The notes under the pieces are model-generated. The model was not told the DNA's origin, made no database searches, and saw nothing but the letters and a program-made list of their open reading frames with translations. The translations under genes were made by a program, and so were the position numbers. Positions 1 to 64,000 of a DNA stretch of 64,000 nt are shown in pieces. Source of the DNA: an uncultured Kordiimonas sp. (lineage in GTDB: Bacteria; Pseudomonadota; Alphaproteobacteria; Sphingomonadales; Kordiimonadaceae); the NCBI GenBank assembly GCA_947503625.1, contig CANNEK010000002.1, positions 620,001 to 684,000 of the forward strand, given 5' to 3'. Position 1 is the first letter of the stretch. Every line of letters begins with the position of its first letter.

Positions 1-148
1 TTCGGCGCGTGCCTATCACCGCGTGTTGAAAGTTGCCCGTACCATCGCTGACTTGGCGGGTGACGATATAATCGCCGCAGCCCATATTGCCGAAGCTCTG
101 AGTTACCGGCGCATCGATGTACGCCAAGCGTTGAAAAGAACCGGTTGA
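1..148 (+). CDS. ComM/YifB-like Mg-chelatase-family ATPase, C-terminal end (partial)
   Basis: The open frame runs from the window edge (codons from base 2) to a TGA at 146-148. The visible tail ([18 protein letters not shown], then [10 protein letters not shown]) is the typical C-terminal helical segment of the Mg-chelatase subunit ChlI/ComM/YifB AAA+ family. ComM promotes branch migration during natural transformation, but only about 48 residues are visible, so the assignment rests on this tail alone. The ATPase core lies outside the window. Confidence 0.6.
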
Positions 149-235
149 AGATACGGTTACCGCCCTGAACAGTTTTGTGTTTGCAAGAAATGAGTTATAG
201 GGTCTGTCCAGCTTCACAACGGCGAAAGGACGGCT

Positions 236-994
236 ATGGCACTGGTACCCGAATCCCTGACGCTATTCATTTTCTGGCTTCTGGTTGGTACAAGTTTTTT
301 TGGTTCGTTTATTTCAACGGCAGCAGGCATAGGCGGTGGTGTTACCATGCTCGCTGTGATGGCGCAGGTTATGCCGCCATTGGCTCTTATCCCCGTTCAT
401 GGCCTTGTGCAGCTCGGTTCCAATGTCAGTCGTATGTCCATTATGTTCCGGAACATTGACTGGCGGTTTCTGGCATGGTTTTTCCTCGGTGGTTTGGTGG
501 GGGCTGCGGTTGGTGTCAAGGTGGTTACCGCCCTGCCAACAACCGTTCTGCAGGCTGTACTCGCGCTGTTCATCCTCTATTCTATCTGGGGGCCGATGCC
601 GGCAAGAGCCCGTGCTTCCCGCGCAGGTCTGATCATTGGAGGCGGTGTAACCACGCTGGCCAGCATGTTCATTGGTGCCAGCGGCCCGCTGGCGATGGTT
701 ATCGTGAAAGGCTACAACTATGACCGTTTCACCAAGGTTGGTACCTTCTCTGGCGTAATGGTGGTTCAGCATGGGTTGAAGGGTATCGTGTTTGGTATTG
801 CCGGCTTTGCGTTCGCGCCGTACCTGCCGCTTGTTGCCTTCATGGTGGGCGCGGGATTTCTTGGTACCATTGTAGGCAAGCAGGTCCTGTTAAAGCAGAA
901 TGAAAATCATTTTGGTAAAATGCTTGATTTTGTGCTGACGCTGTTGGCGCTCCGGCTCTTGTGGCAGGCTGGTCAGAATTTCTATACAGGCTAG
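236..994 (+). CDS. TauE/SafE-family sulfite exporter-like membrane protein
   Basis: The 252-residue protein is almost entirely hydrophobic, with about eight predicted membrane segments and the small-residue loops of the TauE/SafE family (for example GIGGGVTMLAV near residue 32 and IGGGVTTLASMFIGASGPLA near 135-155, marking two repeated halves). Family members move sulfite, sulfoacetate or other small anions across the inner membrane. The substrate cannot be read from sequence. The start is the ATG preceded by GAAAGGACG. The stop lies 4 nt before the AraC-type regulator, so the two are probably cotranscribed. Confidence 0.85.
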   Translation: MALVPESLTLFIFWLLVGTSFFGSFISTAAGIGGGVTMLAVMAQVMPPLALIPVHGLVQLGSNVSRMSIMFRNIDWRFLAWFFLGGLVGAAVGVKVVTALPTTVLQAVLALFILYSIWGPMPARARASRAGLIIGGGVTTLASMFIGASGPLAMVIVKGYNYDRFTKVGTFSGVMVVQHGLKGIVFGIAGFAFAPYLPLVAFMVGAGFLGTIVGKQVLLKQNENHFGKMLDFVLTLLALRLLWQAGQNFYTG

Positions 995-998
995 CGAC

Positions 999-2039
999 AT
1001 GATGTTTCAGTTCACCTTAGCCGATGTTCTTGCGTTGGTCGCCGGTGTTTGTGGGTGTTTCCTAACAGCGCTTCTGGCGACATCCGGAAAAGCCAAGATC
1101 AATTGGCTGGCCGGGTTTACCGGCATATTTGCTGCAGCGATGTTGATGACGGCGATCAAGAGCCAGACCGACAATCCTTTACTTTTTAGGGCTATAAGCT
1201 GGTTCTCATTTTTGAACTACGCGGCTGGGCCATGCCTGTTTCTTTACACGCAATTTGCGATAGGAAAAAAACCCGGAGCGCTCAGCCAGCATTTTTTATT
1301 GGCACTTGCAGTTGCCATATCCTCTCCTTTTGTGCCAGCTTTCATGCTCGGTATGCTTCACTATTTGCTGGTCACTCAGATGTCGGCCTATCTGATTATG
1401 ATCCTGTTGGCATTGCGCGGTCGGCACTTCAGTCTGAAGCAACGCTACTCGAACCTTCAAGGCGTTGATCTTGGCTGGCTGCAAATGATCAGTTGGTGGC
1501 TTTTGGTACTTGTGATTGCAGATGTGGCGTTGTTTCCGCTGTTGACCATCGTTGGTGCAGAAACCGGGCAAGTGCAGACCGTTTTCAATTTTTGCGTTAC
1601 GTTTTACATTATTTGGCTGAGCAAAAGTGCTCTTGGTCAATTGTTTCCGTCATCGCAGGAAAAGAGGCGACCCGCCTATGAAAGGTCCGGGCTGGATGAC
1701 GAGAGCATGGAGGTGTTGGGCGCGGCGCTAGTTGAGGCAGTGGATCATGGCAAGCTATACACGAACCCAACCTTGACACTACGGGAACTTGCCAACGAGG
1801 CGGGAATGGCACCCCACACTGTTTCCGAGGTGTTGAACAGGTCGGTCGGTCAAAGTTTTTACGAATTTATCAATCGTCGACGGGTCGAGGAAGCCAAGGC
1901 GCTTTTGACAGGCACCGGTGGCACCATTCTGGACATTGCTTTTGCCGCAGGATTCAATAACAAGGTTTCCTTCAACAAAGCTTTCAAGGAATATGAAGGC
2001 ATAACACCAAGCGTGTTCAGGAAACTGAATCACAATTAA
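999..2039 (+). CDS. AraC-family transcriptional regulator with N-terminal membrane domain
   Basis: Residues 1-210 hold about six or seven hydrophobic segments. Residues 235-346 form an AraC/XylS double helix-turn-helix: first helix pair in LRELANEAGMAPHTVSEVLN, second around ILDIAFAAGFNNKVSFNKAF, ending in the usual GITPSVFRK. It is therefore a membrane-anchored one-component regulator that could sense a lipophilic or envelope signal and bind DNA directly. It begins 4 nt after the TauE-like gene; a secreted SnoaL-like gene follows 79 nt downstream. Targets are unknown; those neighbours are the obvious candidates. Confidence 0.85.
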   Translation: MMFQFTLADVLALVAGVCGCFLTALLATSGKAKINWLAGFTGIFAAAMLMTAIKSQTDNPLLFRAISWFSFLNYAAGPCLFLYTQFAIGKKPGALSQHFLLALAVAISSPFVPAFMLGMLHYLLVTQMSAYLIMILLALRGRHFSLKQRYSNLQGVDLGWLQMISWWLLVLVIADVALFPLLTIVGAETGQVQTVFNFCVTFYIIWLSKSALGQLFPSSQEKRRPAYERSGLDDESMEVLGAALVEAVDHGKLYTNPTLTLRELANEAGMAPHTVSEVLNRSVGQSFYEFINRRRVEEAKALLTGTGGTILDIAFAAGFNNKVSFNKAFKEYEGITPSVFRKLNHN

Positions 2040-2118
2040 TTGGTAAATGTCGTTCGGTGTTAACGACATGGAGCCTCATAGCCTGCACTCCGGAGCCTCA
2101 ATCAACCGGGGTAACACC

Positions 2119-2607
2119 ATGATCAAAAAATATGGCACTGCTGCTTTTCTGTTCCTTACCTGTGCGGTCACCGCTTTTGCCCAAGACTCTAAAAACAATA
2201 TTGAGACGGCAGAAGCATTTTTAACGGCTCTCGAGCAAGGTCGGCCGGAATCGGTTGCAGATCTGATGCACGATGAAATTTGGTTTGAAGACCCCACGTG
2301 GGGAGCGGAACGCCGAGGCAAAGAGGCTGTTTTAAAAGCCTACAAGGGTTACACGGGCGGCGTGCATGATCTGATGCGCCAACGGGTCAAAGGCTACGAA
2401 AGTAACAACACTGTTGTTTTGGAGTATGTTTTTTCTGTCAGGCTGGATGTTCATGGTGACGGCAACCCGGAGGGGTTTGTGCCTATGATGGGTAATGGGA
2501 TCCGCATCATTGGTTTCCGGGACGGGAAAGTCGTCCGGCATACCGACCTTTCAGATTATACGCAGTTGAAGGCAAAGATTGCAGAAGCCAAAGCGCAGCA
2601 ACCTTGA
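2119..2607 (+). CDS. Secreted SnoaL-like / NTF2-fold protein
   Basis: Starting at this ATG gives 162 residues with a clear signal peptide (MIKKYGTAAFLFLTCAVTAFA, cleavage before QDS). An in-frame ATG at 2047 exists but would bury the signal. The mature part has the SnoaL/NTF2-like layout: helix with FLTALEQGRPESVADLMHD, then WFEDP, and a final strand with GFRDGKVVRHTDLSDY. The fold is used by cyclases, isomerases and binding proteins, so no reaction is assigned. It follows the AraC-type regulator on the same strand. Confidence 0.7.
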   Translation: MIKKYGTAAFLFLTCAVTAFAQDSKNNIETAEAFLTALEQGRPESVADLMHDEIWFEDPTWGAERRGKEAVLKAYKGYTGGVHDLMRQRVKGYESNNTVVLEYVFSVRLDVHGDGNPEGFVPMMGNGIRIIGFRDGKVVRHTDLSDYTQLKAKIAEAKAQQP

Positions 2608-2614
2608 TATTTTT

Positions 2615-3673
2615 TCAGGGGTGTGAGGCTATCACCACCGAGCTGGTCTCAGCGCCGAGACTGTGCCCTGCGCGCATCAGTTCAACAGAGGCAGACCAGC
2701 GCCCTTCGGTAAAACCATCTGACGGTTGGCGCAGACCGGCAAACGCCTGAACGCGCTGGCGACCGGTTGCCTGCTTAATACTCTTGTTAACCCTTATACG
2801 TCCGTTCGGGTCCATCAGCCTGATACGCCATTCGTCGCCTTCAAGGGCATGAAAACCACGCGCCTGCACAATAAGGGCTGGGCTGTCGGCTGGTAGAGTT
2901 GTTGCCTGTGGGTCCCACATGGTCTTGTGGGTACGGCGCGCCGTGTCGATGACCGGCGGTAGAACAGCTGCTTCCTGATATTTTAGCGTATTTTTCCATA
3001 AGGCTGTACCAGTCGTTGCTATCATCTGGCAGCTGTTGTCTTCAAATATGCCACTATCAAAAGGGTCGATATCGCGTGTTTTTGTCGCCTGGGACTGCGG
3101 TGCTCTGACCATAAAGTGCAGATGGGGAAACTCTGTTTCCCCGGAAAGGCCGATTTGAGCTATAGGGTCGCCTGCGCGGACAAAATCGCCTTGTTTGACC
3201 AACAGGCTGTCTTGTTTCAGGTGGCAATATTGTGTTTGCCACCCTCCTTCGTGCATGAGGATGATGGCATTGCCACATTCCCTGCCTTTGATGCGCGCCC
3301 TGTCCTCCTCTGATAGCAGCGGCCGGTCCGGCATACCGTTTCGAAGGCGAAATACTGTTCCGGGCGAGGCCGCAAGAACCGTCATGCCGCGGTTCATCAC
3401 ATCCATGTCTGCAACGGCAATGTCCGTGCCCTTGTGCTGGTTTTGGGTGCGTAGGCCACATTGGTGGTCAAACTGCTTTTTTCCGCTGCCGCGGTCCATA
3501 TAGCGGGCAATCCAGCAGGTTTCGCCGAGCGCGCAGTTCACAGGCCATTGCAGTTCAAGTGGTGAAGTTTCCCGGGCTGCTGCGCCTTCCGGGCCAATGA
3601 AAACAAGTGCCGTGAAGGCCGCACAGAGGGCGCTTTTGAAACATCGAAGTGGTCTTGCTTTTCGATATTTCAT
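2615..3673 (-). CDS. Secreted M23 (LytM-type) metallopeptidase
   Basis: The 352-residue product has an N-terminal signal peptide (hydrophobic core near residues 13-28, Ala-rich cleavage region at 30-33) and an M23 zinc peptidase domain at about 75-200. The zinc ligands H80-x3-D84 (HKGTD) and H184-x-H186 (HLHF) and the catalytic-type H151 (YCHL) are all present, so it should be an active peptidoglycan endopeptidase in the periplasm. A C-terminal region of about 130 residues is unassigned. The chosen ATG is preceded by AAGGGAA. It begins 16 nt after hisE, so it may be read through from the his operon. Confidence 0.8.
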   Translation of the reverse strand: MKYRKARPLRCFKSALCAAFTALVFIGPEGAAARETSPLELQWPVNCALGETCWIARYMDRGSGKKQFDHQCGLRTQNQHKGTDIAVADMDVMNRGMTVLAASPGTVFRLRNGMPDRPLLSEEDRARIKGRECGNAIILMHEGGWQTQYCHLKQDSLLVKQGDFVRAGDPIAQIGLSGETEFPHLHFMVRAPQSQATKTRDIDPFDSGIFEDNSCQMIATTGTALWKNTLKYQEAAVLPPVIDTARRTHKTMWDPQATTLPADSPALIVQARGFHALEGDEWRIRLMDPNGRIRVNKSIKQATGRQRVQAFAGLRQPSDGFTEGRWSASVELMRAGHSLGAETSSVVIASHP

Positions 3674-3689
3674 CAGGTTTCCCTTGTGG

Positions 3690-4022
3690 CTATGGTTTCG
3701 GGCGTGCCGCTTTTTCGTCATGGCCCGAGAGGCCTTCGCGGTTCGCAAGTTCGGCGGCAACATCGTCAAGCGACAGACCTTCAGCTTCCAGAAGCACCAT
3801 CAGGTGAAACAACAGGTCAGCGGATTCTTTCACCAGTTCGACCCTGTCCCCGGCAGCAACGGCCATCGCAGTTTCTACCGCTTCTTCGCCTACCTTTTGG
3901 GCAATTTTACGGCTGCCCTTTGCATAAAGGCTGGCGACATAACTCTTTTCGCTGTCCGCCTGTTTCCTGGCGCGCAGCGTTTGTTCCAGTTTATCCAGAA
4001 TATCGGAGGTAGATTTCATCAT
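3690..4022 (-). CDS. hisE: Phosphoribosyl-ATP pyrophosphatase
   Basis: HisE hydrolyses phosphoribosyl-ATP to phosphoribosyl-AMP, the second step of histidine synthesis. The 110-residue all-helical protein has the metal-binding MazG-like pattern [12 protein letters not shown] near residue 42 and [13 protein letters not shown] near 66. It is a stand-alone HisE, not fused to HisI. Its ATG overlaps the hisF stop as ATGA, which suggests translational coupling. It is the last his gene of the cluster. Confidence 0.95.
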
Positions 4023-4783
4023 ACCGTCTCCCGCACAGCCACCCCGGCCCTGCGCATGTGGGCTTTGGCTTCAGCGATGGTATAGTCTCCGAAGTGAAAA
4101 ATCGAGGCCGCAAGAACAGCAGACGCATGTCCTTGTGTTACCCCTTCGGTTAAATGTTCCAGTGTACCCACGCCACCAGACGCGATGACCGGGACAGAAA
4201 TGCTGTCGGCAATGGCGCGTGTAAGCGTGATGTCGAAACCTTCCCGGGTGCCATCCCGGTCCATGCTGGTCAGCAGAATTTCACCTGCGCCAAGGCTGGC
4301 CGCTTGCTGTGAATAGGCAACCGCATCAATCCCGGTGGCAGTGCGGCCGCCGTGAGTGAACACTTCCCACTTGCCGGGTGAAACCTGTTTGGCGTCCACG
4401 GCGACAACAATACACTGGGAGCCAAATTTTTCGGCAAGCTCACTGATCACCGGCGGGTTTTTCACCGCTGCTGTCATCAGGGAAACCTTGTCAGCGCCGG
4501 CGAGCAAAAGCTTGCGCACATCGTCTGCACCGCGCACGCCGCCGCCGACAGTCAATGGCATAAAGCATTGCTCTGCCGTACGCTGTACGACGTCCAGCAA
4601 TATATCCCGCTTGTCTGAACTTGCAGTGATATCAAGGAACGTAAGTTCGTCGGCGCCCGCAGCATCATACACCCGCGCTTGCTCCACGGGGTCACCTGCG
4701 TCAATGAGGTCGACGAAGTTAACTCCCTTAACGACGCGCCCGTCTTTCACGTCAAGGCAGGGGATAATGCGGGACTTGAGCAT
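4019..4783 (-). CDS. hisF: Imidazole glycerol phosphate synthase, cyclase subunit
   Basis: The 254-residue TIM barrel uses ammonia from HisH to convert PRFAR into imidazole glycerol phosphate and AICAR. The catalytic aspartates are visible in [15 protein letters not shown] (D11) and in IVVAVDAKQ (about D130). The phosphate-binding glycines are present in VGGGVR and ASGGVG. The ATG shares one base with the hisA stop (TGATG), and the gene overlaps hisE by 4 nt. Length and motifs are normal for the family. Confidence 0.97.
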
Positions 4784-5511
4784 CAGGAACCTCCGGCTGC
4801 GAGAGCGAGCGCTGCATTTAAATCCATGCCACCATCATAAATGGCGCGCCCCGTGATCACCCCTTCAAGGGTTCCCGCTGCGACCACACGTTCAATGTCC
4901 GAGAGGTCCTTAACGCCGCCCGATGCAATAACAGGAATTGAAACTGCGGACGCCAGTTCGCTGGAGGCTTCTGCGTTTACACCGGTTAGCGTGCCGTCAC
5001 GGTCGATGTCCGTATGGATGATTGCGGCAATACCCGCATCTTCAAATTTCTGCGCCAGTTCAATTACACCCAACTCACTTGCTTCTGCCCAGCCTTCGAC
5101 CGCAACCTTGCCGCCTTTGGCATCAATGCCAACGGCTATTTTGCCAGGGAACAGGCGGCAGGCCTCTTTGACGAGCTCCGGGTTCTTCACTGCCAGCGTG
5201 CCCAAAATCAGGCGCGAGAGGCCCTTGTCGAGCCAGCGTTCCATGGTGGCGATGTCGCGTATGCCGCCACCCAGCTGCACAGGCACATCAACGGCATTGA
5301 GGATTGCGTCAACGGCAGACCCGTTTACCGGTTCGCCTGCGAAGGCGCCGTTCAGGTCTACCATATGCAACCACTTGCAGCCCGCGTCCACGAAGGCTTT
5401 TGCCTGTGCCGCAGGGTTGTCGCTGAAAACCGTTGCCGCGTCCATGTCTCCTTTGAAAAGCCGGACACAGTTGCCGTCCTTGAGGTCAATTGCAGGGTAC
5501 AGTGTGATCAT
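4783..5511 (-). CDS. hisA: ProFAR isomerase (phosphoribosylformimino-AICAR isomerase)
   Basis: HisA carries out the Amadori-type isomerisation of ProFAR to PRFAR. The 242-residue TIM barrel begins [13 protein letters not shown] with the catalytic Asp in AIDLKDG and the second in HTDIDRDGT. The ATG at 5511 is preferred over an in-frame GTG at 5520 because it forms an ATGA overlap with the hisH stop and has GGAG about 8 nt upstream. Gene order hisH-hisA-hisF matches other alphaproteobacteria. Confidence 0.96.
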
Positions 5512-6164
5512 GGTCGCCACTCCAAAAAGGCAGTGATAAGTTTCAGGCCAACCGCCTGGCTTTTTTCCGGATGAAACTGGGTGCCGACCATATTGTCACG
5601 GCCAACAATTGCCGTTACATGCCCACCGTAGTTTGCGAAACCCAGTAGCGCCGCTTCGTCAGCCAGCTCCATCTGGTAACTATGAACAAAATAGGCGTGA
5701 TCGTCTGCCGCAACGACATGAGAAACAGGATGCGCGCTGCCGCGGGCTGTTAATTCGATGGTGTTCCATCCCATATGGGGGATTTTGAGATCAGGGTCTG
5801 AAGGCGTTAGGGCCTTTACCGCTCCGTCGATCCAGCCAAGGCCTTCGTGCACGCCGTGCTCGAACCCCTGTTTTGCCATCAGGTGCATACCGACACAAAT
5901 GCCAAAAAACGGTTTTGCCTGACGCAGGACGGCGTGCTCAAGCGCATCAACCATGCCGTCGAGTGCACGCAGGCCCTGAGCACAATCGCCAAAAGCACCA
6001 ACACCGGGAAGCACGATGCGGTCTGCACGGCCAACAACACCCGGGTCGCTGGTGACAACCACTTCAACGGGTAACGCCGCATCGCTTGCGGCGCGCGCGA
6101 ACGCTTTTTCCGCTGATCGCAGGTTTCCCGAGCCATAGTCGATAATGGCAACGGTTTCAGGCAT
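5508..6164 (-). CDS. hisH: Imidazole glycerol phosphate synthase, glutaminase subunit
   Basis: HisH is the class I glutamine amidotransferase that feeds ammonia to HisF. The 218-residue protein shows the nucleophile elbow GICVGMH (catalytic Cys) and the His-Glu pair in TQFHPEKSQ. The N terminus [13 protein letters not shown] is typical. It overlaps hisA by 4 nt and lies 17 nt downstream of hisB. Confidence 0.97.
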
Positions 6165-6181
6165 AACGGTCTCCCGAGGTG

Positions 6182-6781
6182 TTAAAGACTACCGCCAAGC
6201 GTGCCTTTGGTGGAAGGAACCGCGTCAGCCTTGCGGGGATCAATTGTTGTTGCCTCTCGCAGTGACCGGGCCGTCGCTTTGAAGCAGCTTTCTATAATAT
6301 GATGGCTGTTGACGCCGTAGAGGTTTTCCACATGCAGTGTCATTCCGGCGGCGAATGCAAAAGCGCGGAAAAACTCTTCAAAAAGCTCGGTGTCCATTTC
6401 GCCGATTTTCTCGCGCGGGAATTTAACGTTCCAAACCAGGAACGGGCGCCCGGAAATGTCCATCGCGGCCCGGGACAAGGTTTCGTCCATCGGAATATAG
6501 GTGGACGCATAGCGCGTGATACCCTTGAGGTCGCCGAGCGCTTTCTTGATCGCCATACCGATAACGATGCCACAGTCTTCCGTTGTGTGGTGCCCATCAA
6601 TATGCAGGTCGCCTTTGGCGCGCACTTTCAGGTCCATCAGGGAATGACGCGACAGCTGCTCAAGCATATGATCAAGAAACCCGATGCCGGTTTCAACGTC
6701 ATACTGGCCCGTCCCGTCGATGTTCAATTCGACGGAAATCTGGGTTTCTTTTGTTTTGCGTTCCACTGCTGCTGTACGCAT
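6182..6781 (-). CDS. hisB: Imidazoleglycerol-phosphate dehydratase
   Basis: The 199-residue monofunctional HisB dehydrates imidazole glycerol phosphate. Both metal-binding histidine signatures are visible: [11 protein letters not shown] near residue 62 and [11 protein letters not shown] near 160. The enterobacterial HisB-N phosphatase domain is absent, as expected here. It is the first gene of the his operon and diverges from hslV across 226 bp. Confidence 0.97.
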
Positions 6782-6934
6782 GATGGTGCTCCGTAATCAC
6801 TTTTTTTGTGCGTGCGTTTTTCATCGCGCCCCTGCTAATACGCAAGTTTCTTGGGCTCTGCGAGCATTTTCTTGACTGTTCCCGATGAAAACCCTGTGAA
6901 AAACATGGTTTTTAACAAGGGGACAGTCCACCAG

Positions 6935-6963
6935 CTTGCATCAGGTGCGCAGAGTTCATATAT
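6935..6963 (+). promoter_or_regulatory. Candidate heat-shock (RpoH-like) or vegetative promoter of hslVU
   Basis: CTTG at 6935-6938 is followed after 18 nt by CATATAT at 6957-6963. This resembles the alphaproteobacterial RpoH pattern (CTTG, about 17-18 nt, CYTATNT) with one mismatch. TTGCAT with TATATG 17 nt downstream also fits a sigma-70 promoter in the same place. It lies about 45 bp before hslV, a classical heat-shock gene. The call rests on sequence match and position only. Confidence 0.4.
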
Positions 6964-7007
6964 GCTGCTGACGTGATCTATCGAGAACTTCATAGGAAAA
7001 CCAAGTC

Positions 7008-7556
7008 ATGACAACCATTTGCAGTGTGCGCAAGAAGGGCTCCGTTGTTATCGCAGGCGACGGTCAGGTGTCCGCTGGCGATACAGTAATGAAGGCCAAT
7101 ACCCGCAAAGTGCGGCATCTGGCAGGTGGCAAGGTCATTGCCGGCTTTGCCGGTGCGACCGCAGATGCTTTTACCTTGTTCGAGCGCCTTGAGGCCAAAC
7201 TGGAGCGCCATCCCGGGCAACTGGCGCGCGCATGTGTCGAACTTGCCAAGGACTGGCGCACCGACAAATATCTGAAGCAATTGCAGGCCATGCTGATTGT
7301 TGTGGATAAGGACACAAGTCTGGTGGTAACCGGCAACGGCGATGTGATTGAGCCCGAGCACGGGGTAGTGGCGATTGGCTCCGGCGGCAATTTTGCCCTG
7401 GCCGCAGCGCGTGCCTTGTATGACCTTGACCTGACCGCTGAAGAGATTGCCCGCAAGGCGATGGCGATCGCCGCAGATATCTGTGTTTATACAAACCATG
7501 AAGTTGTTCTTGAGACCATGGATGCAGACGCCGCACCCGCCAGTAAAGACACTTGA
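7008..7556 (+). CDS. hslV: ATP-dependent protease HslVU, peptidase subunit
   Basis: HslV forms the proteasome-like peptidase chamber of the HslVU complex. The 182-residue protein starts MTTICSVR; removal of Met exposes the catalytic N-terminal Thr. Family signatures [13 protein letters not shown] and the glycine-rich [14 protein letters not shown] are present. hslU follows after 14 nt. The two genes face the his operon, an arrangement common in alphaproteobacteria. A heat-shock-like promoter candidate lies upstream. Confidence 0.97.
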
Positions 7557-7570
7557 GTTAGGAGTATCCC

Positions 7571-8878
7571 ATGACCAGCTTTTCCCCCCGCGAGATCGTC
7601 TCGGAGCTTGACCGATATATCATTGGCCAGTCGGACGCCAAGCGCGCTGTTGCTGTTGCCCTGAGAAACCGGTGGCGCCGCCAGCAACTGGAAGGCGACA
7701 TGCGTGAAGAGGTTCTGCCAAAAAACATTTTGATGATTGGTCCCACTGGTGTGGGTAAAACCGAAATCTCCCGTCGGCTTGCCAAACTGGCGGAAGCGCC
7801 TTTTATCAAGGTGGAAGCCACCAAATTTACTGAAGTGGGCTACGTGGGGCGTGACGTGGAGCAAATCATCCGCGACTTGGTCGAAAGCGCTATCCTGATG
7901 GTGAAGGAAAAGAAGCGCGCTGAAGTGGCGGCAAAAGCCGAACTGCATGCGGAAGAGCGTGTCATAGAGGCACTTGTGGGTGAAAATGCCGGAGATGCCA
8001 CGCGTCAGAAATTCTGCAAAATGTTGCGTGAAGGCGAGCTGGCTGAAAAAGAAATTGAACTGGATGTTGCTGACACATCAAGCCCTTTCCCGCAGTTTGA
8101 TATTCCCGGGATGCCCGGCGCCAGTATGGGTATGGTGAACCTTGGTGACATGTTCGGGAAGGCCATGGGCGGCCGCACCGTGAAGAAAAAACTGACTGTA
8201 GCCGAAGCTTATGAGGTTCTGATGGCCGAGGAAGCAGACAAGCTTGTAGATGAAGAAGTTTCGGCCCGGGAAGCCATAAGCCTTGTGGAGCAAAGTGGCA
8301 TCGTCTTTCTGGACGAGGTTGATAAAATTTGCGCGCGTCAGGATGTACGTGGCGGTGATGTGAGCCGCGAAGGTGTTCAGCGCGATTTGCTGCCGCTGAT
8401 CGAAGGCACCACCGTATCAACTAAACATGGTGCCGTGAAAACTGACCATATTCTGTTTATCGCGTCCGGCGCTTTCCATCTGGCCAAGCCATCCGACTTG
8501 TTGCCGGAGCTGCAGGGCCGCTTGCCAATCAGGGTGGAACTCCGCGATCTGAAGGAAGAAGATTTTCGCCGCATCCTAACTGAACCAGACTTTAGCCTGA
8601 TCCGCCAATATGTTGCGCTTCTTGGCACTGAGGAAGTCGAACTGGACTTCACAGAGGACGGTATCAACGAGCTTGCCAAAGTTTCAGCTCATTTTAACGA
8701 AACGGTCGAGAACATTGGTGCCCGCCGCCTGCATACGGTGCTTGAGAAAGTACTGGAGGAAATTTCCTTTACCGCCAGCGACAAAAGTGGAACCAAAGTT
8801 ACGGTTGATGCCGAGTTTGTGCGCACGCATATTGGTGAACTTGCGAAAGACAGCGATTTGTCCAAATTCATTCTATAG
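7571..8878 (+). CDS. hslU: HslVU ATPase/unfoldase subunit
   Basis: HslU is the AAA+ unfoldase that feeds substrates to HslV. In the 435-residue protein the Walker A motif GPTGVGKT is at 57-64, the pore loop GYVG at 90-93, the intermediate domain at about 110-235, the Walker B in [10 protein letters not shown], and the C-terminal tail ends SKFIL, which docks into HslV. All key residues are present, and an RBS-like GGAG precedes the ATG. Confidence 0.97.
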
Positions 8879-8893
8879 CTCGGAGAAACAGAT

Positions 8894-9316
8894 ATGCGCG
8901 GTTTGTTCATCGGATTACTGATGGTATTGGGAACTGTGCATGGTCAGGCAGCTGAGATAACCGGGGACTATGTAAGAGCAATCACTCACACAATAAGGGT
9001 GCCTGTTGGCGGGTCTCTTGAAGAAGGGTTGGCGCTCTCGAACGAATGGCGTCAGAAAGTGCTCGATAAAAACCCGCATATGGCAAGCATCACGTATCTG
9101 GGCCGTGCGGTGAGTGACAGCGAGTACAAGTTGCTGGTTCTATACGAATATACATCCGCTGATGCGGCATCCAAGGCTGGCCGGATGATTGGTGAGATCA
9201 TGGCGGGTGCTTGGCCGGGTGACGATGGAGCGCAGGCGTTTCTTGACAGGCTGAACCGCTATATAAACCCTGCAGAGAATGTATCCCATCGCTACGCAAC
9301 GATACCGCGCGATTGA
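8894..9316 (+). CDS. Secreted protein of unknown function
   Basis: I do not recognise this 140-residue protein. It has a signal peptide (MRGLFIGLLMVLGTVHGQAA, cleavage near A20). The mature part alternates strands and helices (KLLVLYEYTSADAASKAGRMI), vaguely like a ferredoxin-type dimeric alpha-beta barrel, but no signature supports naming it. It begins 15 nt after hslU with GGAG before the ATG, so it is likely read as a third gene with hslVU. Confidence 0.55.
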   Translation: MRGLFIGLLMVLGTVHGQAAEITGDYVRAITHTIRVPVGGSLEEGLALSNEWRQKVLDKNPHMASITYLGRAVSDSEYKLLVLYEYTSADAASKAGRMIGEIMAGAWPGDDGAQAFLDRLNRYINPAENVSHRYATIPRD

Positions 9317-9385
9317 TTCAACGCAATGACGGTATCAGTTCCTGCTTTTAGGAGCAGGTCTGGGCAAACTTATAGAGGGGCCGTC

Positions 9386-10108
9386 ATGCAGCACAAAAAC
9401 ATTATTGGCAGGATTGCCTACACATCAAAAAAACCGGAAATGCTGGATCAGCCCAGAGGCCACGAAACCTTTCACATCACAAAACACGGTGATGGCAAGA
9501 AAACCATCCGCGCGCACTGCGAGATAGAAGAGCCAGCACCTACGGTAATGCGTGATATCATCTATAGCTGCGATGAAAACTATGCGCCGATGGATTGTCA
9601 TGTTCGCCTGACGGTAGGCGACGAATTCATGGGCTCGGGCTGGTTTTTATTCAGGGACGGTGCGATAGAGTGCGAGAGCTTCGGGCCTGATACCGGTCGG
9701 TTGAGCCAGGTGCGTGATACAGGCGGTGGGTTTGATTTGTTTGGCACACACCCGATTGTAGCTGACGCTTTTAATTGCCGCGTTCTTGATATTTCCAAAG
9801 GTCCGACATCCCGAAAAATCAGATGTTTTGTCCCCTCGCCGGACCACCGGGGTGCAACACCGCCCATGGTGGCGGAAGTCTCGATTTTTCTTTCCTATGT
9901 TGGCGAGGAAGACATCACTGTTCCTGCCGGGACGTTCAAGTGCCGTCATTTCCAGTTCAGCGACACTGAAGGCGAGGGAATGGGCGGCAAGCAACATCCT
10001 GCCTATGATGTGTGGGTAACAGCCGACGAGGACTATCTGTTCATTCGTGGCGGCGTTGGTGGTTACATGCAAACCTGGTACGAGCTGGTTGAGCTGACCC
10101 GCGACTGA
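9386..10108 (+). CDS. Conserved protein of unknown function (beta-rich)
   Basis: The 240-residue product has no signal peptide or membrane segment from this start, which is chosen because GAGGGG sits 6 nt upstream; an ATG 60 nt earlier lacks one. The sequence is beta-rich and ends with VPAGTFKCRHFQF followed by a YDVWVTADEDYLFIR strand. That resembles the DUF3108/YcbB-type pattern in which a protein modifies or binds lipid-like ligands, but the match is too weak for a name. Confidence 0.5.
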   Translation: MQHKNIIGRIAYTSKKPEMLDQPRGHETFHITKHGDGKKTIRAHCEIEEPAPTVMRDIIYSCDENYAPMDCHVRLTVGDEFMGSGWFLFRDGAIECESFGPDTGRLSQVRDTGGGFDLFGTHPIVADAFNCRVLDISKGPTSRKIRCFVPSPDHRGATPPMVAEVSIFLSYVGEEDITVPAGTFKCRHFQFSDTEGEGMGGKQHPAYDVWVTADEDYLFIRGGVGGYMQTWYELVELTRD

Positions 10109-10173
10109 TCGCTTGCATGCCGGTTTTTCAGTTGGCACTATCACTATTCTTTTAGCTGATCAGAGGACCGGCA

Positions 10174-10545
10174 ATGGCCTACGACCCGAATAATATTTTC
10201 GCGAAAATCCTGCGCGGCGAAATTCCCTGCAACAAGGTTTATGAAGACGAGCACGCGCTTGCGTTCCATGACATCAACCCGCAGGCACCTGTTCATGTTC
10301 TAGTGATCCCAAAGGGCGACTATGTCTCTATGGCGGACTTTACAGCAAACGCTCCCGACGCGTTGGTGACTGGATTCATGAGGGCCGTGGGTAAGGTGGC
10401 GGATGAACTGGGGCTTGTTGAACCCGGGTACCGCACGCTTGCCAACGCTGGGGAACACGCGCACCAGGAAGTGCCGCATTTGCATATTCATGTTTTTGGC
10501 GGGCATCCCCTTGGGCCAATGCTGGACAGTCGGTTTTCAACCTGA
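10174..10545 (+). CDS. HIT-family nucleotide-binding hydrolase (HINT-like)
   Basis: The 123-residue protein begins NIFAKILRGEIPCNKVYEDE, the usual bacterial HINT start, and carries the histidine triad HLHIHVF at about 108-114. Such proteins hydrolyse purine nucleoside phosphoramidates and adenylated substrates in the cytoplasm. Length and motif are normal. It sits between an unknown gene and a convergent UPF0434 gene. Confidence 0.93.
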   Translation: MAYDPNNIFAKILRGEIPCNKVYEDEHALAFHDINPQAPVHVLVIPKGDYVSMADFTANAPDALVTGFMRAVGKVADELGLVEPGYRTLANAGEHAHQEVPHLHIHVFGGHPLGPMLDSRFST

Positions 10546-10562
10546 TTTTGGCGCGCGTTGCG

Positions 10563-10763
10563 CTAGTCGCCCGAAAGCTCTCTGGCTTCGTCTTCCAGCA
10601 AGATGGGAATCCCGTCTCGAATGGGGAAAGCGAGGCCCGCTTTTGGGCTGACAAGCTCCTGCGCCTCGGCGTCATACTCGAGTGTGCTGCGGGTCACAGG
10701 GCAAACAAGAATTTCCAGAAACTGGCGCGCGGTTCGGGAAGACCTTTCGTCGTGTTTTGACAT
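10563..10763 (-). CDS. UPF0434/Trm112-like small protein
   Basis: The 66-residue protein (from MSKHDERS) has the core [16 protein letters not shown] followed by [13 protein letters not shown], typical of the bacterial Trm112/UPF0434 family. Only one of the four zinc-ligand cysteines of eukaryotic Trm112 remains, as is usual in alphaproteobacteria. Archaeal and eukaryotic homologues activate methyltransferases; the bacterial role is less clear. It lies 13 nt after the LON-domain gene. A longer start overlapping that gene is less likely. Confidence 0.88.
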
Positions 10764-10776
10764 GGCGGATGTATCC

Positions 10777-11436
10777 TCAGTGCAGGTTTGATGGTTGTTT
10801 TGCGCCGTCTTCAATGAGAGCCATTTTCAAAAGTGTTTCCAGCATGTTGCCCCGGTCCGTTACGGTGTCGGCTTCCAGAAGCGCCTGTTTTTCAGGTGCT
10901 CCCATCGGGATGATCATCGACAAGGTGTTGACAAGAACGTCGTCGGGTGCCTCCGCAATCGCGTCAAAATCTGCGTCCAGGCCTTTTTGCTCCAGGTATC
11001 CTGAGAGTGTTGCCAGCAATTTACGCCGATCCACGATGGCCTTGTGGGGTGCCGGGCTCACGTCCCCAAACCTTGTCCAGTCTACATGTGCCTGACGGTA
11101 AGGGGTGGTGGTTGATAGTTCGCTTGAAACCTCAAACCGGGCAATTCCTCTCAGCCTGATAGCAAACTGGTTCTTGCCGGTTTCGACCAGGTCATCGATT
11201 TTGCCGACACCGCCGACGTTATAGAGTTCCGGTTCCGGGTCTTCACTTTCGCGTACCTTGGGCTGGATCATGCCAATCAGCCCGTTTGATGTCACAGCGT
11301 CCCGTATCATCTGTAGATATCGCGGTTCAAATATATTGAGCGGCAAATTGTTGCCGGGGATGAGGATCACACCGGTTAGTGGGAATACCGGAATGACGGC
11401 TGGAAGAGGAGGTGTGGAGGGGGGAGGGGATTCCAT
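10777..11436 (-). CDS. LON peptidase substrate-binding domain protein
   Basis: The 219-residue protein corresponds to the N-terminal LON domain alone: it starts [29 protein letters not shown], the classic opening. The ATPase and serine protease domains of Lon are absent. Such stand-alone proteins are widespread and probably bind unfolded protein. It is 9 nt downstream of the thioredoxin-TPR gene and 13 nt before the UPF0434 gene; this block is conserved in many alphaproteobacteria. Confidence 0.92.
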
Positions 11437-11445
11437 CTTTTCTCA

Positions 11446-12393
11446 CTAACTAAACAATACCGATGACAGGCGCCTGCGGTATTTTAAGGTAAACGGGTCG
11501 GTATGGCCTGCAGCCTCGAACAACTTCAGCAGTTGCTGTCGCGCTGCATCTTCATTCCATTCGCGGTCCCGCATAATAATTGCCAACAGTGATTCTGCAG
11601 CCGCATCCATATCGCCGGATGCCTGATGGGCCAGCGAAAGATCATAGCGCGCCTGATAATCCAGCGGGTCTGCTTCAATGGCAGCAAGCAATGGTGCAAT
11701 ATCGCCAGCACTTTCCGCTTGCTTCAAGAGGTCCATATTGATTTCCAGCCGGGAAATCCGCTCCTTGAGTTTCGGGTCCTCGCGGGCCTCGTCGTCAAGC
11801 ATGGCCATGATTTCCCGGGTCTGATCGACCTCATCAAGCTTCAGCGCCGCTTCAGCCATGCCAACAAGTGCACCACCATGACCGGGCGCGTGTCCCAAAA
11901 TCTGTTGGTATATCTGTGCAGCTTGCATGTGTTCACCAGAAGCCAGCAGCTCATCAGCCTGTTCCAGCGCTGCTGTTACCGGGTCACTACCGGTGCCGGC
12001 ACCCCCTGCCAGTGCAACCTGCTTGTCCACAAATGCTTTCAGTTGGGAGGGCGGTACAGCGCCCTGGAACGCATCTACAGGCTGACCCTGCCAGAAGGCC
12101 ATCACGGTTGGGAGGCTTTGAATTCTAAGCTGACCGCAGAGTTCCTGGTTTTGATCGGCATTGACCTTGGCAAGCCCAATCGCACCATTTGCCGCTTTAA
12201 CAGCAGCTTCAAGCGCCGGCATCAATTGTTTGCAGGGTCCACACCAGTCCGCCCAGAAGTCCACCAGAACCGGGCGGCTCATGGAGGCTTCAACCACGTC
12301 TTTGCCGAACGTCTGCATGGTGGTTTCGGTGACAAGCGCGCTGGTTCCGTCCGCTGCTGATGGATCTGCGCCGCCTGGTATCATCTGGTCCAT
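11446..12393 (-). CDS. Thioredoxin-domain chaperedoxin with TPR tail (CnoX/YbbN-like)
   Basis: The 315-residue protein has a thioredoxin domain at about 25-135 with an intact active site WCGPC (50-54) and a helical tetratricopeptide tail at about 150-300. This is the layout of CnoX/YbbN, which protects proteins from over-oxidation and hands clients to GroEL. The intact CxxC suggests redox activity, unlike E. coli YbbN. It is cytoplasmic (no signal). It heads the minus-strand operon with the LON-domain and UPF0434 genes. Confidence 0.9.
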   Translation of the reverse strand: MDQMIPGGADPSAADGTSALVTETTMQTFGKDVVEASMSRPVLVDFWADWCGPCKQLMPALEAAVKAANGAIGLAKVNADQNQELCGQLRIQSLPTVMAFWQGQPVDAFQGAVPPSQLKAFVDKQVALAGGAGTGSDPVTAALEQADELLASGEHMQAAQIYQQILGHAPGHGGALVGMAEAALKLDEVDQTREIMAMLDDEAREDPKLKERISRLEINMDLLKQAESAGDIAPLLAAIEADPLDYQARYDLSLAHQASGDMDAAAESLLAIIMRDREWNEDAARQQLLKLFEAAGHTDPFTLKYRRRLSSVLFS

Positions 12394-12509
12394 AAATATC
12401 TACTCACAAACTTGGGCCGGTTGCTAAGGGGTGATGTCTTTGGCAAGCATACCGGCTGAATTTGAGCTGCGCCAGAGCACAATCAACTATATTTCCCAAA
12501 ATACCGGTT

Positions 12510-13040
12510 TCAGGTTTGCAGATTAATGATTTGAGGGTCAAAGCCGCATGCTTTGATAAATTTGACCAGGTTTTGCGGCGCAATGGCTGTTGTTGCTGCA
12601 TTGTGGAGCGGATGGAAGCACACTGTATTGCAGGACATGAGCGTTTCATCCAGAACGACTTTGATTACGGGCTGGTCTGGTTGATGCACCCTGTAAGCAT
12701 TGAACAAAGCAAAGGGAGTAACAGATCCGGGTTCGACACCCAGAAATACCATCAGGCGCTCGGGACTTGCGAACGACAAGCGCCCCATATCAATGGTGGA
12801 GGACAGGTCTTTGAGGTTGATGGTCTGATCTTCGCCAGCAACGACCAGCGCGTGTTTCTTTTTCTTGTCGCGTACAAAAAGATTTTTGCTGTGGCCCATA
12901 CTGGCCGCGTTTGGAAGCCTGTTTCGTATGGCTTGAGCTTCTTCAACGGTGAAAACGGCCGGGTGACTGTAGGTTTGGTGGGGGATATCCAGACTGTCCA
13001 GGAATGCAAAAAGATCGGATTCTGTTGCGGGTGATTCCAT
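12510..13040 (-). CDS. Prolyl-tRNA editing deacylase (ProX/YbaK family)
   Basis: The 176-residue protein matches the free-standing prolyl-tRNA-synthetase-associated domain: YSHPAVFTVEEA near the N terminus, then HSKNLFVRDKKKKHALVV with the conserved Lys, and LGVEPGSVTPFAL. ProX-type proteins hydrolyse mischarged Ala-tRNA(Pro). The start with GAGAG upstream fits family length; an in-frame ATG 108 nt earlier would add an unrelated extension. It is followed at a distance by the thioredoxin gene on the same strand. Confidence 0.9.
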   Translation of the reverse strand: MESPATESDLFAFLDSLDIPHQTYSHPAVFTVEEAQAIRNRLPNAASMGHSKNLFVRDKKKKHALVVAGEDQTINLKDLSSTIDMGRLSFASPERLMVFLGVEPGSVTPFALFNAYRVHQPDQPVIKVVLDETLMSCNTVCFHPLHNAATTAIAPQNLVKFIKACGFDPQIINLQT

Positions 13041-13215
13041 TACTCTCTCAGTGGCCTTTCGGTGTTCAAAGGGTGGTTCCTGAGTAAAAATACAATATTT
13101 TCGGTCCGTTACGCCAAATTTTTTCAAAAATGAAAATAACTGTTGCATTGAAAAAGCGGCTGACTATTATCCCGCCACGCACGCAGAAATGCGTGCGGCC
13201 CCTATACGTTATTGA

Positions 13216-13290
13216 GCGGGCGTAGCTCAGGGGTAGAGCATAACCTTGCCAAGGTTAGGGTCGTGAGTTCGAATCTCATCGCCCGCTCCA
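13216..13290 (+). tRNA. tRNA-Gly (anticodon GCC), CCA encoded
   Basis: A full cloverleaf can be drawn: acceptor GCGGGCG/CGCCCGC, D arm GCTC...GAGC, anticodon stem TAACC/GGTTA with loop TTGCCAA (anticodon GCC), T arm GTGAG-TTCGAAT-CTCAT, discriminator T and an encoded CCA end. A Rho-independent terminator follows within 35 bp, so it appears to be a single-gene unit. Confidence 0.97.
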
Positions 13291-13292
13291 TT

Positions 13293-13323
13293 AAAAAGCC
13301 GGTTCCTTTGGGGCCGGCTTTTT
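13293..13323 (+). terminator. Rho-independent terminator of tRNA-Gly
   Basis: AAAAAGCCGG at 13293-13302 pairs with CCGGCTTTTT at 13314-13323, giving a strong GC core and a final T run three bases after the tRNA CCA end. Confidence 0.9.
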
Positions 13324-13510
13324 GATTTTCATTGGCTTCTAGCCTGTTTTTCCGAGCTTCATGTTCATACGTTTCCCTATCCGGCGCGGCATACCTGTCC
13401 CCAAAACAGACCTTCTATACAAAATTTATACGGGTATCGCTGCTATTCCATACAGAGAACAAACAGTTTTTCGTCATAAAAATGGCCAATACAGGCTGAG
13501 CGAGAGACAT

Positions 13511-14659
13511 ATGCGTAAAAGAGTTTTGATTGGCGACCAGGTACCTTATTTTTCCTGTCCATCCAGCAACAGGAAGAACTTCAGTTTCAGCACCGCAGCT
13601 GGTCGCTACATCGTATTGTGTTTCTATGGCTCGACGAGCATTGCCAAAAACAAGGGAGTGATAGATTTCATTTCAGGCAATGCTCGTCGCTTTTTTGACG
13701 ATAAAAACGTGGCATTTTTCGGCGTCACAGTTGACAAGGAAGACAGAACTTCACGCCGCGTAAAACAAAAATTGCCGGGCATTCGCTTTTTCTGGGATTT
13801 TGATTACGCAGTTAGCTTGCAGTATGGCGCTATGCAAGAAGACGCCATTAAAGAAAACGGTATGGTTACGTACCGTTCTTTCACCCTGATACTTGACCCC
13901 AATATGCGTGTTATCGCGGACATTCCGCTTGATGATCTGGAACGACACAACACAAGCCTTGTCGAGATTCTGGATAAACTGTTGCCAATCGACCAATATG
14001 CTGGCGTACCCATGATCGCACCTGTTCTTATTGTGCCTAATGTGCTCGAAACGGCGTTGTGCAGAGAGCTTATAGAATTATACGAAACACATGGGGGGCG
14101 GGATTCGGGTACCATGGTGGAAAAAGACGGCTATACCATTGGAAAAATTGATCATTCCTTCAAACGCCGGTCCGACTATCTGGTAGATGACGCCGCACTC
14201 AAAACCAAGATCAGGCGGCGCATCATCAGGCGAATAGCACCACAGATTAAAAAAGCGTTCCAATTCGAGGTCAGCGCGGTGGAGAGGTATATTGTTGCTT
14301 GTTACGACGGCAAGAATTCCGGCTTTTTTCGGCCACACAGGGACAATACCACAAAGGGAACCGCGCACCGAAAGTTTGCATGTACAATCAATTTGAATGC
14401 AGAAGACTATGAAGGTGGTGAGCTCAGGTTTCCTGAGTTTGGGCCCAGAACCTATAAAGCGCCGACTGGGGGCGCTATTATATTTTCCTGTTCGTTATTG
14501 CATGAGGCAACACCGGTAATCGGCGGAACGCGCTACGCAACCTTGCCATTCCTTTATGACGAGTGCGGCGCGGTCGTGCGGCGTAAAAACCAGGCGTTTC
14601 TGTCTGACGCCGAAGCCGTGGTGATTGAGCATAGCGCCGGAAAAACACAAACACACTGA
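13511..14659 (+). CDS. Redoxin-like / 2OG-Fe(II) oxygenase fusion (prolyl-4-hydroxylase type)
   Basis: Residues 1-160 look like an AhpC/redoxin fold (GDQVPYFSCPS, then YIVLCFYGST), but the peroxidatic Cys position after FYGST is not Cys, so this part is probably not an active peroxidase. Residues 170-350 form a 2-oxoglutarate/Fe(II) dioxygenase of the P4H type: iron ligands H276-x-D278 (PHRD) and H331 (LLHEATPV), 2OG-binding R341 (GGTRYA). The enzyme should hydroxylate a protein or small molecule. The ATG with GAGAG upstream is chosen over an earlier one at 13361. Its neighbours do not point to a substrate. Confidence 0.82.
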   Translation: MRKRVLIGDQVPYFSCPSSNRKNFSFSTAAGRYIVLCFYGSTSIAKNKGVIDFISGNARRFFDDKNVAFFGVTVDKEDRTSRRVKQKLPGIRFFWDFDYAVSLQYGAMQEDAIKENGMVTYRSFTLILDPNMRVIADIPLDDLERHNTSLVEILDKLLPIDQYAGVPMIAPVLIVPNVLETALCRELIELYETHGGRDSGTMVEKDGYTIGKIDHSFKRRSDYLVDDAALKTKIRRRIIRRIAPQIKKAFQFEVSAVERYIVACYDGKNSGFFRPHRDNTTKGTAHRKFACTINLNAEDYEGGELRFPEFGPRTYKAPTGGAIIFSCSLLHEATPVIGGTRYATLPFLYDECGAVVRRKNQAFLSDAEAVVIEHSAGKTQTH

Positions 14660-14727
14660 CATCTCCCCAGACGTTTTGCCAATCTGTTATTTCTGGCTGG
14701 AAAGCCCACTGGAGTGATTACAGGCGG

Positions 14728-15429
14728 TTAGATTGCCGACGTGTGTTCCAGGCGGTACCCTATCCCGGGTTCGGTATGGATGTATTGATCAAGCATGCGG
14801 TCTTTCTCTATTTTTCTCCGCAACTGTCGAACGTAAACCCTTAGATACTGGTTGTCCTCACCGTAAGCATTGCCCCACAGCTCACGAACCAGTTGTTTGT
14901 GGGGTATTACTTTGCCGGCATTTTGTACCAGCACACTCAACAGATGATATTCTTTTGGTGTTAGCTTAATGCGCTCGCCTCTTAAAGAAACCTTGCGGGC
15001 AATAAGGTCCACCTCGAGGTCGCCAATGAAAAACGTAGTTTCCTCCTGGTGTTTGAGGACATGGTCGCGCAGTTGGGCTTTGATGCGAGCAACTAGTTCA
15101 GCCATGCCGAATGGTTTGGTGACATAGTCATTGGCCCCCAATTCAAAAGCCTCGACTTTTTCCTGCTCTTCTTTTCTTACCGACAATACTATGACAGGCA
15201 CTTTGCTCCACCCTCGCAGAGTTTCCAGCACCTCGAAACCCGAGATGTCGGGCAAGCCGAGATCAAGTATGATCAGATCAGGTCTGTGTGTGGAAGCAAT
15301 ACCCAGACCCTCTTGTCCATTTGAGGCTTCGAGCATGATGTAATCGTTGGTCTTCAACCCGATTTTGAGAAAACGGCGAATTTCGATTTCATCGTCAACA
15401 ACCAGAATTTTGGCACTAACCTTTCTCAC
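14728..15429 (-). CDS. OmpR/KdpE-like response regulator
   Basis: The 233-residue protein has a receiver domain (acidic pair D12-D13, phospho-acceptor D56 in ILDLGLPD, conserved K105 in TKPFG) and an OmpR-type winged helix at about 130-230. The wording of the receiver (RRFLKIGL, LDLGLPDISGFEVL, VPVIVLSV) is that of KdpE. The start is a GTG with AAGGAGG 9 nt upstream; it overlaps the kinase stop by 14 nt, so the two are coupled. No kdpFABC potassium pump lies in the window, so its targets may differ from classical KdpE. Confidence 0.88.
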   Translation of the reverse strand: MRKVSAKILVVDDEIEIRRFLKIGLKTNDYIMLEASNGQEGLGIASTHRPDLIILDLGLPDISGFEVLETLRGWSKVPVIVLSVRKEEQEKVEAFELGANDYVTKPFGMAELVARIKAQLRDHVLKHQEETTFFIGDLEVDLIARKVSLRGERIKLTPKEYHLLSVLVQNAGKVIPHKQLVRELWGNAYGEDNQYLRVYVRQLRRKIEKDRMLDQYIHTEPGIGYRLEHTSAI

Positions 15430-16657
15430 GCAGTTTTTCCTCCTTGAAGCCATAGTTGTCAGATGCGACCGACAAATGATTAATTGGCAGTGTCATTCTG
15501 ACAAGTGTGCCGTTCGGTCTGCTGCCCTTGTCGGGGTTGATACTGATGCCTCCCCCATGAGCTTCCATGATGCGGCGGGCAATCCAGAGGCCCAGGCCGG
15601 TTCCTGCATTTTTTTTGTCGGCTTGTCTCGCTCTGTGGAATTTATCAAAAACAATTTCCTCTTCACCTTCCGGCACACCGACTCCCTCGTCTTCAACTTC
15701 AATCGACAGCTCGTCTCCCCCACTGTGTTTGAAGATACTTATGGTGATATTGGTACCTTCCTTACTAAACTTTGCGGCATTATCGATTATGTTTCCAAGA
15801 GCAACATCAATGAGCTTTTCATCGCCGGAAAACGACAGGGACGGATCATCCTGATGTATAATAATAGTATGTCGCTTCAATCGCCGGGCCAAACGTTTCA
15901 GGGTTAAGTCCAGCACATCATCAAAAGCGACATTCTCACGTGCGATAATGAACTGTCCGTCTTCCAGTTTCGCTACTTCCAGAAGATTGTTGACATATCC
16001 CAGGAGTTTATCCGCTTCTGTTAGAACACTATCGTTCAGGTTTTTCCTATCTGTTTCATCCATGTTCTTGCCATAGGATTGCAAAGACGACATCGCTCCT
16101 ATGATTGAAGACAACGGTGTCTTTAGGTCGTGTGAAACAGATGCCAGAATAGCGTTCCGAAGAGTTTCGCCCTGTCGTTTTATAACCTCCTGCTGTTTCT
16201 CCCGTTTGTATTTTTCACGTTCACTGATCACGTCCATCAAGTCCCGTTCCCGACGTTTCAATTTGACGGCAAGGTTTTTCGACATGCTGGCAATCCAGCT
16301 TACCAAAAGTGCAGCAACGATAAAGACACTGAACTTGATAAGGTTGTCGGCGTTGTTCGCGGCGTTGAAAAATGGCGGGACCAGGAACCAGTCATACAGC
16401 AAGCTGCATACAGTTGCTGCCAAAACGGCAGGTCCCTTTCCAAGCAGTATCGCCGACAAAAGAACCGCAACAATCAGAAAACCGCTGATATTCGAAAATT
16501 TCTCAATTGTCAGGTGTTCAAGGCCGTAAACTATACCCGTTGCGAAAGTGGCCAGAAGAAAAGCATAAAAGTAATCATGCCATGTTACCTGCTCTTTCAA
16601 AAAACGACTGCTGAAAAAACGCTGGGTAGGTGTTTGGCTTCGTTTTAGGTCGCTCAT
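15416..16657 (-). CDS. KdpD-like sensor histidine kinase lacking the N-terminal KdpD sensor
   Basis: The 413-residue kinase consists of a four-helix DUF4118 membrane module (about 30-125), HisKA with H176 (SVSHDLKTPL) and a HATPase domain (DNAAKF, DEGVGVPEG, GTGLGLWIARR). These match the C-terminal half of KdpD. The N-terminal KdpD and Usp domains, which make the usual protein about 900 residues, are absent, with no remnant upstream. It should phosphorylate the overlapping KdpE-like regulator; the signal is unknown. Confidence 0.88.
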   Translation of the reverse strand: MSDLKRSQTPTQRFFSSRFLKEQVTWHDYFYAFLLATFATGIVYGLEHLTIEKFSNISGFLIVAVLLSAILLGKGPAVLAATVCSLLYDWFLVPPFFNAANNADNLIKFSVFIVAALLVSWIASMSKNLAVKLKRRERDLMDVISEREKYKREKQQEVIKRQGETLRNAILASVSHDLKTPLSSIIGAMSSLQSYGKNMDETDRKNLNDSVLTEADKLLGYVNNLLEVAKLEDGQFIIARENVAFDDVLDLTLKRLARRLKRHTIIIHQDDPSLSFSGDEKLIDVALGNIIDNAAKFSKEGTNITISIFKHSGGDELSIEVEDEGVGVPEGEEEIVFDKFHRARQADKKNAGTGLGLWIARRIMEAHGGGISINPDKGSRPNGTLVRMTLPINHLSVASDNYGFKEEKLREKG

Positions 16658-17161
16658 GCTTCTCTACATATCTGATACAAATATACCAAGTGGGATACGA
16701 GGGCCGTGCAATTCCGGGTTTCTTCAAAAGCCCGTAATGCGTGTCGATATCGCCAGGCAAGTATATCATTTAAAGTCGATTGTGTATGTTTGCTGATGCA
16801 TGAAAAATGACAACAAGCTTAAAATATGTTGTTGTCCGGTCGCCAGCAACCAGAACGCGCTATTGAAGGTGTTTCTGTTTTTGCAGTTATTCGACCCTGC
16901 ATATTTTGTGATGCAAAAGCCGATTCGCAAGAAAATGAAATTTCCTCACCTTTTTATACAACTCCCCACTCAACTGAAGGCGGGCCATGATCAGGAAAAC
17001 GCGCATTAAGTGTGTTTGTACACTTAATGCGGAGCATTAGTGCCGATTTTTTCTTGATCTTTACGATTGATGGCATCAATTAACACTTTTTAAAGCCCTG
17101 GTCCCTATCCCCTCGTTGAAGGGGTCGAGTTATCTCCACATACGCTGGCAGGAGTTGAGCA
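16658..17161. other. 504-bp intergenic region between divergent kinase and chemoreceptor genes
   Basis: I find no convincing gene here. A 69-codon open frame at 16800-17009 lacks a ribosome binding site and resembles nothing I know. The region is AT-rich and holds a perfect 11-bp hairpin/palindrome at 17003-17030 (listed separately). Promoters for both flanking genes must lie here, but none is clear by eye. Confidence 0.6.
17003..17030. promoter_or_regulatory. Perfect 11-bp inverted repeat, candidate operator or RNA hairpin
   Basis: GCATTAAGTGT (17003-17013) and ACACTTAATGC (17020-17030) are perfect reverse complements around a 6-nt centre. A further degenerate half-site, GCATTAGTG, begins at 17034. 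There is no T run directly after the second arm, so a terminator is unlikely; a dimeric protein-binding site about 130 bp upstream of the chemoreceptor start is the simpler reading. Confidence 0.5.
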
Positions 17162-18949
17162 ATGCGTTGGAAGATAGCTGATTGGCCAATGATCGTGAAA
17201 CTCGGGCTTGGCCCGCTAGTTGCGCTTGTCATGCTGGCCGTTGTATCGTGGATTGGGACATCTGGTCTGAATAGCCAGGTGAGCCAGCTCACGGAAGTTG
17301 TTGATATTAATCTGAAGGGCGGTGCCGAACTGTCCCGGCTCAAGGCCGACCTTTCGGCGGTGAACGGCGAATTGTATCGTATTGCTACGCTGCAAGCGGC
17401 GGAAGCGGAAGACCTAGACTTGATGTCCTCGATGGAAGCCCTGCGCGGGCGGGTCGATGCCATCATCACCGGATTGACTCAATACAAAACGATTTACATG
17501 CAGGGGTTGGACGCTGGCGGGATTGACCAGTCAGTGGAAGAGCTTGCTCAGTATCGAGACTCAATCGAAGTTATCGAGTCGATGCTTGAGATCGATTTCG
17601 GGAGCGCGGTGTCACTCATTCGCCCTTTCGAAGAGAATTATACAAAGCTGAGCGATAACCTCACTCAAATTGTAGATCAGGGTGTAATCGATTCCGAAGG
17701 CCGCGCCTTGAATGCGCAGGATGCAGCGGCATCAACTTCCGCTACATTCATAGGTGTGACGATTGGTGCAATTGTTGTCGTGCTTAGTCTTTCTGTGTTG
17801 ATCATGTTGAATACCGTCAGATCAACAAATGCGATTGCTGCTGCCACTCAACGCCTTGCCGAGGGTAACAAAGATATCGATACCAGAAGCTTGCAGCGCC
17901 GCGACGAGCTGGGTGGCATTGTCAATTCTCTGGAATTCTTCAAAAAGGCCTTGATCCAAACTGAGACAATGCAACGCGAGCAAGAAGAAGCCCGGGTCCG
18001 GTCAGAGGAAGAAGAAAAAGCCCGCGAAGAAGAAAAGCGGGTGCGTGAAGAAGCCGCTGCAGCCGAATTGCAGCAAGAGCGGGAACGTGCTGAACAGGAG
18101 CGTCGGACAGCCCTTCTGAAGCTGGCTGACGATTTCGATGCAACAGTGAACAGCCTTGTGGGCAGTGCATCATCTTCGGTCGCCAATGTGCGCGACAGCG
18201 CTGGTGGTGTTTATGAACGCACCCAAAGTACGGTGGCTGGTTCAGGTGAGCTGGATAATCTGATCCAGAGCGTGTCGGGAAGTATGTCAACCGTATCTGC
18301 GGCAACCGAAGAATTGACATCGTCAATCTCCGAAATCAGCCGCCAGGTTCAGGAATCTGCGAATGTCGCTGGTGAAGCGGTTGAAGAAACACAGCGCACG
18401 ACAAGATCAGTGGCCGACCTGTCCGAGGCGGCAAGCCGTATTGGCGAAGTGGTCAAGCTTATCAATGATATTGCCGAACAAACCAATCTGCTGGCCCTAA
18501 ATGCGACTATCGAGGCAGCCCGTGCCGGAGAGGCAGGAAAGGGCTTTGCGGTTGTTGCGAGCGAGGTGAAGTCGCTTGCCAACCAGACTGCAAATGCAAC
18601 GCAAGAGATTGCGGCGCAGGTAAACCAGATGCAAACTGTTACAAACAGTGTTGTGGACGCTACGTCTTCGATCAACCGCATCAACGAGCGGGTAAATGAG
18701 ATTGCAGGCGAAATATCGATCGCTGTTGGTGAGCAGGGAAGTGCAACGACTGAAATTGCGCGTACCGTTCAGCAAGCCACGTCTGGCCTCAGCAGTATTG
18801 CGGACAACAGTACAACTGTTTCGTCCACCGCAGCGGAAAATGGGAAGTCTGCAGGTGAAATGGTTGATATCGCCCAATCATTGCAGGTCCAGTTTGAAGA
18901 TCTGAGCACCGAAGTTAACAAGTTCGTCGCCAACATTCGTAGCGACTGA
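17162..18949 (+). CDS. Methyl-accepting chemotaxis protein
   Basis: The 595-residue receptor has an N-terminal membrane helix at about 15-32, a periplasmic helical domain of about 155 residues, a second membrane helix near 195-220, a HAMP segment, a charged Glu/Arg/Ala-rich coiled coil at about 265-320 and a C-terminal signalling domain with the conserved hairpin tip [20 protein letters not shown]. It should control CheA activity in response to a periplasmic ligand. No che genes are present in the window. A YfiR-like gene follows after 32 nt, suggesting joint expression. Confidence 0.95.
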
Positions 18950-18981
18950 AAATTCAAAAATATATATCTGGAGAGGAAGAA

Positions 18982-19524
18982 ATGAGAAAAATGCTCATTA
19001 ACTGTGCGGTTGTGGGAATGACGATTACGTCATTGTTAGCCCCATCTACCGCCGCCATGGCAGAACCCACAAAAAAAGATGTGTTGGTTTCCAGTCGTGC
19101 ACTGAACTTTATTAACCCAAAACCGTCTGGCACCGTGACAGCCGCAATTGTATTTGATCCTGCTGATGCGGCATCAAAAGCGGATGCCGATGCGCTGGCC
19201 GGGATTATCGGCAGCAGCCTCAAGGCAGGCAAAGTGACACTTTCTGCCAAGCTCGTGGAAGTCGGCAACATCGGAGATATTGCCGGTTCTGCTATTGCTT
19301 TCATTGCCGAGGGTACGGGTGCGCACCATGCGGCCATTGCTGCCGCTGCCGCTAACTCGGGTGTCCTTACGGCATCCATGGATCTTGACTGTGTCCGCAG
19401 TGGCAATTGCGCGCTGGGTGTCAGTACTGTCCCTAAAGTGGAAATTTTTGTGAACAAGGGTGCGGCCGGCGCGGTTGGCGTCGATTTCCTCCCGGCGTTC
19501 CTGATGATGGTTAAAGAAGTTTGA
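18982..19524 (+). CDS. YfiR-like (DUF4154) periplasmic protein
   Basis: The 180-residue protein has a signal peptide (cleavage near AMA-EPT, about residue 27). The mature sequence has the YfiR-like plan: strand (TAAIVFDP), helix, VEVGNIGD, then SGVLTASMDLDCVRSG and a final strand region VPKVEIFVNKGAAGAVGVDF. YfiR proteins are periplasmic regulators that restrain inner-membrane signalling proteins. Placement between a chemoreceptor and a TonB receptor fits a sensory role. Similarity is judged by eye and is modest. GGAG precedes the ATG. Confidence 0.55.
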   Translation: MRKMLINCAVVGMTITSLLAPSTAAMAEPTKKDVLVSSRALNFINPKPSGTVTAAIVFDPADAASKADADALAGIIGSSLKAGKVTLSAKLVEVGNIGDIAGSAIAFIAEGTGAHHAAIAAAAANSGVLTASMDLDCVRSGNCALGVSTVPKVEIFVNKGAAGAVGVDFLPAFLMMVKEV

Positions 19525-19594
19525 TCGCGGCTGACTGCGCCATGGTTTCCCCGACCCTGACGCAACAATCGCTTTTTTGAAGGACTAGAATAAA

Positions 19595-21673
19595 ATGAAA
19601 ATGCTTAAAACTCTATTGGGTACAACAGCCATCATGATGGCCTCCAGTAATGCACAAGGCCAGTCGATCGACTATGGCAGTCTTGAAATGATGTTCGGTG
19701 AGCCCGTAACGGAAGGCGCAACCGGTACCCCGAAACAGGCATCTGAAACACCTATCAACATGACGATCGTAACGTCTGACGAAATTCGTCGTAGTGGTGC
19801 CCGTGACATCCCGGAAATTTTGCGCCGTACAGCAGGCATTGACGTTCAGCGTCTTGGCCAGTTTGGTGCTAACATTGGTATCCGCGGGCGGAACAATGAC
19901 GGGCAGCGCCTCCGTGTCCTGATCAATGGCCGGGATACCTTCCGTCCATACGAAGGAACCACTGTCTGGGCGGCGCTTCCTGTGTCTATGGAAGAAATCC
20001 GCCAGATTGAAGTTGTGCGCGGGCCGGCAACTGCCCTTTATGGTGCGAATGCGGTAACAGGTGTGATCAATATCATCACCTTTAGCCCACTCTATGATCG
20101 TCAAAACTCTGTAACGGCACGCTATGGTGACAACGGTCTGCGCGAAGTGTCCGGTGTATCAACGGTGCCACTCGGCGACCTTGGCGGTATCCGTCTGTCA
20201 GGTGGGTACACGGAATTTGATCGTGCAAGTGCACCTCTCACAGCGTCCAACCGACTGGTAAGGCCGCTCGAGCCCGATACACTTCGTTTTGCTGGCGATG
20301 GCCTGTTCAACATCACCGATACGCTAAAGGTTGGTTTTGAAGGCACCTTCTTTGAGGGTGACACGCTGGCGCAAAACAATATTGGACTGGCGGATACCGG
20401 AGAAACCGATGATTACTCTCTGCGTGTTTACGCTGCTCTTGATAGCGGTCTGGGTCGCTGGACGCTACAAGCCTTTCAGAACAACATTGAAGAATCGCGC
20501 AACAACATTATCGATATCGGAACCGGTCCTTTCGTTTTCCAGCAAAGCATCAATGCCAAAACCAAATATATCGACCTGAGCAACGCGCAAAGCCTGGGCG
20601 CAACAAACGTTCGGTTTTCTGTTGGCTACCGCGAAGACGTTGTTGACCAGTTTGGCGGGAACATTTCGGACGGAACCGGTGAAGTTGGTTACAACACATT
20701 CTTTGTTTCCGGTCTTGTCGATCACACTCTTTCGGACACCGTTTCTATCGCAGTATCTGCTCGTTACGACAGTCTAGACGCTTTCAGAACAGCGGACGAA
20801 ATTCCTGGTGTCATTCCGTTCACCAACGACGATTTTGGCACATACAACGAAATCAGTGTGAACGCGGGCCTGACTTACAAGGCTTCTGACGTTGATACGG
20901 TCAAGTTCATGTATGCCCGTGGATTCCAGGCACCCAACCTGTTTGAGCTTGGTGGCCAGATCATCCAGACAACCGCTTTCCCGGGCTCTTTCGGAATTGG
21001 CGGTACGCCGGAGACAGATTCGGCGATTACAACGCAGTATGAAATCCAGTATCTGCGTTCACTCAGTGAACTCAACGGCACACTGAGCGCTTCTGTCTAT
21101 CTTCGTAAAGATGCTGACATTATTGCTCGTACTGTTCTTGGTACTTTATATCCGGTGGCAACTGGTGGTTTCTATATTGGTTCCGACAACGTCGGTTCCG
21201 CAGAAACCATCGGTTTTGAAGTTGACCTGAAGGGTAAAACCGACAGCAATGTGATGTGGGGCTTGAGTTATGCGTTTGCAGATACTTCAAGTGAACTTGA
21301 TAGCGAAGGCGGCACCCCGGTGTCTTCGGTGTATCCGTTCGTTCAGGAAAACTATTCAAACCGGAGTGCGAAGCATATTCTGACAGGTAATATCGGGTAT
21401 CAAAAAGACAAATTCTCGATTGACGCTTTGCTTCAGTTCAAGTCCGGCTTCCAGTCGTTCACTGACTTTACCAACATCCCGGGCGTTCGTGACCCGTTCC
21501 GCGAAGTTGACGGCGTATGGATTGGCAACCTTGCAGCACACTATCAGCTTACCGACAACATCAGACTGTCCCTGGTGGGTGAGGGTTTATTTGATAAAAT
21601 TCGTCAGGAAGCTGTCGATATTTCCCTGTCACCAGAACGTCGCATCTGGGCGGGCATCGGTTTCAGTTTCTAA
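19595..21673 (+). CDS. TonB-dependent receptor
   Basis: The 692-residue protein has a signal peptide (cleavage after NAQG, about residue 22), a plug domain at about 45-165 (TIVTSDEIRRSGARDIPEIL, IRGRN, then VEVVRGP-type IEVVRGPATALYGANAVTGVI) and a C-terminal beta barrel of aromatic-rich strands ending in IWAGIGFSF with terminal Phe. The N-terminal phrase MMFGEPVTEGATGTPKQ is typical of a subgroup often found next to YfiR-like genes. The ligand is unknown. It is followed by a strong terminator. Confidence 0.95.
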   Translation: MKMLKTLLGTTAIMMASSNAQGQSIDYGSLEMMFGEPVTEGATGTPKQASETPINMTIVTSDEIRRSGARDIPEILRRTAGIDVQRLGQFGANIGIRGRNNDGQRLRVLINGRDTFRPYEGTTVWAALPVSMEEIRQIEVVRGPATALYGANAVTGVINIITFSPLYDRQNSVTARYGDNGLREVSGVSTVPLGDLGGIRLSGGYTEFDRASAPLTASNRLVRPLEPDTLRFAGDGLFNITDTLKVGFEGTFFEGDTLAQNNIGLADTGETDDYSLRVYAALDSGLGRWTLQAFQNNIEESRNNIIDIGTGPFVFQQSINAKTKYIDLSNAQSLGATNVRFSVGYREDVVDQFGGNISDGTGEVGYNTFFVSGLVDHTLSDTVSIAVSARYDSLDAFRTADEIPGVIPFTNDDFGTYNEISVNAGLTYKASDVDTVKFMYARGFQAPNLFELGGQIIQTTAFPGSFGIGGTPETDSAITTQYEIQYLRSLSELNGTLSASVYLRKDADIIARTVLGTLYPVATGGFYIGSDNVGSAETIGFEVDLKGKTDSNVMWGLSYAFADTSSELDSEGGTPVSSVYPFVQENYSNRSAKHILTGNIGYQKDKFSIDALLQFKSGFQSFTDFTNIPGVRDPFREVDGVWIGNLAAHYQLTDNIRLSLVGEGLFDKIRQEAVDISLSPERRIWAGIGFSF

Positions 21674-21698
21674 GCCAAGCTTGAAAAGGTTAGATCAG

Positions 21699-21724
21699 AA
21701 GGGGGCTTTTGAGCCCCCTTTTTT
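21699..21724 (+). terminator. Rho-independent terminator after the TonB receptor
   Basis: GGGGGCT (21701-21707) and AGCCCCC (21712-21718) form a 7-bp stem with a TTTG loop, followed by six T. It ends the chemoreceptor/YfiR/TonB transcript, 21 bp before the end of the convergent SnoaL-like gene. Confidence 0.93.
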
Positions 21725-21744
21725 ATTGAGTTATGTCACGTTTT

Positions 21745-22119
21745 TCAGGGCACGACCTGCCAGGCGGTAGCGGTATCGTAGATAAATTTTTCGCATAAAA
21801 TTCTGTCGCCCTGCCACTTTTGAAGGGCAATTTCTTCAAGGCGCCGCTTCACCCCCTGTTTGTCGATCATATCGAATGTCCATTCAATCATCACATGATC
21901 TCCGTCGACGAGAACTGTGGTTGGCTGGTGGGTATGGATTTCCCGAACGCGATCAAGCGCAGTTTTTTCATGTGCGACGAGGTTCGTGCGCCCTTTCCGC
22001 GGCGGCTGACTATTTTCCTGCATTGAAGCATTTTCATGATAAAAATTGAAAATCGCATCAGCGTGGTCGCCGTTTACAACGGCATCTACAAACTCAAGGG
22101 CTCGCTCTCGGCTCGGCAT
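21745..22119 (-). CDS. SnoaL-like / NTF2-fold protein
   Basis: The 124-residue cytoplasmic protein has the NTF2-like layout: helix with ALEFVDAVVNGDHADAIFNFYHENASM, then strands ending MIEWTFDMIDKQGVKRRLEEIALQKWQGDRI. Members are small-molecule isomerases, hydrolases or binding proteins. It starts 36 nt after the stop of the amidohydrolase and is probably cotranscribed with it, so it may act on a related compound. Confidence 0.78.
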   Translation of the reverse strand: MPSRERALEFVDAVVNGDHADAIFNFYHENASMQENSQPPRKGRTNLVAHEKTALDRVREIHTHQPTTVLVDGDHVMIEWTFDMIDKQGVKRRLEEIALQKWQGDRILCEKFIYDTATAWQVVP

Positions 22120-22155
22120 GGCTTGTCCTTCGTCAAAAAGCGTTTCTGTATCTGG

Positions 22156-22968
22156 CTATAAACCGAACACCTTTTCTGCGGTACCCGACAAAAATGCATG
22201 CCGGCCTTTCTCTGGCAGGTCCAGTGCGTCAAGGCTGGCAAGACATTGCGCTGGCGATAACATGGGCCAGTTAGTGCCGAACATGACCCTGTCTCGCCCG
22301 ACGCCTTTCATAAATGATACAAAGTCGGGCGGAAGCCTGTGCAGCGCGTACGCAGACGTATCAACGTAGAAGTTCGGAAATTTTACTGCCAGCGATACCA
22401 GTTCGTCGATCCACGGAAACCCGACATGGCCGCCGACAACCTTCAGTTCCGGAAACTCCAGCATGACATCTTCCAGGTACGGTATCGGCCTGCCTGTTTC
22501 AGATCGCATCAGCGGCCCGGTGTGGCCGATCTGGGTGCAAAACGGTACACCGGCGTCAATACACGCGGCATAGACCGGATAGTACCGGCGGTCGTTGGGT
22601 GGCAGGCCCCACAGCCACGGCACCACCCGAACACCCACGAACGCCTCACCGTCAACCCATTGCCTGATGATGCGAACAGCCTCCATGGGCTTGTTGAGGT
22701 CAACGGTTGCTAGCCCGCGGAATCGCTCCGGCGCCGCTTCAATGTGGCTTGCCACTTCCTCATTGCTGATCAATGATCCTGTCGGGCCATGCCAGGCAGA
22801 CAATAGCGAAACCTTAACGTCCGCCGCGTCCATTGCAGCCAATGTCGTTTCAACAGTAGGAACGTCAAACTGACCATCTCGCCCGGTCCATCGCAGCAAG
22901 GTCTCCATCCAGGGTTGCCGGGCCATGCGGTCTGTTGTGATCTGGGACCATACATCAATAGAGGACAT
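22156..22968 (-). CDS. Amidohydrolase-2 family metal-dependent hydrolase/decarboxylase
   Basis: From the ATG with GGAGAAACG upstream the protein has 270 residues. It shows the amidohydrolase_2 (ACMSD-like) TIM-barrel pattern: SLLSAWHGP, FRGLATVDLNKP, VPFCTQIGHTGP, LKVVGGHVGFPWIDELVSLA, NFYVDTSAY and MFGTNWPML. Relatives hydrolyse or decarboxylate cyclic or aromatic carboxylates. The usual N-terminal HxH is not visible (the protein starts MSSIDVWSQI), so metal binding may be altered. It diverges from a MarR regulator, its likely controller. Confidence 0.8.
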   Translation of the reverse strand: MSSIDVWSQITTDRMARQPWMETLLRWTGRDGQFDVPTVETTLAAMDAADVKVSLLSAWHGPTGSLISNEEVASHIEAAPERFRGLATVDLNKPMEAVRIIRQWVDGEAFVGVRVVPWLWGLPPNDRRYYPVYAACIDAGVPFCTQIGHTGPLMRSETGRPIPYLEDVMLEFPELKVVGGHVGFPWIDELVSLAVKFPNFYVDTSAYALHRLPPDFVSFMKGVGRDRVMFGTNWPMLSPAQCLASLDALDLPEKGRHAFLSGTAEKVFGL

Positions 22969-23068
22969 GTTCGTTTCTCCATATACTTCACTAATAAAGT
23001 AATATAGGAAGGTTGCATTGTTTGGCAAATTTTATTCTGTTGCAGGTTGGTCAGTGAAGGAGTTGGTT

Positions 23069-23497
23069 ATGTCGGCAGGTCGCTTAAGGCTATATGCAGC
23101 TATTCAACATTCAGCCCATCTTTTGAAAAAAGCAGCGGACAGGGAGTTGTTGGCCGCTGCAGATGTAACAACCGCGCAGGCGGCGGTCATGGCGGTGATT
23201 TCGGCGCAGGAAAACACGACGCAAAAAATGGTGGCCTCAGCGCTGGGACTGAACGAGTCTGCGGTAACGGCGATGATCAGACGATTGCTTTCTCTTGGCT
23301 ATGTGCTCCGACGGGATAGCAAGGAAGACCGGCGCGCCAAGCACCTTTTGCTTACCAGCGCCGGTATAGATGCCATGAAACGCATTGAAAGTCCCTTTGG
23401 TGCGATTAACCAGCGTATGGAAAATGCCATGGGTCCGGCCGGGGTTTCAGATTGCGCGGCCCTCCACAGCAAACTCATAAAAGAATTTGCCACATGA
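23069..23497 (+). CDS. MarR-family transcriptional regulator
   Basis: The 142-residue protein has a winged helix: TAQAAVMAVISAQENTTQKMVASALGLNESAVTAMIRRLLSLGYV followed by the wing RRDSKEDRRAKHLLLT. It starts at the ATG with GGAG 6 nt upstream. It is divergent from the amidohydrolase; between them a short inverted repeat (TACTT at 22984 and AAGTA at 22997) could be an operator but is weak. MarR proteins usually repress the adjacent genes and respond to small phenolic or lipophilic ligands. Confidence 0.9.
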   Translation: MSAGRLRLYAAIQHSAHLLKKAADRELLAAADVTTAQAAVMAVISAQENTTQKMVASALGLNESAVTAMIRRLLSLGYVLRRDSKEDRRAKHLLLTSAGIDAMKRIESPFGAINQRMENAMGPAGVSDCAALHSKLIKEFAT

Positions 23498-23616
23498 CAC
23501 ACCAGCAACAACGGTCTTGCTTTACCAACAATCGATAGGTGCGCCGCTTTACAGCAGCAAGGCCGCTGCCTAAGATGCCAGCTTATTTGGGCAACACAGA
23601 CTTTTGGGGGCGAACT

Positions 23617-25821
23617 ATGCGGTACTTTGCAGTTCTTTTTCTTTTTTTGGTCACGGCATGTACGGGCGAACAGCAGCCACAGACCGAACTTGAACGCTGG
23701 CAGGCGACGGCTGACCGAGTCACCATTACGCGCGATAAATGGGGCATCCCGCATGTGTATGGTCCGACAGATGCGGATGCAGTGTTCGGCATGATGGTCG
23801 CTCAAGGCGAAGACGACTTTAATCGTGTTGAAATGAATTTCCTGACGGCCATGGGCCGCGTGGCCGAAGCAGGGGGTGAAGATAAAATCTATCAGGATTT
23901 GCGTATGCGCCTGTTTATCGACCCCGAGGTGATGAAAGCCGAGTATGAAGCAAGCCCCGATTGGCTGAAAGCCCTGATGAATGCATGGGCGGATGGCCTG
24001 AACTATTTTCTGCACACACATCCGGACGTTAAACCCAAAGTACTAACACGGTTTGAGCCATGGATGGCCCTGACCTTCAGCGAAGGCAGCATTGGCGGCG
24101 ACATTGAGCGGGTCAACCTGCGTGATCTTGAAACCTTCTATGCTGGCGCTCCAACAGATATGCTTGCTGAAGCGGAAACGGCGTTTTTGTCAGAGCCTGG
24201 CGGTTCAAATGGTTTTGCTATCGCTCCCACCAACAGTGCGTCCGGTAACGCACTGTTGCTTATTAACCCTCATACCAGTTTTTATTTTCGTGCCGAAATG
24301 CATGTGCGATCCGACGAAGGGCTCAATGCATATGGTGCCGTTACCTGGGGCCAGTTTTTCATCTATCAGGGGTTCAACGAAAATGCCGGATGGATGCACA
24401 CATCTTCCGGCGCAGACACTATTGACTGGTACAATGAGACCATCCTGCGAAAGCCCGATGGTGTTTATTACCAATACGGGGACGAGCAGCTGAAGCTTTC
24501 GGAATCCGAGCTGACACTTGCCTACAAGACGGAAGAAGGCCTCAAAACCCGAACCGTCAAAGTCTACCATAGCCATCACGGACCGATTATTGCTGGTGAA
24601 GGCAACACGTGGCAAAGCATCCGGTTGATGAATGAGCCACGCAAGGCCCTGATGCAAAGCTATCTGCGGACCAAGTCCACGGATTATGCGAGCTATACGG
24701 AAAGCATGCGCCTGCATACCAATTCATCGAACAACACAGTGTTTGCAGACAGTAGCGGCAACATCGCCTATTTCCATGGCAACCACATTCCTGTGCGCGA
24801 TACGTCGTTTGACTGGTCCAGGCCCGTTGATGGCAGCAACCCGGCCACAGAATGGGGCCGCCTGCATACGGTCGAGGAAACAGTGGGCGTCTTGAACCCT
24901 CCTACCGGCTGGTTGCAAAACACCAATAATACACCCTATTCCGTTATCGGAGAGGCGAGCCCGAAAGCCGAGGATTTCCCGCCTTATATGGCAACCTTCC
25001 CCGAGAACTATCGTGGTATCAACGCTGTGCGCGTGTTGAAGGACAAGGCGGACTTCTCTCTCGAAAGCCTGGTTGCTGCTGCTTACGACCCGCATCTTGC
25101 TGCTTTTGATGTATTGCTGCCGGCTTTATACAGCGCGCATGAAGCTTTTCTGTCGATCACAAGCGACGATATGGATTTGCGCGAAATGTCAGTGGATGAG
25201 CCGCTGGCGTTGTTGCGCGAATGGGACAGAAAGTCCTCTGTGGACAGCACGGCAACCACCCTCGCTGTTTATTGGGGCAGAGAACTGCGCCGTCGAGCGT
25301 TTTCCGACACCGCCAGCGTCGCGGATTACCGCGCGCGTGGCATAACCGCTGATGCCTACGTGGCTGAGGTTGCCGCCCGTGACGGTGTCGGCGCTTTGAT
25401 GGTCGCGATCCTGAAACTTGAGGAAGATTTCGGCAGCTGGCAGGTGCCCTGGGGAGAGGTGAACCGCTTCCAGCGGCTGACTGGTGATATCGTTCAACCG
25501 TTTGATGACGACGTCCCTTCAACACCTGTTGGTTTTGCCTCGGCGCGCTGGGGTTCTCTGGCGGCTTACGGTCAGCGTACCTTCAACGGCACAAAAAGAA
25601 CCTATGGTACACGGGGTAACAGCTTTGTTGCGGTTGTTGAGTTTGGTGAGCGGTTGCGCGCGCTGGCAGTTACCGCTGGTGGCCAGAGCGGTGACCCACA
25701 ATCTCCACATTTTGACGACCAGATCGAGCTTTACGCGCGCGGTGAATTGCGTCCGGTGTATTTTTACCCGGAAGATATCGCTGCGGTAGCGGAGGAAAGC
25801 TACCATCCGGGTGCTCGCTGA
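23617..25821 (+). CDS. Penicillin acylase-family (Ntn) amidase lipoprotein
   Basis: The 734-residue precursor begins with a lipoprotein signal whose lipobox is VTAC (Cys about 16), so it is probably membrane-anchored outside the cytoplasm. The penicillin/AHL-acylase pattern follows: RDKWGIPHVYGPTDADAVFGM in the alpha part and GGSNGFAIAP around S197, where autocleavage would expose the nucleophilic Ser of the beta chain. Family members cleave N-acyl bonds of penicillins, cephalosporins or acyl-homoserine lactones. The substrate is not readable from sequence. An earlier in-frame ATG would bury the lipobox. Confidence 0.9.
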   Translation: MRYFAVLFLFLVTACTGEQQPQTELERWQATADRVTITRDKWGIPHVYGPTDADAVFGMMVAQGEDDFNRVEMNFLTAMGRVAEAGGEDKIYQDLRMRLFIDPEVMKAEYEASPDWLKALMNAWADGLNYFLHTHPDVKPKVLTRFEPWMALTFSEGSIGGDIERVNLRDLETFYAGAPTDMLAEAETAFLSEPGGSNGFAIAPTNSASGNALLLINPHTSFYFRAEMHVRSDEGLNAYGAVTWGQFFIYQGFNENAGWMHTSSGADTIDWYNETILRKPDGVYYQYGDEQLKLSESELTLAYKTEEGLKTRTVKVYHSHHGPIIAGEGNTWQSIRLMNEPRKALMQSYLRTKSTDYASYTESMRLHTNSSNNTVFADSSGNIAYFHGNHIPVRDTSFDWSRPVDGSNPATEWGRLHTVEETVGVLNPPTGWLQNTNNTPYSVIGEASPKAEDFPPYMATFPENYRGINAVRVLKDKADFSLESLVAAAYDPHLAAFDVLLPALYSAHEAFLSITSDDMDLREMSVDEPLALLREWDRKSSVDSTATTLAVYWGRELRRRAFSDTASVADYRARGITADAYVAEVAARDGVGALMVAILKLEEDFGSWQVPWGEVNRFQRLTGDIVQPFDDDVPSTPVGFASARWGSLAAYGQRTFNGTKRTYGTRGNSFVAVVEFGERLRALAVTAGGQSGDPQSPHFDDQIELYARGELRPVYFYPEDIAAVAEESYHPGAR

Positions 25822-25848
25822 AGGTGAACTGCTTCGGGGTGCGAGGTA

Positions 25849-26487
25849 TCACTCGCCCCCTGCTGGTTTCCGATCAGAAAGCAAAAGGCCTAAAACTTCG
25901 TCATAGCGTTGAAGCAAAAATCGCTCCTGCATCGCGATTGTTTCAAAAGAGAAGACGGCGCGCTTCAGCAAATAGCCGTTCTGATCAGGCGCATACATCT
26001 GAGGCTCAGCGAAAGCTTCGAAGATTTTAAGTTGTGCAAACAACGGCCCGGATTCTGCCAGATCATAGACGTCTGACAGTTGCTGCACGGTACCAAAGTC
26101 AAGGGTCGCGAGACTGTCGCGGGCCGACGCTGTTTTCCAGGCTGTGTCCTGCAATACAAGATCTCCGACACCGGCTGTCGCTACATCCTGTAAAAAAGTA
26201 TCGATGAAGGGTTTTGAGGGCGGGTTGTCCAAAAGTGCTCTCAGCTTTTTTGCCACCTTTTCGTGGTACGGCAATACCCGGGCTACAGCTTCCCGGTTCA
26301 ACTGGAGTTCCTGAATTATGCGGTCAAGCGCCAGGTCGCGCTGTTGCGCTCGCTCCAAGTCTTCGCGCCATTCATTGACAAGAAAACCCAAAACAATGCC
26401 AACGATGATCAAGCCACTCTCGAAAATCGTACGTCCTATCCAGGGCCGGGATTCACGTATTTCTTTTTGCTGAATAGTTTCTGACAC
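25849..26487 (-). CDS. Single-pass membrane protein of unknown function
   Basis: The 212-residue protein has one membrane helix near residues 22-40 (FESGLIIVGIVLGFLVNEW) followed by a helical, probably periplasmic region rich in Arg/Glu/Leu. The phrase GIVLGFLVNEWRE occurs in a widespread uncharacterised family often annotated DUF6090. Its stop is 27 nt from the convergent penicillin-acylase gene. Confidence 0.6.
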   Translation of the reverse strand: MSETIQQKEIRESRPWIGRTIFESGLIIVGIVLGFLVNEWREDLERAQQRDLALDRIIQELQLNREAVARVLPYHEKVAKKLRALLDNPPSKPFIDTFLQDVATAGVGDLVLQDTAWKTASARDSLATLDFGTVQQLSDVYDLAESGPLFAQLKIFEAFAEPQMYAPDQNGYLLKRAVFSFETIAMQERFLLQRYDEVLGLLLSDRKPAGGE

Positions 26488-26615
26488 AGTAAATCACCTC
26501 ACCTTCTGGCGAGAATGTTAGCGAGGTTCAGGCTTTCGTCAATATTGAGCTGCGGGGTTCTTGTTGTTTACCAGGCCAGAATGACAACACACATGTGTAC
26601 CCTGTCGTCCGGTTA

Positions 26616-27383
26616 TCATGCGGGGAAAAAATGCTTTAGGACGTCATCCAGAAGTGGTTTCCAGTTGCGCCAGTTATGGCCCTCGTTCACTTCCTTATAG
26701 AAAACGTCATAGCCTTTTTCTTCCAGAATTTCACGGAAACTGCGCCCGGCCAATGTATTGTCGTTCTGGCGGCCAATACTGAAGAAAACCCGGATCGGCC
26801 GCAAATTCTCGGTGGCATAAAGTTCCGGCAGTTTGGGCACCGGGTGCATGGCGGGTGACTGCATCGCAATGCCGCCAAAAGTGGATGGGGCCATCAGGCC
26901 GAAACACGCTGCATTTAGTCCGCCAAAAGACAAACCCATGATCACGCGATCATTCTGCGAGAGGCTCACGGGATAGTCATCGGAAATTGTGGGTATTAAC
27001 TCACCGACATAAAACTTTAGATAGTCGATATTGCAGAAATACTGGCTGTTCCGCCTGTTATTGGCCAGATTGTCGGGGTCCCGCGCGTCAACAAAAATGG
27101 CAACGACCGGCTTGATATTGCCTCGCTTGATTTCCCGGTCGAGTATCCTGTGCATACTGCCCGAGCTTATATAACTCTGGCCGTCAGTTGCATATATGGT
27201 AGGCACATTCTCCAGTCCCTCGATGCCCGGCGGCGTATAGACGCGGTATTGCAGGTCATACCCCAGGTATGCGCTGCTGATGCGCTGGTTTGCCGACAGC
27301 TTTCCATCAAGTGCGAATGCGCTGGTCGTGTTGGCCAATAGCCACCCGCTGAAGAAAGCCAAGGTGAACGCGATGTGTTTCAT
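26616..27383 (-). CDS. Secreted alpha/beta hydrolase (esterase D / Fes-IroE-like)
   Basis: The 255-residue protein has a signal peptide (cleavage after TSAFA, about residue 24). It carries the putative-esterase pattern: YATDGQSYISSG, VDARDPD, nucleophile elbow GLSFGG and the catalytic His near EGHNWRNW. Relatives cleave ferric siderophore esters or other acyl esters in the periplasm; the substrate here is unknown. Confidence 0.85.
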   Translation of the reverse strand: MKHIAFTLAFFSGWLLANTTSAFALDGKLSANQRISSAYLGYDLQYRVYTPPGIEGLENVPTIYATDGQSYISSGSMHRILDREIKRGNIKPVVAIFVDARDPDNLANNRRNSQYFCNIDYLKFYVGELIPTISDDYPVSLSQNDRVIMGLSFGGLNAACFGLMAPSTFGGIAMQSPAMHPVPKLPELYATENLRPIRVFFSIGRQNDNTLAGRSFREILEEKGYDVFYKEVNEGHNWRNWKPLLDDVLKHFFPA

Positions 27384-27629
27384 GGTGTTTGCCCCTGAAT
27401 GAACAGCTCTCCTTTATACCAGTACGCTCTATTGGGAAAACAACATTGCTGCGACAGGTTGCCTGTTCCGCGGGACCGGCTAAACAAAACCTGTTCAAAT
27501 GAACTGGCCCCTGATCTCGAGAAGATGAGGTTCTGTGCAAAAGGAACCCGCATCGTAGCTTAAGTGTTGCTCCATGCCGTTGCCTGCAATAGCATCGCTT
27601 TTCCGCAGTGGGCTGCTTGGGAGGGCTGG

Positions 27630-30600
27630 ATGTTACGTACGATCAGGAATACTGTTTTTGCTGCAATCACGTTGGTAGTGCATATGGCGAGTGCGTCTGC
27701 CAACGCAGATGCCACTTTGTACCGGCAACCCACTCTTAGCAGTGACTATGTCGTGTTTGCCTATGCTGGCGATCTGTGGCGGGTACCTCGCAGCGGCGGT
27801 GAAGCAGAGCAGTTGACTACAGGTGTCGGGAACGAGAGCACACCCTATTTCTCGCCGGATGGCAGCAAAGTGGCATTCACCGGCGAGTATGACGGTAACA
27901 CAGATGCCTATGTTGTTGATATTGATGGCGGTACGCCAAAGCGCCTCACCTATCATCCCGGTGCTGATTTTGTGCGCGGTTGGAGCCATGATGGCGAGCG
28001 CGTGCTTCTTAGCTCGCCTCGCAGGAGTTATGTTAACTTTGTGCGTTTGTTTACCGTCGATTTAAGCGGTAGTTCTTTGCCGGAACAACTGCCGTTACCG
28101 ATGGCTGAGAAAGGCATGTTCTCGCCGGATGGCAATCATATCGCTTACGAACCATTGACCCAGTGGCAGCAAGCCTGGAAGCGTTACCGCGGAGGACAAC
28201 AGGATAAAATCTGGATCGCCCGGCTTTCAGACTCGAGCATTGTTAAAGTGCCGGACGCTGGCAGCACAGATAAAAACCCGATGTGGGTAGGCGACAACAT
28301 CTATTTCATTTCCGACAGGGACAGCAAAATTGGCGATTTCCGACTGTTTTCCTATGACATTGATAGCACGCGCGTTCGGCAGGTACTCTCTCATGATGGC
28401 ATGGATATAAAATGGGCGAGCGCCGGACCGGACGGTGCTATAGTTTATGAAGAGTTTGGTGCGATACACATCTTCGATACTGAAAGCGGCCGGTCAACTC
28501 CGTTGGATATCACCCTAAGCGCTGACATCGGTTCAGTGCGTCCTCACTATAAAAAAGTTGGTGATCGTATCGTAAATGCAGCGATCTCTCCCAGCGGCAA
28601 GCGTGCAGTATTTGAAGCGCGCGGTGAAATCCTGACAGTACCGGCAAAAAAAGGCGATGTCCGCAACATTACTGAAACTGCAGGGGCTATGGAACGAGAT
28701 CCGGCCTGGTCTCCGGATGGTCAGTCGATCGCCTATTTTTCCGAAGCAACCGGTGAATATGCCCTTCATATTCGGGACCAGAAGGCGCAAGAAGCAGAGC
28801 GTGTGTTCAAACTGCCACCCATGTTCTACCGCGGGCCCGTATGGTCACCGGATAGCAAAAAGATTGCGTTTCGGGACCACGGCAATGTCCTGTGGATTGC
28901 TGACCTTGATGGTGGTGCAGATGCGTCACCAGTGCGGGTCGACAAAAACATTATTTCCTCGCCGGACACTATGGTGGCAAGCTGGTCGCCCGAGAGCGAC
29001 TGGATCGCCTATGCCCGGCAGTTGCCCAACCTCTTGCGGGCGGTTTTCCTCTATTCTCTTGAAACAGGGGAAACCCACCAGATCACTGATGGCATGAGTG
29101 ACGCGCGGTACCCGGTTTTTGATAAGAACGGCAAGTATCTCTATTTTGCCGCCAGCACCAACGTTGGCGAACAAATTAGCTTTGCGGATATGTCTGGCAT
29201 GGGGCGTACCACAACCCGCAACATTTATGCGGCTGTTCTGGCAAAAGACACAGCATCACCGCTTGCGCCTGAAAGTGACGATGAACCCGCCGCCGGGAAC
29301 AGTTCTGACGATCAAGCTGACCAGGGTTCTGACGATATTGATAGTGACGAGAAAGCTGGCACGGAAGACGCTTCCGTCGAAGACGAGCCAGAAGCCGAGA
29401 AGCCAGCACTTAAGATAGATCTTGAGGGAATTTCCAGTCGCATTGTCGCCATGCCCGGCGACAACACCACCTGGGTTGCGTTGATGCCGGGTGAGGACGG
29501 TGAGTTTTATGCGGCCGAAGGGTCTGCCGGGCAAAATGGTCGTCTGGCGCTTGATATCTACAAGTTTGATCCGAAAACCCGCAAAGTCAGCAAGCAGGTT
29601 GGCGGGCTTTCCAGTTTCGATGTGTCCGCTGATGGCAAAACGGCTCTTATCAGCCGCGGCCGCTCCTGGAGCATTGCCGAGACAAAGGCGCTTGGCAAAC
29701 CCGGTTCCAGCCTCAAGACAGCAGCCATGGAGGTTCGCGTAGACCCTGCTGCGGAATGGGGCCAGATGTTTCATGAAATATGGCGCGGTGAGCGAGATTT
29801 TTTCTATGACAAAAACCTCCATGGTCTTGACCTTGACTGGGCCGTAAACACGTACGCACCCTATGTCGAAAGCGTGCGCCACAGATCTGATCTGACGTAT
29901 CTCTTCAATGAAATGCTCGGTCAGCTGACCATAGGCCATATGTTTGTCAGCGGAGGTGATCGTGCGCGCCCGGCGGCTGTGTCTATCGGTTTGTTGGGGG
30001 CTGACTATGAGATGGATAAGGGTCGCTACCGGATCGCCAAAATTTACAATGGCGAAAACTGGTCACCAAGTCTTGTTGCCCCTCTTAACCAGCCCGGCCT
30101 GAATGTGGAGCAGGGCGATTACATCATCGCCGTTAATGGCCGTGACCTGACCACCGAGCAGAATGTTTTCGCGGCATTTGAGGCAACGGCTGGCAAGCAA
30201 ACCCGGCTGGAAGTCTCCAAAAACCCTGACGGTAGCGAAAGCCGGGAGGTAACTGTGATGCCGATTGCCAATGAACGCGGTATTCGCAACATTGACTGGG
30301 TGGAAGGCAACCGCCGCAAAGTGGATGAGCTTAGCGGTGGCAAGCTTGCCTATATCTATATGCCTAATACTGGCGGCCCCGGTTTCCGAAGCTTTAATCG
30401 TTATTTTTACGCGCAAACTGACAAGCAAGGCGCAGTCCTGGACGAGCGCTTCAATGGCGGCGGCTCTTTGGCAGACTATGTCACTCAGACCTTCAAGAAG
30501 TCTCACCTGGCCAATATCTTTTATCGTCACGGTGATATCACGGTGCCGGTGCCGGGTGGTGCGATCTACGGCCCGAAAGCCATGATTATCAACGAGATGG

Positions 30601-30947
30601 CGGGTTCTGGCGGGGACGCGATGCCCTGGTTCTTCCGCAAGGATGGCGCCGGTATTCTGTTTGGCAAGCGTACATGGGGTGGCCTTGTGGCTGCTCAAGC
30701 CCTGCCACAGTTGATGGATGGCGGTTTTGTTCGTTCGCCTGACTTCGCGATCTTTGGCACTGAAGGAGAGTGGGAGATGGAAAACATGGGCATGGAACCT
30801 GATGTTGAGATCGAGTTCGACCCCGCCTTGTGGCGTCAGGGCCGCGATCCACAGCTGGAAGCGACTGTGGACTATCTGATGGAAGAGTTGCGGAAAAATC
30901 CGGCGAAAGAAATGAAAGTGCCCGCTGCCCCTGATTATTTTAACTAG
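27630..30947 (+). CDS. Tricorn-type protease homologue (S41 family), secreted
   Basis: The 1105-residue protein has a signal peptide (about 1-27), then beta-propeller repeats with TolB/WD40-like motifs (YFSPDGSKVAF, WSHDGERVLLSS, WSPDGQSIAYFS, WSPDSKKIAF), a second propeller, a PDZ domain near 800-890 and the S41-like catalytic core. The nucleophile is S993 in EMAGSGGDAMPWFFR; the catalytic-region His is in TIGHMFVSGGD. An acidic Asp/Glu/Ser linker of about 45 residues joins the propellers. Tricorn degrades oligopeptides. The start with GGGAGGG upstream is chosen over an earlier ATG. Confidence 0.93.
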   Translation: MLRTIRNTVFAAITLVVHMASASANADATLYRQPTLSSDYVVFAYAGDLWRVPRSGGEAEQLTTGVGNESTPYFSPDGSKVAFTGEYDGNTDAYVVDIDGGTPKRLTYHPGADFVRGWSHDGERVLLSSPRRSYVNFVRLFTVDLSGSSLPEQLPLPMAEKGMFSPDGNHIAYEPLTQWQQAWKRYRGGQQDKIWIARLSDSSIVKVPDAGSTDKNPMWVGDNIYFISDRDSKIGDFRLFSYDIDSTRVRQVLSHDGMDIKWASAGPDGAIVYEEFGAIHIFDTESGRSTPLDITLSADIGSVRPHYKKVGDRIVNAAISPSGKRAVFEARGEILTVPAKKGDVRNITETAGAMERDPAWSPDGQSIAYFSEATGEYALHIRDQKAQEAERVFKLPPMFYRGPVWSPDSKKIAFRDHGNVLWIADLDGGADASPVRVDKNIISSPDTMVASWSPESDWIAYARQLPNLLRAVFLYSLETGETHQITDGMSDARYPVFDKNGKYLYFAASTNVGEQISFADMSGMGRTTTRNIYAAVLAKDTASPLAPESDDEPAAGNSSDDQADQGSDDIDSDEKAGTEDASVEDEPEAEKPALKIDLEGISSRIVAMPGDNTTWVALMPGEDGEFYAAEGSAGQNGRLALDIYKFDPKTRKVSKQVGGLSSFDVSADGKTALISRGRSWSIAETKALGKPGSSLKTAAMEVRVDPAAEWGQMFHEIWRGERDFFYDKNLHGLDLDWAVNTYAPYVESVRHRSDLTYLFNEMLGQLTIGHMFVSGGDRARPAAVSIGLLGADYEMDKGRYRIAKIYNGENWSPSLVAPLNQPGLNVEQGDYIIAVNGRDLTTEQNVFAAFEATAGKQTRLEVSKNPDGSESREVTVMPIANERGIRNIDWVEGNRRKVDELSGGKLAYIYMPNTGGPGFRSFNRYFYAQTDKQGAVLDERFNGGGSLADYVTQTFKKSHLANIFYRHGDITVPVPGGAIYGPKAMIINEMAGSGGDAMPWFFRKDGAGILFGKRTWGGLVAAQALPQLMDGGFVRSPDFAIFGTEGEWEMENMGMEPDVEIEFDPALWRQGRDPQLEATVDYLMEELRKNPAKEMKVPAAPDYFN

Positions 30948-31015
30948 AAGGGCTGGGCACTCGCAGAGCAGGCAAAGCATCTGAGGGCGGTTAGACTTTT
31001 GAGGTCTGGCTGACT

Positions 31016-32548
31016 TTAGATGCTTTTTTCCTTCTTCGCCCAATAAGGGTCTCTGAGCCGCTTTTTGAAAATCTTGCCGCTATCCTCCCGGGGCAAGGCA
31101 TCATGGACATCAAGCTTCTTGGGGAGTTTGAACTTGGCAAGTCTGGATGCGAGAAAGCTTCTGATGTCTTCAAGTGTTACCCCGGTTCCATCAGCACATT
31201 GAACAGCTGCAACAATCTGCTCACCAAACTCCGGGTCTGGCGCGCCGAAAACAGCGCAGTCCAGTATCTGAGGCATTTTGATCAACTCGGCCTCGATTTC
31301 TGCCGGGAATATGTTGGCCCCGCCCGAGATGATCATGTCCTTTTTCCGGTCGCTTATATACAGATATCCGTCATCATCCAGATATCCGACATCGCCAACG
31401 GTTGCGTGACCGTCAACTCTCTGGTCGACCATTGTGCCATCAGCATTGGTGTAGGCGAAATCACCAAATAGCGGCAGACGCACATATATGGTGCCAACCT
31501 CTCCGACCGGGCATTCCTCGAGATCATCATTCAGTATTTTAAAGGACCCGCCGGGCAGGATTTTTCCAACCGAACCGGGCCTTTCAGTTGCTTCCTCAGA
31601 ACTGATCAGGGTCATGAAACCAAGCTCGCTGGCCCCGTAGCTTTCGAAGAAAATTGGCCCTAGCCAATCAATCATGGCTGATTTGATTTCCGTTGGCCAC
31701 GGTGACCCGGTAGAGACGGCAAACCTGAGCGAAGAAAGGTCGTAGTGGCTGCGGGTTTCTGCAGGCAATTTCAGAAGCCTTATCATCATGGTCGGCACAA
31801 TATAGACGTGTGTGACCTTGTGAAACTCAAGCATTTCCAGAAACTCCACGGGATCAAACCTGGGAACGATCACAAGGTCCATATAGCCGCAGGCGAGGGC
31901 AAAAGTGGAGAGTGCGTGAGGGGCGCTGTGATAGAGGGGCGCGGCGACCATCAGTTTGTCGCCGGGCACGGCCATTAGCAAATCTTCGGCGAGTTTGGCA
32001 TACACATCATACGAATCGGGCGCGTTTGGGTCTGTGTTACGTCTGATCCCCTTTGGTTTACCCGTACTGCCAGACGTGTAAGCAAATAGGCCACGGAAAC
32101 GCAGCGGCTCGCCCTCAAACGCCCTGGCTGCATCTTTGAGTTCTGACAAAGAGCTGGTATCGCCCTTTTGTTCGGGCGCCGGTGTATTGCTGTATGCTCC
32201 GAGAATATCGTTTGGTGTTTCGATGGTCAGAACCGGGGTGGCGCCAAGCGCTGCCATATCCAGTTGACCAAGCAAATCAGTATGAGCAATCAGAACAACG
32301 GCTTCCGCATCGTCAAGAATAGTTGCAATTTCCTGCGCAGTTGCGTGCCAGTTAAGCATCGCGTATCGAGCACCAACCAGACGACAGGCCTCGACGATTT
32401 CCATGCAGCGAACGTCATTGCGCATCAAAACGGCTATGACACTGTCCTCCTTCACACCAAAGTCCGACAAAACCGTAGCGGTTTTGCGAGCCGCCAGATT
32501 GAAGTCTGTACGGAGCACTTCCGTTTTGTTGAGGAAAAGAGACGTCAT
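31016..32548 (-). CDS. AMP-binding acyl-CoA synthetase
   Basis: The 510-residue cytoplasmic enzyme shows the ANL superfamily motifs: P-loop YTSGSTGKPKG near residue 162, the A5 motif YGASELG, the hinge YISDRKKDMIISGG and the C-terminal catalytic Lys in LPREDSGKIFKKRLRD. It should activate a carboxylic acid to its acyl-AMP and then CoA thioester. Chain length or aromatic specificity cannot be read. It is convergent with the tricorn-type gene and appears to be a single-gene unit. Confidence 0.9.
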   Translation of the reverse strand: MTSLFLNKTEVLRTDFNLAARKTATVLSDFGVKEDSVIAVLMRNDVRCMEIVEACRLVGARYAMLNWHATAQEIATILDDAEAVVLIAHTDLLGQLDMAALGATPVLTIETPNDILGAYSNTPAPEQKGDTSSLSELKDAARAFEGEPLRFRGLFAYTSGSTGKPKGIRRNTDPNAPDSYDVYAKLAEDLLMAVPGDKLMVAAPLYHSAPHALSTFALACGYMDLVIVPRFDPVEFLEMLEFHKVTHVYIVPTMMIRLLKLPAETRSHYDLSSLRFAVSTGSPWPTEIKSAMIDWLGPIFFESYGASELGFMTLISSEEATERPGSVGKILPGGSFKILNDDLEECPVGEVGTIYVRLPLFGDFAYTNADGTMVDQRVDGHATVGDVGYLDDDGYLYISDRKKDMIISGGANIFPAEIEAELIKMPQILDCAVFGAPDPEFGEQIVAAVQCADGTGVTLEDIRSFLASRLAKFKLPKKLDVHDALPREDSGKIFKKRLRDPYWAKKEKSI

Positions 32549-32945
32549 GTTTGGCCCCCGTTTGGATGGTTCATGTGATCAAGATAGACTTTAGCGCGTT
32601 TCGGGGCATGGACCACATGTGATTTTAGTTGGCTGCACAGTCTTTGTCTGCCGCGAGTATGAAGACACACGCCAAGGTCAAGTTACCGGCAGTGATTGTT
32701 TGTTCGTCATGTGACCGGATTTGGGCGATTATTATGAACCGTTTTGGTGTCGTCTGCGTCTAAGATACGTGTGTCTTGCAAAGTCTCCGTGTGTACCCCA
32801 CGTTGGAGTGAGGCTAAGAGACTACAATAACGGGTTTTGGCAGGAGTATAAATGCGCAGTGTGCTATTAATTTGCGCGCCTGCTCTAATAACAATAGGGT
32901 GCTTGAAAAACCTGCATTGACAGGGTTTGTGGCTTGGGTGGCGAT
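32549..32945. other. 397-bp intergenic region between acyl-CoA synthetase and ABC adaptor genes
   Basis: No gene is supported here on either strand. The two flanking genes diverge, so promoters for both should be present. I could not identify a convincing -35/-10 pair with correct spacing or a sigma-54 type GG-N10-GC element upstream of the adaptor. Confidence 0.6.
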
Positions 32946-34016
32946 ATGGAAGATAAAAGTAAACTTTTGGATGATCTGAAGATCGACAGGGAAGCGGAAG
33001 AAGCTCCGGCAAAGGTTGGTTTGGGGCTGGTTGTTGGGCTTGTAGTTCTTGCGCTTCTCGTTGGCGGTGCCGGCAGTTATTATCTATTGGGTGGTTTTGA
33101 GGATGGGGCGTCTGTGCCCGCGGCTTCTGTAGCGCAGACTGCAGATATCAAACCGGAAGCGTCAGCAACACCAAAGGTGGCTGTCGCCAGGGCCCAGGAA
33201 CAAAGCAGCACTACCCAGGCGGCCAATTCCCAAGCGCCCGAGCGCCTGCTGAACGCGTCCGGATATATAACTGCCAGAAGAATTGCGACGGTATCTGCCG
33301 AGATTATGGGGCTTATTACCGAGGTACGTGTTGAAGAAGGCATGCAGGTGGAACGCGGTCAGGTGCTGGCGCAGCTTGATGATGCCGTCGCAGCCGTTAA
33401 CCTCAGGTTCGCTGAGGCCCAGATACTGGTGCAGAAGGCTGCGATGGAAAGCACAGTGGCGAACCTGGACGAAGCAAAGCGCGTTCTTAAGCGGGTTTCC
33501 GAGTTGAATACCAACGATTACTCGAGTACGGCGGATGTGACGCGGGCCCAGGCAAATGTGGCGTCTCTCGAAGCACAAGTGAAGCGCTCGGAAGCGGACA
33601 TAGAAGTTGCAACGCTGGAGGCGTCAAGACAGCGCGAGCGACTAGCGGACCATACTATCAGAGCGCCTTTTGATGGCATCGTAACGGTTAAGAATGCCCA
33701 GCCGGGAGAGATTGTCTCCCCCAGTTCTGCAGGTGGCGGTTTCACCCGCACGGGCATTTGCACAATTGTTGATATGGATTCGCTCGAGATAGAAGTGGAC
33801 GTCAATGAAGCATTTATTGGCAGGGTTTTCGAAGGGCAAAGTGTGGAAGCGAACCTTGATGCTTACCCGGCATGGACAATACCTGCTTCTGTCATCGCGA
33901 TTATCCCGACAGCCGACCGTGCGAAGGCAACGGTAAGGGTTCGTATTCGTATCGAGGAAAAAGATGTTCGCATCCTGCCGGATATGGGTGTGAAAGTCGC
34001 TTTCTTAAAAACATAA
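32946..34016 (+). CDS. HlyD/MacA-type periplasmic adaptor of ABC system 1
   Basis: The 356-residue protein has an inner-membrane helix at about 24-46, a lipoyl-like half domain (GLITEVRVEEGMQVERGQVLAQLDDA), a coiled-coil hairpin of about 80 residues, the second lipoyl half (IRAPFDGIVTVKNAQPGEIVSP) and a beta-barrel domain. Such adaptors link an inner-membrane pump to a TolC-like channel. The ATPase follows after 30 nt and two permeases after that, an arrangement like DevBCA. The ATG is preferred to an in-frame TTG 12 nt upstream. Confidence 0.9.
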   Translation: MEDKSKLLDDLKIDREAEEAPAKVGLGLVVGLVVLALLVGGAGSYYLLGGFEDGASVPAASVAQTADIKPEASATPKVAVARAQEQSSTTQAANSQAPERLLNASGYITARRIATVSAEIMGLITEVRVEEGMQVERGQVLAQLDDAVAAVNLRFAEAQILVQKAAMESTVANLDEAKRVLKRVSELNTNDYSSTADVTRAQANVASLEAQVKRSEADIEVATLEASRQRERLADHTIRAPFDGIVTVKNAQPGEIVSPSSAGGGFTRTGICTIVDMDSLEIEVDVNEAFIGRVFEGQSVEANLDAYPAWTIPASVIAIIPTADRAKATVRVRIRIEEKDVRILPDMGVKVAFLKT

Positions 34017-34046
34017 ACGCAGTTTCAATCTCTGGGAGAGGTGATC

Positions 34047-34736
34047 ATGGCAGCACTATTTGATCTCAAAAATGTCGCAAAAAGCTTCGTTAAGGGGAAA
34101 GAAAAGATTACGATCTTTGAAGACCTCAATATGGAAATTGAAGAAGGTGATTTTGTTGCCATTATGGGGCCATCCGGTTCAGGCAAGACAACGCTGCTCA
34201 ATATGCTTGGCGGTGTCGATCAGCCAACAGGTGGCGAAGTCTGGTTCGATGGCGCCCGGATCGACAAATTGTCGGAAGGGCAACTGGCGAAATGGCGGGC
34301 GAACAACGTCGGGTTCATTTTTCAATTCTATAACCTTATGCCGATGCTGAACGCGGCACGTAATGTGGAGTTACCCCTGTTGCTGACCAGGCTTGGCTCC
34401 AAGCAGCGTACCAAAAATGTCATGACGGCCCTGAAGCTTGTTGAGCTGGAAGACCGCGCCAAACATATGCCCAACGAAATGTCTGGCGGCCAGCAACAGC
34501 GTGTCGCTATTGCGCGGGCTATTGTATCGGATCCGAAACTTCTTTTATGCGATGAGCCCACGGGTGATCTTGACCGGGCCACTGCAGACGAAATCCTGAA
34601 GACACTGCAACTTCTGAACACCGAGTTTAACAAGACCATAGTCATGGTAACTCACGACCCGGCGGCGGCGAAATATGCCAAGCGGACACTTCATCTTGAC
34701 AAAGGGGAGTTTGTTGAAGCGGAGCAGGCAGCATGA
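34047..34736 (+). CDS. ABC transporter ATPase of system 1 (MacB/LolD-DevA type)
   Basis: The 229-residue protein shows Walker A GPSGSGKTT at 41-49, Q-loop FIFQF, signature MSGGQQQR near 145-152, Walker B LLLCDEPTGDLD and H-loop VTHD. The wording matches the MacB/LolD/FtsE branch that drives type VII (mechanotransmission) ABC permeases. Its stop overlaps the first permease start by 4 nt (ATGA), so translation is coupled. Confidence 0.95.
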   Translation: MAALFDLKNVAKSFVKGKEKITIFEDLNMEIEEGDFVAIMGPSGSGKTTLLNMLGGVDQPTGGEVWFDGARIDKLSEGQLAKWRANNVGFIFQFYNLMPMLNAARNVELPLLLTRLGSKQRTKNVMTALKLVELEDRAKHMPNEMSGGQQQRVAIARAIVSDPKLLLCDEPTGDLDRATADEILKTLQLLNTEFNKTIVMVTHDPAAAKYAKRTLHLDKGEFVEAEQAA

Positions 34737-36031
34737 CAGCGGTTTGGCACTATATCAGCCTTATATTCAGGCTTTTGATCCGGATCGTTACCGCTCCTGT
34801 GTGGCTACCCTTCTGGATCGTGTGGTGGCTGTTTGAAAAAACGGGTATTAACCGGCTTATTGTCAAAGTTGCCATGGCGCTCGGTCTCTATCTTGTGTTC
34901 AAGAATCTGACGCGTAAGCCGCTCCGCCTTTTTCTGACTATGTTCGCAACATTCGTTGCTTTTCTGATTTATGGCACTCTGTCGACGTTTGAATCTGCCA
35001 TTGATGCGGGTGTTGAGCTGTCAGCTGATGATCGGTTGATCGTCGTGAACAAGATCAATTTCACCCAGCCTTTGCCTATTTCTTACGTCAACCGCGTTAA
35101 GGGGTTGGAAAATCTAACGGATGTAACGCACCTGAACTGGTTTGGTGGCTACTATCAGGACCCGCAAAATTTCATGGCGATGTTTGCGGTAGACGAAGAC
35201 ACATTCCTGACAGTTTATAACGAGATTGTCCTGACGCCCGAAGAACGGCAGGACTGGCTTGGCAGCAGGCAAGGGTTGATTGCGGGCAAATCCATTGCTG
35301 ATCAGTATGGCTGGAAAGTGGGCGACCGTATTCCGATAAACTCCAATATTTTTTCGAAAGCGGATGGCAGCACATCATGGGAATTTGATGTCGTCGGTAT
35401 TTACACCGGTACAGACGCACAAACCGACACCAGTAGTGTTTACTTTCACTATGATTATTTCAATGAAACACAGTCTTTTGGTCGCGATTTCATCGGCTTT
35501 ATCGGGGTTCGAACTGTTGATCCGGCAATGAACGAAGGTGTTATCAAGGCGATTGACGATTTGTTTGCCAACACGCCTTACGAAACAGAAACCGTGCCCG
35601 AAAAAGTGTTTAACCAGGCCTTTATCGAGCAAATCGGAAACCTGAGCCTTATCCTGGGTTCGGTGGTTTTTGCTGCTTTCTTTATCATTCTGGTGATCGT
35701 CGGTAATTCAATGGTTCTGGCTATCCGCGAGCGCACGGGCGAAATTGGCGTGCTGAAAACGCTGGGTTTCAAGTCTACCCGCATATTCTTCATGATTTTG
35801 GCGGAGTCGCTTTTGCTCGCCATATTTAGTGGTGCGCTTGGGCTTCTGGCAACAAGCCTCGCCGTTGTTGCGGTTAACCAAGCTCCCATACAACTACCTG
35901 TTCTGGTGCTCACACCTGCCATAATCATAGAAGCTCTGGTCATTATGATCGGTCTGGGGCTGGTTACGGGAATTCTGCCTGCGGTAAACGCGTTAAGGCT
36001 CAACATCATAGCCGCCCTCTCGCGGCAATAG
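34733..36031 (+). CDS. FtsX/MacB-like permease 1 of ABC system 1
   Basis: The 432-residue protein has an extra N-terminal hydrophobic stretch (about 10-35), a second helix near 60-85, a periplasmic MacB-type domain of about 190 residues and three C-terminal membrane helices containing ERTGEIGVLKTLG, the cytoplasmic coupling motif. This is the four-helix FtsX-type permease. It probably pairs with the next gene to form a heterodimer. Confidence 0.9.
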   Translation: MTAVWHYISLIFRLLIRIVTAPVWLPFWIVWWLFEKTGINRLIVKVAMALGLYLVFKNLTRKPLRLFLTMFATFVAFLIYGTLSTFESAIDAGVELSADDRLIVVNKINFTQPLPISYVNRVKGLENLTDVTHLNWFGGYYQDPQNFMAMFAVDEDTFLTVYNEIVLTPEERQDWLGSRQGLIAGKSIADQYGWKVGDRIPINSNIFSKADGSTSWEFDVVGIYTGTDAQTDTSSVYFHYDYFNETQSFGRDFIGFIGVRTVDPAMNEGVIKAIDDLFANTPYETETVPEKVFNQAFIEQIGNLSLILGSVVFAAFFIILVIVGNSMVLAIRERTGEIGVLKTLGFKSTRIFFMILAESLLLAIFSGALGLLATSLAVVAVNQAPIQLPVLVLTPAIIIEALVIMIGLGLVTGILPAVNALRLNIIAALSRQ

Positions 36032-36040
36032 GAGCAGACC

Positions 36041-37231
36041 ATGTTAAGACTGCTTTCCCAAATCTGGACTGTGATAGTCATGAATGTGCGCAGCTTGCCG
36101 CAGCGCCTCTGGATGTCTTTGGCAGCAACGTTTGCGGTGACAGTTGTTGTCGCCGTTTTGCTCTCTTTCCTTGCCATGTCAAATGGCTTCTCCAAAACCC
36201 TTTCCGGTACGGGGTCTGAAGATGTGGCCATTGTCACGCGGAGTGGATCGCAATCAGAGCTGAACAGTGTTATCGGCCGCGACAGTGTGAACATCCTGTC
36301 AACCGCCAGCGGTATCGCAAAAACCGCAGATGGTCAGCCATTTTACTCCGCAGAGCTGTATGTCGTTGTCGATGGCAAAAAAAGATCCAGTGGCACCGAA
36401 GTGAATATACCGATGCGCGGGATATCGTCGCTTGGATTCGATCTGCGTGGAGGTATTGAGATTGTCGAAGGACGTATGTTTGCAGATGGCACCAATGAGA
36501 TCATTGTAGGGCGTGGCATTCTCGACCAATTCAGCGGATTCGAGCTCGGTAGTGAAGTGGCCTTCGGGAAAACCCGCTGGACTGTTGTAGGTGTGTTTTC
36601 AACCGGTGGCTCGGCTTTCGAAAGTGAACTCTGGGCTGATGCGCGCATGGTTCAGGATCTGTTCAACCGCGGCAACAGTTTTCAGACAATGCGGATAAAA
36701 CTCAGCGAGGCGGGAAATATCAGGGGTCTTGAGGAAATGATCGAGAATGACCCGCGACTCATTCTCGATGTTGATACGGAAGCCGGGTATTTTGCGGCGC
36801 AGGGTGAAGCGCTGGAAGGGATTGTCTGGTTCGGTTGGGGTATTGGTATCGTGATGGGGCTGGGTGCGCTCGCCGGTGCTCTTAACACCATGTATACATC
36901 CGTGGCCTCCAGAGCGTCGGAAATTGCGACGCTGCGAGCGATCGGGTTCAGCAATGTGTCTGCTTTTTTTGGTACTCTGGTCGAGTCCGTTGTTCTGTCT
37001 CTGATTGGCGGCGTGATTGGCGCGCTGGTATCATATATCTTCATGGACGGCCTGACGACAGCGACCATTGGCGCAAGTTTCACTCAGGTGGTGTTTACAT
37101 TCGAATTGTCCGCAGACTTGCTGCAGAACGGCATTCTTCTGGCTCTAGTTATTGGTTTGGTTGGTGGGTTTTTCCCTGCTTTAAAGGCGGCTCGTCTGCC
37201 TGTTATCGTTGCTTTCAGAGGGTCTGCGTAG
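36041..37231 (+). CDS. FtsX/MacB-like permease 2 of ABC system 1
   Basis: The 396-residue permease has a first membrane helix near 22-45, a periplasmic domain (about 50-255) and three C-terminal helices with the coupling motif SRASEIATLRAIG. It lies 9 nt after permease 1, with GGAG before the ATG. Together with adaptor and ATPase it forms a complete four-gene DevBCA/MacAB-like exporter, except for an outer-membrane channel, which is not in the window. Confidence 0.9.
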   Translation: MLRLLSQIWTVIVMNVRSLPQRLWMSLAATFAVTVVVAVLLSFLAMSNGFSKTLSGTGSEDVAIVTRSGSQSELNSVIGRDSVNILSTASGIAKTADGQPFYSAELYVVVDGKKRSSGTEVNIPMRGISSLGFDLRGGIEIVEGRMFADGTNEIIVGRGILDQFSGFELGSEVAFGKTRWTVVGVFSTGGSAFESELWADARMVQDLFNRGNSFQTMRIKLSEAGNIRGLEEMIENDPRLILDVDTEAGYFAAQGEALEGIVWFGWGIGIVMGLGALAGALNTMYTSVASRASEIATLRAIGFSNVSAFFGTLVESVVLSLIGGVIGALVSYIFMDGLTTATIGASFTQVVFTFELSADLLQNGILLALVIGLVGGFFPALKAARLPVIVAFRGSA

Positions 37232-37336
37232 TTTAGGTCTTTCCTTGCCATAGGTCATTGGTTGGTGACCTGTGTTTGCTAGACTTTGCATCTGCTCGTC
37301 TTTTTGAGCTGACCGGACGTTGAAAGTTAAGCACCA

Positions 37337-38281
37337 ATGATATGTGGCCCTATTGTTTCCACCAGCGATCTGGATGCGCAAACAGCGCTCTACAGCGATT
37401 GTTTTGGCCTTCAGGCAAATGATGTCTTCAGCCTGACAACTCCTGAATGCGGTTCTCTTTTTGGGCTTGCGGACCGAAGCATCAAATCCCGTTGGCTTGC
37501 GGTACCCGGTACTTCGTTTGGTGTTCGCCTTTGGGCATTTGATCCGCCTGCAGGGGAAACCGTGCGGGACCCCATGCGGGGCACAGACCGGGACGCGCCA
37601 AAAGTTGTCGACTTTTATGCGCCTGACTTTGATCAGGCGGTTAATCATCTGGCGAATATGGGGCACAATGTAAAAAGCAGCATTGCTGAATATTCGATTT
37701 CAGATGGCACCATGCGGGAGGCGCACCTCTGGGGCCCTGACAATGTTGTAAGCGCCGTGATTTCCGGGCCTGAGACGTTTTTCAACCAATTCGCTACTGT
37801 GCGTGACAGGATATTCAGTGAACCGCAAAGCATCTCGAGCCCGGTTAGCGATCTTGGTCAGGCACTTCGGTTTTATAAAGAGGTTTTTGGTCTCTCCACG
37901 GTGTATGAATATAGCTTCGAGCACTCTTCTTTCGACGCGCTGGTAGGCACAGATACGCCGCTTCAACTGAACGCTGCCAATGTGGGTACATCAACGCGTG
38001 AACCCTACCTCGGTTTGATCGATTACGGCGGCGACTTGCCCGGTAGCGTGTCTCTTAAGGGCAAAGCTCAGCCTCCGGCAAGAGGCCTCGTCGGTGTGGA
38101 GCTGATGGTGGAAGATATCGATGATGTCATCAAACGCGTCAACCATTTTGAAGGTGCGACTATTCTTGGACGCGCCGCTTTTGATGATTTCCCGCCTCAT
38201 GGGAAAACACGAACACTGCTTGTCGAAGCACCGCATGGCGTGTTGCATCATGTAATCGAAAAGGTGACCGCTGCCGACTAA
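37337..38281 (+). CDS. Two-domain VOC (glyoxalase/dioxygenase superfamily) protein
   Basis: The 314-residue cytoplasmic protein contains two VOC-type halves. The first begins CGPIVSTSDLDAQTALYSDCFGL and the second SISSPVSDLGQALRFYKEVFGL, each the usual beta-alpha-beta opening. Members include glyoxalases, extradiol dioxygenases and resistance proteins. Metal ligands are not obvious, so no activity is assigned. Its stop overlaps the stop of the convergent receiver-like gene by 4 nt. Confidence 0.8.
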   Translation: MICGPIVSTSDLDAQTALYSDCFGLQANDVFSLTTPECGSLFGLADRSIKSRWLAVPGTSFGVRLWAFDPPAGETVRDPMRGTDRDAPKVVDFYAPDFDQAVNHLANMGHNVKSSIAEYSISDGTMREAHLWGPDNVVSAVISGPETFFNQFATVRDRIFSEPQSISSPVSDLGQALRFYKEVFGLSTVYEYSFEHSSFDALVGTDTPLQLNAANVGTSTREPYLGLIDYGGDLPGSVSLKGKAQPPARGLVGVELMVEDIDDVIKRVNHFEGATILGRAAFDDFPPHGKTRTLLVEAPHGVLHHVIEKVTAAD

Positions 38282-38811
38282 AGGATACGTTGCTTTTTCA
38301 GGTGGCGCGTGTCTTTTGGTGGACTGTCCTGACGTCGTTCGACGCCGCTCCATTCTTCCAGCGTTACCCGGCGCCGACAGGGGCCGGTATAGGCCGGGTG
38401 GCGAATGAAAGGTGCAGGGTTTTCCAGTGCGTTGGTAACTTTTTTCTCCAGCGCAGCGTGTGTCAGGGGCAGGGCAATAATTTCATTGGCGCCGGCATCC
38501 CGGGCCGCCATGACTTTATCGCGATTCGGTTTTGCCATCGTTACACACACGGCGGCTTCCTGAAGCGGTGCTTCACACAAGCGCACAAAACGCACAAAGT
38601 CTGCGCCGCCGAATTCCATAAGATCATAGTCGACAAGCACGAGACGCGTTTTCAGTCTGTTCAGGTTTTTGACGGCGTGGGTGCTATGGTTGGCGACAAC
38701 GGTTGTTCCAAACCCTTTCTCGCGCAGGTACTGACGCAGGTACGCTGCCAGCTGAGGGTTCGGGTGCGCAACCAGCGCTTGAGCGTTTTCATAAGGTAAT
38801 GCAGTTGGCAT
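38278..38811 (-). CDS. Degenerate response-regulator receiver protein
   Basis: The 177-residue protein is a receiver-like domain followed by a basic tail of about 45 residues. Phospho-acceptor D61 in LVLVDYDLMEFGG is present, and TMAKP gives the Ser/Thr position. The invariant Lys before the cis-Pro is replaced by Leu (IIALPLT, L114), and the N-terminal acidic pair is missing (AHPNPQ), so normal Mg-dependent phosphorylation is doubtful. There is no output domain and no kinase nearby. It may act by protein contact only. Confidence 0.75.
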   Translation of the reverse strand: MPTALPYENAQALVAHPNPQLAAYLRQYLREKGFGTTVVANHSTHAVKNLNRLKTRLVLVDYDLMEFGGADFVRFVRLCEAPLQEAAVCVTMAKPNRDKVMAARDAGANEIIALPLTHAALEKKVTNALENPAPFIRHPAYTGPCRRRVTLEEWSGVERRQDSPPKDTRHLKKQRIL

Positions 38812-38971
38812 AGGCCTACCTCCCCAAAAGGTAAGGGTTTCAGTTCAATTCAATTGCCTGAGGTGCCGCACGGTATCGGGTGCCTTCCGTGACTGCAGAG
38901 ACAATGTAGCATTTTAGGAAAAAAATTCAAATGAATCGATGCAGCCAGAATAGCTTGCAATTGAAGGCGGT

Positions 38972-39850
38972 TCAGCTGCTGGCAAAAGAGGTCTCGAAAA
39001 GGTCAATGATACAATCGGCTGCCTGGCGGATTTCTGATCGGCGATTGGCGTCCTCCGGCAGTACCAGCCAGATTCGGCCTGTGTCAGGGACAAAGGATTC
39101 GCTTACTTGTACGAGTGATGGGTCGGTTAGTCCCGCGAAGCATGGAATAACAGCAAGCGCGGCACCACTTTTGACGGCATCAAGCAGGTTTACCGATGCG
39201 GAGCAACGAACCAGCGGTGCCATAACACCCTGGTTTATCAACCATTTAGAGGTGGCAAAGTGATCCAGTTCCTGTGCCATCATGGCCCAGTTGAAAGTTT
39301 TATAGCGCCGTTCATCGAACGCCTCTTCGCGGCCTTCAACCAATTCTTTCGAACCAAAGACCGCATAATGATAATGCGGCAGGCGCCGAATCCGCATGTT
39401 TCCCCTGTCAGGCCTTTTGGACCGTATCGCTATGTCTGCTTCACGGCGGGGAATATCTGCAAACAGGACGCTTGAGCTGATTTCTATAAATCGTTCCGCC
39501 GGGTCTCCGGTTATTGCTTGTAAGTGACTGCAGAGAAATCTTGCAAGCCATGGCCCGCAGGCAACCCTTACTGTTGGTATGTTATGAGTCGTCGGCCCTG
39601 GTTGGCTGATTTTCGCAGCGACCCGTGCCATTTCATCCAGGTCGGGTAGTAATTTCTGACCAGCCGCCGTTGCCATAACACCGTCTGGCGTAACCAGTAC
39701 CAGTGTCTGGCCAAGGTCTCGTTCAAGGGTTTTTATCTGTCGGCTTACTGTCGGTTGGCTGATACCCAGTTGTCGCGCGGCTTCCGAAAAGCTTTCGCAG
39801 TCCAGCACGGTTTTCAAGATGCTTAGTCGTTGCCAGTTTAAGTTCTTCAT
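38972..39850 (-). CDS. LysR-family transcriptional regulator
   Basis: The 292-residue protein has the LysR N-terminal helix-turn-helix (SFSEAARQLGISQPTVSRQIKTLERDLG) and an effector domain from about residue 90. It diverges from the GlcG/HbpS-like gene across 112 bp. That gap has a perfect AT-rich palindrome AATAATTATT at 39872-39881, a possible part of the LysR box. The adjacent secreted genes are its most likely targets. Confidence 0.93.
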   Translation of the reverse strand: MKNLNWQRLSILKTVLDCESFSEAARQLGISQPTVSRQIKTLERDLGQTLVLVTPDGVMATAAGQKLLPDLDEMARVAAKISQPGPTTHNIPTVRVACGPWLARFLCSHLQAITGDPAERFIEISSSVLFADIPRREADIAIRSKRPDRGNMRIRRLPHYHYAVFGSKELVEGREEAFDERRYKTFNWAMMAQELDHFATSKWLINQGVMAPLVRCSASVNLLDAVKSGAALAVIPCFAGLTDPSLVQVSESFVPDTGRIWLVLPEDANRRSEIRQAADCIIDLFETSFASS

Positions 39851-39962
39851 AAATGTTTAGGTATCGTCATTAATAATTATTGTCATTCATTATTATTTAC
39901 CTTCAAGTCTATGTCTACGTATTCAGGGCTTGTCCCTTATGATTTTTGCAAAGGTGGTGCAC

Positions 39963-40466
39963 ATGAATTTTTCCAGGAATCTGCTGTTTTTATCCGCGTT
40001 GGCGGGCAATTTGGTGCTGGGGATACAGGCCTCGGCTCAGGAAATGCGTCCGGTTTTGACGACAGCATCTGCGCAGGCAATAGTTAGAGGCTGTCAGTCG
40101 TTTGCGGCTGCGAAGGGTTGGCGGCTCAATATTGCTGTTTATGACCAGGGCAAGAATCTCATGGCATTTTTGCGCATGGATGGGTCGCAGCTGGGCTCAA
40201 TTGATATCGCCCAATGGAAAGCGAATGCTGCCGCGGCATTTCCCAGATCCACTAAAGGCGCTGCAGACAGTTCGCGCGATTTTCCTGCAATCGGCCATGC
40301 ACCTAACATCGCAATTTTCGAGGGCGGCGAAGCGATATTTTCCGAGAGCGGTCATCACATAGGCGGTGTCGGTGTTTCGGGTGCTCGTGGGTCTGAAGAT
40401 GCCGAATGCGCTCGTGCAGGTATCGAGGCATCAGGCCTTCATCATGAGCGGCCCTCTGGTGGCTAA
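39963..40466 (+). CDS. Secreted GlcG/HbpS-family (DUF336) protein
   Basis: The 167-residue protein has a signal peptide (cleavage after ASA, about residue 25), then the GlcG/HbpS fold: VYDQGKNLMAFLRMDGSQLGSIDIAQWKANAAAAF and a C-terminal VGVSGARGSEDAECARAG. HbpS of Streptomyces binds heme outside the cell; other members have unknown roles. The start is the ATG before the hydrophobic core, with AAGGTGG upstream. It lies 52 nt before the secreted hydrolase gene. Confidence 0.85.
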   Translation: MNFSRNLLFLSALAGNLVLGIQASAQEMRPVLTTASAQAIVRGCQSFAAAKGWRLNIAVYDQGKNLMAFLRMDGSQLGSIDIAQWKANAAAAFPRSTKGAADSSRDFPAIGHAPNIAIFEGGEAIFSESGHHIGGVGVSGARGSEDAECARAGIEASGLHHERPSGG

Positions 40467-40518
40467 AATGGGCGGACTATCTCGGTTTCAGGCGTAATTT
40501 CTCAAGGAGTATGTACCA

Positions 40519-41457
40519 ATGTCTGTCGTGATTTTCCGTATGGTGAGCAGATTGGGTTTGTTCGTTTCTATCGTGCTGGCGAGCCAGATCGTTCACGCAC
40601 AAGCCGGTGTGGAAGACTGGGTCCAGCATGAAGCGATTAGTGCCGATGGCACAGTTATCGCATATTACGTTGCGGGCGAGCGGCGCGGAAAACCACCACT
40701 TTTCATAGTGTCTGGCGGTCCTGGTAGTGACCATCGTTACATGCGGGTTGGCGGTAGCTTTGACCAACTGGCAAAAAACAGACAGGTAGTAACATTTGAT
40801 CAACGCGGAACGTCTCGTTCAGGCGCTGTAACCGGTGAGCCCCGGTTAGCGCAATGGGTTGATGATCTGGAAGCAGTCCGGGCGGCGGTGAATGCGGACA
40901 AGATTGATGTTTTTGGCCATTCCTTTGGCGGGTTTTTCACCATGGCCTATGCAGAGCGATATGGAGATTATCTTCGTTCTGTCACGTTCGCGAATTCCAC
41001 GGCGGCTTCGATAGCCGATACCAAAAGCCTTCTTGCGGATTTATTTCCGGATCGTATCGGCGATTGGCGGCGCATTCGCGCAGGGTTGCCGCCCCGCTTC
41101 AAGGCCAGCGCTATATCAATTCTGTCGGCGATGGAGTTTGTTGACGACAAACAGGCTGATGCCTACATCGACGCAGTTGCTGACTTTACCTATAACATTG
41201 AGGTCAATAATGCACTTAGGCAGGATATGGCCGACATGAATTTCGCCCCCGTGGTATCTGCATTGTCGATTCCCGTTCTGGTTCTGCATGGGCGTTATGA
41301 TCCAGTCATTGCACCTTCATCAGCCTGGAGCCTGCACCAGCAAATCCCTAACTCCGAGATCGTCATTATGGCGGCAACCGGGCACCTGCCCTTTGCGGAG
41401 CGGCCAGCCGAGTTTGTAAGGATCATGGAAGAGTTTCTGGCTGGTGTAGAACAATAA
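40519..41457 (+). CDS. Secreted alpha/beta hydrolase (proline iminopeptidase-like)
   Basis: The 312-residue protein has a signal peptide (cleavage near HAQA, about residue 30). The alpha/beta hydrolase motifs are SGGPGSDHRYM (oxyanion region), DQRGTSRS, nucleophile elbow FGHSFGGFF and catalytic Asp/His in GRYDPVIAP and ATGHLPFAE. The SGGPG and DQRG phrases resemble proline iminopeptidases. It follows the DUF336 gene and is probably regulated with it. Its stop is 1 bp from the stop of the convergent kynureninase-like gene. Confidence 0.85.
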   Translation: MSVVIFRMVSRLGLFVSIVLASQIVHAQAGVEDWVQHEAISADGTVIAYYVAGERRGKPPLFIVSGGPGSDHRYMRVGGSFDQLAKNRQVVTFDQRGTSRSGAVTGEPRLAQWVDDLEAVRAAVNADKIDVFGHSFGGFFTMAYAERYGDYLRSVTFANSTAASIADTKSLLADLFPDRIGDWRRIRAGLPPRFKASAISILSAMEFVDDKQADAYIDAVADFTYNIEVNNALRQDMADMNFAPVVSALSIPVLVLHGRYDPVIAPSSAWSLHQQIPNSEIVIMAATGHLPFAERPAEFVRIMEEFLAGVEQ

Positions 41458-41458
41458 C

Positions 41459-42571
41459 CTATGGCGCGCTGGCAAGGGCTGCTCTAACAATCTCGGCGTC
41501 CGAGAAGCTATTGTAGATATGGAACGATAGCCGGAGCGTTGACCCTCTTTGATCGAAGTGGCAGCCGCTTTCTTTAAGTGTGTGTGCGATCTGCTGTGCA
41601 GTGTCCGCGCCAAAGGTAAGGCAAAGTGTACCTCCCAATTCGTCCGGCACGGCAGGCAACCACTTGTCGTGGTCTAGTCCAGCGATAGCTGCATTCTTTA
41701 GCGCCAAATTGTGAGCTCCAATCGTCTCAAGACCAATGCCAAGCACAGCCTGGATCGATCCCAGCGCAATGGCATAGGGTGCGATCGAGGGCGTGCCGCC
41801 CCAAAATCTTTTGGCGTCTTCAGCGTAGTTGAAGGACCTTATGTCAAATTCGAAAGGGTCACTGTGGGAAAACCAGCCAATGTGTTCGGGAGAGAGTTCT
41901 GAAACCTGTTCGGGACTGACCCACAAATACCCCGCGCCCGGGCCACCGCATAGCCATTTTACGCATGACCCTACTATGGCATCTGTACGCCAGGAGGTTA
42001 CGTCGATGGGGACAATGCCAATGGACTGAGCCACGTCAACAACTGAAACTGCGCCGTTTTTTCGACATGCATCGGCAATTTCCGCAACAGGGGATATGAC
42101 GCCGGTATTGGAGTGCACATGGGTGATAACGACAGCCAGAGTGTCTTCCGTGATTTGATCGACCCAGATTGCGGGGTCATTGGCCGGCTTGCCTGCTTCG
42201 ATAAGCACCAGTTCCAACCCGCGCTGCGCCATTGCCTGAACCACGAAACCCATGGTTGGAAAGGCATCTGCATGCATCACAACCTTGTTTCGATTGCCTT
42301 CCGGCAGTGATGACAGATAATTCGAAAATGCAGCAGAAACAGAGGGTTGTGGGCAGATATCTCGTGGCCGGGCATTTAAAATTACTGCGATTTCGCTGCA
42401 AAAACTGTTTATCGTGCCCAGCCATTTTGGCCACGCTCCGCCACCCGTATCCTGCCATGGGTTGAGATAGTGATCATCAAGTGCTGCCTTCGCCCCTGTG
42501 GGCAAGCACCCCACTGAATGGCTAAGAAGATAGGTCCCTTCAGGGACGTGAAACTGCGGGTCCTCTGCCAT
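41459..42571 (-). CDS. Class V aminotransferase-fold PLP enzyme, kynureninase-like
   Basis: The 370-residue protein has a class V aminotransferase core: D179 in SVVDVAQSIG contacts the pyridine ring, and K205 in GSCVKWLCGGPGAGYLWV should form the PLP aldimine. The Lys context and GGPGA resemble kynureninase. Coupling to the tryptophan-dioxygenase gene (TAATG, one shared base) makes a kynurenine-type substrate plausible. The N-terminal substrate loop (YLLSHSVGCLP) is closer to isopenicillin-epimerase-like enzymes, so another tryptophan-derived substrate is possible. Confidence 0.78.
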   Translation of the reverse strand: MAEDPQFHVPEGTYLLSHSVGCLPTGAKAALDDHYLNPWQDTGGGAWPKWLGTINSFCSEIAVILNARPRDICPQPSVSAAFSNYLSSLPEGNRNKVVMHADAFPTMGFVVQAMAQRGLELVLIEAGKPANDPAIWVDQITEDTLAVVITHVHSNTGVISPVAEIADACRKNGAVSVVDVAQSIGIVPIDVTSWRTDAIVGSCVKWLCGGPGAGYLWVSPEQVSELSPEHIGWFSHSDPFEFDIRSFNYAEDAKRFWGGTPSIAPYAIALGSIQAVLGIGLETIGAHNLALKNAAIAGLDHDKWLPAVPDELGGTLCLTFGADTAQQIAHTLKESGCHFDQRGSTLRLSFHIYNSFSDAEIVRAALASAP

Positions 42572-43314
42572 TACTCCGCAGCAGTCCCGATTGGCTTACG
42601 CACAACGCCGTATTCACCGCCCCAGCTGTCTGTCATCTCCCCACGAATATCCCAGAGTTCGGGGAAGAAACGATGTTTGGCACCAGATTGCAGAAGGTCA
42701 ACCGGACGGCCCTTGAGTGATTTTGATCCCAAACCAATTGATCGATGGATCAGGAACAAATGATGCCAGCGGAATTTTTGAAACAATTCATCAAACTCTA
42801 TCAACGCTTCCGCAACCGCATAGGCACCGTCATGGCTATATTTCTCATCATAGATGTCGGAAACAGAAAGGTCGTTTGGCTTCAGGTAACTTGCCACGTA
42901 AGCTTTCCAGAGATCCGGCGGCATTTTCAACAAGGTGCGAAAGCCCGGACTTTCCTGCCCGCTACCGTTACCCAGCTGAAGGCGAATTTGCTGATATTCC
43001 TTGGGTGACATGGTTTCCAGCACATCAAGTTGCTGGATCATCATGCGTTGAAGGCGATGCACTCTTCCCATAAGCGTAATAACACGATGCGTTTCGCCCT
43101 TTTCTAGATAGTCGATGACGTCCACAAGTGTGAAACTCATGAGCTTCATCCAAAGTTCTTCGACCTGATGAACAATCTGAAATTGTAGCTCGTCCGAATT
43201 GCATAGATCTTTTAGTGGTTTTTGACATGTCAGCAGGCGGTCACAATTGAGATATATCCCATAATCAAGCATCTCGGGTTGCTCAATTCGGGCATAATGT
43301 TTTTCGCGCTGCAT
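42571..43314 (-). CDS. Tryptophan 2,3-dioxygenase-family heme enzyme (divergent)
   Basis: The 247-residue helical protein matches the TDO superfamily: MLDYGIYLNCDRLL, DELQFQIVHQVEELWMKL, SPGFRTLL and FRWHHLFLIHRSIG with histidines in the heme-ligand region. After this, classical TDO has KRGTGGSSG; here the stretch is GSKSLKGRPVDLLQSGAK followed by FFPELWDIR, so the substrate loop differs. It may open the indole ring of tryptophan or act on a modified aromatic substrate. The start with GGAAGGACG upstream is preferred to an ATG 15 nt earlier. Confidence 0.85.
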   Translation of the reverse strand: MQREKHYARIEQPEMLDYGIYLNCDRLLTCQKPLKDLCNSDELQFQIVHQVEELWMKLMSFTLVDVIDYLEKGETHRVITLMGRVHRLQRMMIQQLDVLETMSPKEYQQIRLQLGNGSGQESPGFRTLLKMPPDLWKAYVASYLKPNDLSVSDIYDEKYSHDGAYAVAEALIEFDELFQKFRWHHLFLIHRSIGLGSKSLKGRPVDLLQSGAKHRFFPELWDIRGEMTDSWGGEYGVVRKPIGTAAE

Positions 43315-43406
43315 ACTTCGTCCTTCCATCAGTGTGACACCAACAGAAATATAGGCTTTCTGGCAGTAAACATTGTCCTTTATATTCTTCTCTATCGATT
43401 ATATTA

Positions 43407-43419
43407 AGAACAATGTTCT
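43407..43419. promoter_or_regulatory. Palindrome between TDO-like and Lrp genes, candidate operator
   Basis: AGAACA-A-TGTTCT is a perfect 6-bp inverted repeat with a single central base. It lies 25 bp upstream of the Lrp-family gene and about 90 bp upstream of the divergent TDO-like gene, in an AT-rich setting typical of Lrp/AsnC sites. Assignment is by position only. Confidence 0.4.
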
Positions 43420-43443
43420 AAATAATGACATTAGAGAGTACGA

Positions 43444-43896
43444 ATGATGGATGATCTGGACCTCAGGATACTTGGCATTCTTGAAGAAGACGGCCGGATT
43501 TCGTTCGCCGCATTAGGTGACAGGGTGGGTTTGAGCAAAACACCTTGCTGGTCGAGGGTGAAAGAGCTGGAGGCTTCCGGCGTAATTGAAAGTTACGGTG
43601 CTCAGGTGACGCCGGAAGCAATTGGCCTTGGCATTCGCGCCCTTGTCCACATTGTTGTGGGTTTTGACGAATATGAACGTTTCGAACAGGCAATCATTGA
43701 ACATCAATCGGTCAGATGCTGTCACGCTGTTACCGGCGAATATGATTATGTCCTCGAGATTCTTGCACCCGATATGGCAGCTCTGGACGAACTTTTGCGG
43801 AACAACCTAAGCCGTTTGCCAGGCGTCACAAGGTTCAATACATCGATAACCACACGAATGATAAAAAGCGCGGGTAGTTATTCGTCCATGATTTAG
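43444..43896 (+). CDS. Lrp/AsnC-family transcriptional regulator
   Basis: The 150-residue protein begins MMDDLDLRILGILEEDGRISFAALGDRVGLSKTPCWSRVKELEASGVI, the Lrp helix-turn-helix, followed by a RAM ligand-binding domain ending in ITTRMIKSAG. It diverges from the TDO/kynureninase-like pair. In Pseudomonas the kyn genes are controlled by a divergent Lrp-type regulator, KynR, so a similar role here is plausible but inferred. Confidence 0.92.
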   Translation: MMDDLDLRILGILEEDGRISFAALGDRVGLSKTPCWSRVKELEASGVIESYGAQVTPEAIGLGIRALVHIVVGFDEYERFEQAIIEHQSVRCCHAVTGEYDYVLEILAPDMAALDELLRNNLSRLPGVTRFNTSITTRMIKSAGSYSSMI

Positions 43897-43928
43897 GCAC
43901 TAGTCAGCCGACTGGCGGTATTCGCGAA

Positions 43929-44492
43929 CTATGGTGTTGGGACAAGCGCGAAAGGACACAGAATGAAACGCGTTTCCGAGTTCTTTCCGTCCAGTGGCAG
44001 TACCGCTACTTCAGTGGTTAAAAAGTCCTTTTCTGTCTCGGACATACTGTTTCTAAGAACAACAGGAACCTTTTTCTTTATAACTTCTCTATAAAGACGG
44101 GGCCATTTCGCGACCGGTCCGGTTTCCCTGACTTCCTCACCTGTTAAATCGAGGCCGATCATTTCTGTGCTGCCACTGCTCCACACCCTTATCGTGAATC
44201 TGTCTCTGGGCAAATGGTGCTCGATCATCCACAGGTGCCGCGCAAAAGGTGCGATATCCCGTATATTGAGATCAGCTTTTGTTACTGACCCTTTTCGGGC
44301 GATACAATCATGGTACCACGCCCATGCGCTGCTAGTCTGCGGCTGACTGGGCGCAGACAGTATCTCGAAGTCTTTGTCGATATCCTGATAGCGATTTAGA
44401 TTAAGCGACAGACCTGAAACCAGACGCTTGCCGGTTTTTCCGCCGTGGTGTTGTGATGTGTCTTCATCAAGCTCAATGATCGCTGTTTGCAT
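43929..44492 (-). CDS. PAS_5-type single-domain protein
   Basis: The 187-residue protein fits the alphaproteobacterial PAS_5 family (PF07310): SAWAWYHDCIARKGSVTKADLNIRDIAPFARHLWMIEHH, then FTIRVWSSGSTEMIGLDLTGEEVRE. There is no output domain. Such proteins may bind a ligand or regulate kinases. It is 100 nt downstream of nothing obvious and upstream (in minus orientation) of no gene it clearly belongs with; the two-component genes are on the same strand but begin further up. The second in-frame ATG is used. Confidence 0.7.
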   Translation of the reverse strand: MQTAIIELDEDTSQHHGGKTGKRLVSGLSLNLNRYQDIDKDFEILSAPSQPQTSSAWAWYHDCIARKGSVTKADLNIRDIAPFARHLWMIEHHLPRDRFTIRVWSSGSTEMIGLDLTGEEVRETGPVAKWPRLYREVIKKKVPVVLRNSMSETEKDFLTTEVAVLPLDGKNSETRFILCPFALVPTP

Positions 44493-44592
44493 GTCAGTCC
44501 CTGTTTCCGGCCACATGAGTATTGCCAGAATTTTACAGACCCCACGCCATCAATGTGCACTGCTTAGGTTAATAATAGGTAACCGTCCAAGC

Positions 44593-45945
44593 TCAAAATA
44601 TCAGGGAGAACTTAGCTCCACCACCTTCTCGTTCACCAAGGTTTACAGAGCCACCATGGGCTGTCATCACCTGTCGGGTTAATGCCAAACCAACGCCGCT
44701 GCCTTCGCGCTTCGTCGTGAAAAAAGGCACGAAGATACGCTTTGCGAGATCCGCCGGCACACCTGGTCCGTTATCGGCAATTTCAATTGTGACCCTTCCG
44801 CGCCTGTTTAGCCTTGCTGCCAGCCAAACGGTTGAATCCGGTGTGTCGGAAAGTGCCTGCCCTGCGTTTTGCAGCATATTGATCAACACCTGTTCGAGCA
44901 TCTCGCGATCTGCGGAAATATCCAGCTCATCCGGCTCAATGACAACATTCAGCCTAATGCCGCTATTGCGCCATTCTTTCTCGAACAATGTCGTGAGTTC
45001 ATTGAACATATCCTGTAAACGGATCAGCTTTTTTTTGGGTTCTGGCAGTCGTGTGAGGCTGCGATAGCTTGACACAAACTGGTTCAACTTGTCTGAACGG
45101 CGCGCTACCGTATTAACGGCATCTTTTACATCACCCAGTTCGGCAACAACCTCAGGGTTGTCCGTCACCTTTCTGGCGGCATCGTCCACCAGATCAACTG
45201 CCGTTTTTGCCAATGACGCGACCGGTGTGATTGAGTTCATGATTTCATGTGTCAATACACGAACCAGGTCCTGCCATGCTTGTAGCTGGGCGACGTCCAG
45301 CTCTGACTGGATATTCTGCAGGCTGAAGAGTTTCTCAGGCTTGCCATCAATAATTATTTTTGTCGCTACAAGCATCATCTGCTGCTCGACCTCATCGGCA
45401 TAAAAGGCAACCAGCCTGCGGTCTCCGGGACCAATTTCGGCCACTTCTTTTTGAAAAACTGTTCCGAATTGTGCGAGATCGTTGAGGTGAGTTGTCGACA
45501 GGCTGCCGAACAGTCGGCGGGCAGCATTGTTCCATACGGTGAGTGCCCCGTCCGAATAAAGTGATAATAGAGGCACCGGAACATGTTCAACAAGCGCCTT
45601 CAAATGTCTTAGCTCTTTTTCCTGCCCTGCCCTGACTTCCTGGAAGCGTTTCAGAATATCGGTGAAAGTTTCGCCCAGTTCGCCGAACCCTGCACCCAGG
45701 TCATGCATTCGGAAGCGCTGGCTGAAGTCAGCATAACGTGCGGCGTCCAGGAAGCGACTGATCTCGGCGTTGGTCCGTTGGACAAACTGGTATACTTCCA
45801 CCACCAGAAATACCAGTACACAGAAAGCCAGGAATGTAGCTGCATGATACCCGGGAATCGTGACCAGATAACTTAGCCCCATCAACATGAGCATGATGAA
45901 GACAAGCCGACCTGCAAGCAGGACGCTGAAGCGTTTAAAGCCCAT
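44593..45945 (-). CDS. NtrY-like sensor histidine kinase of the permease-array system
   Basis: The 450-residue kinase has two adjacent membrane helices (about 10-30 and 33-55) with only a very short external loop, a HAMP-like segment, a PAS region at about 115-215, HisKA with H233 in VLTHEIMNSI and a HATPase domain (NMLQNAGQALSD, DNGPGVP, GSGVGLALTRQV). The near-absence of a periplasmic domain suggests it senses the membrane or an intracellular signal. Its ATG overlaps the regulator gene by 11 nt, so they are coupled. It should control the activator at 45935-47350. Confidence 0.92.
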   Translation of the reverse strand: MGFKRFSVLLAGRLVFIMLMLMGLSYLVTIPGYHAATFLAFCVLVFLVVEVYQFVQRTNAEISRFLDAARYADFSQRFRMHDLGAGFGELGETFTDILKRFQEVRAGQEKELRHLKALVEHVPVPLLSLYSDGALTVWNNAARRLFGSLSTTHLNDLAQFGTVFQKEVAEIGPGDRRLVAFYADEVEQQMMLVATKIIIDGKPEKLFSLQNIQSELDVAQLQAWQDLVRVLTHEIMNSITPVASLAKTAVDLVDDAARKVTDNPEVVAELGDVKDAVNTVARRSDKLNQFVSSYRSLTRLPEPKKKLIRLQDMFNELTTLFEKEWRNSGIRLNVVIEPDELDISADREMLEQVLINMLQNAGQALSDTPDSTVWLAARLNRRGRVTIEIADNGPGVPADLAKRIFVPFFTTKREGSGVGLALTRQVMTAHGGSVNLGEREGGGAKFSLIF

Positions 45946-47350
45946 GTTTTTCCATCCTGCGATAGAGTGCTGCACGCGTGATACCTAACTCTTTAGCGGC
46001 GTGGCTAATATTGTACCTGTGTTTTTTGAGGGCCTCGGAAATCGCGCTTCTCTCCAACCGCTCAAGGTTTAGCTCATCGGGCACAACGCTTTGATCGGGC
46101 GCTTTCACCGCTATTGATGCCTCTGTTTGCTCAATGCTGGCTCCAGATCCGTCCATCTGGAAGTCGGAACGGACAAACTGGTCTTCGCTGGACAAGATAA
46201 CAGCTCGCTCAATGGAATGCCTCAGGGCGCGTACGTTGCCCGGCCAGGAATAGCCAAGCATGGTCTGCAGTGCTTCAGGCGAGAAGTCTTTCAGCGGTTT
46301 ATCATATTTTCTACAATATAGTTCGGCGTAATGGCGGGCAATTTCCGGAATGTCCTGGCTTCGTTCGCGCAGAGGGGGCACATGAATTTCGACTGTATTC
46401 AGACGAAACAACAAGTCTTGTCGGAAAATACTGTCATCCTTCAGTTTTTCCAATGGCAGGTTGGTTGCAGCAATTACCCTGATTTCTATCGGAACCGGTT
46501 TATCCGAGCCCACAGGAACCACTTTCCGTGTTTCCAGAACGGTCAGTAGTTTTGCCTGCAAGTGTAAAGGAAGGTTGCCAATTTCATCAAGAAATAGTGT
46601 GCCGCCTTCGGCTGCCTGCAACCGTCCCACACGGTCGTCGCGTGCATCTGTAAAAGCTCCTTTTTTGTGTCCGAAAAGTTCAGATTCAAAAAGGGATTCG
46701 GGTACTGCACCCAGATCAACAGACATAAAGATGTTTCCCGATCGCGCAGACAGCCTATGAAGCTCGCGGGCAACCAGCTCCTTGCCTGTGCCGTTTTCAC
46801 CTAAAATCAGAACATTGGCATCTGTTGGAGCTGTGCGTGCAATAACCGACAAGACTTCTGCAATTTCCGGGCTGTTACCAAGAATTGGTTGTGTTGGTCC
46901 GCTGGCAACCGCGGCAAGTGCCCTGTTGGTTTTTTTAAGTTTTTCGGCTTCGCTTCGGCTGCGGCGTAATTTGACGCTGGTTGACAAGGTGGCGACAAGC
47001 TTTTCATTTTGCCACGGTTTGGCGACAAAGTCTGTTGCGCCCTGTTTCATTGCCTCAACCGCTACATTTACGCCGCCATGTGCAGTGATCATGATGACAA
47101 CAGCATAAGGGTCCAGTTCGAGAATTCTGCCCAGCCAGAAGAAACCCTGTTTGCCGGTAGATTCGCCCGGACCAAAGTTCATATCCAGCAAAATAGCGTC
47201 GAAAGAATGTGCTGCCATCAAGGTGGGAACATTCTCCGGATTGTTACATGTTATCACTGTGTCGAAGTGTCGTTTCAGGAGTAATTTTACAGCGACCAGG
47301 ATATCCTCATCGTCGTCCACTATCAGGATGGCACCATTATGTGGCTGCAT
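45935..47350 (-). CDS. NtrC-family sigma-54 response regulator of the permease-array system
   Basis: The 471-residue protein has a receiver (acidic D12-D14, phospho-acceptor D56, K111), an AAA+ domain with Walker A GENGTGKE (184-191), the sigma-54 contact loop GAFTDA (231-236; the usual form is GAFTGA) and Walker B TLFLDEIG (251-258), and a C-terminal Fis-type helix-turn-helix (NISHAAKELGITRAALYRRM). It should bind enhancer sites and open sigma-54 promoters. Three identical palindromic sites and a sigma-54 promoter lie just upstream, pointing at the divergent transporter operon. ATG at 47350 is preferred to TTG at 47353. Confidence 0.95.
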   Translation of the reverse strand: MQPHNGAILIVDDDEDILVAVKLLLKRHFDTVITCNNPENVPTLMAAHSFDAILLDMNFGPGESTGKQGFFWLGRILELDPYAVVIMITAHGGVNVAVEAMKQGATDFVAKPWQNEKLVATLSTSVKLRRSRSEAEKLKKTNRALAAVASGPTQPILGNSPEIAEVLSVIARTAPTDANVLILGENGTGKELVARELHRLSARSGNIFMSVDLGAVPESLFESELFGHKKGAFTDARDDRVGRLQAAEGGTLFLDEIGNLPLHLQAKLLTVLETRKVVPVGSDKPVPIEIRVIAATNLPLEKLKDDSIFRQDLLFRLNTVEIHVPPLRERSQDIPEIARHYAELYCRKYDKPLKDFSPEALQTMLGYSWPGNVRALRHSIERAVILSSEDQFVRSDFQMDGSGASIEQTEASIAVKAPDQSVVPDELNLERLERSAISEALKKHRYNISHAAKELGITRAALYRRMEKHGL

Positions 47351-47378
47351 CAAAAGTCACTTTCTCATATATTCCAGA

Positions 47379-47394
47379 TGTTCGAAACCGTACA
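47379..47394. promoter_or_regulatory. Enhancer (UAS) site 1 for the NtrC-type activator
   Basis: TGTTCGAAACCGTACA fits the palindromic form TGTnCGnnnnCGnACA. It is the first of three copies between the activator gene and the transporter operon, centred about 118 bp before the predicted transcription start. It begins 28 bp before the activator start codon on the other strand, so it could also serve autoregulation. Confidence 0.75.
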
Positions 47395-47399
47395 CTCTG

Positions 47400-47415
47400 T
47401 GTTCGAAACCGTACA
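47400..47415. promoter_or_regulatory. Enhancer (UAS) site 2 for the NtrC-type activator
   Basis: This is an exact copy of site 1 (TGTTCGAAACCGTACA) starting 21 bp downstream, which is two turns of the DNA helix and places both dimers on the same face. That spacing favours cooperative oligomer assembly of an AAA+ activator. Confidence 0.75.
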
Positions 47416-47423
47416 GAAAAAAC

Positions 47424-47439
47424 TGTCCGAAACCGCACA
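47424..47439. promoter_or_regulatory. Enhancer (UAS) site 3 for the NtrC-type activator
   Basis: TGTCCGAAACCGCACA differs from sites 1 and 2 at two positions, and these two changes (T to C at positions 4 and 13) leave the conserved TGT/CG/CG/ACA bases intact. It starts 24 bp after site 2 and is centred about 73 bp before the predicted transcription start. Confidence 0.75.
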
Positions 47440-47478
47440 AATTCATTAAATACCTTTTAAAAGCAATGGTTTAAAATC

Positions 47479-47494
47479 TGGCATAGGCTTTGCT
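47479..47494 (+). promoter_or_regulatory. Sigma-54 promoter of the transporter operon
   Basis: TGGCATAGGCTTTGCT matches the sigma-54 consensus TGGCAC-N5-TTGCW with the invariant GG (47480-47481) and GC (47492-47493) separated by exactly 10 bp. The predicted start of transcription is near 47505. It lies 40 bp downstream of three activator sites and next to an NtrC-type activator gene, so the assignment is well supported by context. Confidence 0.85.
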
Positions 47495-47546
47495 GCTAAT
47501 GGGGTTCAACGAAAACATGCCGATAGCGGCAAACCCGAGAGACACG

Positions 47547-48896
47547 ATGGCCATGGAAAAAAAACAGGAAAGCGGAAATGCCATACCAATGTATGGCGGG
47601 AAAACACCAGGAACTGACAAAGCTGTTTCTGGTGCTGGCATGGATCGCCGCATCGAGAAGAAAAAAAATCCCTGGAAATTGGTAGGAATTGCTGCTGGCG
47701 TGCTTGTAGTGGCAGGGCTGGTCTGGATGCTGCTGGAGGACGCAGCGGGTGGCAGAACATTTCGCGTCAATGAGAGCCGGATCGTTATTTCAACGGTAAC
47801 CGAAGGCACTTTTGAGGACTTTATTCCAATTCGTGGCCGCGTTACGCCGTTGAAAACCGTTTTTCTCGACGCCGTCGAGGGTGGTCGTGTTGACCGTGTC
47901 ATGGTGGAAGACGGTGCTTTGCTTCAGAAAGGTGACCTGATTGTCGAATTGTCAAACGCCAACCTTCAGGTGAGCTTCACAGCTAACGAAACACGCGTTA
48001 CCGAGCAACTCAACAACATGCGCACTCAAGAGCTTCAGCTGGAGCAAAACCGCCTTGGTCACAAACGGAATCTGGTGGACTTTAATTATCAGATTACCCG
48101 GCTGACGCGGCAGGTTGAACGTGAACGTGAACTGGTTAAAACCAATGCTATTCCGATGCGCCAGCTTGAGGATACGGAAGATGACCTTCAGTATAATATC
48201 AATCGCCGTGACCTGACGCTTGAAAGCCAGGCTACGGATGCCCGGCTGCAGGAAAGCCAGCTTATATTTTTGCGCGAAGCATCAACCCGGCTTGAGGAAA
48301 GCCTGGTGGTTGCACGCAAAAACCTTGATGCTTTGAATGTCAGGGCCCCTGTTGATGGGAAGCTCTCTGGTTTCAACGTAGAGGTGGGTCAAAGCATTCC
48401 ACGCGGCGAGCGTTTGGGCCAGATCGACGATCCGGATAACTACAAACTGACAGCAAATATTGACGAGTTCTATCTGGGCCGGGTGGATTTGGGCCAGGAA
48501 GCCGTGTTCGAACGCGGTGGCCGCGATTACCGCATGACCGTTGCAAAGATATACCCACAGGTGACAAACGGGCAGTTTGAAGTGGATCTGGTGTTTGCGG
48601 ATGGCCAGCCAGACGATATCCGCCGGGGCCAGACCCTGCAAACAAAACTCACTCTGGGGGATGCGACCAAAGCGGCGCTCATTCCTAACGGCGCCTTTTA
48701 TCAGGATACTGGCGGCAACTGGGTATTTGTTGTTGCTGAGGATGGTGGTCAGGCTGTCAAGCGAACTGTCAGGCTGGGCCGCAGAAACTCTCGTTTTATC
48801 GAGGTTATCGAGGGCCTGGAGATTGGCGAGCGAGTGGTGACGTCGCCTTACAGCAGTTTTGTGGATATGGACCGATTGAGACTGACGAACGATTAG
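47547..48896 (+). CDS. HlyD-family periplasmic adaptor of the permease-array system
   Basis: The 449-residue protein has a cytoplasmic Lys-rich head, a membrane helix at about 47-65, a first lipoyl half (GGRVDRVMVEDGALLQKGDLIVEL), a long coiled-coil hairpin (about 140-255), the second lipoyl half (VRAPVDGKLSGFNVEVGQSIPRGE) and a beta-barrel/membrane-proximal part. It should connect the inner-membrane permeases to an outer-membrane channel. Upstream in-frame starts (47490, 47499) precede the predicted sigma-54 transcription start, so the ATG at 47547, with GAGAG before it, is chosen; 47517 is possible. Confidence 0.9.
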   Translation: MAMEKKQESGNAIPMYGGKTPGTDKAVSGAGMDRRIEKKKNPWKLVGIAAGVLVVAGLVWMLLEDAAGGRTFRVNESRIVISTVTEGTFEDFIPIRGRVTPLKTVFLDAVEGGRVDRVMVEDGALLQKGDLIVELSNANLQVSFTANETRVTEQLNNMRTQELQLEQNRLGHKRNLVDFNYQITRLTRQVERERELVKTNAIPMRQLEDTEDDLQYNINRRDLTLESQATDARLQESQLIFLREASTRLEESLVVARKNLDALNVRAPVDGKLSGFNVEVGQSIPRGERLGQIDDPDNYKLTANIDEFYLGRVDLGQEAVFERGGRDYRMTVAKIYPQVTNGQFEVDLVFADGQPDDIRRGQTLQTKLTLGDATKAALIPNGAFYQDTGGNWVFVVAEDGGQAVKRTVRLGRRNSRFIEVIEGLEIGERVVTSPYSSFVDMDRLRLTND

Positions 48897-48901
48897 GTAA
48901 T

Positions 48902-48928
48902 AGCGGGCCGGGGCTATCTCGGCCTGCT
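48902..48928 (+). other. Imperfect hairpin between adaptor and ATPase genes
   Basis: AGCGGGCCG and CGGCCTGCT flank a short loop and pair with one G-T wobble. There is no T run after it, so it is not a standard terminator. It may be an mRNA processing or stability element that adjusts adaptor versus transporter levels. The rest of the 113-bp gap shows no promoter I can support. Confidence 0.35.
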
Positions 48929-49009
48929 CTCGCACATATGGTTTAATTGCCAGTATCAGCGAAGAACAGACAATAAATAATTGAATAAGGATCAGAAAGG
49001 AAACACGGC

Positions 49010-49693
49010 ATGCTTAAACTGCACAATCTCTCAAAGGTCTATCAGACCGACGAGGTTGAAACCGTGGCACTCGACAACGTGAATATCGAGATCGAGTCCG
49101 GTGAATTTGTTGCCATCATGGGGCCTTCGGGGTGCGGAAAGTCCACACTGCTGAATATCGTTGGCATGCTCGATTCCCCGTCCAGCGGAGACTATATTTT
49201 CATGGATGAAAATGTTGCGGGGTACCCTGAGTCCAAACTCAGCAATATCCGCAAGCAAAACATCGGCTTCATCTTCCAGTCGTTCAACCTGATCGACGAG
49301 TTGACCGTGGAAGAAAACATCGAGCTTGCGCTGCTGTATCACAACATACCGGCCAGCGAACGCCGCGAGCGAGTGGCGCGTGTGATGGACAAGGTCGGCA
49401 TCGCTCACCGCGCCAAACATATGCCAAGCCAGCTTTCCGGCGGTCAACAACAACGTGTGGCGGTGGCCCGGGCTGTTGTTGGTGATCAGGCGATGATCCT
49501 CGCAGATGAGCCAACCGGTAACCTCGACAGCGCACACGGGCAGGAAGTGATGGAGATGCTGCAGTCCTTGAATGCTGAAGGCACAACCATCGTTATGGTA
49601 ACGCACAGCCCGGCACATGCTGACTATGCGCGGCGTACGATTAATCTGTTTGATGGTCATGTTGTTACCGAGAACCTGCGCGCTGCGGTGTAG
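49010..49693 (+). CDS. ABC ATPase of the permease-array system (MacB/LolD type)
   Basis: The 227-residue ATPase has Walker A GPSGCGKST (38-46), Q-loop Q90 (FIFQSFNLI), signature LSGGQ (142-146), Walker B ILADEP (163-168) and H-loop H199. It is of the MacB/LolD/FtsE branch. It is the only ATPase in the visible part of the operon and is followed by at least six permeases, so it must either serve all of them or share work with genes outside the window. AAAGGAAA precedes the ATG. Confidence 0.96.
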   Translation: MLKLHNLSKVYQTDEVETVALDNVNIEIESGEFVAIMGPSGCGKSTLLNIVGMLDSPSSGDYIFMDENVAGYPESKLSNIRKQNIGFIFQSFNLIDELTVEENIELALLYHNIPASERRERVARVMDKVGIAHRAKHMPSQLSGGQQQRVAVARAVVGDQAMILADEPTGNLDSAHGQEVMEMLQSLNAEGTTIVMVTHSPAHADYARRTINLFDGHVVTENLRAAV

Positions 49694-49714
49694 GCGCAGA
49701 AGAAAGAGAAAATC

Positions 49715-52180
49715 ATGTCACAGCTTTTAATTGGTTTGAGAGTTCTGAAGCGCCAGGGTCTGTATGGCCTCATGGCTATTCTGGGTCTGACTATCGGACT
49801 GGCTGTGGCTGTTATCGCGATGCTCTACACGTGGCAGGAAACACACTATGACAGCCACATTGAACGGGCAGACCGCATCTTTTTGATTGATGCGAAGGTT
49901 AGCCAGCCGGGGCGTACCGAAACCATCGTGGCTCAAGTGCCCGGTGCACTTTCCGAAAGCCTGAGGGGTACGGTTCCCGGCCTTGAGGACACAGCCAGGG
50001 TCTGGCGGCAATGGTCTTCACTGAAAATTGGTGATCGCTTCAACTTCAATCTGCCGGTCATCGGTGTTGAAGCGGCGTGGGTGGATATGATTGACTTGCC
50101 GATGGTTGCAGGTAGTTCAGACGCTATCGGGAATGATCTGTCCAGTGTTCTGATCTCCGCGAGTATGGCAACCAGACTTTACGGTGATGTGGACTCTGTT
50201 GGTCAGACTTTCGAGCTTGATGAAAACGCCATGCTGGTAACGGGCGTTTATCAGGACTTTCCAACCGCAAGCCACATTGAAGCTGACGTGATTATCCCCA
50301 GTAAGGCTGCAGCTATTACCCAGCGCGGTATCCGGATGGATGAAGACTGGAAAGGCTTCAATGTTTTCACTTATTTGCTGCTTGAAGACGGAGCGGACGC
50401 ATTGGTTGCCCAAACTGCTGTTGAAGAGATTTTACATCAGAATTTTCAGCTTGATGGGCGCTTCCCGCCGGAAATCACTGCGGCGGATATTGTTGATGTG
50501 TCGTTGCAGAGGCTTTCCGACCTTCACCTGAATGATCGTACTTACCCCTGGGGTGTCAAGCCGCCTGCCGATAAACTGAAGCTTGCGGTTTTCAGTGCGA
50601 TTGCGATTTTGATCGTGCTCATCGCTTGCGTTAATCATATCAACCTTTCGACCGTGCGATCAATTGAACGGGCGCGCGAAGTAGCACTTCGGAAAATTCT
50701 TGGCGCAGGACGGAAACAGCTGGTTGGTCAGTTTCTGCTGGAAGCCGCAATACTGGCGACTCTGGCGCTGGTTCTTGCCTTGACTGTTGTGGAGCTGATC
50801 GAGCCCTATGCCAGCGATATGCTGCAAACACAACTTGACCTCTCTGCATTAACTTCTGCTGGCTTCATTGGCTGGCTGGCATTGTTGCTGACGTTTGTCA
50901 TCGGGTCGGCAGGACTGTATCCTGCTTTCATCGTCAGTGCTGTCATGCCGGGGCGTGTGCTAGCCAGCCACAGCCGCGGCGCGAAAGGAAATGCACGCCT
51001 GCGGTCGGTACTCGTGATATTCCAGTTCAGTATTTCAATTACGCTTGCCATTGGTGCTGCGGTGATATGGAGCCAGCTGCGGTATGCCCGAACGGCTGAT
51101 CTCGGGTTTGATGCAGAAAATGTCATGATGCTATACGGCGTTGGTCGTGGCCCGGCGCAAACGGTCGCGCTGACCCGCGGCATTACACAATCTATCGATG
51201 GCTTGCCTGGTATTGTTACTGTGTCGGCCGCGAATTCCACACCTGCGTGGGATTATGTGCTCGAAGTATCGGTACGCAAACCTGCAGAGGCGCCGGAGTC
51301 GGCTCAGACGATGGGGCGTGTATCCGTAGATCTGAATTTCTTCGAGACGCTGGATATGGAGCCGGTCGCGGGAAGGCTGTTTAGTGAGGACTACGGGCTT
51401 GATCGCGGTCAGTGGGACCTGGAAACCCGCGGGTCGCTTGATTTACCGGTTATTATAAATGAGAGAGCGGTTGCCTCGCTCGGGTTCTTGTCAGCGGATG
51501 CGGCGATTGGTGAACAGGTTCAATTCACTCTCTCGGCGCAAGATGACCGAGCAGCGCGGATTGTTGGTGTGGTGGAAGACGTACATTTCAAATCGCTTAA
51601 AAATGCCATTCAGCCAATGGTCTATTACCCTGACCCTGCAATCTTCAACGTCATAATGGTTCGAATGGACCCCAACCAGCGTTCGATTGCGATGCAATCT
51701 ATAGAAGAAGGCTGGAACAAAGTAATGCCGAACCAGCCCATTAGCAGCGCTTTTTTGGCGTCAGCCCTTGCAGAACAATATGACCGTGAATCTCAAGAGT
51801 TAAAAACCGTCAGTGTGCTTGCGGGGCTCGGTATATTGATCGCTGTGTTCGGTCAGTATGGACTGGCTGCCTATAGCGCGCAGTCGCGTCGCCGCGAGAT
51901 CAGCATTCGCAAAGTCCTGGGCGCACGTGTTCGCGACATTCTTCAGCTGTTCGTCTGGCAGTTTTCCAAGCCTGTGTTCCTTGCGATGATTGTAGCCTGG
52001 CCGGTCGCATTTTATTTGATGACAGCCTGGCTGGAGAATTTCGTCTATCGGGTGACACCTAACCCATTGTGGTTCGTTTTGGCGGGTGTTGTTGCCTTGA
52101 TGGTTGCGCTTTTGACTGTAGCAAGTCATGCGCTCAAAGCGGCACGCGCTGCGCCTGTTGAAGCCCTGCGATACGAGTAA
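49715..52180 (+). CDS. Duplicated MacB/FtsX-type permease, array copy 1
   Basis: The 821-residue protein has two similar halves, each with one helix, a periplasmic MacB-type domain and three helices. Coupling motifs are RAREVALRKILGA in half 1 and RRREISIRKVLGA in half 2; the C terminus is VEALRYE. Its N terminus (MSQLLIGLRVLKRQGLYGLM) is the least like the other copies, which begin MFxNY. It starts 21 nt after the ATPase. One polypeptide could form a full transmembrane unit by pseudo-dimerisation. There is no ATPase domain. Confidence 0.92.
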   Translation: MSQLLIGLRVLKRQGLYGLMAILGLTIGLAVAVIAMLYTWQETHYDSHIERADRIFLIDAKVSQPGRTETIVAQVPGALSESLRGTVPGLEDTARVWRQWSSLKIGDRFNFNLPVIGVEAAWVDMIDLPMVAGSSDAIGNDLSSVLISASMATRLYGDVDSVGQTFELDENAMLVTGVYQDFPTASHIEADVIIPSKAAAITQRGIRMDEDWKGFNVFTYLLLEDGADALVAQTAVEEILHQNFQLDGRFPPEITAADIVDVSLQRLSDLHLNDRTYPWGVKPPADKLKLAVFSAIAILIVLIACVNHINLSTVRSIERAREVALRKILGAGRKQLVGQFLLEAAILATLALVLALTVVELIEPYASDMLQTQLDLSALTSAGFIGWLALLLTFVIGSAGLYPAFIVSAVMPGRVLASHSRGAKGNARLRSVLVIFQFSISITLAIGAAVIWSQLRYARTADLGFDAENVMMLYGVGRGPAQTVALTRGITQSIDGLPGIVTVSAANSTPAWDYVLEVSVRKPAEAPESAQTMGRVSVDLNFFETLDMEPVAGRLFSEDYGLDRGQWDLETRGSLDLPVIINERAVASLGFLSADAAIGEQVQFTLSAQDDRAARIVGVVEDVHFKSLKNAIQPMVYYPDPAIFNVIMVRMDPNQRSIAMQSIEEGWNKVMPNQPISSAFLASALAEQYDRESQELKTVSVLAGLGILIAVFGQYGLAAYSAQSRRREISIRKVLGARVRDILQLFVWQFSKPVFLAMIVAWPVAFYLMTAWLENFVYRVTPNPLWFVLAGVVALMVALLTVASHALKAARAAPVEALRYE

Positions 52181-52218
52181 AAATAAAATGAAAATAATAA
52201 CGACAGCGAGAAAAACCC

Positions 52219-54711
52219 ATGTTCCAGAACTATATACAGGTCGCGTTTAGAAATATTCTGGCCAACAAGCTATACAGTGCGATTAACATTATCGGGCTTG
52301 CCATTGGCTTGACAGCCTGTGTGCTGATCATGCTGTTTGTCAGGGATGAGCTTTCCTTTGATCGGTTTTGGGCAAAAAGCGACGCTATTTATCGCCTGCA
52401 CACCACATTTAATGTTCCTGGCCGCCAGCCCTTCATTACCTCCAGTGCTCAGGGGCCTGCCAGACAGGCCTTATTGAATTATTTTCCGCAGGAAATTGAA
52501 CAGGCGACACGTTTCGCCCAGTTTCAGCCGGTTGTCGAATATCAGGACAAGGTATTTTACGAGCGTGTCCACTGGGCTGACCGGGAAGCTGTCGAAATAT
52601 TCGATTTAACAGTGGTCGAAGGCGATATTCAGGCTGCAATGCAGGACAATTCCAGCATTGCGATCAATCAAAGCTTTGCGCATAAGTATTTCGGGGACAG
52701 GCCTGCTCTTGGCGAAGTGGTTTCAATGACAACTTTTGACCTTGTCAGGGATTATAAAGTTGCGGCCATTTTTGAAGATTTACCTCACAACACAGTGCTT
52801 GATTTTCAGGCGCTGACAGTGATTGACGAAAGTGACTTTACGTCTCAACCGGCGGTATTTACCGAGTGGTTTTCCCTGAACAACTGGTTGTTTTTCACGC
52901 TCAGGGATGGCGCCTCCATTACAACAATCGACAGTCAGTTACCGGCATTTGCAGATGCCTCGATCATTGTGCCGGGTGCTTTTCAGGAAGGCACGACAGC
53001 ATCTGATTTTGTCACCTATAGCACAATGAAGTTGCAGGATTTGCAGTTGAATGCACCCGGTGGCCGGGAGATGAAACCAACAGGTGATACTCAAACAGTC
53101 ACAATTTTCTCTGCCATCGCGGCGCTGGTTTTGTTGATTGCCTGTATCAATTTCACGAACCTAGCGACAGCAAAGTCAACACAGCGCGCCCGCGAAGTGG
53201 CACTGCGCAAGGTGCTGGGGGCCAGACGCCAACAGCTTGTTCAGCAATTTATTGGCGAGTCGGTTGTTGTTGCTCTACTTGCACTTTTCCTTGCCGTCGT
53301 ACTGGTTGAACTTCTATTGCCGTCGTATGGCGCATTTCTGGGCCGGGACCTCAGTTTTGACTATTCAGGTGGCTTCGGCCTTGGTTTGCTGGCTGGGCTG
53401 GTGCTGGTGGTTGGTATCGTTGGAGGGCTTTACCCTGCTGTGTTGCTATCCGGGTTTCGGCCTGCACGTGTTTTAAAAGCCAACCGGTCGGCAGAGTCTG
53501 CAGGATCAATAAGGCTTCGAGCCGGTCTTGTTATCCTGCAGTTCACGATATCAATCGCCCTTATTATTGCGACCGGGGTTGTCTTCGGCCAGATGGTATT
53601 TGCGGCGAAGCGTTACCCCGGCTTTAATAAAGACAACCTGATTGTCGTTCGCAATGTGTCGCGCCAGGGTGTTGTTGAAAAACAGGTTGCGCTTAAGGAA
53701 GAGATACTGCGCCTGCCTGGCGTCGTATCTGCAGCTTACGCTGACGATGTTCCTGCCACCAGCAATGAAAGCAATTCTTCTGTTACCATACCCGGAAATC
53801 CCGGACTCGGCGACATATTGATCGGCCGTCAAATCGTCGACCATGACTATTTCTCCACCTATGAAATCCCGTTAATCACAGGTCGCGATTATGACAGGGA
53901 TTATTCCGGAGACGGAATCCCTGACTTTGAAGGCGCCCGACCGGGTGAAGTTTTACAGGGTACGCTGGTTGTCAATCAGGCGGCACTGCCGCGGCTGGGG
54001 TTTGCTTCCGCAAAAGATGCAGTGGGCAAAAGAGTACAGATCCAAACCGGCAGTCCGGGCTCGGAGCCGGCTTTTGCCCAACTTGAAATTATCGGTGTAG
54101 CGGCGAATGCTCATTTTCGCTCCCTAAGGTCTGTGGTGCGGCCTGAGATGTATTACCTGCTCGAAGGTAATTTCAGGAACCTGACGATCCGATACACGGG
54201 CAATCCGGCAGAACTGGTTGAGCAGATAGAGTCCGTATGGCGGGAGCACGCACCAAATGTTCCGTTTACTTTCAGCTTTGCCGAGCAAGACATGGCGCGC
54301 TTGTATGCTCAGGAACACAGCCTGGCCACCATGCTCGGCACCTTCGCCTCTCTGGCAATTCTGGTTGCCTGTATGGGCCTTTATGGACTGGCAGCATTCA
54401 CCGCTGAGCGCCGCACGCGAGAAATTGGTATCAGGAAGGTTATGGGTGCCCGAGTAATGGACATAGTACGCTTGCTGGTTTGGCAATTCTCGAAACCGGT
54501 ATTACTGGCAAACCTGATCGCCTGGCCGTTAGCAGCATGGGGAATGCTCAACTGGCTTCAGGCGTTTCCCTACCGGCTCGATGAGTGGGTTCTGGTACCC
54601 CTGTGTCTCATCGCCGGTCTGATTGCATTGGCTATCGCCTGGTTTACGGTTGGCGGCAATGCAGCGAAAGTGGCAAGGGCAAACCCAATCAAAGCGCTTC
54701 GGTACGAATAA
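52219..54711 (+). CDS. Duplicated MacB/FtsX-type permease, array copy 2
   Basis: The 830-residue protein begins MFQNYIQVAFRNILANKLYSAINIIG, then a first helix near 20-42 (GLTACVLIMLFVRDELSFDRF). Coupling motifs are RAREVALRKVLGA and RTREIGIRKVMGA; the end is NPIKALRYE. It has two periplasmic domains of about 230 and 220 residues. The organisation resembles the roughly 800-residue ABC permeases abundant in Bacteroidetes. It is separated from copy 1 by 38 nt and from copy 3 by 10 nt. Confidence 0.93.
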   Translation: MFQNYIQVAFRNILANKLYSAINIIGLAIGLTACVLIMLFVRDELSFDRFWAKSDAIYRLHTTFNVPGRQPFITSSAQGPARQALLNYFPQEIEQATRFAQFQPVVEYQDKVFYERVHWADREAVEIFDLTVVEGDIQAAMQDNSSIAINQSFAHKYFGDRPALGEVVSMTTFDLVRDYKVAAIFEDLPHNTVLDFQALTVIDESDFTSQPAVFTEWFSLNNWLFFTLRDGASITTIDSQLPAFADASIIVPGAFQEGTTASDFVTYSTMKLQDLQLNAPGGREMKPTGDTQTVTIFSAIAALVLLIACINFTNLATAKSTQRAREVALRKVLGARRQQLVQQFIGESVVVALLALFLAVVLVELLLPSYGAFLGRDLSFDYSGGFGLGLLAGLVLVVGIVGGLYPAVLLSGFRPARVLKANRSAESAGSIRLRAGLVILQFTISIALIIATGVVFGQMVFAAKRYPGFNKDNLIVVRNVSRQGVVEKQVALKEEILRLPGVVSAAYADDVPATSNESNSSVTIPGNPGLGDILIGRQIVDHDYFSTYEIPLITGRDYDRDYSGDGIPDFEGARPGEVLQGTLVVNQAALPRLGFASAKDAVGKRVQIQTGSPGSEPAFAQLEIIGVAANAHFRSLRSVVRPEMYYLLEGNFRNLTIRYTGNPAELVEQIESVWREHAPNVPFTFSFAEQDMARLYAQEHSLATMLGTFASLAILVACMGLYGLAAFTAERRTREIGIRKVMGARVMDIVRLLVWQFSKPVLLANLIAWPLAAWGMLNWLQAFPYRLDEWVLVPLCLIAGLIALAIAWFTVGGNAAKVARANPIKALRYE

Positions 54712-54721
54712 GGAAACCGCA

Positions 54722-57145
54722 ATGTTTAAAAACTACATAGTCAGCGCATTGAGAAACATTCTGAAAAACCGGCTTTATGCTTTTATCAACATAGTCGGCC
54801 TTGCCTTGGGAATGGCTGTATATGTTTTTGGAACTGTTTTGGTTGACTACGAAAAAAATCATGACAGGCACTTTTCGAACGTAGACAGGATATACACACC
54901 TAATTCGTTGTTTTCGCCAAGTGCGAATATTGGAATGCGCAGCGCCGACACGGTTTATGCAGCTTTTGGAGACCATGTACGCGTGGGAATGCCGGAGCTT
55001 GAAGGCATAGCGCGTGTTCGTCGCGAGGAGTTTTTGTTCAGCGTAGGTGAGAAGGACTTTTATCAAGATATCCGGTTTACCGACCCGGACTTTACAAAAA
55101 TCTTTGACCTGAACTATCTGGCTGGTGATCACTCCGTTTTGCTAAACCCTTCGATGTTGATCATAACTGAATCTGTCGCGACACGCTTCTTTGGCTCTGA
55201 TGATGCTGTTGGTCAGACAATCATGCTTGATCATGAACTGGCTGTTACGGTCGGCGCCGTAGTTGAAGACCTGCCGGCCAATTCACATTTCAATTCATCA
55301 CTTCTTGGCGAAACAGATTTCGCAGTTGTAGCGAACTTTAAAGCACTAAACAGCTTACGCGGCTATGACCCTGCAACGGATTGGACTGATATTTCACTTG
55401 GTAACCGCACCTACATACTAATTCCTGATGATAAAGATTCCGCGTGGTTGGAGGCTGGTCTCCAGAACCTCTATGAACAGCACTATAGCGATGATCGAAA
55501 AGAGTTTGTTTCAGGCATTGGGATCGAGCCGCTGACAAGGGCAAATACCTACCTGTGGGAAGCCACAGGAATTCCTCTTCTGACAAGTGTCTCTATTTTG
55601 GCGCTTCTGGTTTTGGTCGTGGCATGTGTGAACTATACCAATCTTGCAACTGCTCAAAGTTTGGGAAGGGCAAGAGAAGTCGGGTTGCGCCGGACCCTCG
55701 GTGCTGAACGACGCCAGCTTCTGATCCAGTTTCTGTCGGAAAGCTTGGTCATAGCAATGATTGCAATGTTCCTCGCACTGGTTTTACTGGAACTTTTAAT
55801 TCCTGTGTTTAACACTTCGTTGGGCAAGATTGTGGAACTGGACTTTAGTCGTATTGTGCCTTGGCTTGCTTTGACTGTTCTGGTCGTTGGCCTTGCGTCC
55901 GGCGGATATCCCTCATATTTGATTACCCGCACCGACCCTATCCAGGCGCTTCGGGATGGCAAAACAGGTGGTGGCGCCGGAAACTTTCTTCGTTCAGGCA
56001 TGATTGGACTTCAGTTTGTTATTGCGATTTTCATGGTCGCGATAGTGATGGTGATGTACTTCCAGAATCAACGTGTCAAACAAACCATCAGTTTGTTTCC
56101 GTCAGAACAGATTCTGGTTTTGGAGCGTTTGAACGTTGAGGCCATTGAACCCAGGCTGGAAACCCTTCGGACGGAATTGAAGCGCTTGCCTGGTGTAGCC
56201 AACGTTTCCTATACCAATCAGGTTCCTTTCAATCAGAGCAATCGCACCTTTGATGCCGGCACAACGCCCGGTGACGCAAGTAAAACTTTTGGCATGAACC
56301 GCGTAAGAGTTGATCATGACTTTCTTGCGACCTTCGATATTCCACTTGTTGCGGGGCGCGATCTGTCACGCGAAGTTGCACAAGATGAAGTCAGTGGACC
56401 AACATTACCGGCCAATGTGTTGTTGAACGAATTGGCAACAAGTCAATTGGGGTTTGACGAGCCGGGGGACGCGGTCGGAAGTGTGTTTTTCAGGTTCGGT
56501 ACTGACGGATCGTCCCAACAGTTTACGATTGTGGGTGTTGTAGAGGATCAGAATTTTCTGGGCCTGCATAACAACGTCAAACCGTTCATGTTTTATGTCG
56601 ACGCTGACCGTTATTATGGTGCTGTCCGGCTAAGCCCTGACAACATAAACCAGACGATCCGGGAGATTGAAGCGGTCTGGGACAGGGTTATTCCGGATTA
56701 TCCGATGCAGAGCAAATTTCTGGATGAAGGGTTTGAGCAGGTTTATGTGATCTTTCGCTCGATCAATATCGCATTGTCGGGATTCGCCGTTTTGGCACTG
56801 TCTCTTGCTCTAATTGGCCTTTTTGGATTGGCTGCCTTTATGGCAGAGCAACGGACAAGGGAAATTGGTATTCGGCGTGTGTTGGGCGCGAGTGTTCCGC
56901 AACTGGTGCGTTTGCTGATCTGGCAATTTTCCAAACCTGTAATGTGGGCGCTGATTTTTGCGTTACCGCTCGCATATTTTAGCTCCAACCTCTACCTGAA
57001 CGTCTTTTCAGACAGAATAGATTCTCCCAGTACGGTTATTGTTATTGCCGGACTGATAGGCGTCGTTATGGCCTGGCTAATCGTTGCTGTGCACGCCAAT
57101 TGGGTGGCCCGGACCAATCCGATCAAAGCGCTTCGATACGAATAA
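54722..57145 (+). CDS. Duplicated MacB/FtsX-type permease, array copy 3
   Basis: The 807-residue protein begins MFKNYIVSALRNILKNRLYAFINIVG. Coupling motifs are RAREVGLRRTLGA and RTREIGIRRVLGA; the end is NPIKALRYE. Its first periplasmic domain is quite different from copies 2 and 4 (YTPNSLFSPSANIGMRSADT), which would fit a different cargo or partner. The start uses the AAGGAAA immediately after the copy 2 stop; an upstream in-frame ATG would overlap copy 2. Confidence 0.93.
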   Translation: MFKNYIVSALRNILKNRLYAFINIVGLALGMAVYVFGTVLVDYEKNHDRHFSNVDRIYTPNSLFSPSANIGMRSADTVYAAFGDHVRVGMPELEGIARVRREEFLFSVGEKDFYQDIRFTDPDFTKIFDLNYLAGDHSVLLNPSMLIITESVATRFFGSDDAVGQTIMLDHELAVTVGAVVEDLPANSHFNSSLLGETDFAVVANFKALNSLRGYDPATDWTDISLGNRTYILIPDDKDSAWLEAGLQNLYEQHYSDDRKEFVSGIGIEPLTRANTYLWEATGIPLLTSVSILALLVLVVACVNYTNLATAQSLGRAREVGLRRTLGAERRQLLIQFLSESLVIAMIAMFLALVLLELLIPVFNTSLGKIVELDFSRIVPWLALTVLVVGLASGGYPSYLITRTDPIQALRDGKTGGGAGNFLRSGMIGLQFVIAIFMVAIVMVMYFQNQRVKQTISLFPSEQILVLERLNVEAIEPRLETLRTELKRLPGVANVSYTNQVPFNQSNRTFDAGTTPGDASKTFGMNRVRVDHDFLATFDIPLVAGRDLSREVAQDEVSGPTLPANVLLNELATSQLGFDEPGDAVGSVFFRFGTDGSSQQFTIVGVVEDQNFLGLHNNVKPFMFYVDADRYYGAVRLSPDNINQTIREIEAVWDRVIPDYPMQSKFLDEGFEQVYVIFRSINIALSGFAVLALSLALIGLFGLAAFMAEQRTREIGIRRVLGASVPQLVRLLIWQFSKPVMWALIFALPLAYFSSNLYLNVFSDRIDSPSTVIVIAGLIGVVMAWLIVAVHANWVARTNPIKALRYE

Positions 57146-57155
57146 GGAAAACAGA

Positions 57156-59588
57156 ATGTTTCAAAATTACCTGAAAACCGCTGTCCGCAACTTGTTACGC
57201 CAGAAGCTTTTTTCGTTTATCAACATTGCGGGCTTGGCAGTTGGGCTTGCGGCCTTTCTGCTTATTCTTTTGTTCGTTCGTGACGAGATGTCCTGGGATC
57301 GACACTGGGGTGGCGGCGAGAATATCTATCGCGTGGAAACGACTATCCAGTTCCCTGTCCGGGAAGACCGTCCAACCTCCAACACAGCCACTCCGGTGAA
57401 AGACCTGCTGCTCGACACCTACCCTGAAATTGGGGATGTCACACGATATCTTGCTGGCAGTGCAACGTTCCAGCAGAGCGGTGACCTGTTCTCCGAGCGG
57501 GTTGCTTTCGCAGAAACCAACTTCCTGGATTTCTTCGGCTTCAGATTTCTACACGGCTCTGCCGAGACAGCTTTGGAAGACCAGAATTCCATTGTGATCA
57601 CTCAACAGATTTCGGAGAAGTATTTTCAGGATGAAGCACCCCTTGGCAAAACACTTTCGCTTAGGGTGGCTGGTGAATTCAGGGACTTCATCGTCACCGG
57701 TGTTATCGAGAACCCGGTTCGCACCACACACATGCGTGTTGACACAATCGTGCCATTTAACCGCGAATACTTCCAGGGTGCCCGTTGGTTCACTGACGAC
57801 TGGCGATTTGCGATCTGGTTGACCTACGTGCGGTTTGCGGAAGGGGCAAACGTTGCTGCCGTACAGGCTGATTTACCTGCTTTCATTGAGCGTCATATGC
57901 CGAAGAACGCCGGAGGCCAGGAAACCGGTCGCGAATTTAGTATGAAGCTTAACCTTGTAGCCCTGTCGGACATTCATTTGTACAGCAACGTTGCAACTGC
58001 AGATGCAGGAACGCTCTACGGGTTCGTTGGTATCGCTTTTTTGATACTGGCTATTGCCGTCGTGAATTTCCTGAATTTGTCTATGGCGCGGGTTGCGCAT
58101 CGTGCTCGCGAGGTTGCAATGCGCAAAGTTGTCGGGGCGCAACGTAGTCAGATTATACAACAGTTTTTGGGTGAATCGCTTTTCTTGGTGGTCATTTCTG
58201 TCATTGTTGCGCTGGTGCTCGTCGAGATCAGTTTACCCCATTACAGTGAATTTTTAACGTCCGTCATTGAGATGAATCTGCTGGGTGAACCCAGTCTCAT
58301 GGCTGCAATAGTGATCTTGTGTGTTGGTGTTGGTTTGAGTGCTGGCAGTCTGCATGCCATCTACTTCTCGATGATGCGTCCCAGAGATGTTCTTTATAGC
58401 AATACAAGCCCTGACGCCGGCGGTAGTAAACTGCGCTTGGGTTTGGTTGTTGCGCAGTTCTCGATTTCTGTCGCGCTGATGACCATCGCATTTTTCGTCA
58501 ATGAGCAGACCGAATACAGCCGTACGATGGATCTGGGTTTCAATGACCAGAATCTGATCGTTGTTGCGGGAACCAATAACACCAACTCTGAAGAGTTTAA
58601 GAACCGTATTTTACAAAGCCCGTTTATCAACGCCGTAGGCAGATCATCTGACGTACCAACCGAAGGCAGTGAAGACAGACTGACCATCCGCCCTGTATCG
58701 GCGGGAGAGACGGTTACTCTTGACGCATTGCCCACCGGCCCGGACTTTTTCCGTGTCTATCAGATACCTCTCATTGCGGGCCGTTACCTGAATGATAGCG
58801 AACAGGACACGCTTCGTCGCAGGGAGCAAAACGCGCAATATCAGGCGGCAGCAAACATTGTCGTCAACGAATCCGGCGCACGATTGCTGGGTTTTGATAA
58901 CCCTGCTGATGCTGTCAATCAGGTTATGCGCGCTGATATTACATCTGAACGTGTGGCCGAAACGCGCATCGTTGGCGTTGTGAAAGACTTCCACTTCGAC
59001 AGCGCACGAGACGTTATTCGTCCGGGTATCTACTATATCGATTACATGCGGCACTCAGACATGAGTGTTCGGATTGACGGCAACAACAGGGATGCTGCAA
59101 TTGGTGTAATTGAACAGGTATGGCGGGAGTTGTTTCCCGGTCGGGTCCTGAATTATCGCGATATGTCCGAGCTGGTGGAACGTCAGTATCAGGCTGATAC
59201 ACGACTTGCAGACATGCTGACAGCCTTTACCATTCTGGCAATTTCCATTTCCTGTTTGGGTTTGTACGGCTTGGCAGCTTTTACAGTTGAGCGGCGTACC
59301 CGAGAGATTGGCATCCGTAAAGTTCTGGGTGCAGACTTGCTTGATGTGCTCATGTTGCTGTTGTGGCAGTTTGCCAAACCGATCCTGATCGCCAACTTGA
59401 TTGCATGGCCCGTTGCTTTCTTCTTCATTAATGACTGGCTGGATGGCTTCGCCTACCGGATTGACCTTAATCTTGTCCCCTTCGTCATGACGGGGCTGCT
59501 GGCCCTGGTGATTGGCTGGTTCACAGTCGCGGGTCATGCGTTCCTGATTGCGCGCGCAAACCCCGTACGAGCGCTCAGGTACGAGTAA
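57156..59588 (+). CDS. Duplicated MacB/FtsX-type permease, array copy 4
   Basis: The 810-residue protein begins MFQNYLKTAVRNLLRQKLFSFINIAG. Coupling motifs are RAREVAMRKVVGA and RTREIGIRKVLGA; the end is NPVRALRYE. It starts 10 nt after copy 3, and the junction (AATAAGGAAAACAGAATGTTT) is almost the same as that between copies 2 and 3. All eight membrane segments and both periplasmic domains are present with no interruption. Confidence 0.93.
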   Translation: MFQNYLKTAVRNLLRQKLFSFINIAGLAVGLAAFLLILLFVRDEMSWDRHWGGGENIYRVETTIQFPVREDRPTSNTATPVKDLLLDTYPEIGDVTRYLAGSATFQQSGDLFSERVAFAETNFLDFFGFRFLHGSAETALEDQNSIVITQQISEKYFQDEAPLGKTLSLRVAGEFRDFIVTGVIENPVRTTHMRVDTIVPFNREYFQGARWFTDDWRFAIWLTYVRFAEGANVAAVQADLPAFIERHMPKNAGGQETGREFSMKLNLVALSDIHLYSNVATADAGTLYGFVGIAFLILAIAVVNFLNLSMARVAHRAREVAMRKVVGAQRSQIIQQFLGESLFLVVISVIVALVLVEISLPHYSEFLTSVIEMNLLGEPSLMAAIVILCVGVGLSAGSLHAIYFSMMRPRDVLYSNTSPDAGGSKLRLGLVVAQFSISVALMTIAFFVNEQTEYSRTMDLGFNDQNLIVVAGTNNTNSEEFKNRILQSPFINAVGRSSDVPTEGSEDRLTIRPVSAGETVTLDALPTGPDFFRVYQIPLIAGRYLNDSEQDTLRRREQNAQYQAAANIVVNESGARLLGFDNPADAVNQVMRADITSERVAETRIVGVVKDFHFDSARDVIRPGIYYIDYMRHSDMSVRIDGNNRDAAIGVIEQVWRELFPGRVLNYRDMSELVERQYQADTRLADMLTAFTILAISISCLGLYGLAAFTVERRTREIGIRKVLGADLLDVLMLLLWQFAKPILIANLIAWPVAFFFINDWLDGFAYRIDLNLVPFVMTGLLALVIGWFTVAGHAFLIARANPVRALRYE

Positions 59589-59610
59589 AAGAAATACAAG
59601 GGGGAAACCG

Positions 59611-62055
59611 ATGTTTCAAAACTACTTGCTGGTAGCGTTCAGAAACCTGATAAAAAACAGGCTGTATAACACGATCAACGTGGGTGGTATGTCGGTTGGG
59701 CTGGCGGCATGCATCATGATTTTGCTGTTCGTCGATCACGAGCTTTCCTACGACAAATGGATCCCTGATCATCACCGCGTATTGCGTGCAGAATCGGTAA
59801 TCGACTTTGAAGGCGCCCCTGCGAATGATGCCGATAATATCCCGCCGGTCTTTGGGCCCATTATGGCAGAGCAACTCAGCGAGGTAGAAATCAGCGTCCG
59901 GCTTGTTGGCAATGGTATCGCGGTGTCGACTGATGACAAAGCATTTGAGCAGGATGTGATGCTTACTGATCCGGCATTTTTCGAAATGTTTGGCATTGAC
60001 CTGATCGCCGGTAATGCTGCCGCAGCGTTAAACAGTCCGGACAGTATTGTACTGAGCCAGTCAGACGCTGAGCGTATTTTTGGCACAGAGCCAGCTGTCG
60101 GCAAAACCATCAAGGCCAATGGCGAGTTTTCACTTAAAGTCACCGGCGTCATGCCGGACTGGCCGATTCTGTCTGATCAGCAAGTTAGAGCTGTGGTGCC
60201 CTTTTCGTCTCCGATTATTGATGATCAGCCCTGGTTGCGGGAAAACTGGGGCTCCTTCTCTGGCGTGACGTATGTACGTATGGCAGAGGGAGTTGATGTT
60301 GCCGCGCTGACGAGTGTGGTTAATGACCTCGCTCGGCGCATAGCCCCGGACTGGGTCTACAAAGAGCCTGCAGAACGAGGCTTGCCGCCAGTTCTGGAAT
60401 TTCATTTTACACCTGCGATTGACGCGCATCTGAAATCGGACTCAGGTTTTGGAGCGACTGGCGGCTCCCGTGGCAGTGTGGCGGCTCTCTGGGCTGCGGC
60501 CATTGTCGCCATGCTCATTTTGGCGATTGCCGTAATGAACGTAACAAACCTGGGAACCATGCTGGCGCTTAAGCGTGTGCAGGAGGTGACCATCAGGAAG
60601 GCGCTGGGCGCCAAGGCAAAACACCTTGTTTTTCAAATTCTGACAGAGGCAATTCTGCTCTCTTTCATTTCCATGATGGTCGGTTTGGTGCTTGTCGAAC
60701 TCTTGTTGCCGTCTTTCGGCACGATGATGAACAGGTCGCTTTCGACAGCACCGCTTTATCAAGTAGGTGTTATGGTGCCACTGGCATGCTTTGCCTGTGT
60801 GATCGGTTCCATCAGTGGTTTGTATCCAGCGTTGGTAGCCGCGCGTTTTCGGCCGATTGATCACTTGAACGGCGTATCTCCAAAAATAGGTATACGCTTC
60901 AGAAATATTCTGATGGTTGCCCAGTTTGCCGCGACAATCGGATTGCTGGCGACATGTTTTGTGGTTTTCCAACAGGCGCGCTATGCCCAGTCTCGCGACC
61001 CGGGTTTCAACAGTGCCCAACTGATTGCGATTAGCGGAATGGAGCGGCCGGTCACACTGGCCAGTGAAAAAACCTATCGGGATATTGTTTCTCGTATTCC
61101 AGGCGTCGAAGCCGTTGCAGCCAGTCACACAGCACCTGGATACAATTATAACAATAGAGGTGGAGGCTCGGTCGATGGTGGTCCGCAGGTGAACTTGAGG
61201 CGCGTCGCTGTTTCGAAAGAGTTTTTCGAAACAATGAGTATTTCCCCTCTTGCTGGCCGGGTGTTTTCAAGCGACAGGCTCTCGGACGAGATTGCGGAAC
61301 AAACACTTCCGGACGGGGACGTTGCCAGGAGCGGGCCGGTTGTTTTAAACCGGACAGCAGCCCGCGAGTTGGGCCTTGAGAGTCCCGAAGCGGCCATTGG
61401 GCGGGCTATTCAATTTGGCAGGAACAGCCAGCTGACAATCGTCGGAGTGATCGAGGACCTGCGCATGCAATCCGTTCGTGCGGCGCCACAACCTTCGTAT
61501 TTCTGGATTGGGCCTGATGAATACCGGCATGTGATTGTCAGGATTTCCAGAAATAACATGGCAGCAACACTTGCAGCTATTGACCAGGCCTGGCGTGATC
61601 AGTTCCCTGATATCCCTATTCAGCGCCAGTTTCTCGATGAAGCCTTTGCTTCATATTATGATGCAGAACGTCGGCGGGGCTGGCTTCTGCTCGGCAGTTC
61701 GATCGTGATGATTATTATAGCGACGGTTGGGCTTTTTGCGCTTTCTGCGCTGACAACAGAAAGGCGTGCGCGAGAAATTGTTATCCGCAAGGTTTTGGGC
61801 GCCCGCCCGCAAAATATTGTCAATCTGCTTTTGTGGCAGTTTTCAAAACCGGTTCTGTTGGCCAACCTTATTGCCTGGCCACTCGCCTGGTATGCCCTGC
61901 AGGACTGGCTTGAGGCATTTGTTGATCGTGTCGACCTTTCGCCCTTGCCATTTGTAACCGCTGGTTTCCTGGTGTTGCTGATTGCTGGCACAGCGATTGT
62001 GGGGCAGGCACTCTTTCTATCGCTTTCGAACCCGGCGCGGATACTCAGACAGTGA
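59611..62055 (+). CDS. Duplicated MacB/FtsX-type permease, array copy 5
   Basis: The 814-residue protein begins MFQNYLLVAFRNLIKNRLYNTINVGG. It departs from the other copies at the coupling motif of half 1 (RVQEVTIRKALGA) and at the C terminus, which reads ARILRQ instead of ALRYE. Half 2 keeps RAREIVIRKVLGA. AAGGGGGAAA precedes the ATG. The differences suggest an older or more specialised copy. No truncation or frameshift is seen. Confidence 0.93.
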   Translation: MFQNYLLVAFRNLIKNRLYNTINVGGMSVGLAACIMILLFVDHELSYDKWIPDHHRVLRAESVIDFEGAPANDADNIPPVFGPIMAEQLSEVEISVRLVGNGIAVSTDDKAFEQDVMLTDPAFFEMFGIDLIAGNAAAALNSPDSIVLSQSDAERIFGTEPAVGKTIKANGEFSLKVTGVMPDWPILSDQQVRAVVPFSSPIIDDQPWLRENWGSFSGVTYVRMAEGVDVAALTSVVNDLARRIAPDWVYKEPAERGLPPVLEFHFTPAIDAHLKSDSGFGATGGSRGSVAALWAAAIVAMLILAIAVMNVTNLGTMLALKRVQEVTIRKALGAKAKHLVFQILTEAILLSFISMMVGLVLVELLLPSFGTMMNRSLSTAPLYQVGVMVPLACFACVIGSISGLYPALVAARFRPIDHLNGVSPKIGIRFRNILMVAQFAATIGLLATCFVVFQQARYAQSRDPGFNSAQLIAISGMERPVTLASEKTYRDIVSRIPGVEAVAASHTAPGYNYNNRGGGSVDGGPQVNLRRVAVSKEFFETMSISPLAGRVFSSDRLSDEIAEQTLPDGDVARSGPVVLNRTAARELGLESPEAAIGRAIQFGRNSQLTIVGVIEDLRMQSVRAAPQPSYFWIGPDEYRHVIVRISRNNMAATLAAIDQAWRDQFPDIPIQRQFLDEAFASYYDAERRRGWLLLGSSIVMIIIATVGLFALSALTTERRAREIVIRKVLGARPQNIVNLLLWQFSKPVLLANLIAWPLAWYALQDWLEAFVDRVDLSPLPFVTAGFLVLLIAGTAIVGQALFLSLSNPARILRQ

Positions 62056-62105
62056 AGATAACAAGATAGCAGGCGTATGTACGTAAGTCGCCAAGAGGAA
62101 ATATA

Positions 62106-64000
62106 ATGTTTAAAAACTACCTCAAAACAGCCTTGGGCCACGTTTTCAAGAACAGGTTATTTACGGCAATTAATGTTTTTGGTCTCGCGATCGGGCTGAT
62201 GAGCTGCATCCTGATCATGTTGTTCGTCCGGGACGAGCTTTCCTACGATTCCTTTATTCCGGATGGTGAGCGGGTTGTAAGGTTGCATTCCGCATTCTAC
62301 CCGCCCGAGCGGCCGCCGTTTTTAACGGTTCGTTCTGCGGGCAGGATGAAAGATGCCCTGGTTGCATATGCGAGCGCAGAAGTTGAAGCGGGTGTCCGGT
62401 TGTTTGTAAACTCAACAACAGTCATTCGGGACAACGAGGCTTTTAGCGAAAACATAATTTATTCGGATGCTTCTTTCTTCGATGTTCTTTCGTTGCCATT
62501 TCTTCATGGAAGTGCGGGCACGTCTTTCAGCAACGCCGGAGATTTGGTTGTTACAGAAGAGGCAGCCATAAGGTACTTTGGCACAACCTACGTTGTCGGT
62601 GAAACACTGACGACATGCTGCCTTGGACCCGAGCAGACATCTTATAGAATAAGCGGTGTGATTAAAAACCTCCCCGAGACGTCGCACATGGAAATTGATC
62701 TGCTGGTGGCGCTTGATCCGGCATGGTTCGCTCCGTATCCGAATATTCTGGACACCTGGAACAGCGTCAATGTGTTCACCTATTTCAAATTGCGGGAAGG
62801 TGCGACGGCCGCTGACCTTAAAGAACGGCTATACACGTGGCTCGATACCGAGAGCATTTTTGTGCAAAGGGACGACCTTGATGGCAAGCCGACTGACTTT
62901 ATCAAGCCCAATATCATGTCGCTGAAGGACCTGCACCTCAAAGCCCGGGATGAGGCCGGGACCATCGGCGATATCGGCCCCATGGGCGACTATGACATGG
63001 TTGTCACCTTTACCGTTGTTGCGGTTCTTATTCTGGTGATTGCCTCGATCAATTTCATGAATCTTTCGACCGCAAAAGCAACAGGGCGTGCTCGTGAAGT
63101 AGCCCTGCGAAAGGTTATGGGAGCCACTCGGGGGCAGGTTGCACTTCAGTTTCTTGGCGAGGCGGTGGTCATCGCTTTTGCGTCACTTGTGTTTGCTTTG
63201 GTGGCAGTTGAATTGGCTCTGCCAATATATAATGAGGCAATCGGGAAGGATCTGTCGCTTGATCTAATGAGTGATTTGCCGATGTTGATTGCGCTTTTGG
63301 CTGGCGCTGTGCTGACAGGGTTGATTTCCGGGTCCTATCCGGCACTTTATTTGTCGAGGTTTTTGCCCGCGCGCATACTGAAATCAAATAATTCTTCCGA
63401 AGGTTCCGGTCAATTCGGCTTCCGGTCAGCACTGGTTGTTTTTCAGTTTGCTATTTCAATTGGCCTCGTCATTTGTACAGCAGTTGTGTATGGCCAAACC
63501 ATTTATGCCCGCTCATTGGACCTTGGCTATAATTATGATGGCAAACTTGCCCTGACGAGCATGGAGTCTATCCAGACACCTGAGCAGGTGGAAACTGTCC
63601 GCCAGGCTCTTAGCCAGCTACCTGGTGTTTCGAGCGTTGTTCTATCGTCTGAAGTGCCCAGCCAGGACAATGAGAACAATACTGGTTTCCAGCGAGTTGG
63701 AGGTGCAGGCCTGTCGGATGATGCGCAACCAACGGTCTTGAACGTTCATTCTCTCGGGTACGGGTTTCTCGAAGCTTATGGCATCGAACCTATAGCCGGG
63801 CGGACTTTCAGTGAAGAGTATGGTTCTGACGTTACGCAGGTCATTCCCGAAGGCGACGAGAGTGTTGGTTCGGCAAGTGTTATCTTGAATGTATCCGCTG
63901 TGCGTCAACTGGGCTTTACATCCGCCGATGCTGCCATTGGTGAAACCGTACGGGCAAATGTCTTCAGATCCGGGCTTCATGACCTGACCATCATTGGCGT
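62106..64000 (+). CDS. Duplicated MacB/FtsX-type permease, array copy 6 (runs off window)
   Basis: The frame is open from the ATG at 62106 to the window end (631 complete codons). It begins MFKNYLKTALGHVFKNRLFTAINVFG and contains the first helix, the first periplasmic domain, the coupling motif RAREVALRKVMGA, three helices, the start of half 2 (FRSALVVFQFAISIGLVIC) and most of the second periplasmic domain. The first periplasmic domain has a Cys pair (TTCCLGPEQ) not seen in the others. AAGAGGAAA precedes the ATG. The array may continue beyond. Confidence 0.92.
   Translation, partial: MFKNYLKTALGHVFKNRLFTAINVFGLAIGLMSCILIMLFVRDELSYDSFIPDGERVVRLHSAFYPPERPPFLTVRSAGRMKDALVAYASAEVEAGVRLFVNSTTVIRDNEAFSENIIYSDASFFDVLSLPFLHGSAGTSFSNAGDLVVTEEAAIRYFGTTYVVGETLTTCCLGPEQTSYRISGVIKNLPETSHMEIDLLVALDPAWFAPYPNILDTWNSVNVFTYFKLREGATAADLKERLYTWLDTESIFVQRDDLDGKPTDFIKPNIMSLKDLHLKARDEAGTIGDIGPMGDYDMVVTFTVVAVLILVIASINFMNLSTAKATGRAREVALRKVMGATRGQVALQFLGEAVVIAFASLVFALVAVELALPIYNEAIGKDLSLDLMSDLPMLIALLAGAVLTGLISGSYPALYLSRFLPARILKSNNSSEGSGQFGFRSALVVFQFAISIGLVICTAVVYGQTIYARSLDLGYNYDGKLALTSMESIQTPEQVETVRQALSQLPGVSSVVLSSEVPSQDNENNTGFQRVGGAGLSDDAQPTVLNVHSLGYGFLEAYGIEPIAGRTFSEEYGSDVTQVIPEGDESVGSASVILNVSAVRQLGFTSADAAIGETVRANVFRSGLHDLTIIG

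Follow-up and report, generated by a model that had tools for sequence, protein, structure and literature searches.

Paired palindromes and predicted sigma-54 promoters at an NtrC-type regulator/exporter locus and at scattered permease genes

Regulator, exporter operon and putative control region

The window (the whole 64 kb stretch of DNA analysed) carries on its reverse strand overlapping genes for a sensor histidine kinase (44593–45975; HATPase_c, PF02518, 1.7e-21) and an NtrC-type response regulator (45935–47353), the latter starting with a TTG at 47353 and having an ATG at 47350. Hydropathy peaks at approximately residues 20–35 and 45–59 of the kinase predict two membrane segments joined by only a short loop, and the protein would thus be of the intramembrane-sensing type. 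The regulator contains receiver (PF00072), sigma-54 AAA+ (PF00158, 5e-62) and Fis-type helix-turn-helix (PF02954, 8.8e-14) domains, all scoring above the gathering score, which identifies it as NtrC-type and bears out the original prediction of a divergent AAA+ sigma-54 activator with a Fis-type DNA-binding domain. Where the sigma-54 contact loop is GAFTGA, the window regulator has GAFTDA; the first such motif per locus was GAFTDA in 72 and GAFTGA in eight of 80 distant loci, and among 29 nearer loci it was GAFTDA in 17, GSFTDA in four, GAFTGA in seven and GAFTNA in one. A single rpoN copy above cut-off is present in the window's genome, together with eight further strong matches to sigma-54 activators that cover the AAA+ region. 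The best-scoring NCBIfam model for the regulator was PrsR (TIGR02915), and membership was rejected at 356.4 bits against a cut-off of 502.6.

Divergent from the regulator on the forward strand are genes for a periplasmic adaptor of the HlyD/RND-MFP type (47547–48896; PF13437, 7.4e-15), an ABC ATPase (49010–49693; PF00005, 1.2e-33) and six ADOP-like permeases (49715–52180, 52219–54711, 54623–57145, 57084–59588, 59548–62055 and 62106–64000). Coordinates for the third, fourth and fifth permeases are those of the longest frames, the true start of the third probably being later, and the sixth runs past the window edge with its match ending at G000:C2:684613. The domain scan covered the first two of the six, and both contain MacB_PCD and FtsX domains. 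These proteins are referred to as ADOP-like because the best ADOP (TIGR03434) score in the genome, 303.7 bits, falls below the curated cut-off of 622.3. The nearest curated families for the adaptor and the ATPase were DarC (NF038010; 221 of the 450 bits needed) and DarD (NF038007; 273 of 375) respectively, and with a DarB score of 129 of 700 bits membership of the darobactin exporter family was rejected.

Between the regulator and the exporter operon lie three copies of the palindrome TGTnCGnnnnCGnACA, starting at 47379, 47400 and 47424, followed by a predicted sigma-54 promoter, TGGCATAGGCTTTGCT, at 47479–47494 on the forward strand, which has the GG-N10-GC form in a TGGCA/TTGC context. Putative enhancer sites 1 (47379–47394) and 2 (47400–47415) both read TGTTCGAAACCGTACA and their starts are 21 bp apart; putative site 3 (47424–47439), TGTCCGAAACCGCACA, starts 24 bp further on. 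The promoter begins 39 nt past site 3 and 63 bp past site 2, and transcription of the adaptor operon is predicted to start near 47505. Three palindromes with a correctly spaced promoter had been claimed on inspection of the DNA and were recovered at the same positions, all three sites matching the pattern perfectly, and the two positions at which site 3 differs are free in the pattern, as expected from the claim that they spare the conserved arms. At one or fewer mismatches the site pattern has exactly three matches in the window, all with no mismatches. This raw count is not in itself significant, since 44 of 100 shuffles reach three (shuffle mean 2.39); the striking part is that three perfect copies lie inside 61 bp. 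The strict promoter pattern TGGCA[C/T]-N5-TTGC[T/A] matches the window once, at 47479–47494. A looser form, TGGCA-N6-TTGCT with up to two mismatches, gave 111 matches over the whole window against a shuffle mean of 85.5, with none of 100 shuffles reaching 111, an excess that possibly reflects coding bias. Site 1 is approximately 26 nt from the start of the regulator gene, for which a search for a sigma-70 type promoter found none.

Distribution of paired sites and promoters in the genome and in relatives

In the whole genome (4.07 Mb) there are nine exact sites, against three for the reversed pattern. Six of the nine belong to paired-site units, and the other three fall within listed open reading frames. 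With one or fewer mismatches the single motif occurs 149 times and the reversed control 195 times. Counting of single motifs was dropped as evidence on this ground, and the signal therefore resides in pairing combined with a promoter rather than in single sites. Strong ADOP-like matches (254–304 bits) number 11, as they again do at E ≤1e-40, and are organised in six transcription units consisting of the window operon and five orphan genes. All six units have two or three sites with no or one mismatch and a GG-N10-GC promoter: three sites precede the window operon, and the orphan genes have two exact sites 22 bp apart with TGGCACGCTACTTGCT (C3:329746), sites 22 bp apart with TGGCACGAAATCTGCT (C3:715219, reverse strand), 33 bp apart with TGGCCCACTGTTTGCT (C1:715864), 20 bp apart with TGGCACAGAGATTGCT (C3:429009) and 21 bp apart with CGGCATGTTCCTTGCG (C5:11990, reverse strand). 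The genome-wide recurrence that the original prediction called for is thus found at all five of the other strong matches. Seven weaker permease matches (50 bits or fewer) had no site plus promoter within loci reaching 1.5 kb before the match, and no ATPase or adaptor homologue was found in the stretches examined around the five orphan genes. A relaxed pattern gave eight matches in this genome, comprising the six permease units, an M61-peptidase-like gene at C3:685770 and C1:64488; over 14 genomes it gave 65 matches against four for the reversed control.

A regulator search at E ≤1e-100 found matches in 36 of 59 genomes, including the window's own, and 29 of the 35 relatives' loci were examined. 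At 29/29 of these loci the promoter is kept together with one or more sites (one or fewer mismatches), and a divergent adaptor gene is present at every one, so that the arrangement proposed for orthologous loci is retained. At least two sites are present at 28 and three at 13 of the 29; of the three-site control region first described, the promoter and a minimum of one site therefore stand and the third site is optional. Across six close relatives the sites and promoter have an identity of 0.88 against 0.43 outside, in a footprint rank test that treats columns as independent and on an alignment possibly anchored by the sites themselves. Mean identities are 0.96 for site 1, 0.92 for site 2, 0.75 for the less conserved site 3 and 0.88 for the promoter, and 0.34–0.60 in the stretches between them.

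A combined pattern of promoter plus one site 45–75 bp apart was then scanned in 29 family genomes and gave 59 matches in 25 of them, against none for the reversed control; the pattern was derived from the window genome's own units, and its five matches there are not independent. Adaptor or ADOP-like permease genes follow 48 of the 59 matches (26 of 30 loci, 12 of 16 loci, seven regulator-adjacent matches with the adaptor confirmed and three of the genome's own units). Of the others, six precede a small peptide frame, two an M61-like gene and one an S41-like peptidase gene. The last two are a regulon-type promoter before what by eye is an apparent truncated permease start and one before no frame (L247 and L252), possible remnants of lost permease genes. 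The four family genomes lacking the combined pattern (G004, G009, G022 and G024) are the four lacking a regulator match, an absence that is partly trivial because the main promoter adjoins the regulator. Strong ADOP-like matches number none in G004 and G024, one in G009 and three in G022, where an adaptor-ATPase operon start lies on a short contig and the missing regulator match is possibly due to a contig break.

Thirty further orphan permease genes were picked by hand from relatives, 27 of them from genomes with a regulator match. A strict site pair plus promoter precedes 17 of the 30, compared with 0/900 dinucleotide shuffles. All 17 are among the 27 from regulator-bearing genomes; none was found for the three from genomes lacking a regulator match, one of which is cut by a contig end and one of which lies in an adaptor-ATPase operon. 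Ten of the 27 lack the strict pattern: three of these retain a single site at 91–92 bp from a promoter, and in a fourth a site with one mismatch is 90 bp away from a poorly matching promoter. For the other six (L318, L338, L339, L340, L341 and L342), whose genomes do carry the regulator, the covered sequence ahead of each gene start shows no recognisable element, and they presumably answer to another control or have lost this one. The site-pair plus promoter rule is thus complete in the window's genome and incomplete in relatives.

Site pairs were also compared with the regulator's DNA-binding helix across phyla, by scanning 78 of 80 distant loci for paired TGT-N10-ACA motifs 19–24 bp apart. 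Pairs were present at 14/16 loci whose regulator has the helix TRA[AS]LYRRMEK (Alpha- and Gammaproteobacteria and Bacteroidota), 3/3 with SRGALYRRLEK and 1/1 with TRGALYRRLEK, at 0/22 with TRTALYRRL[SG]K and at none in the remaining classes, and in 1/3900 base shuffles; since members of a single helix class are relatives of one another, the 14/16 and 0/22 counts do not amount to 38 independent events. This match between helix class and sites links the sites to the neighbouring regulator better than adjacency alone. Many of the loci L124–L166, with helix TRTALYRRLSK, share the regulator/exporter layout and are without TGT-N10-ACA pairs.

Peptidase and peptide genes with the same site-and-promoter pattern

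The M61-peptidase-like gene constitutes a seventh unit in the window's genome (G000:C3:685770; L199, reverse strand, 6217), with sites 21 bp apart and a promoter, and its product is a membrane protein with PF17899 and PF05299 domains. A look-alike of this gene at L244 (G015) also has the site-plus-promoter pattern, and at L248 (G005:C59:16461) a site and promoter precede an S41-peptidase-like gene.

A gene for an arginine-tailed peptide of 31–42 residues is present in 6/29 family genomes, all of one genus (G001, G002, G005, G007, G011 and G012), at loci L254:2318, L255:500, L256 and L257 (both reverse strand), L258 (reverse strand) and L263:1501. The search pattern for the arginine tail lacked AGG and AGA codons and found two of the 29 genomes; use of the plsC neighbour gave all six. 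Neighbours of the peptide genes are plsC and a frame that appears PilZ-like by eye. Paired sites 22–23 bp apart, the proximal one 62–63 bp from the promoter (for window site 2 the gap is 63 bp), are followed by the promoter, a purine-rich ribosome site and the 31–42 codon frame, after which a terminator-like stem was seen by eye in 5/6 cases. Invariant features are M1 and an RRxRR motif near the end, and arginine codons vary among CGT, CGC, CGG, CGA, AGG and AGA; an RRxRR kept despite such varied codons suggests that selection acts at the protein level.

A profile of the peptide run over 196 genomes of the order recovered the same six at E ≤1.1e-12; the next best match was at 0.003, and weak matches up to E of 1 brought the total to 117 genomes. 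None of 24 weak loci examined had paired sites; at one of them a lone site with one mismatch precedes a poor match to the promoter. In the window's genome the profile found no peptide. Pfam (three of the six peptides) and NCBIfam (all six) gave no match and, as judged by these comparisons, the arginine-tailed peptides are a new family.

Proposed circuit, alternatives and known systems

The control region very probably serves a dedicated sigma-54 regulon, in which the kinase-regulator pair would drive the local operon and scattered permease genes. Following this reading the membrane kinase (44593–45975) would phosphorylate the divergent NtrC-type regulator (45935–47353), which would bind paired TGTnCrnnnnyGnACA palindromes approximately 20–33 bp apart and activate RNA polymerase-sigma-54 at -24/-12 promoters starting some 58–74 bp past the pair's proximal site, with site 3 of the window as an additional, nearer site, 39 bp from its promoter. 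Targets would be the adaptor-ATPase-permease operon and single permease genes, each with its own similar promoter, and the orphan permeases would share the operon's one adaptor and ATPase. One switch thus probably turns on the window operon and five scattered export-pump genes. The analysis establishes the sequence anatomy, genome-wide distribution, conservation and match between helix class and sites described above; phosphorylation, binding, rpoN dependence and subunit sharing are steps that we infer. The original prediction that the kinase/regulator pair switches on the permease array gains support from both the genome-wide and the ortholog comparisons, with the amendment that the regulon is wider than the local array.

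Short palindromes and GG-N10-GC elements are common, and the one-mismatch motif shows no excess over its reversed control (149 against 195); the combined pattern, however, occurs 59 times against none for the reversed control, and strict pairs precede 17/30 orphan permeases against 0/900 shuffles, and a coincidence, of negligible probability, was rejected on these counts. It is very improbable that a different regulator, whether sigma-54 activator or repressor, reads the palindromes and that the neighbouring regulator acts elsewhere. Eight further strong activator matches in the genome could supply such a protein and the 26 nt or so between site 1 and the regulator start leave room for a repressor, but sites and promoter lie beside this regulator at all 29 relatives' loci, the sites track its helix class across phyla, and in scattered units their distance from -24/-12 promoters is that of enhancers.

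Other readings concern the signal and the cargo. A Bce module consists of an OmpR-type regulator, an intramembrane-sensing kinase and a BceAB transporter, and in a circuit of this type the permeases themselves would detect a peptide and pass the signal on to the loop-less kinase, giving self-adjusting detoxification or repair rather than secretion. This is a real, if minority, possibility, and it is compatible with the dedicated regulon since it concerns the signal. The two membrane segments of the kinase with their very short loop, the FtsX and MacB_PCD domains of the permeases and the known coupling of such kinases with FtsX-like permeases in Bce modules (BceRS-BceAB) are in its favour; the kinase topology is compatible, but an NtrC-type regulator stands where a Bce module has an OmpR-type one, and the permeases resemble MacB and come with a periplasmic adaptor. 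Somewhat less probable is that the exporter carries the arginine-tailed peptide as cargo or responds to it as a signal. Such a role would fit its paired sites, promoter and 31–42 residue frame in 6/29 genomes with the spacing of window site 2, its invariant RRxRR with varying arginine codons, and an adaptor and ATPase that score best, below cut-off, against darobactin export parts. Against it, similarity searches recovered no such peptide from the window's genome or from other exporter-bearing relatives, no modification enzyme was identified, and co-regulation differs from transport. Unlikely, though consistent with the same genes, is a complete peptide secretion and processing regulon in which interchangeable permeases would share the adaptor-ATPase, with M61/S41-type peptidases and, in one group of relatives, the arginine-tailed peptides as cargo or inducer.

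Like NtrC, ZraR and GlrR, the regulator of the dedicated regulon proposed here combines receiver, AAA+ and Fis-type helix-turn-helix domains, and its putative palindromes have their centres approximately 70–120 bp ahead of the predicted transcription start and precede a -24/-12 promoter. It differs from them in its palindrome, its GAFTDA loop and its permease targets; the GlrR site, TGTC-N10-GACA, is 2 bp longer than the window palindrome. In comparison with DarBCD, to whose DarC and DarD parts the adaptor and ATPase come closest below cut-off, the window operon has six permeases. An enhancer code tied to one regulator would turn unannotated scattered permeases into a defined regulon and predict its members in genomes with the same helix class, and the putatively co-regulated peptidases and new small-peptide family offer testable clues to pump function.

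PrsK/PrsR (TIGR02916/TIGR02915), which regulates PEP-CTERM genes with RpoN, supplies the best NCBIfam model for the window regulator, below cut-off, and differs in that the targets here would be exporters; an rpoN-dependent -24/-12 promoter has been reported for a PEP-CTERM gene (PMC9850573). In gamma-Proteobacteria, Opitutia and Bacteroidia, a 2025 PLoS One survey found predicted sigma-54 promoters enriched at COG0577, a result that it presents as first evidence for FtsX-like permeases (PMC12316311). The same permease superfamily is thereby linked to sigma-54 promoters there and here, and this connection is already in print. The survey's COG0577 result, in the parts of the article consulted, concerns promoter enrichment; it includes no dedicated regulator, no enhancer sequence and no regulon of dispersed single genes, and it does not name Alphaproteobacteria (PMC12316311). 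A search of the open-licence PMC literature did not find the dedicated regulator, enhancer code, dispersed orphan regulon or peptides. The circuit's breadth and new targets raise its interest above the routine. MacB/FtsX permease arrays lie beside such regulators from Proteobacteria to Bacteroidota, and the divergent regulator/exporter layout also occurs in Zixibacteria, KSB1 and Chlorobiota records.
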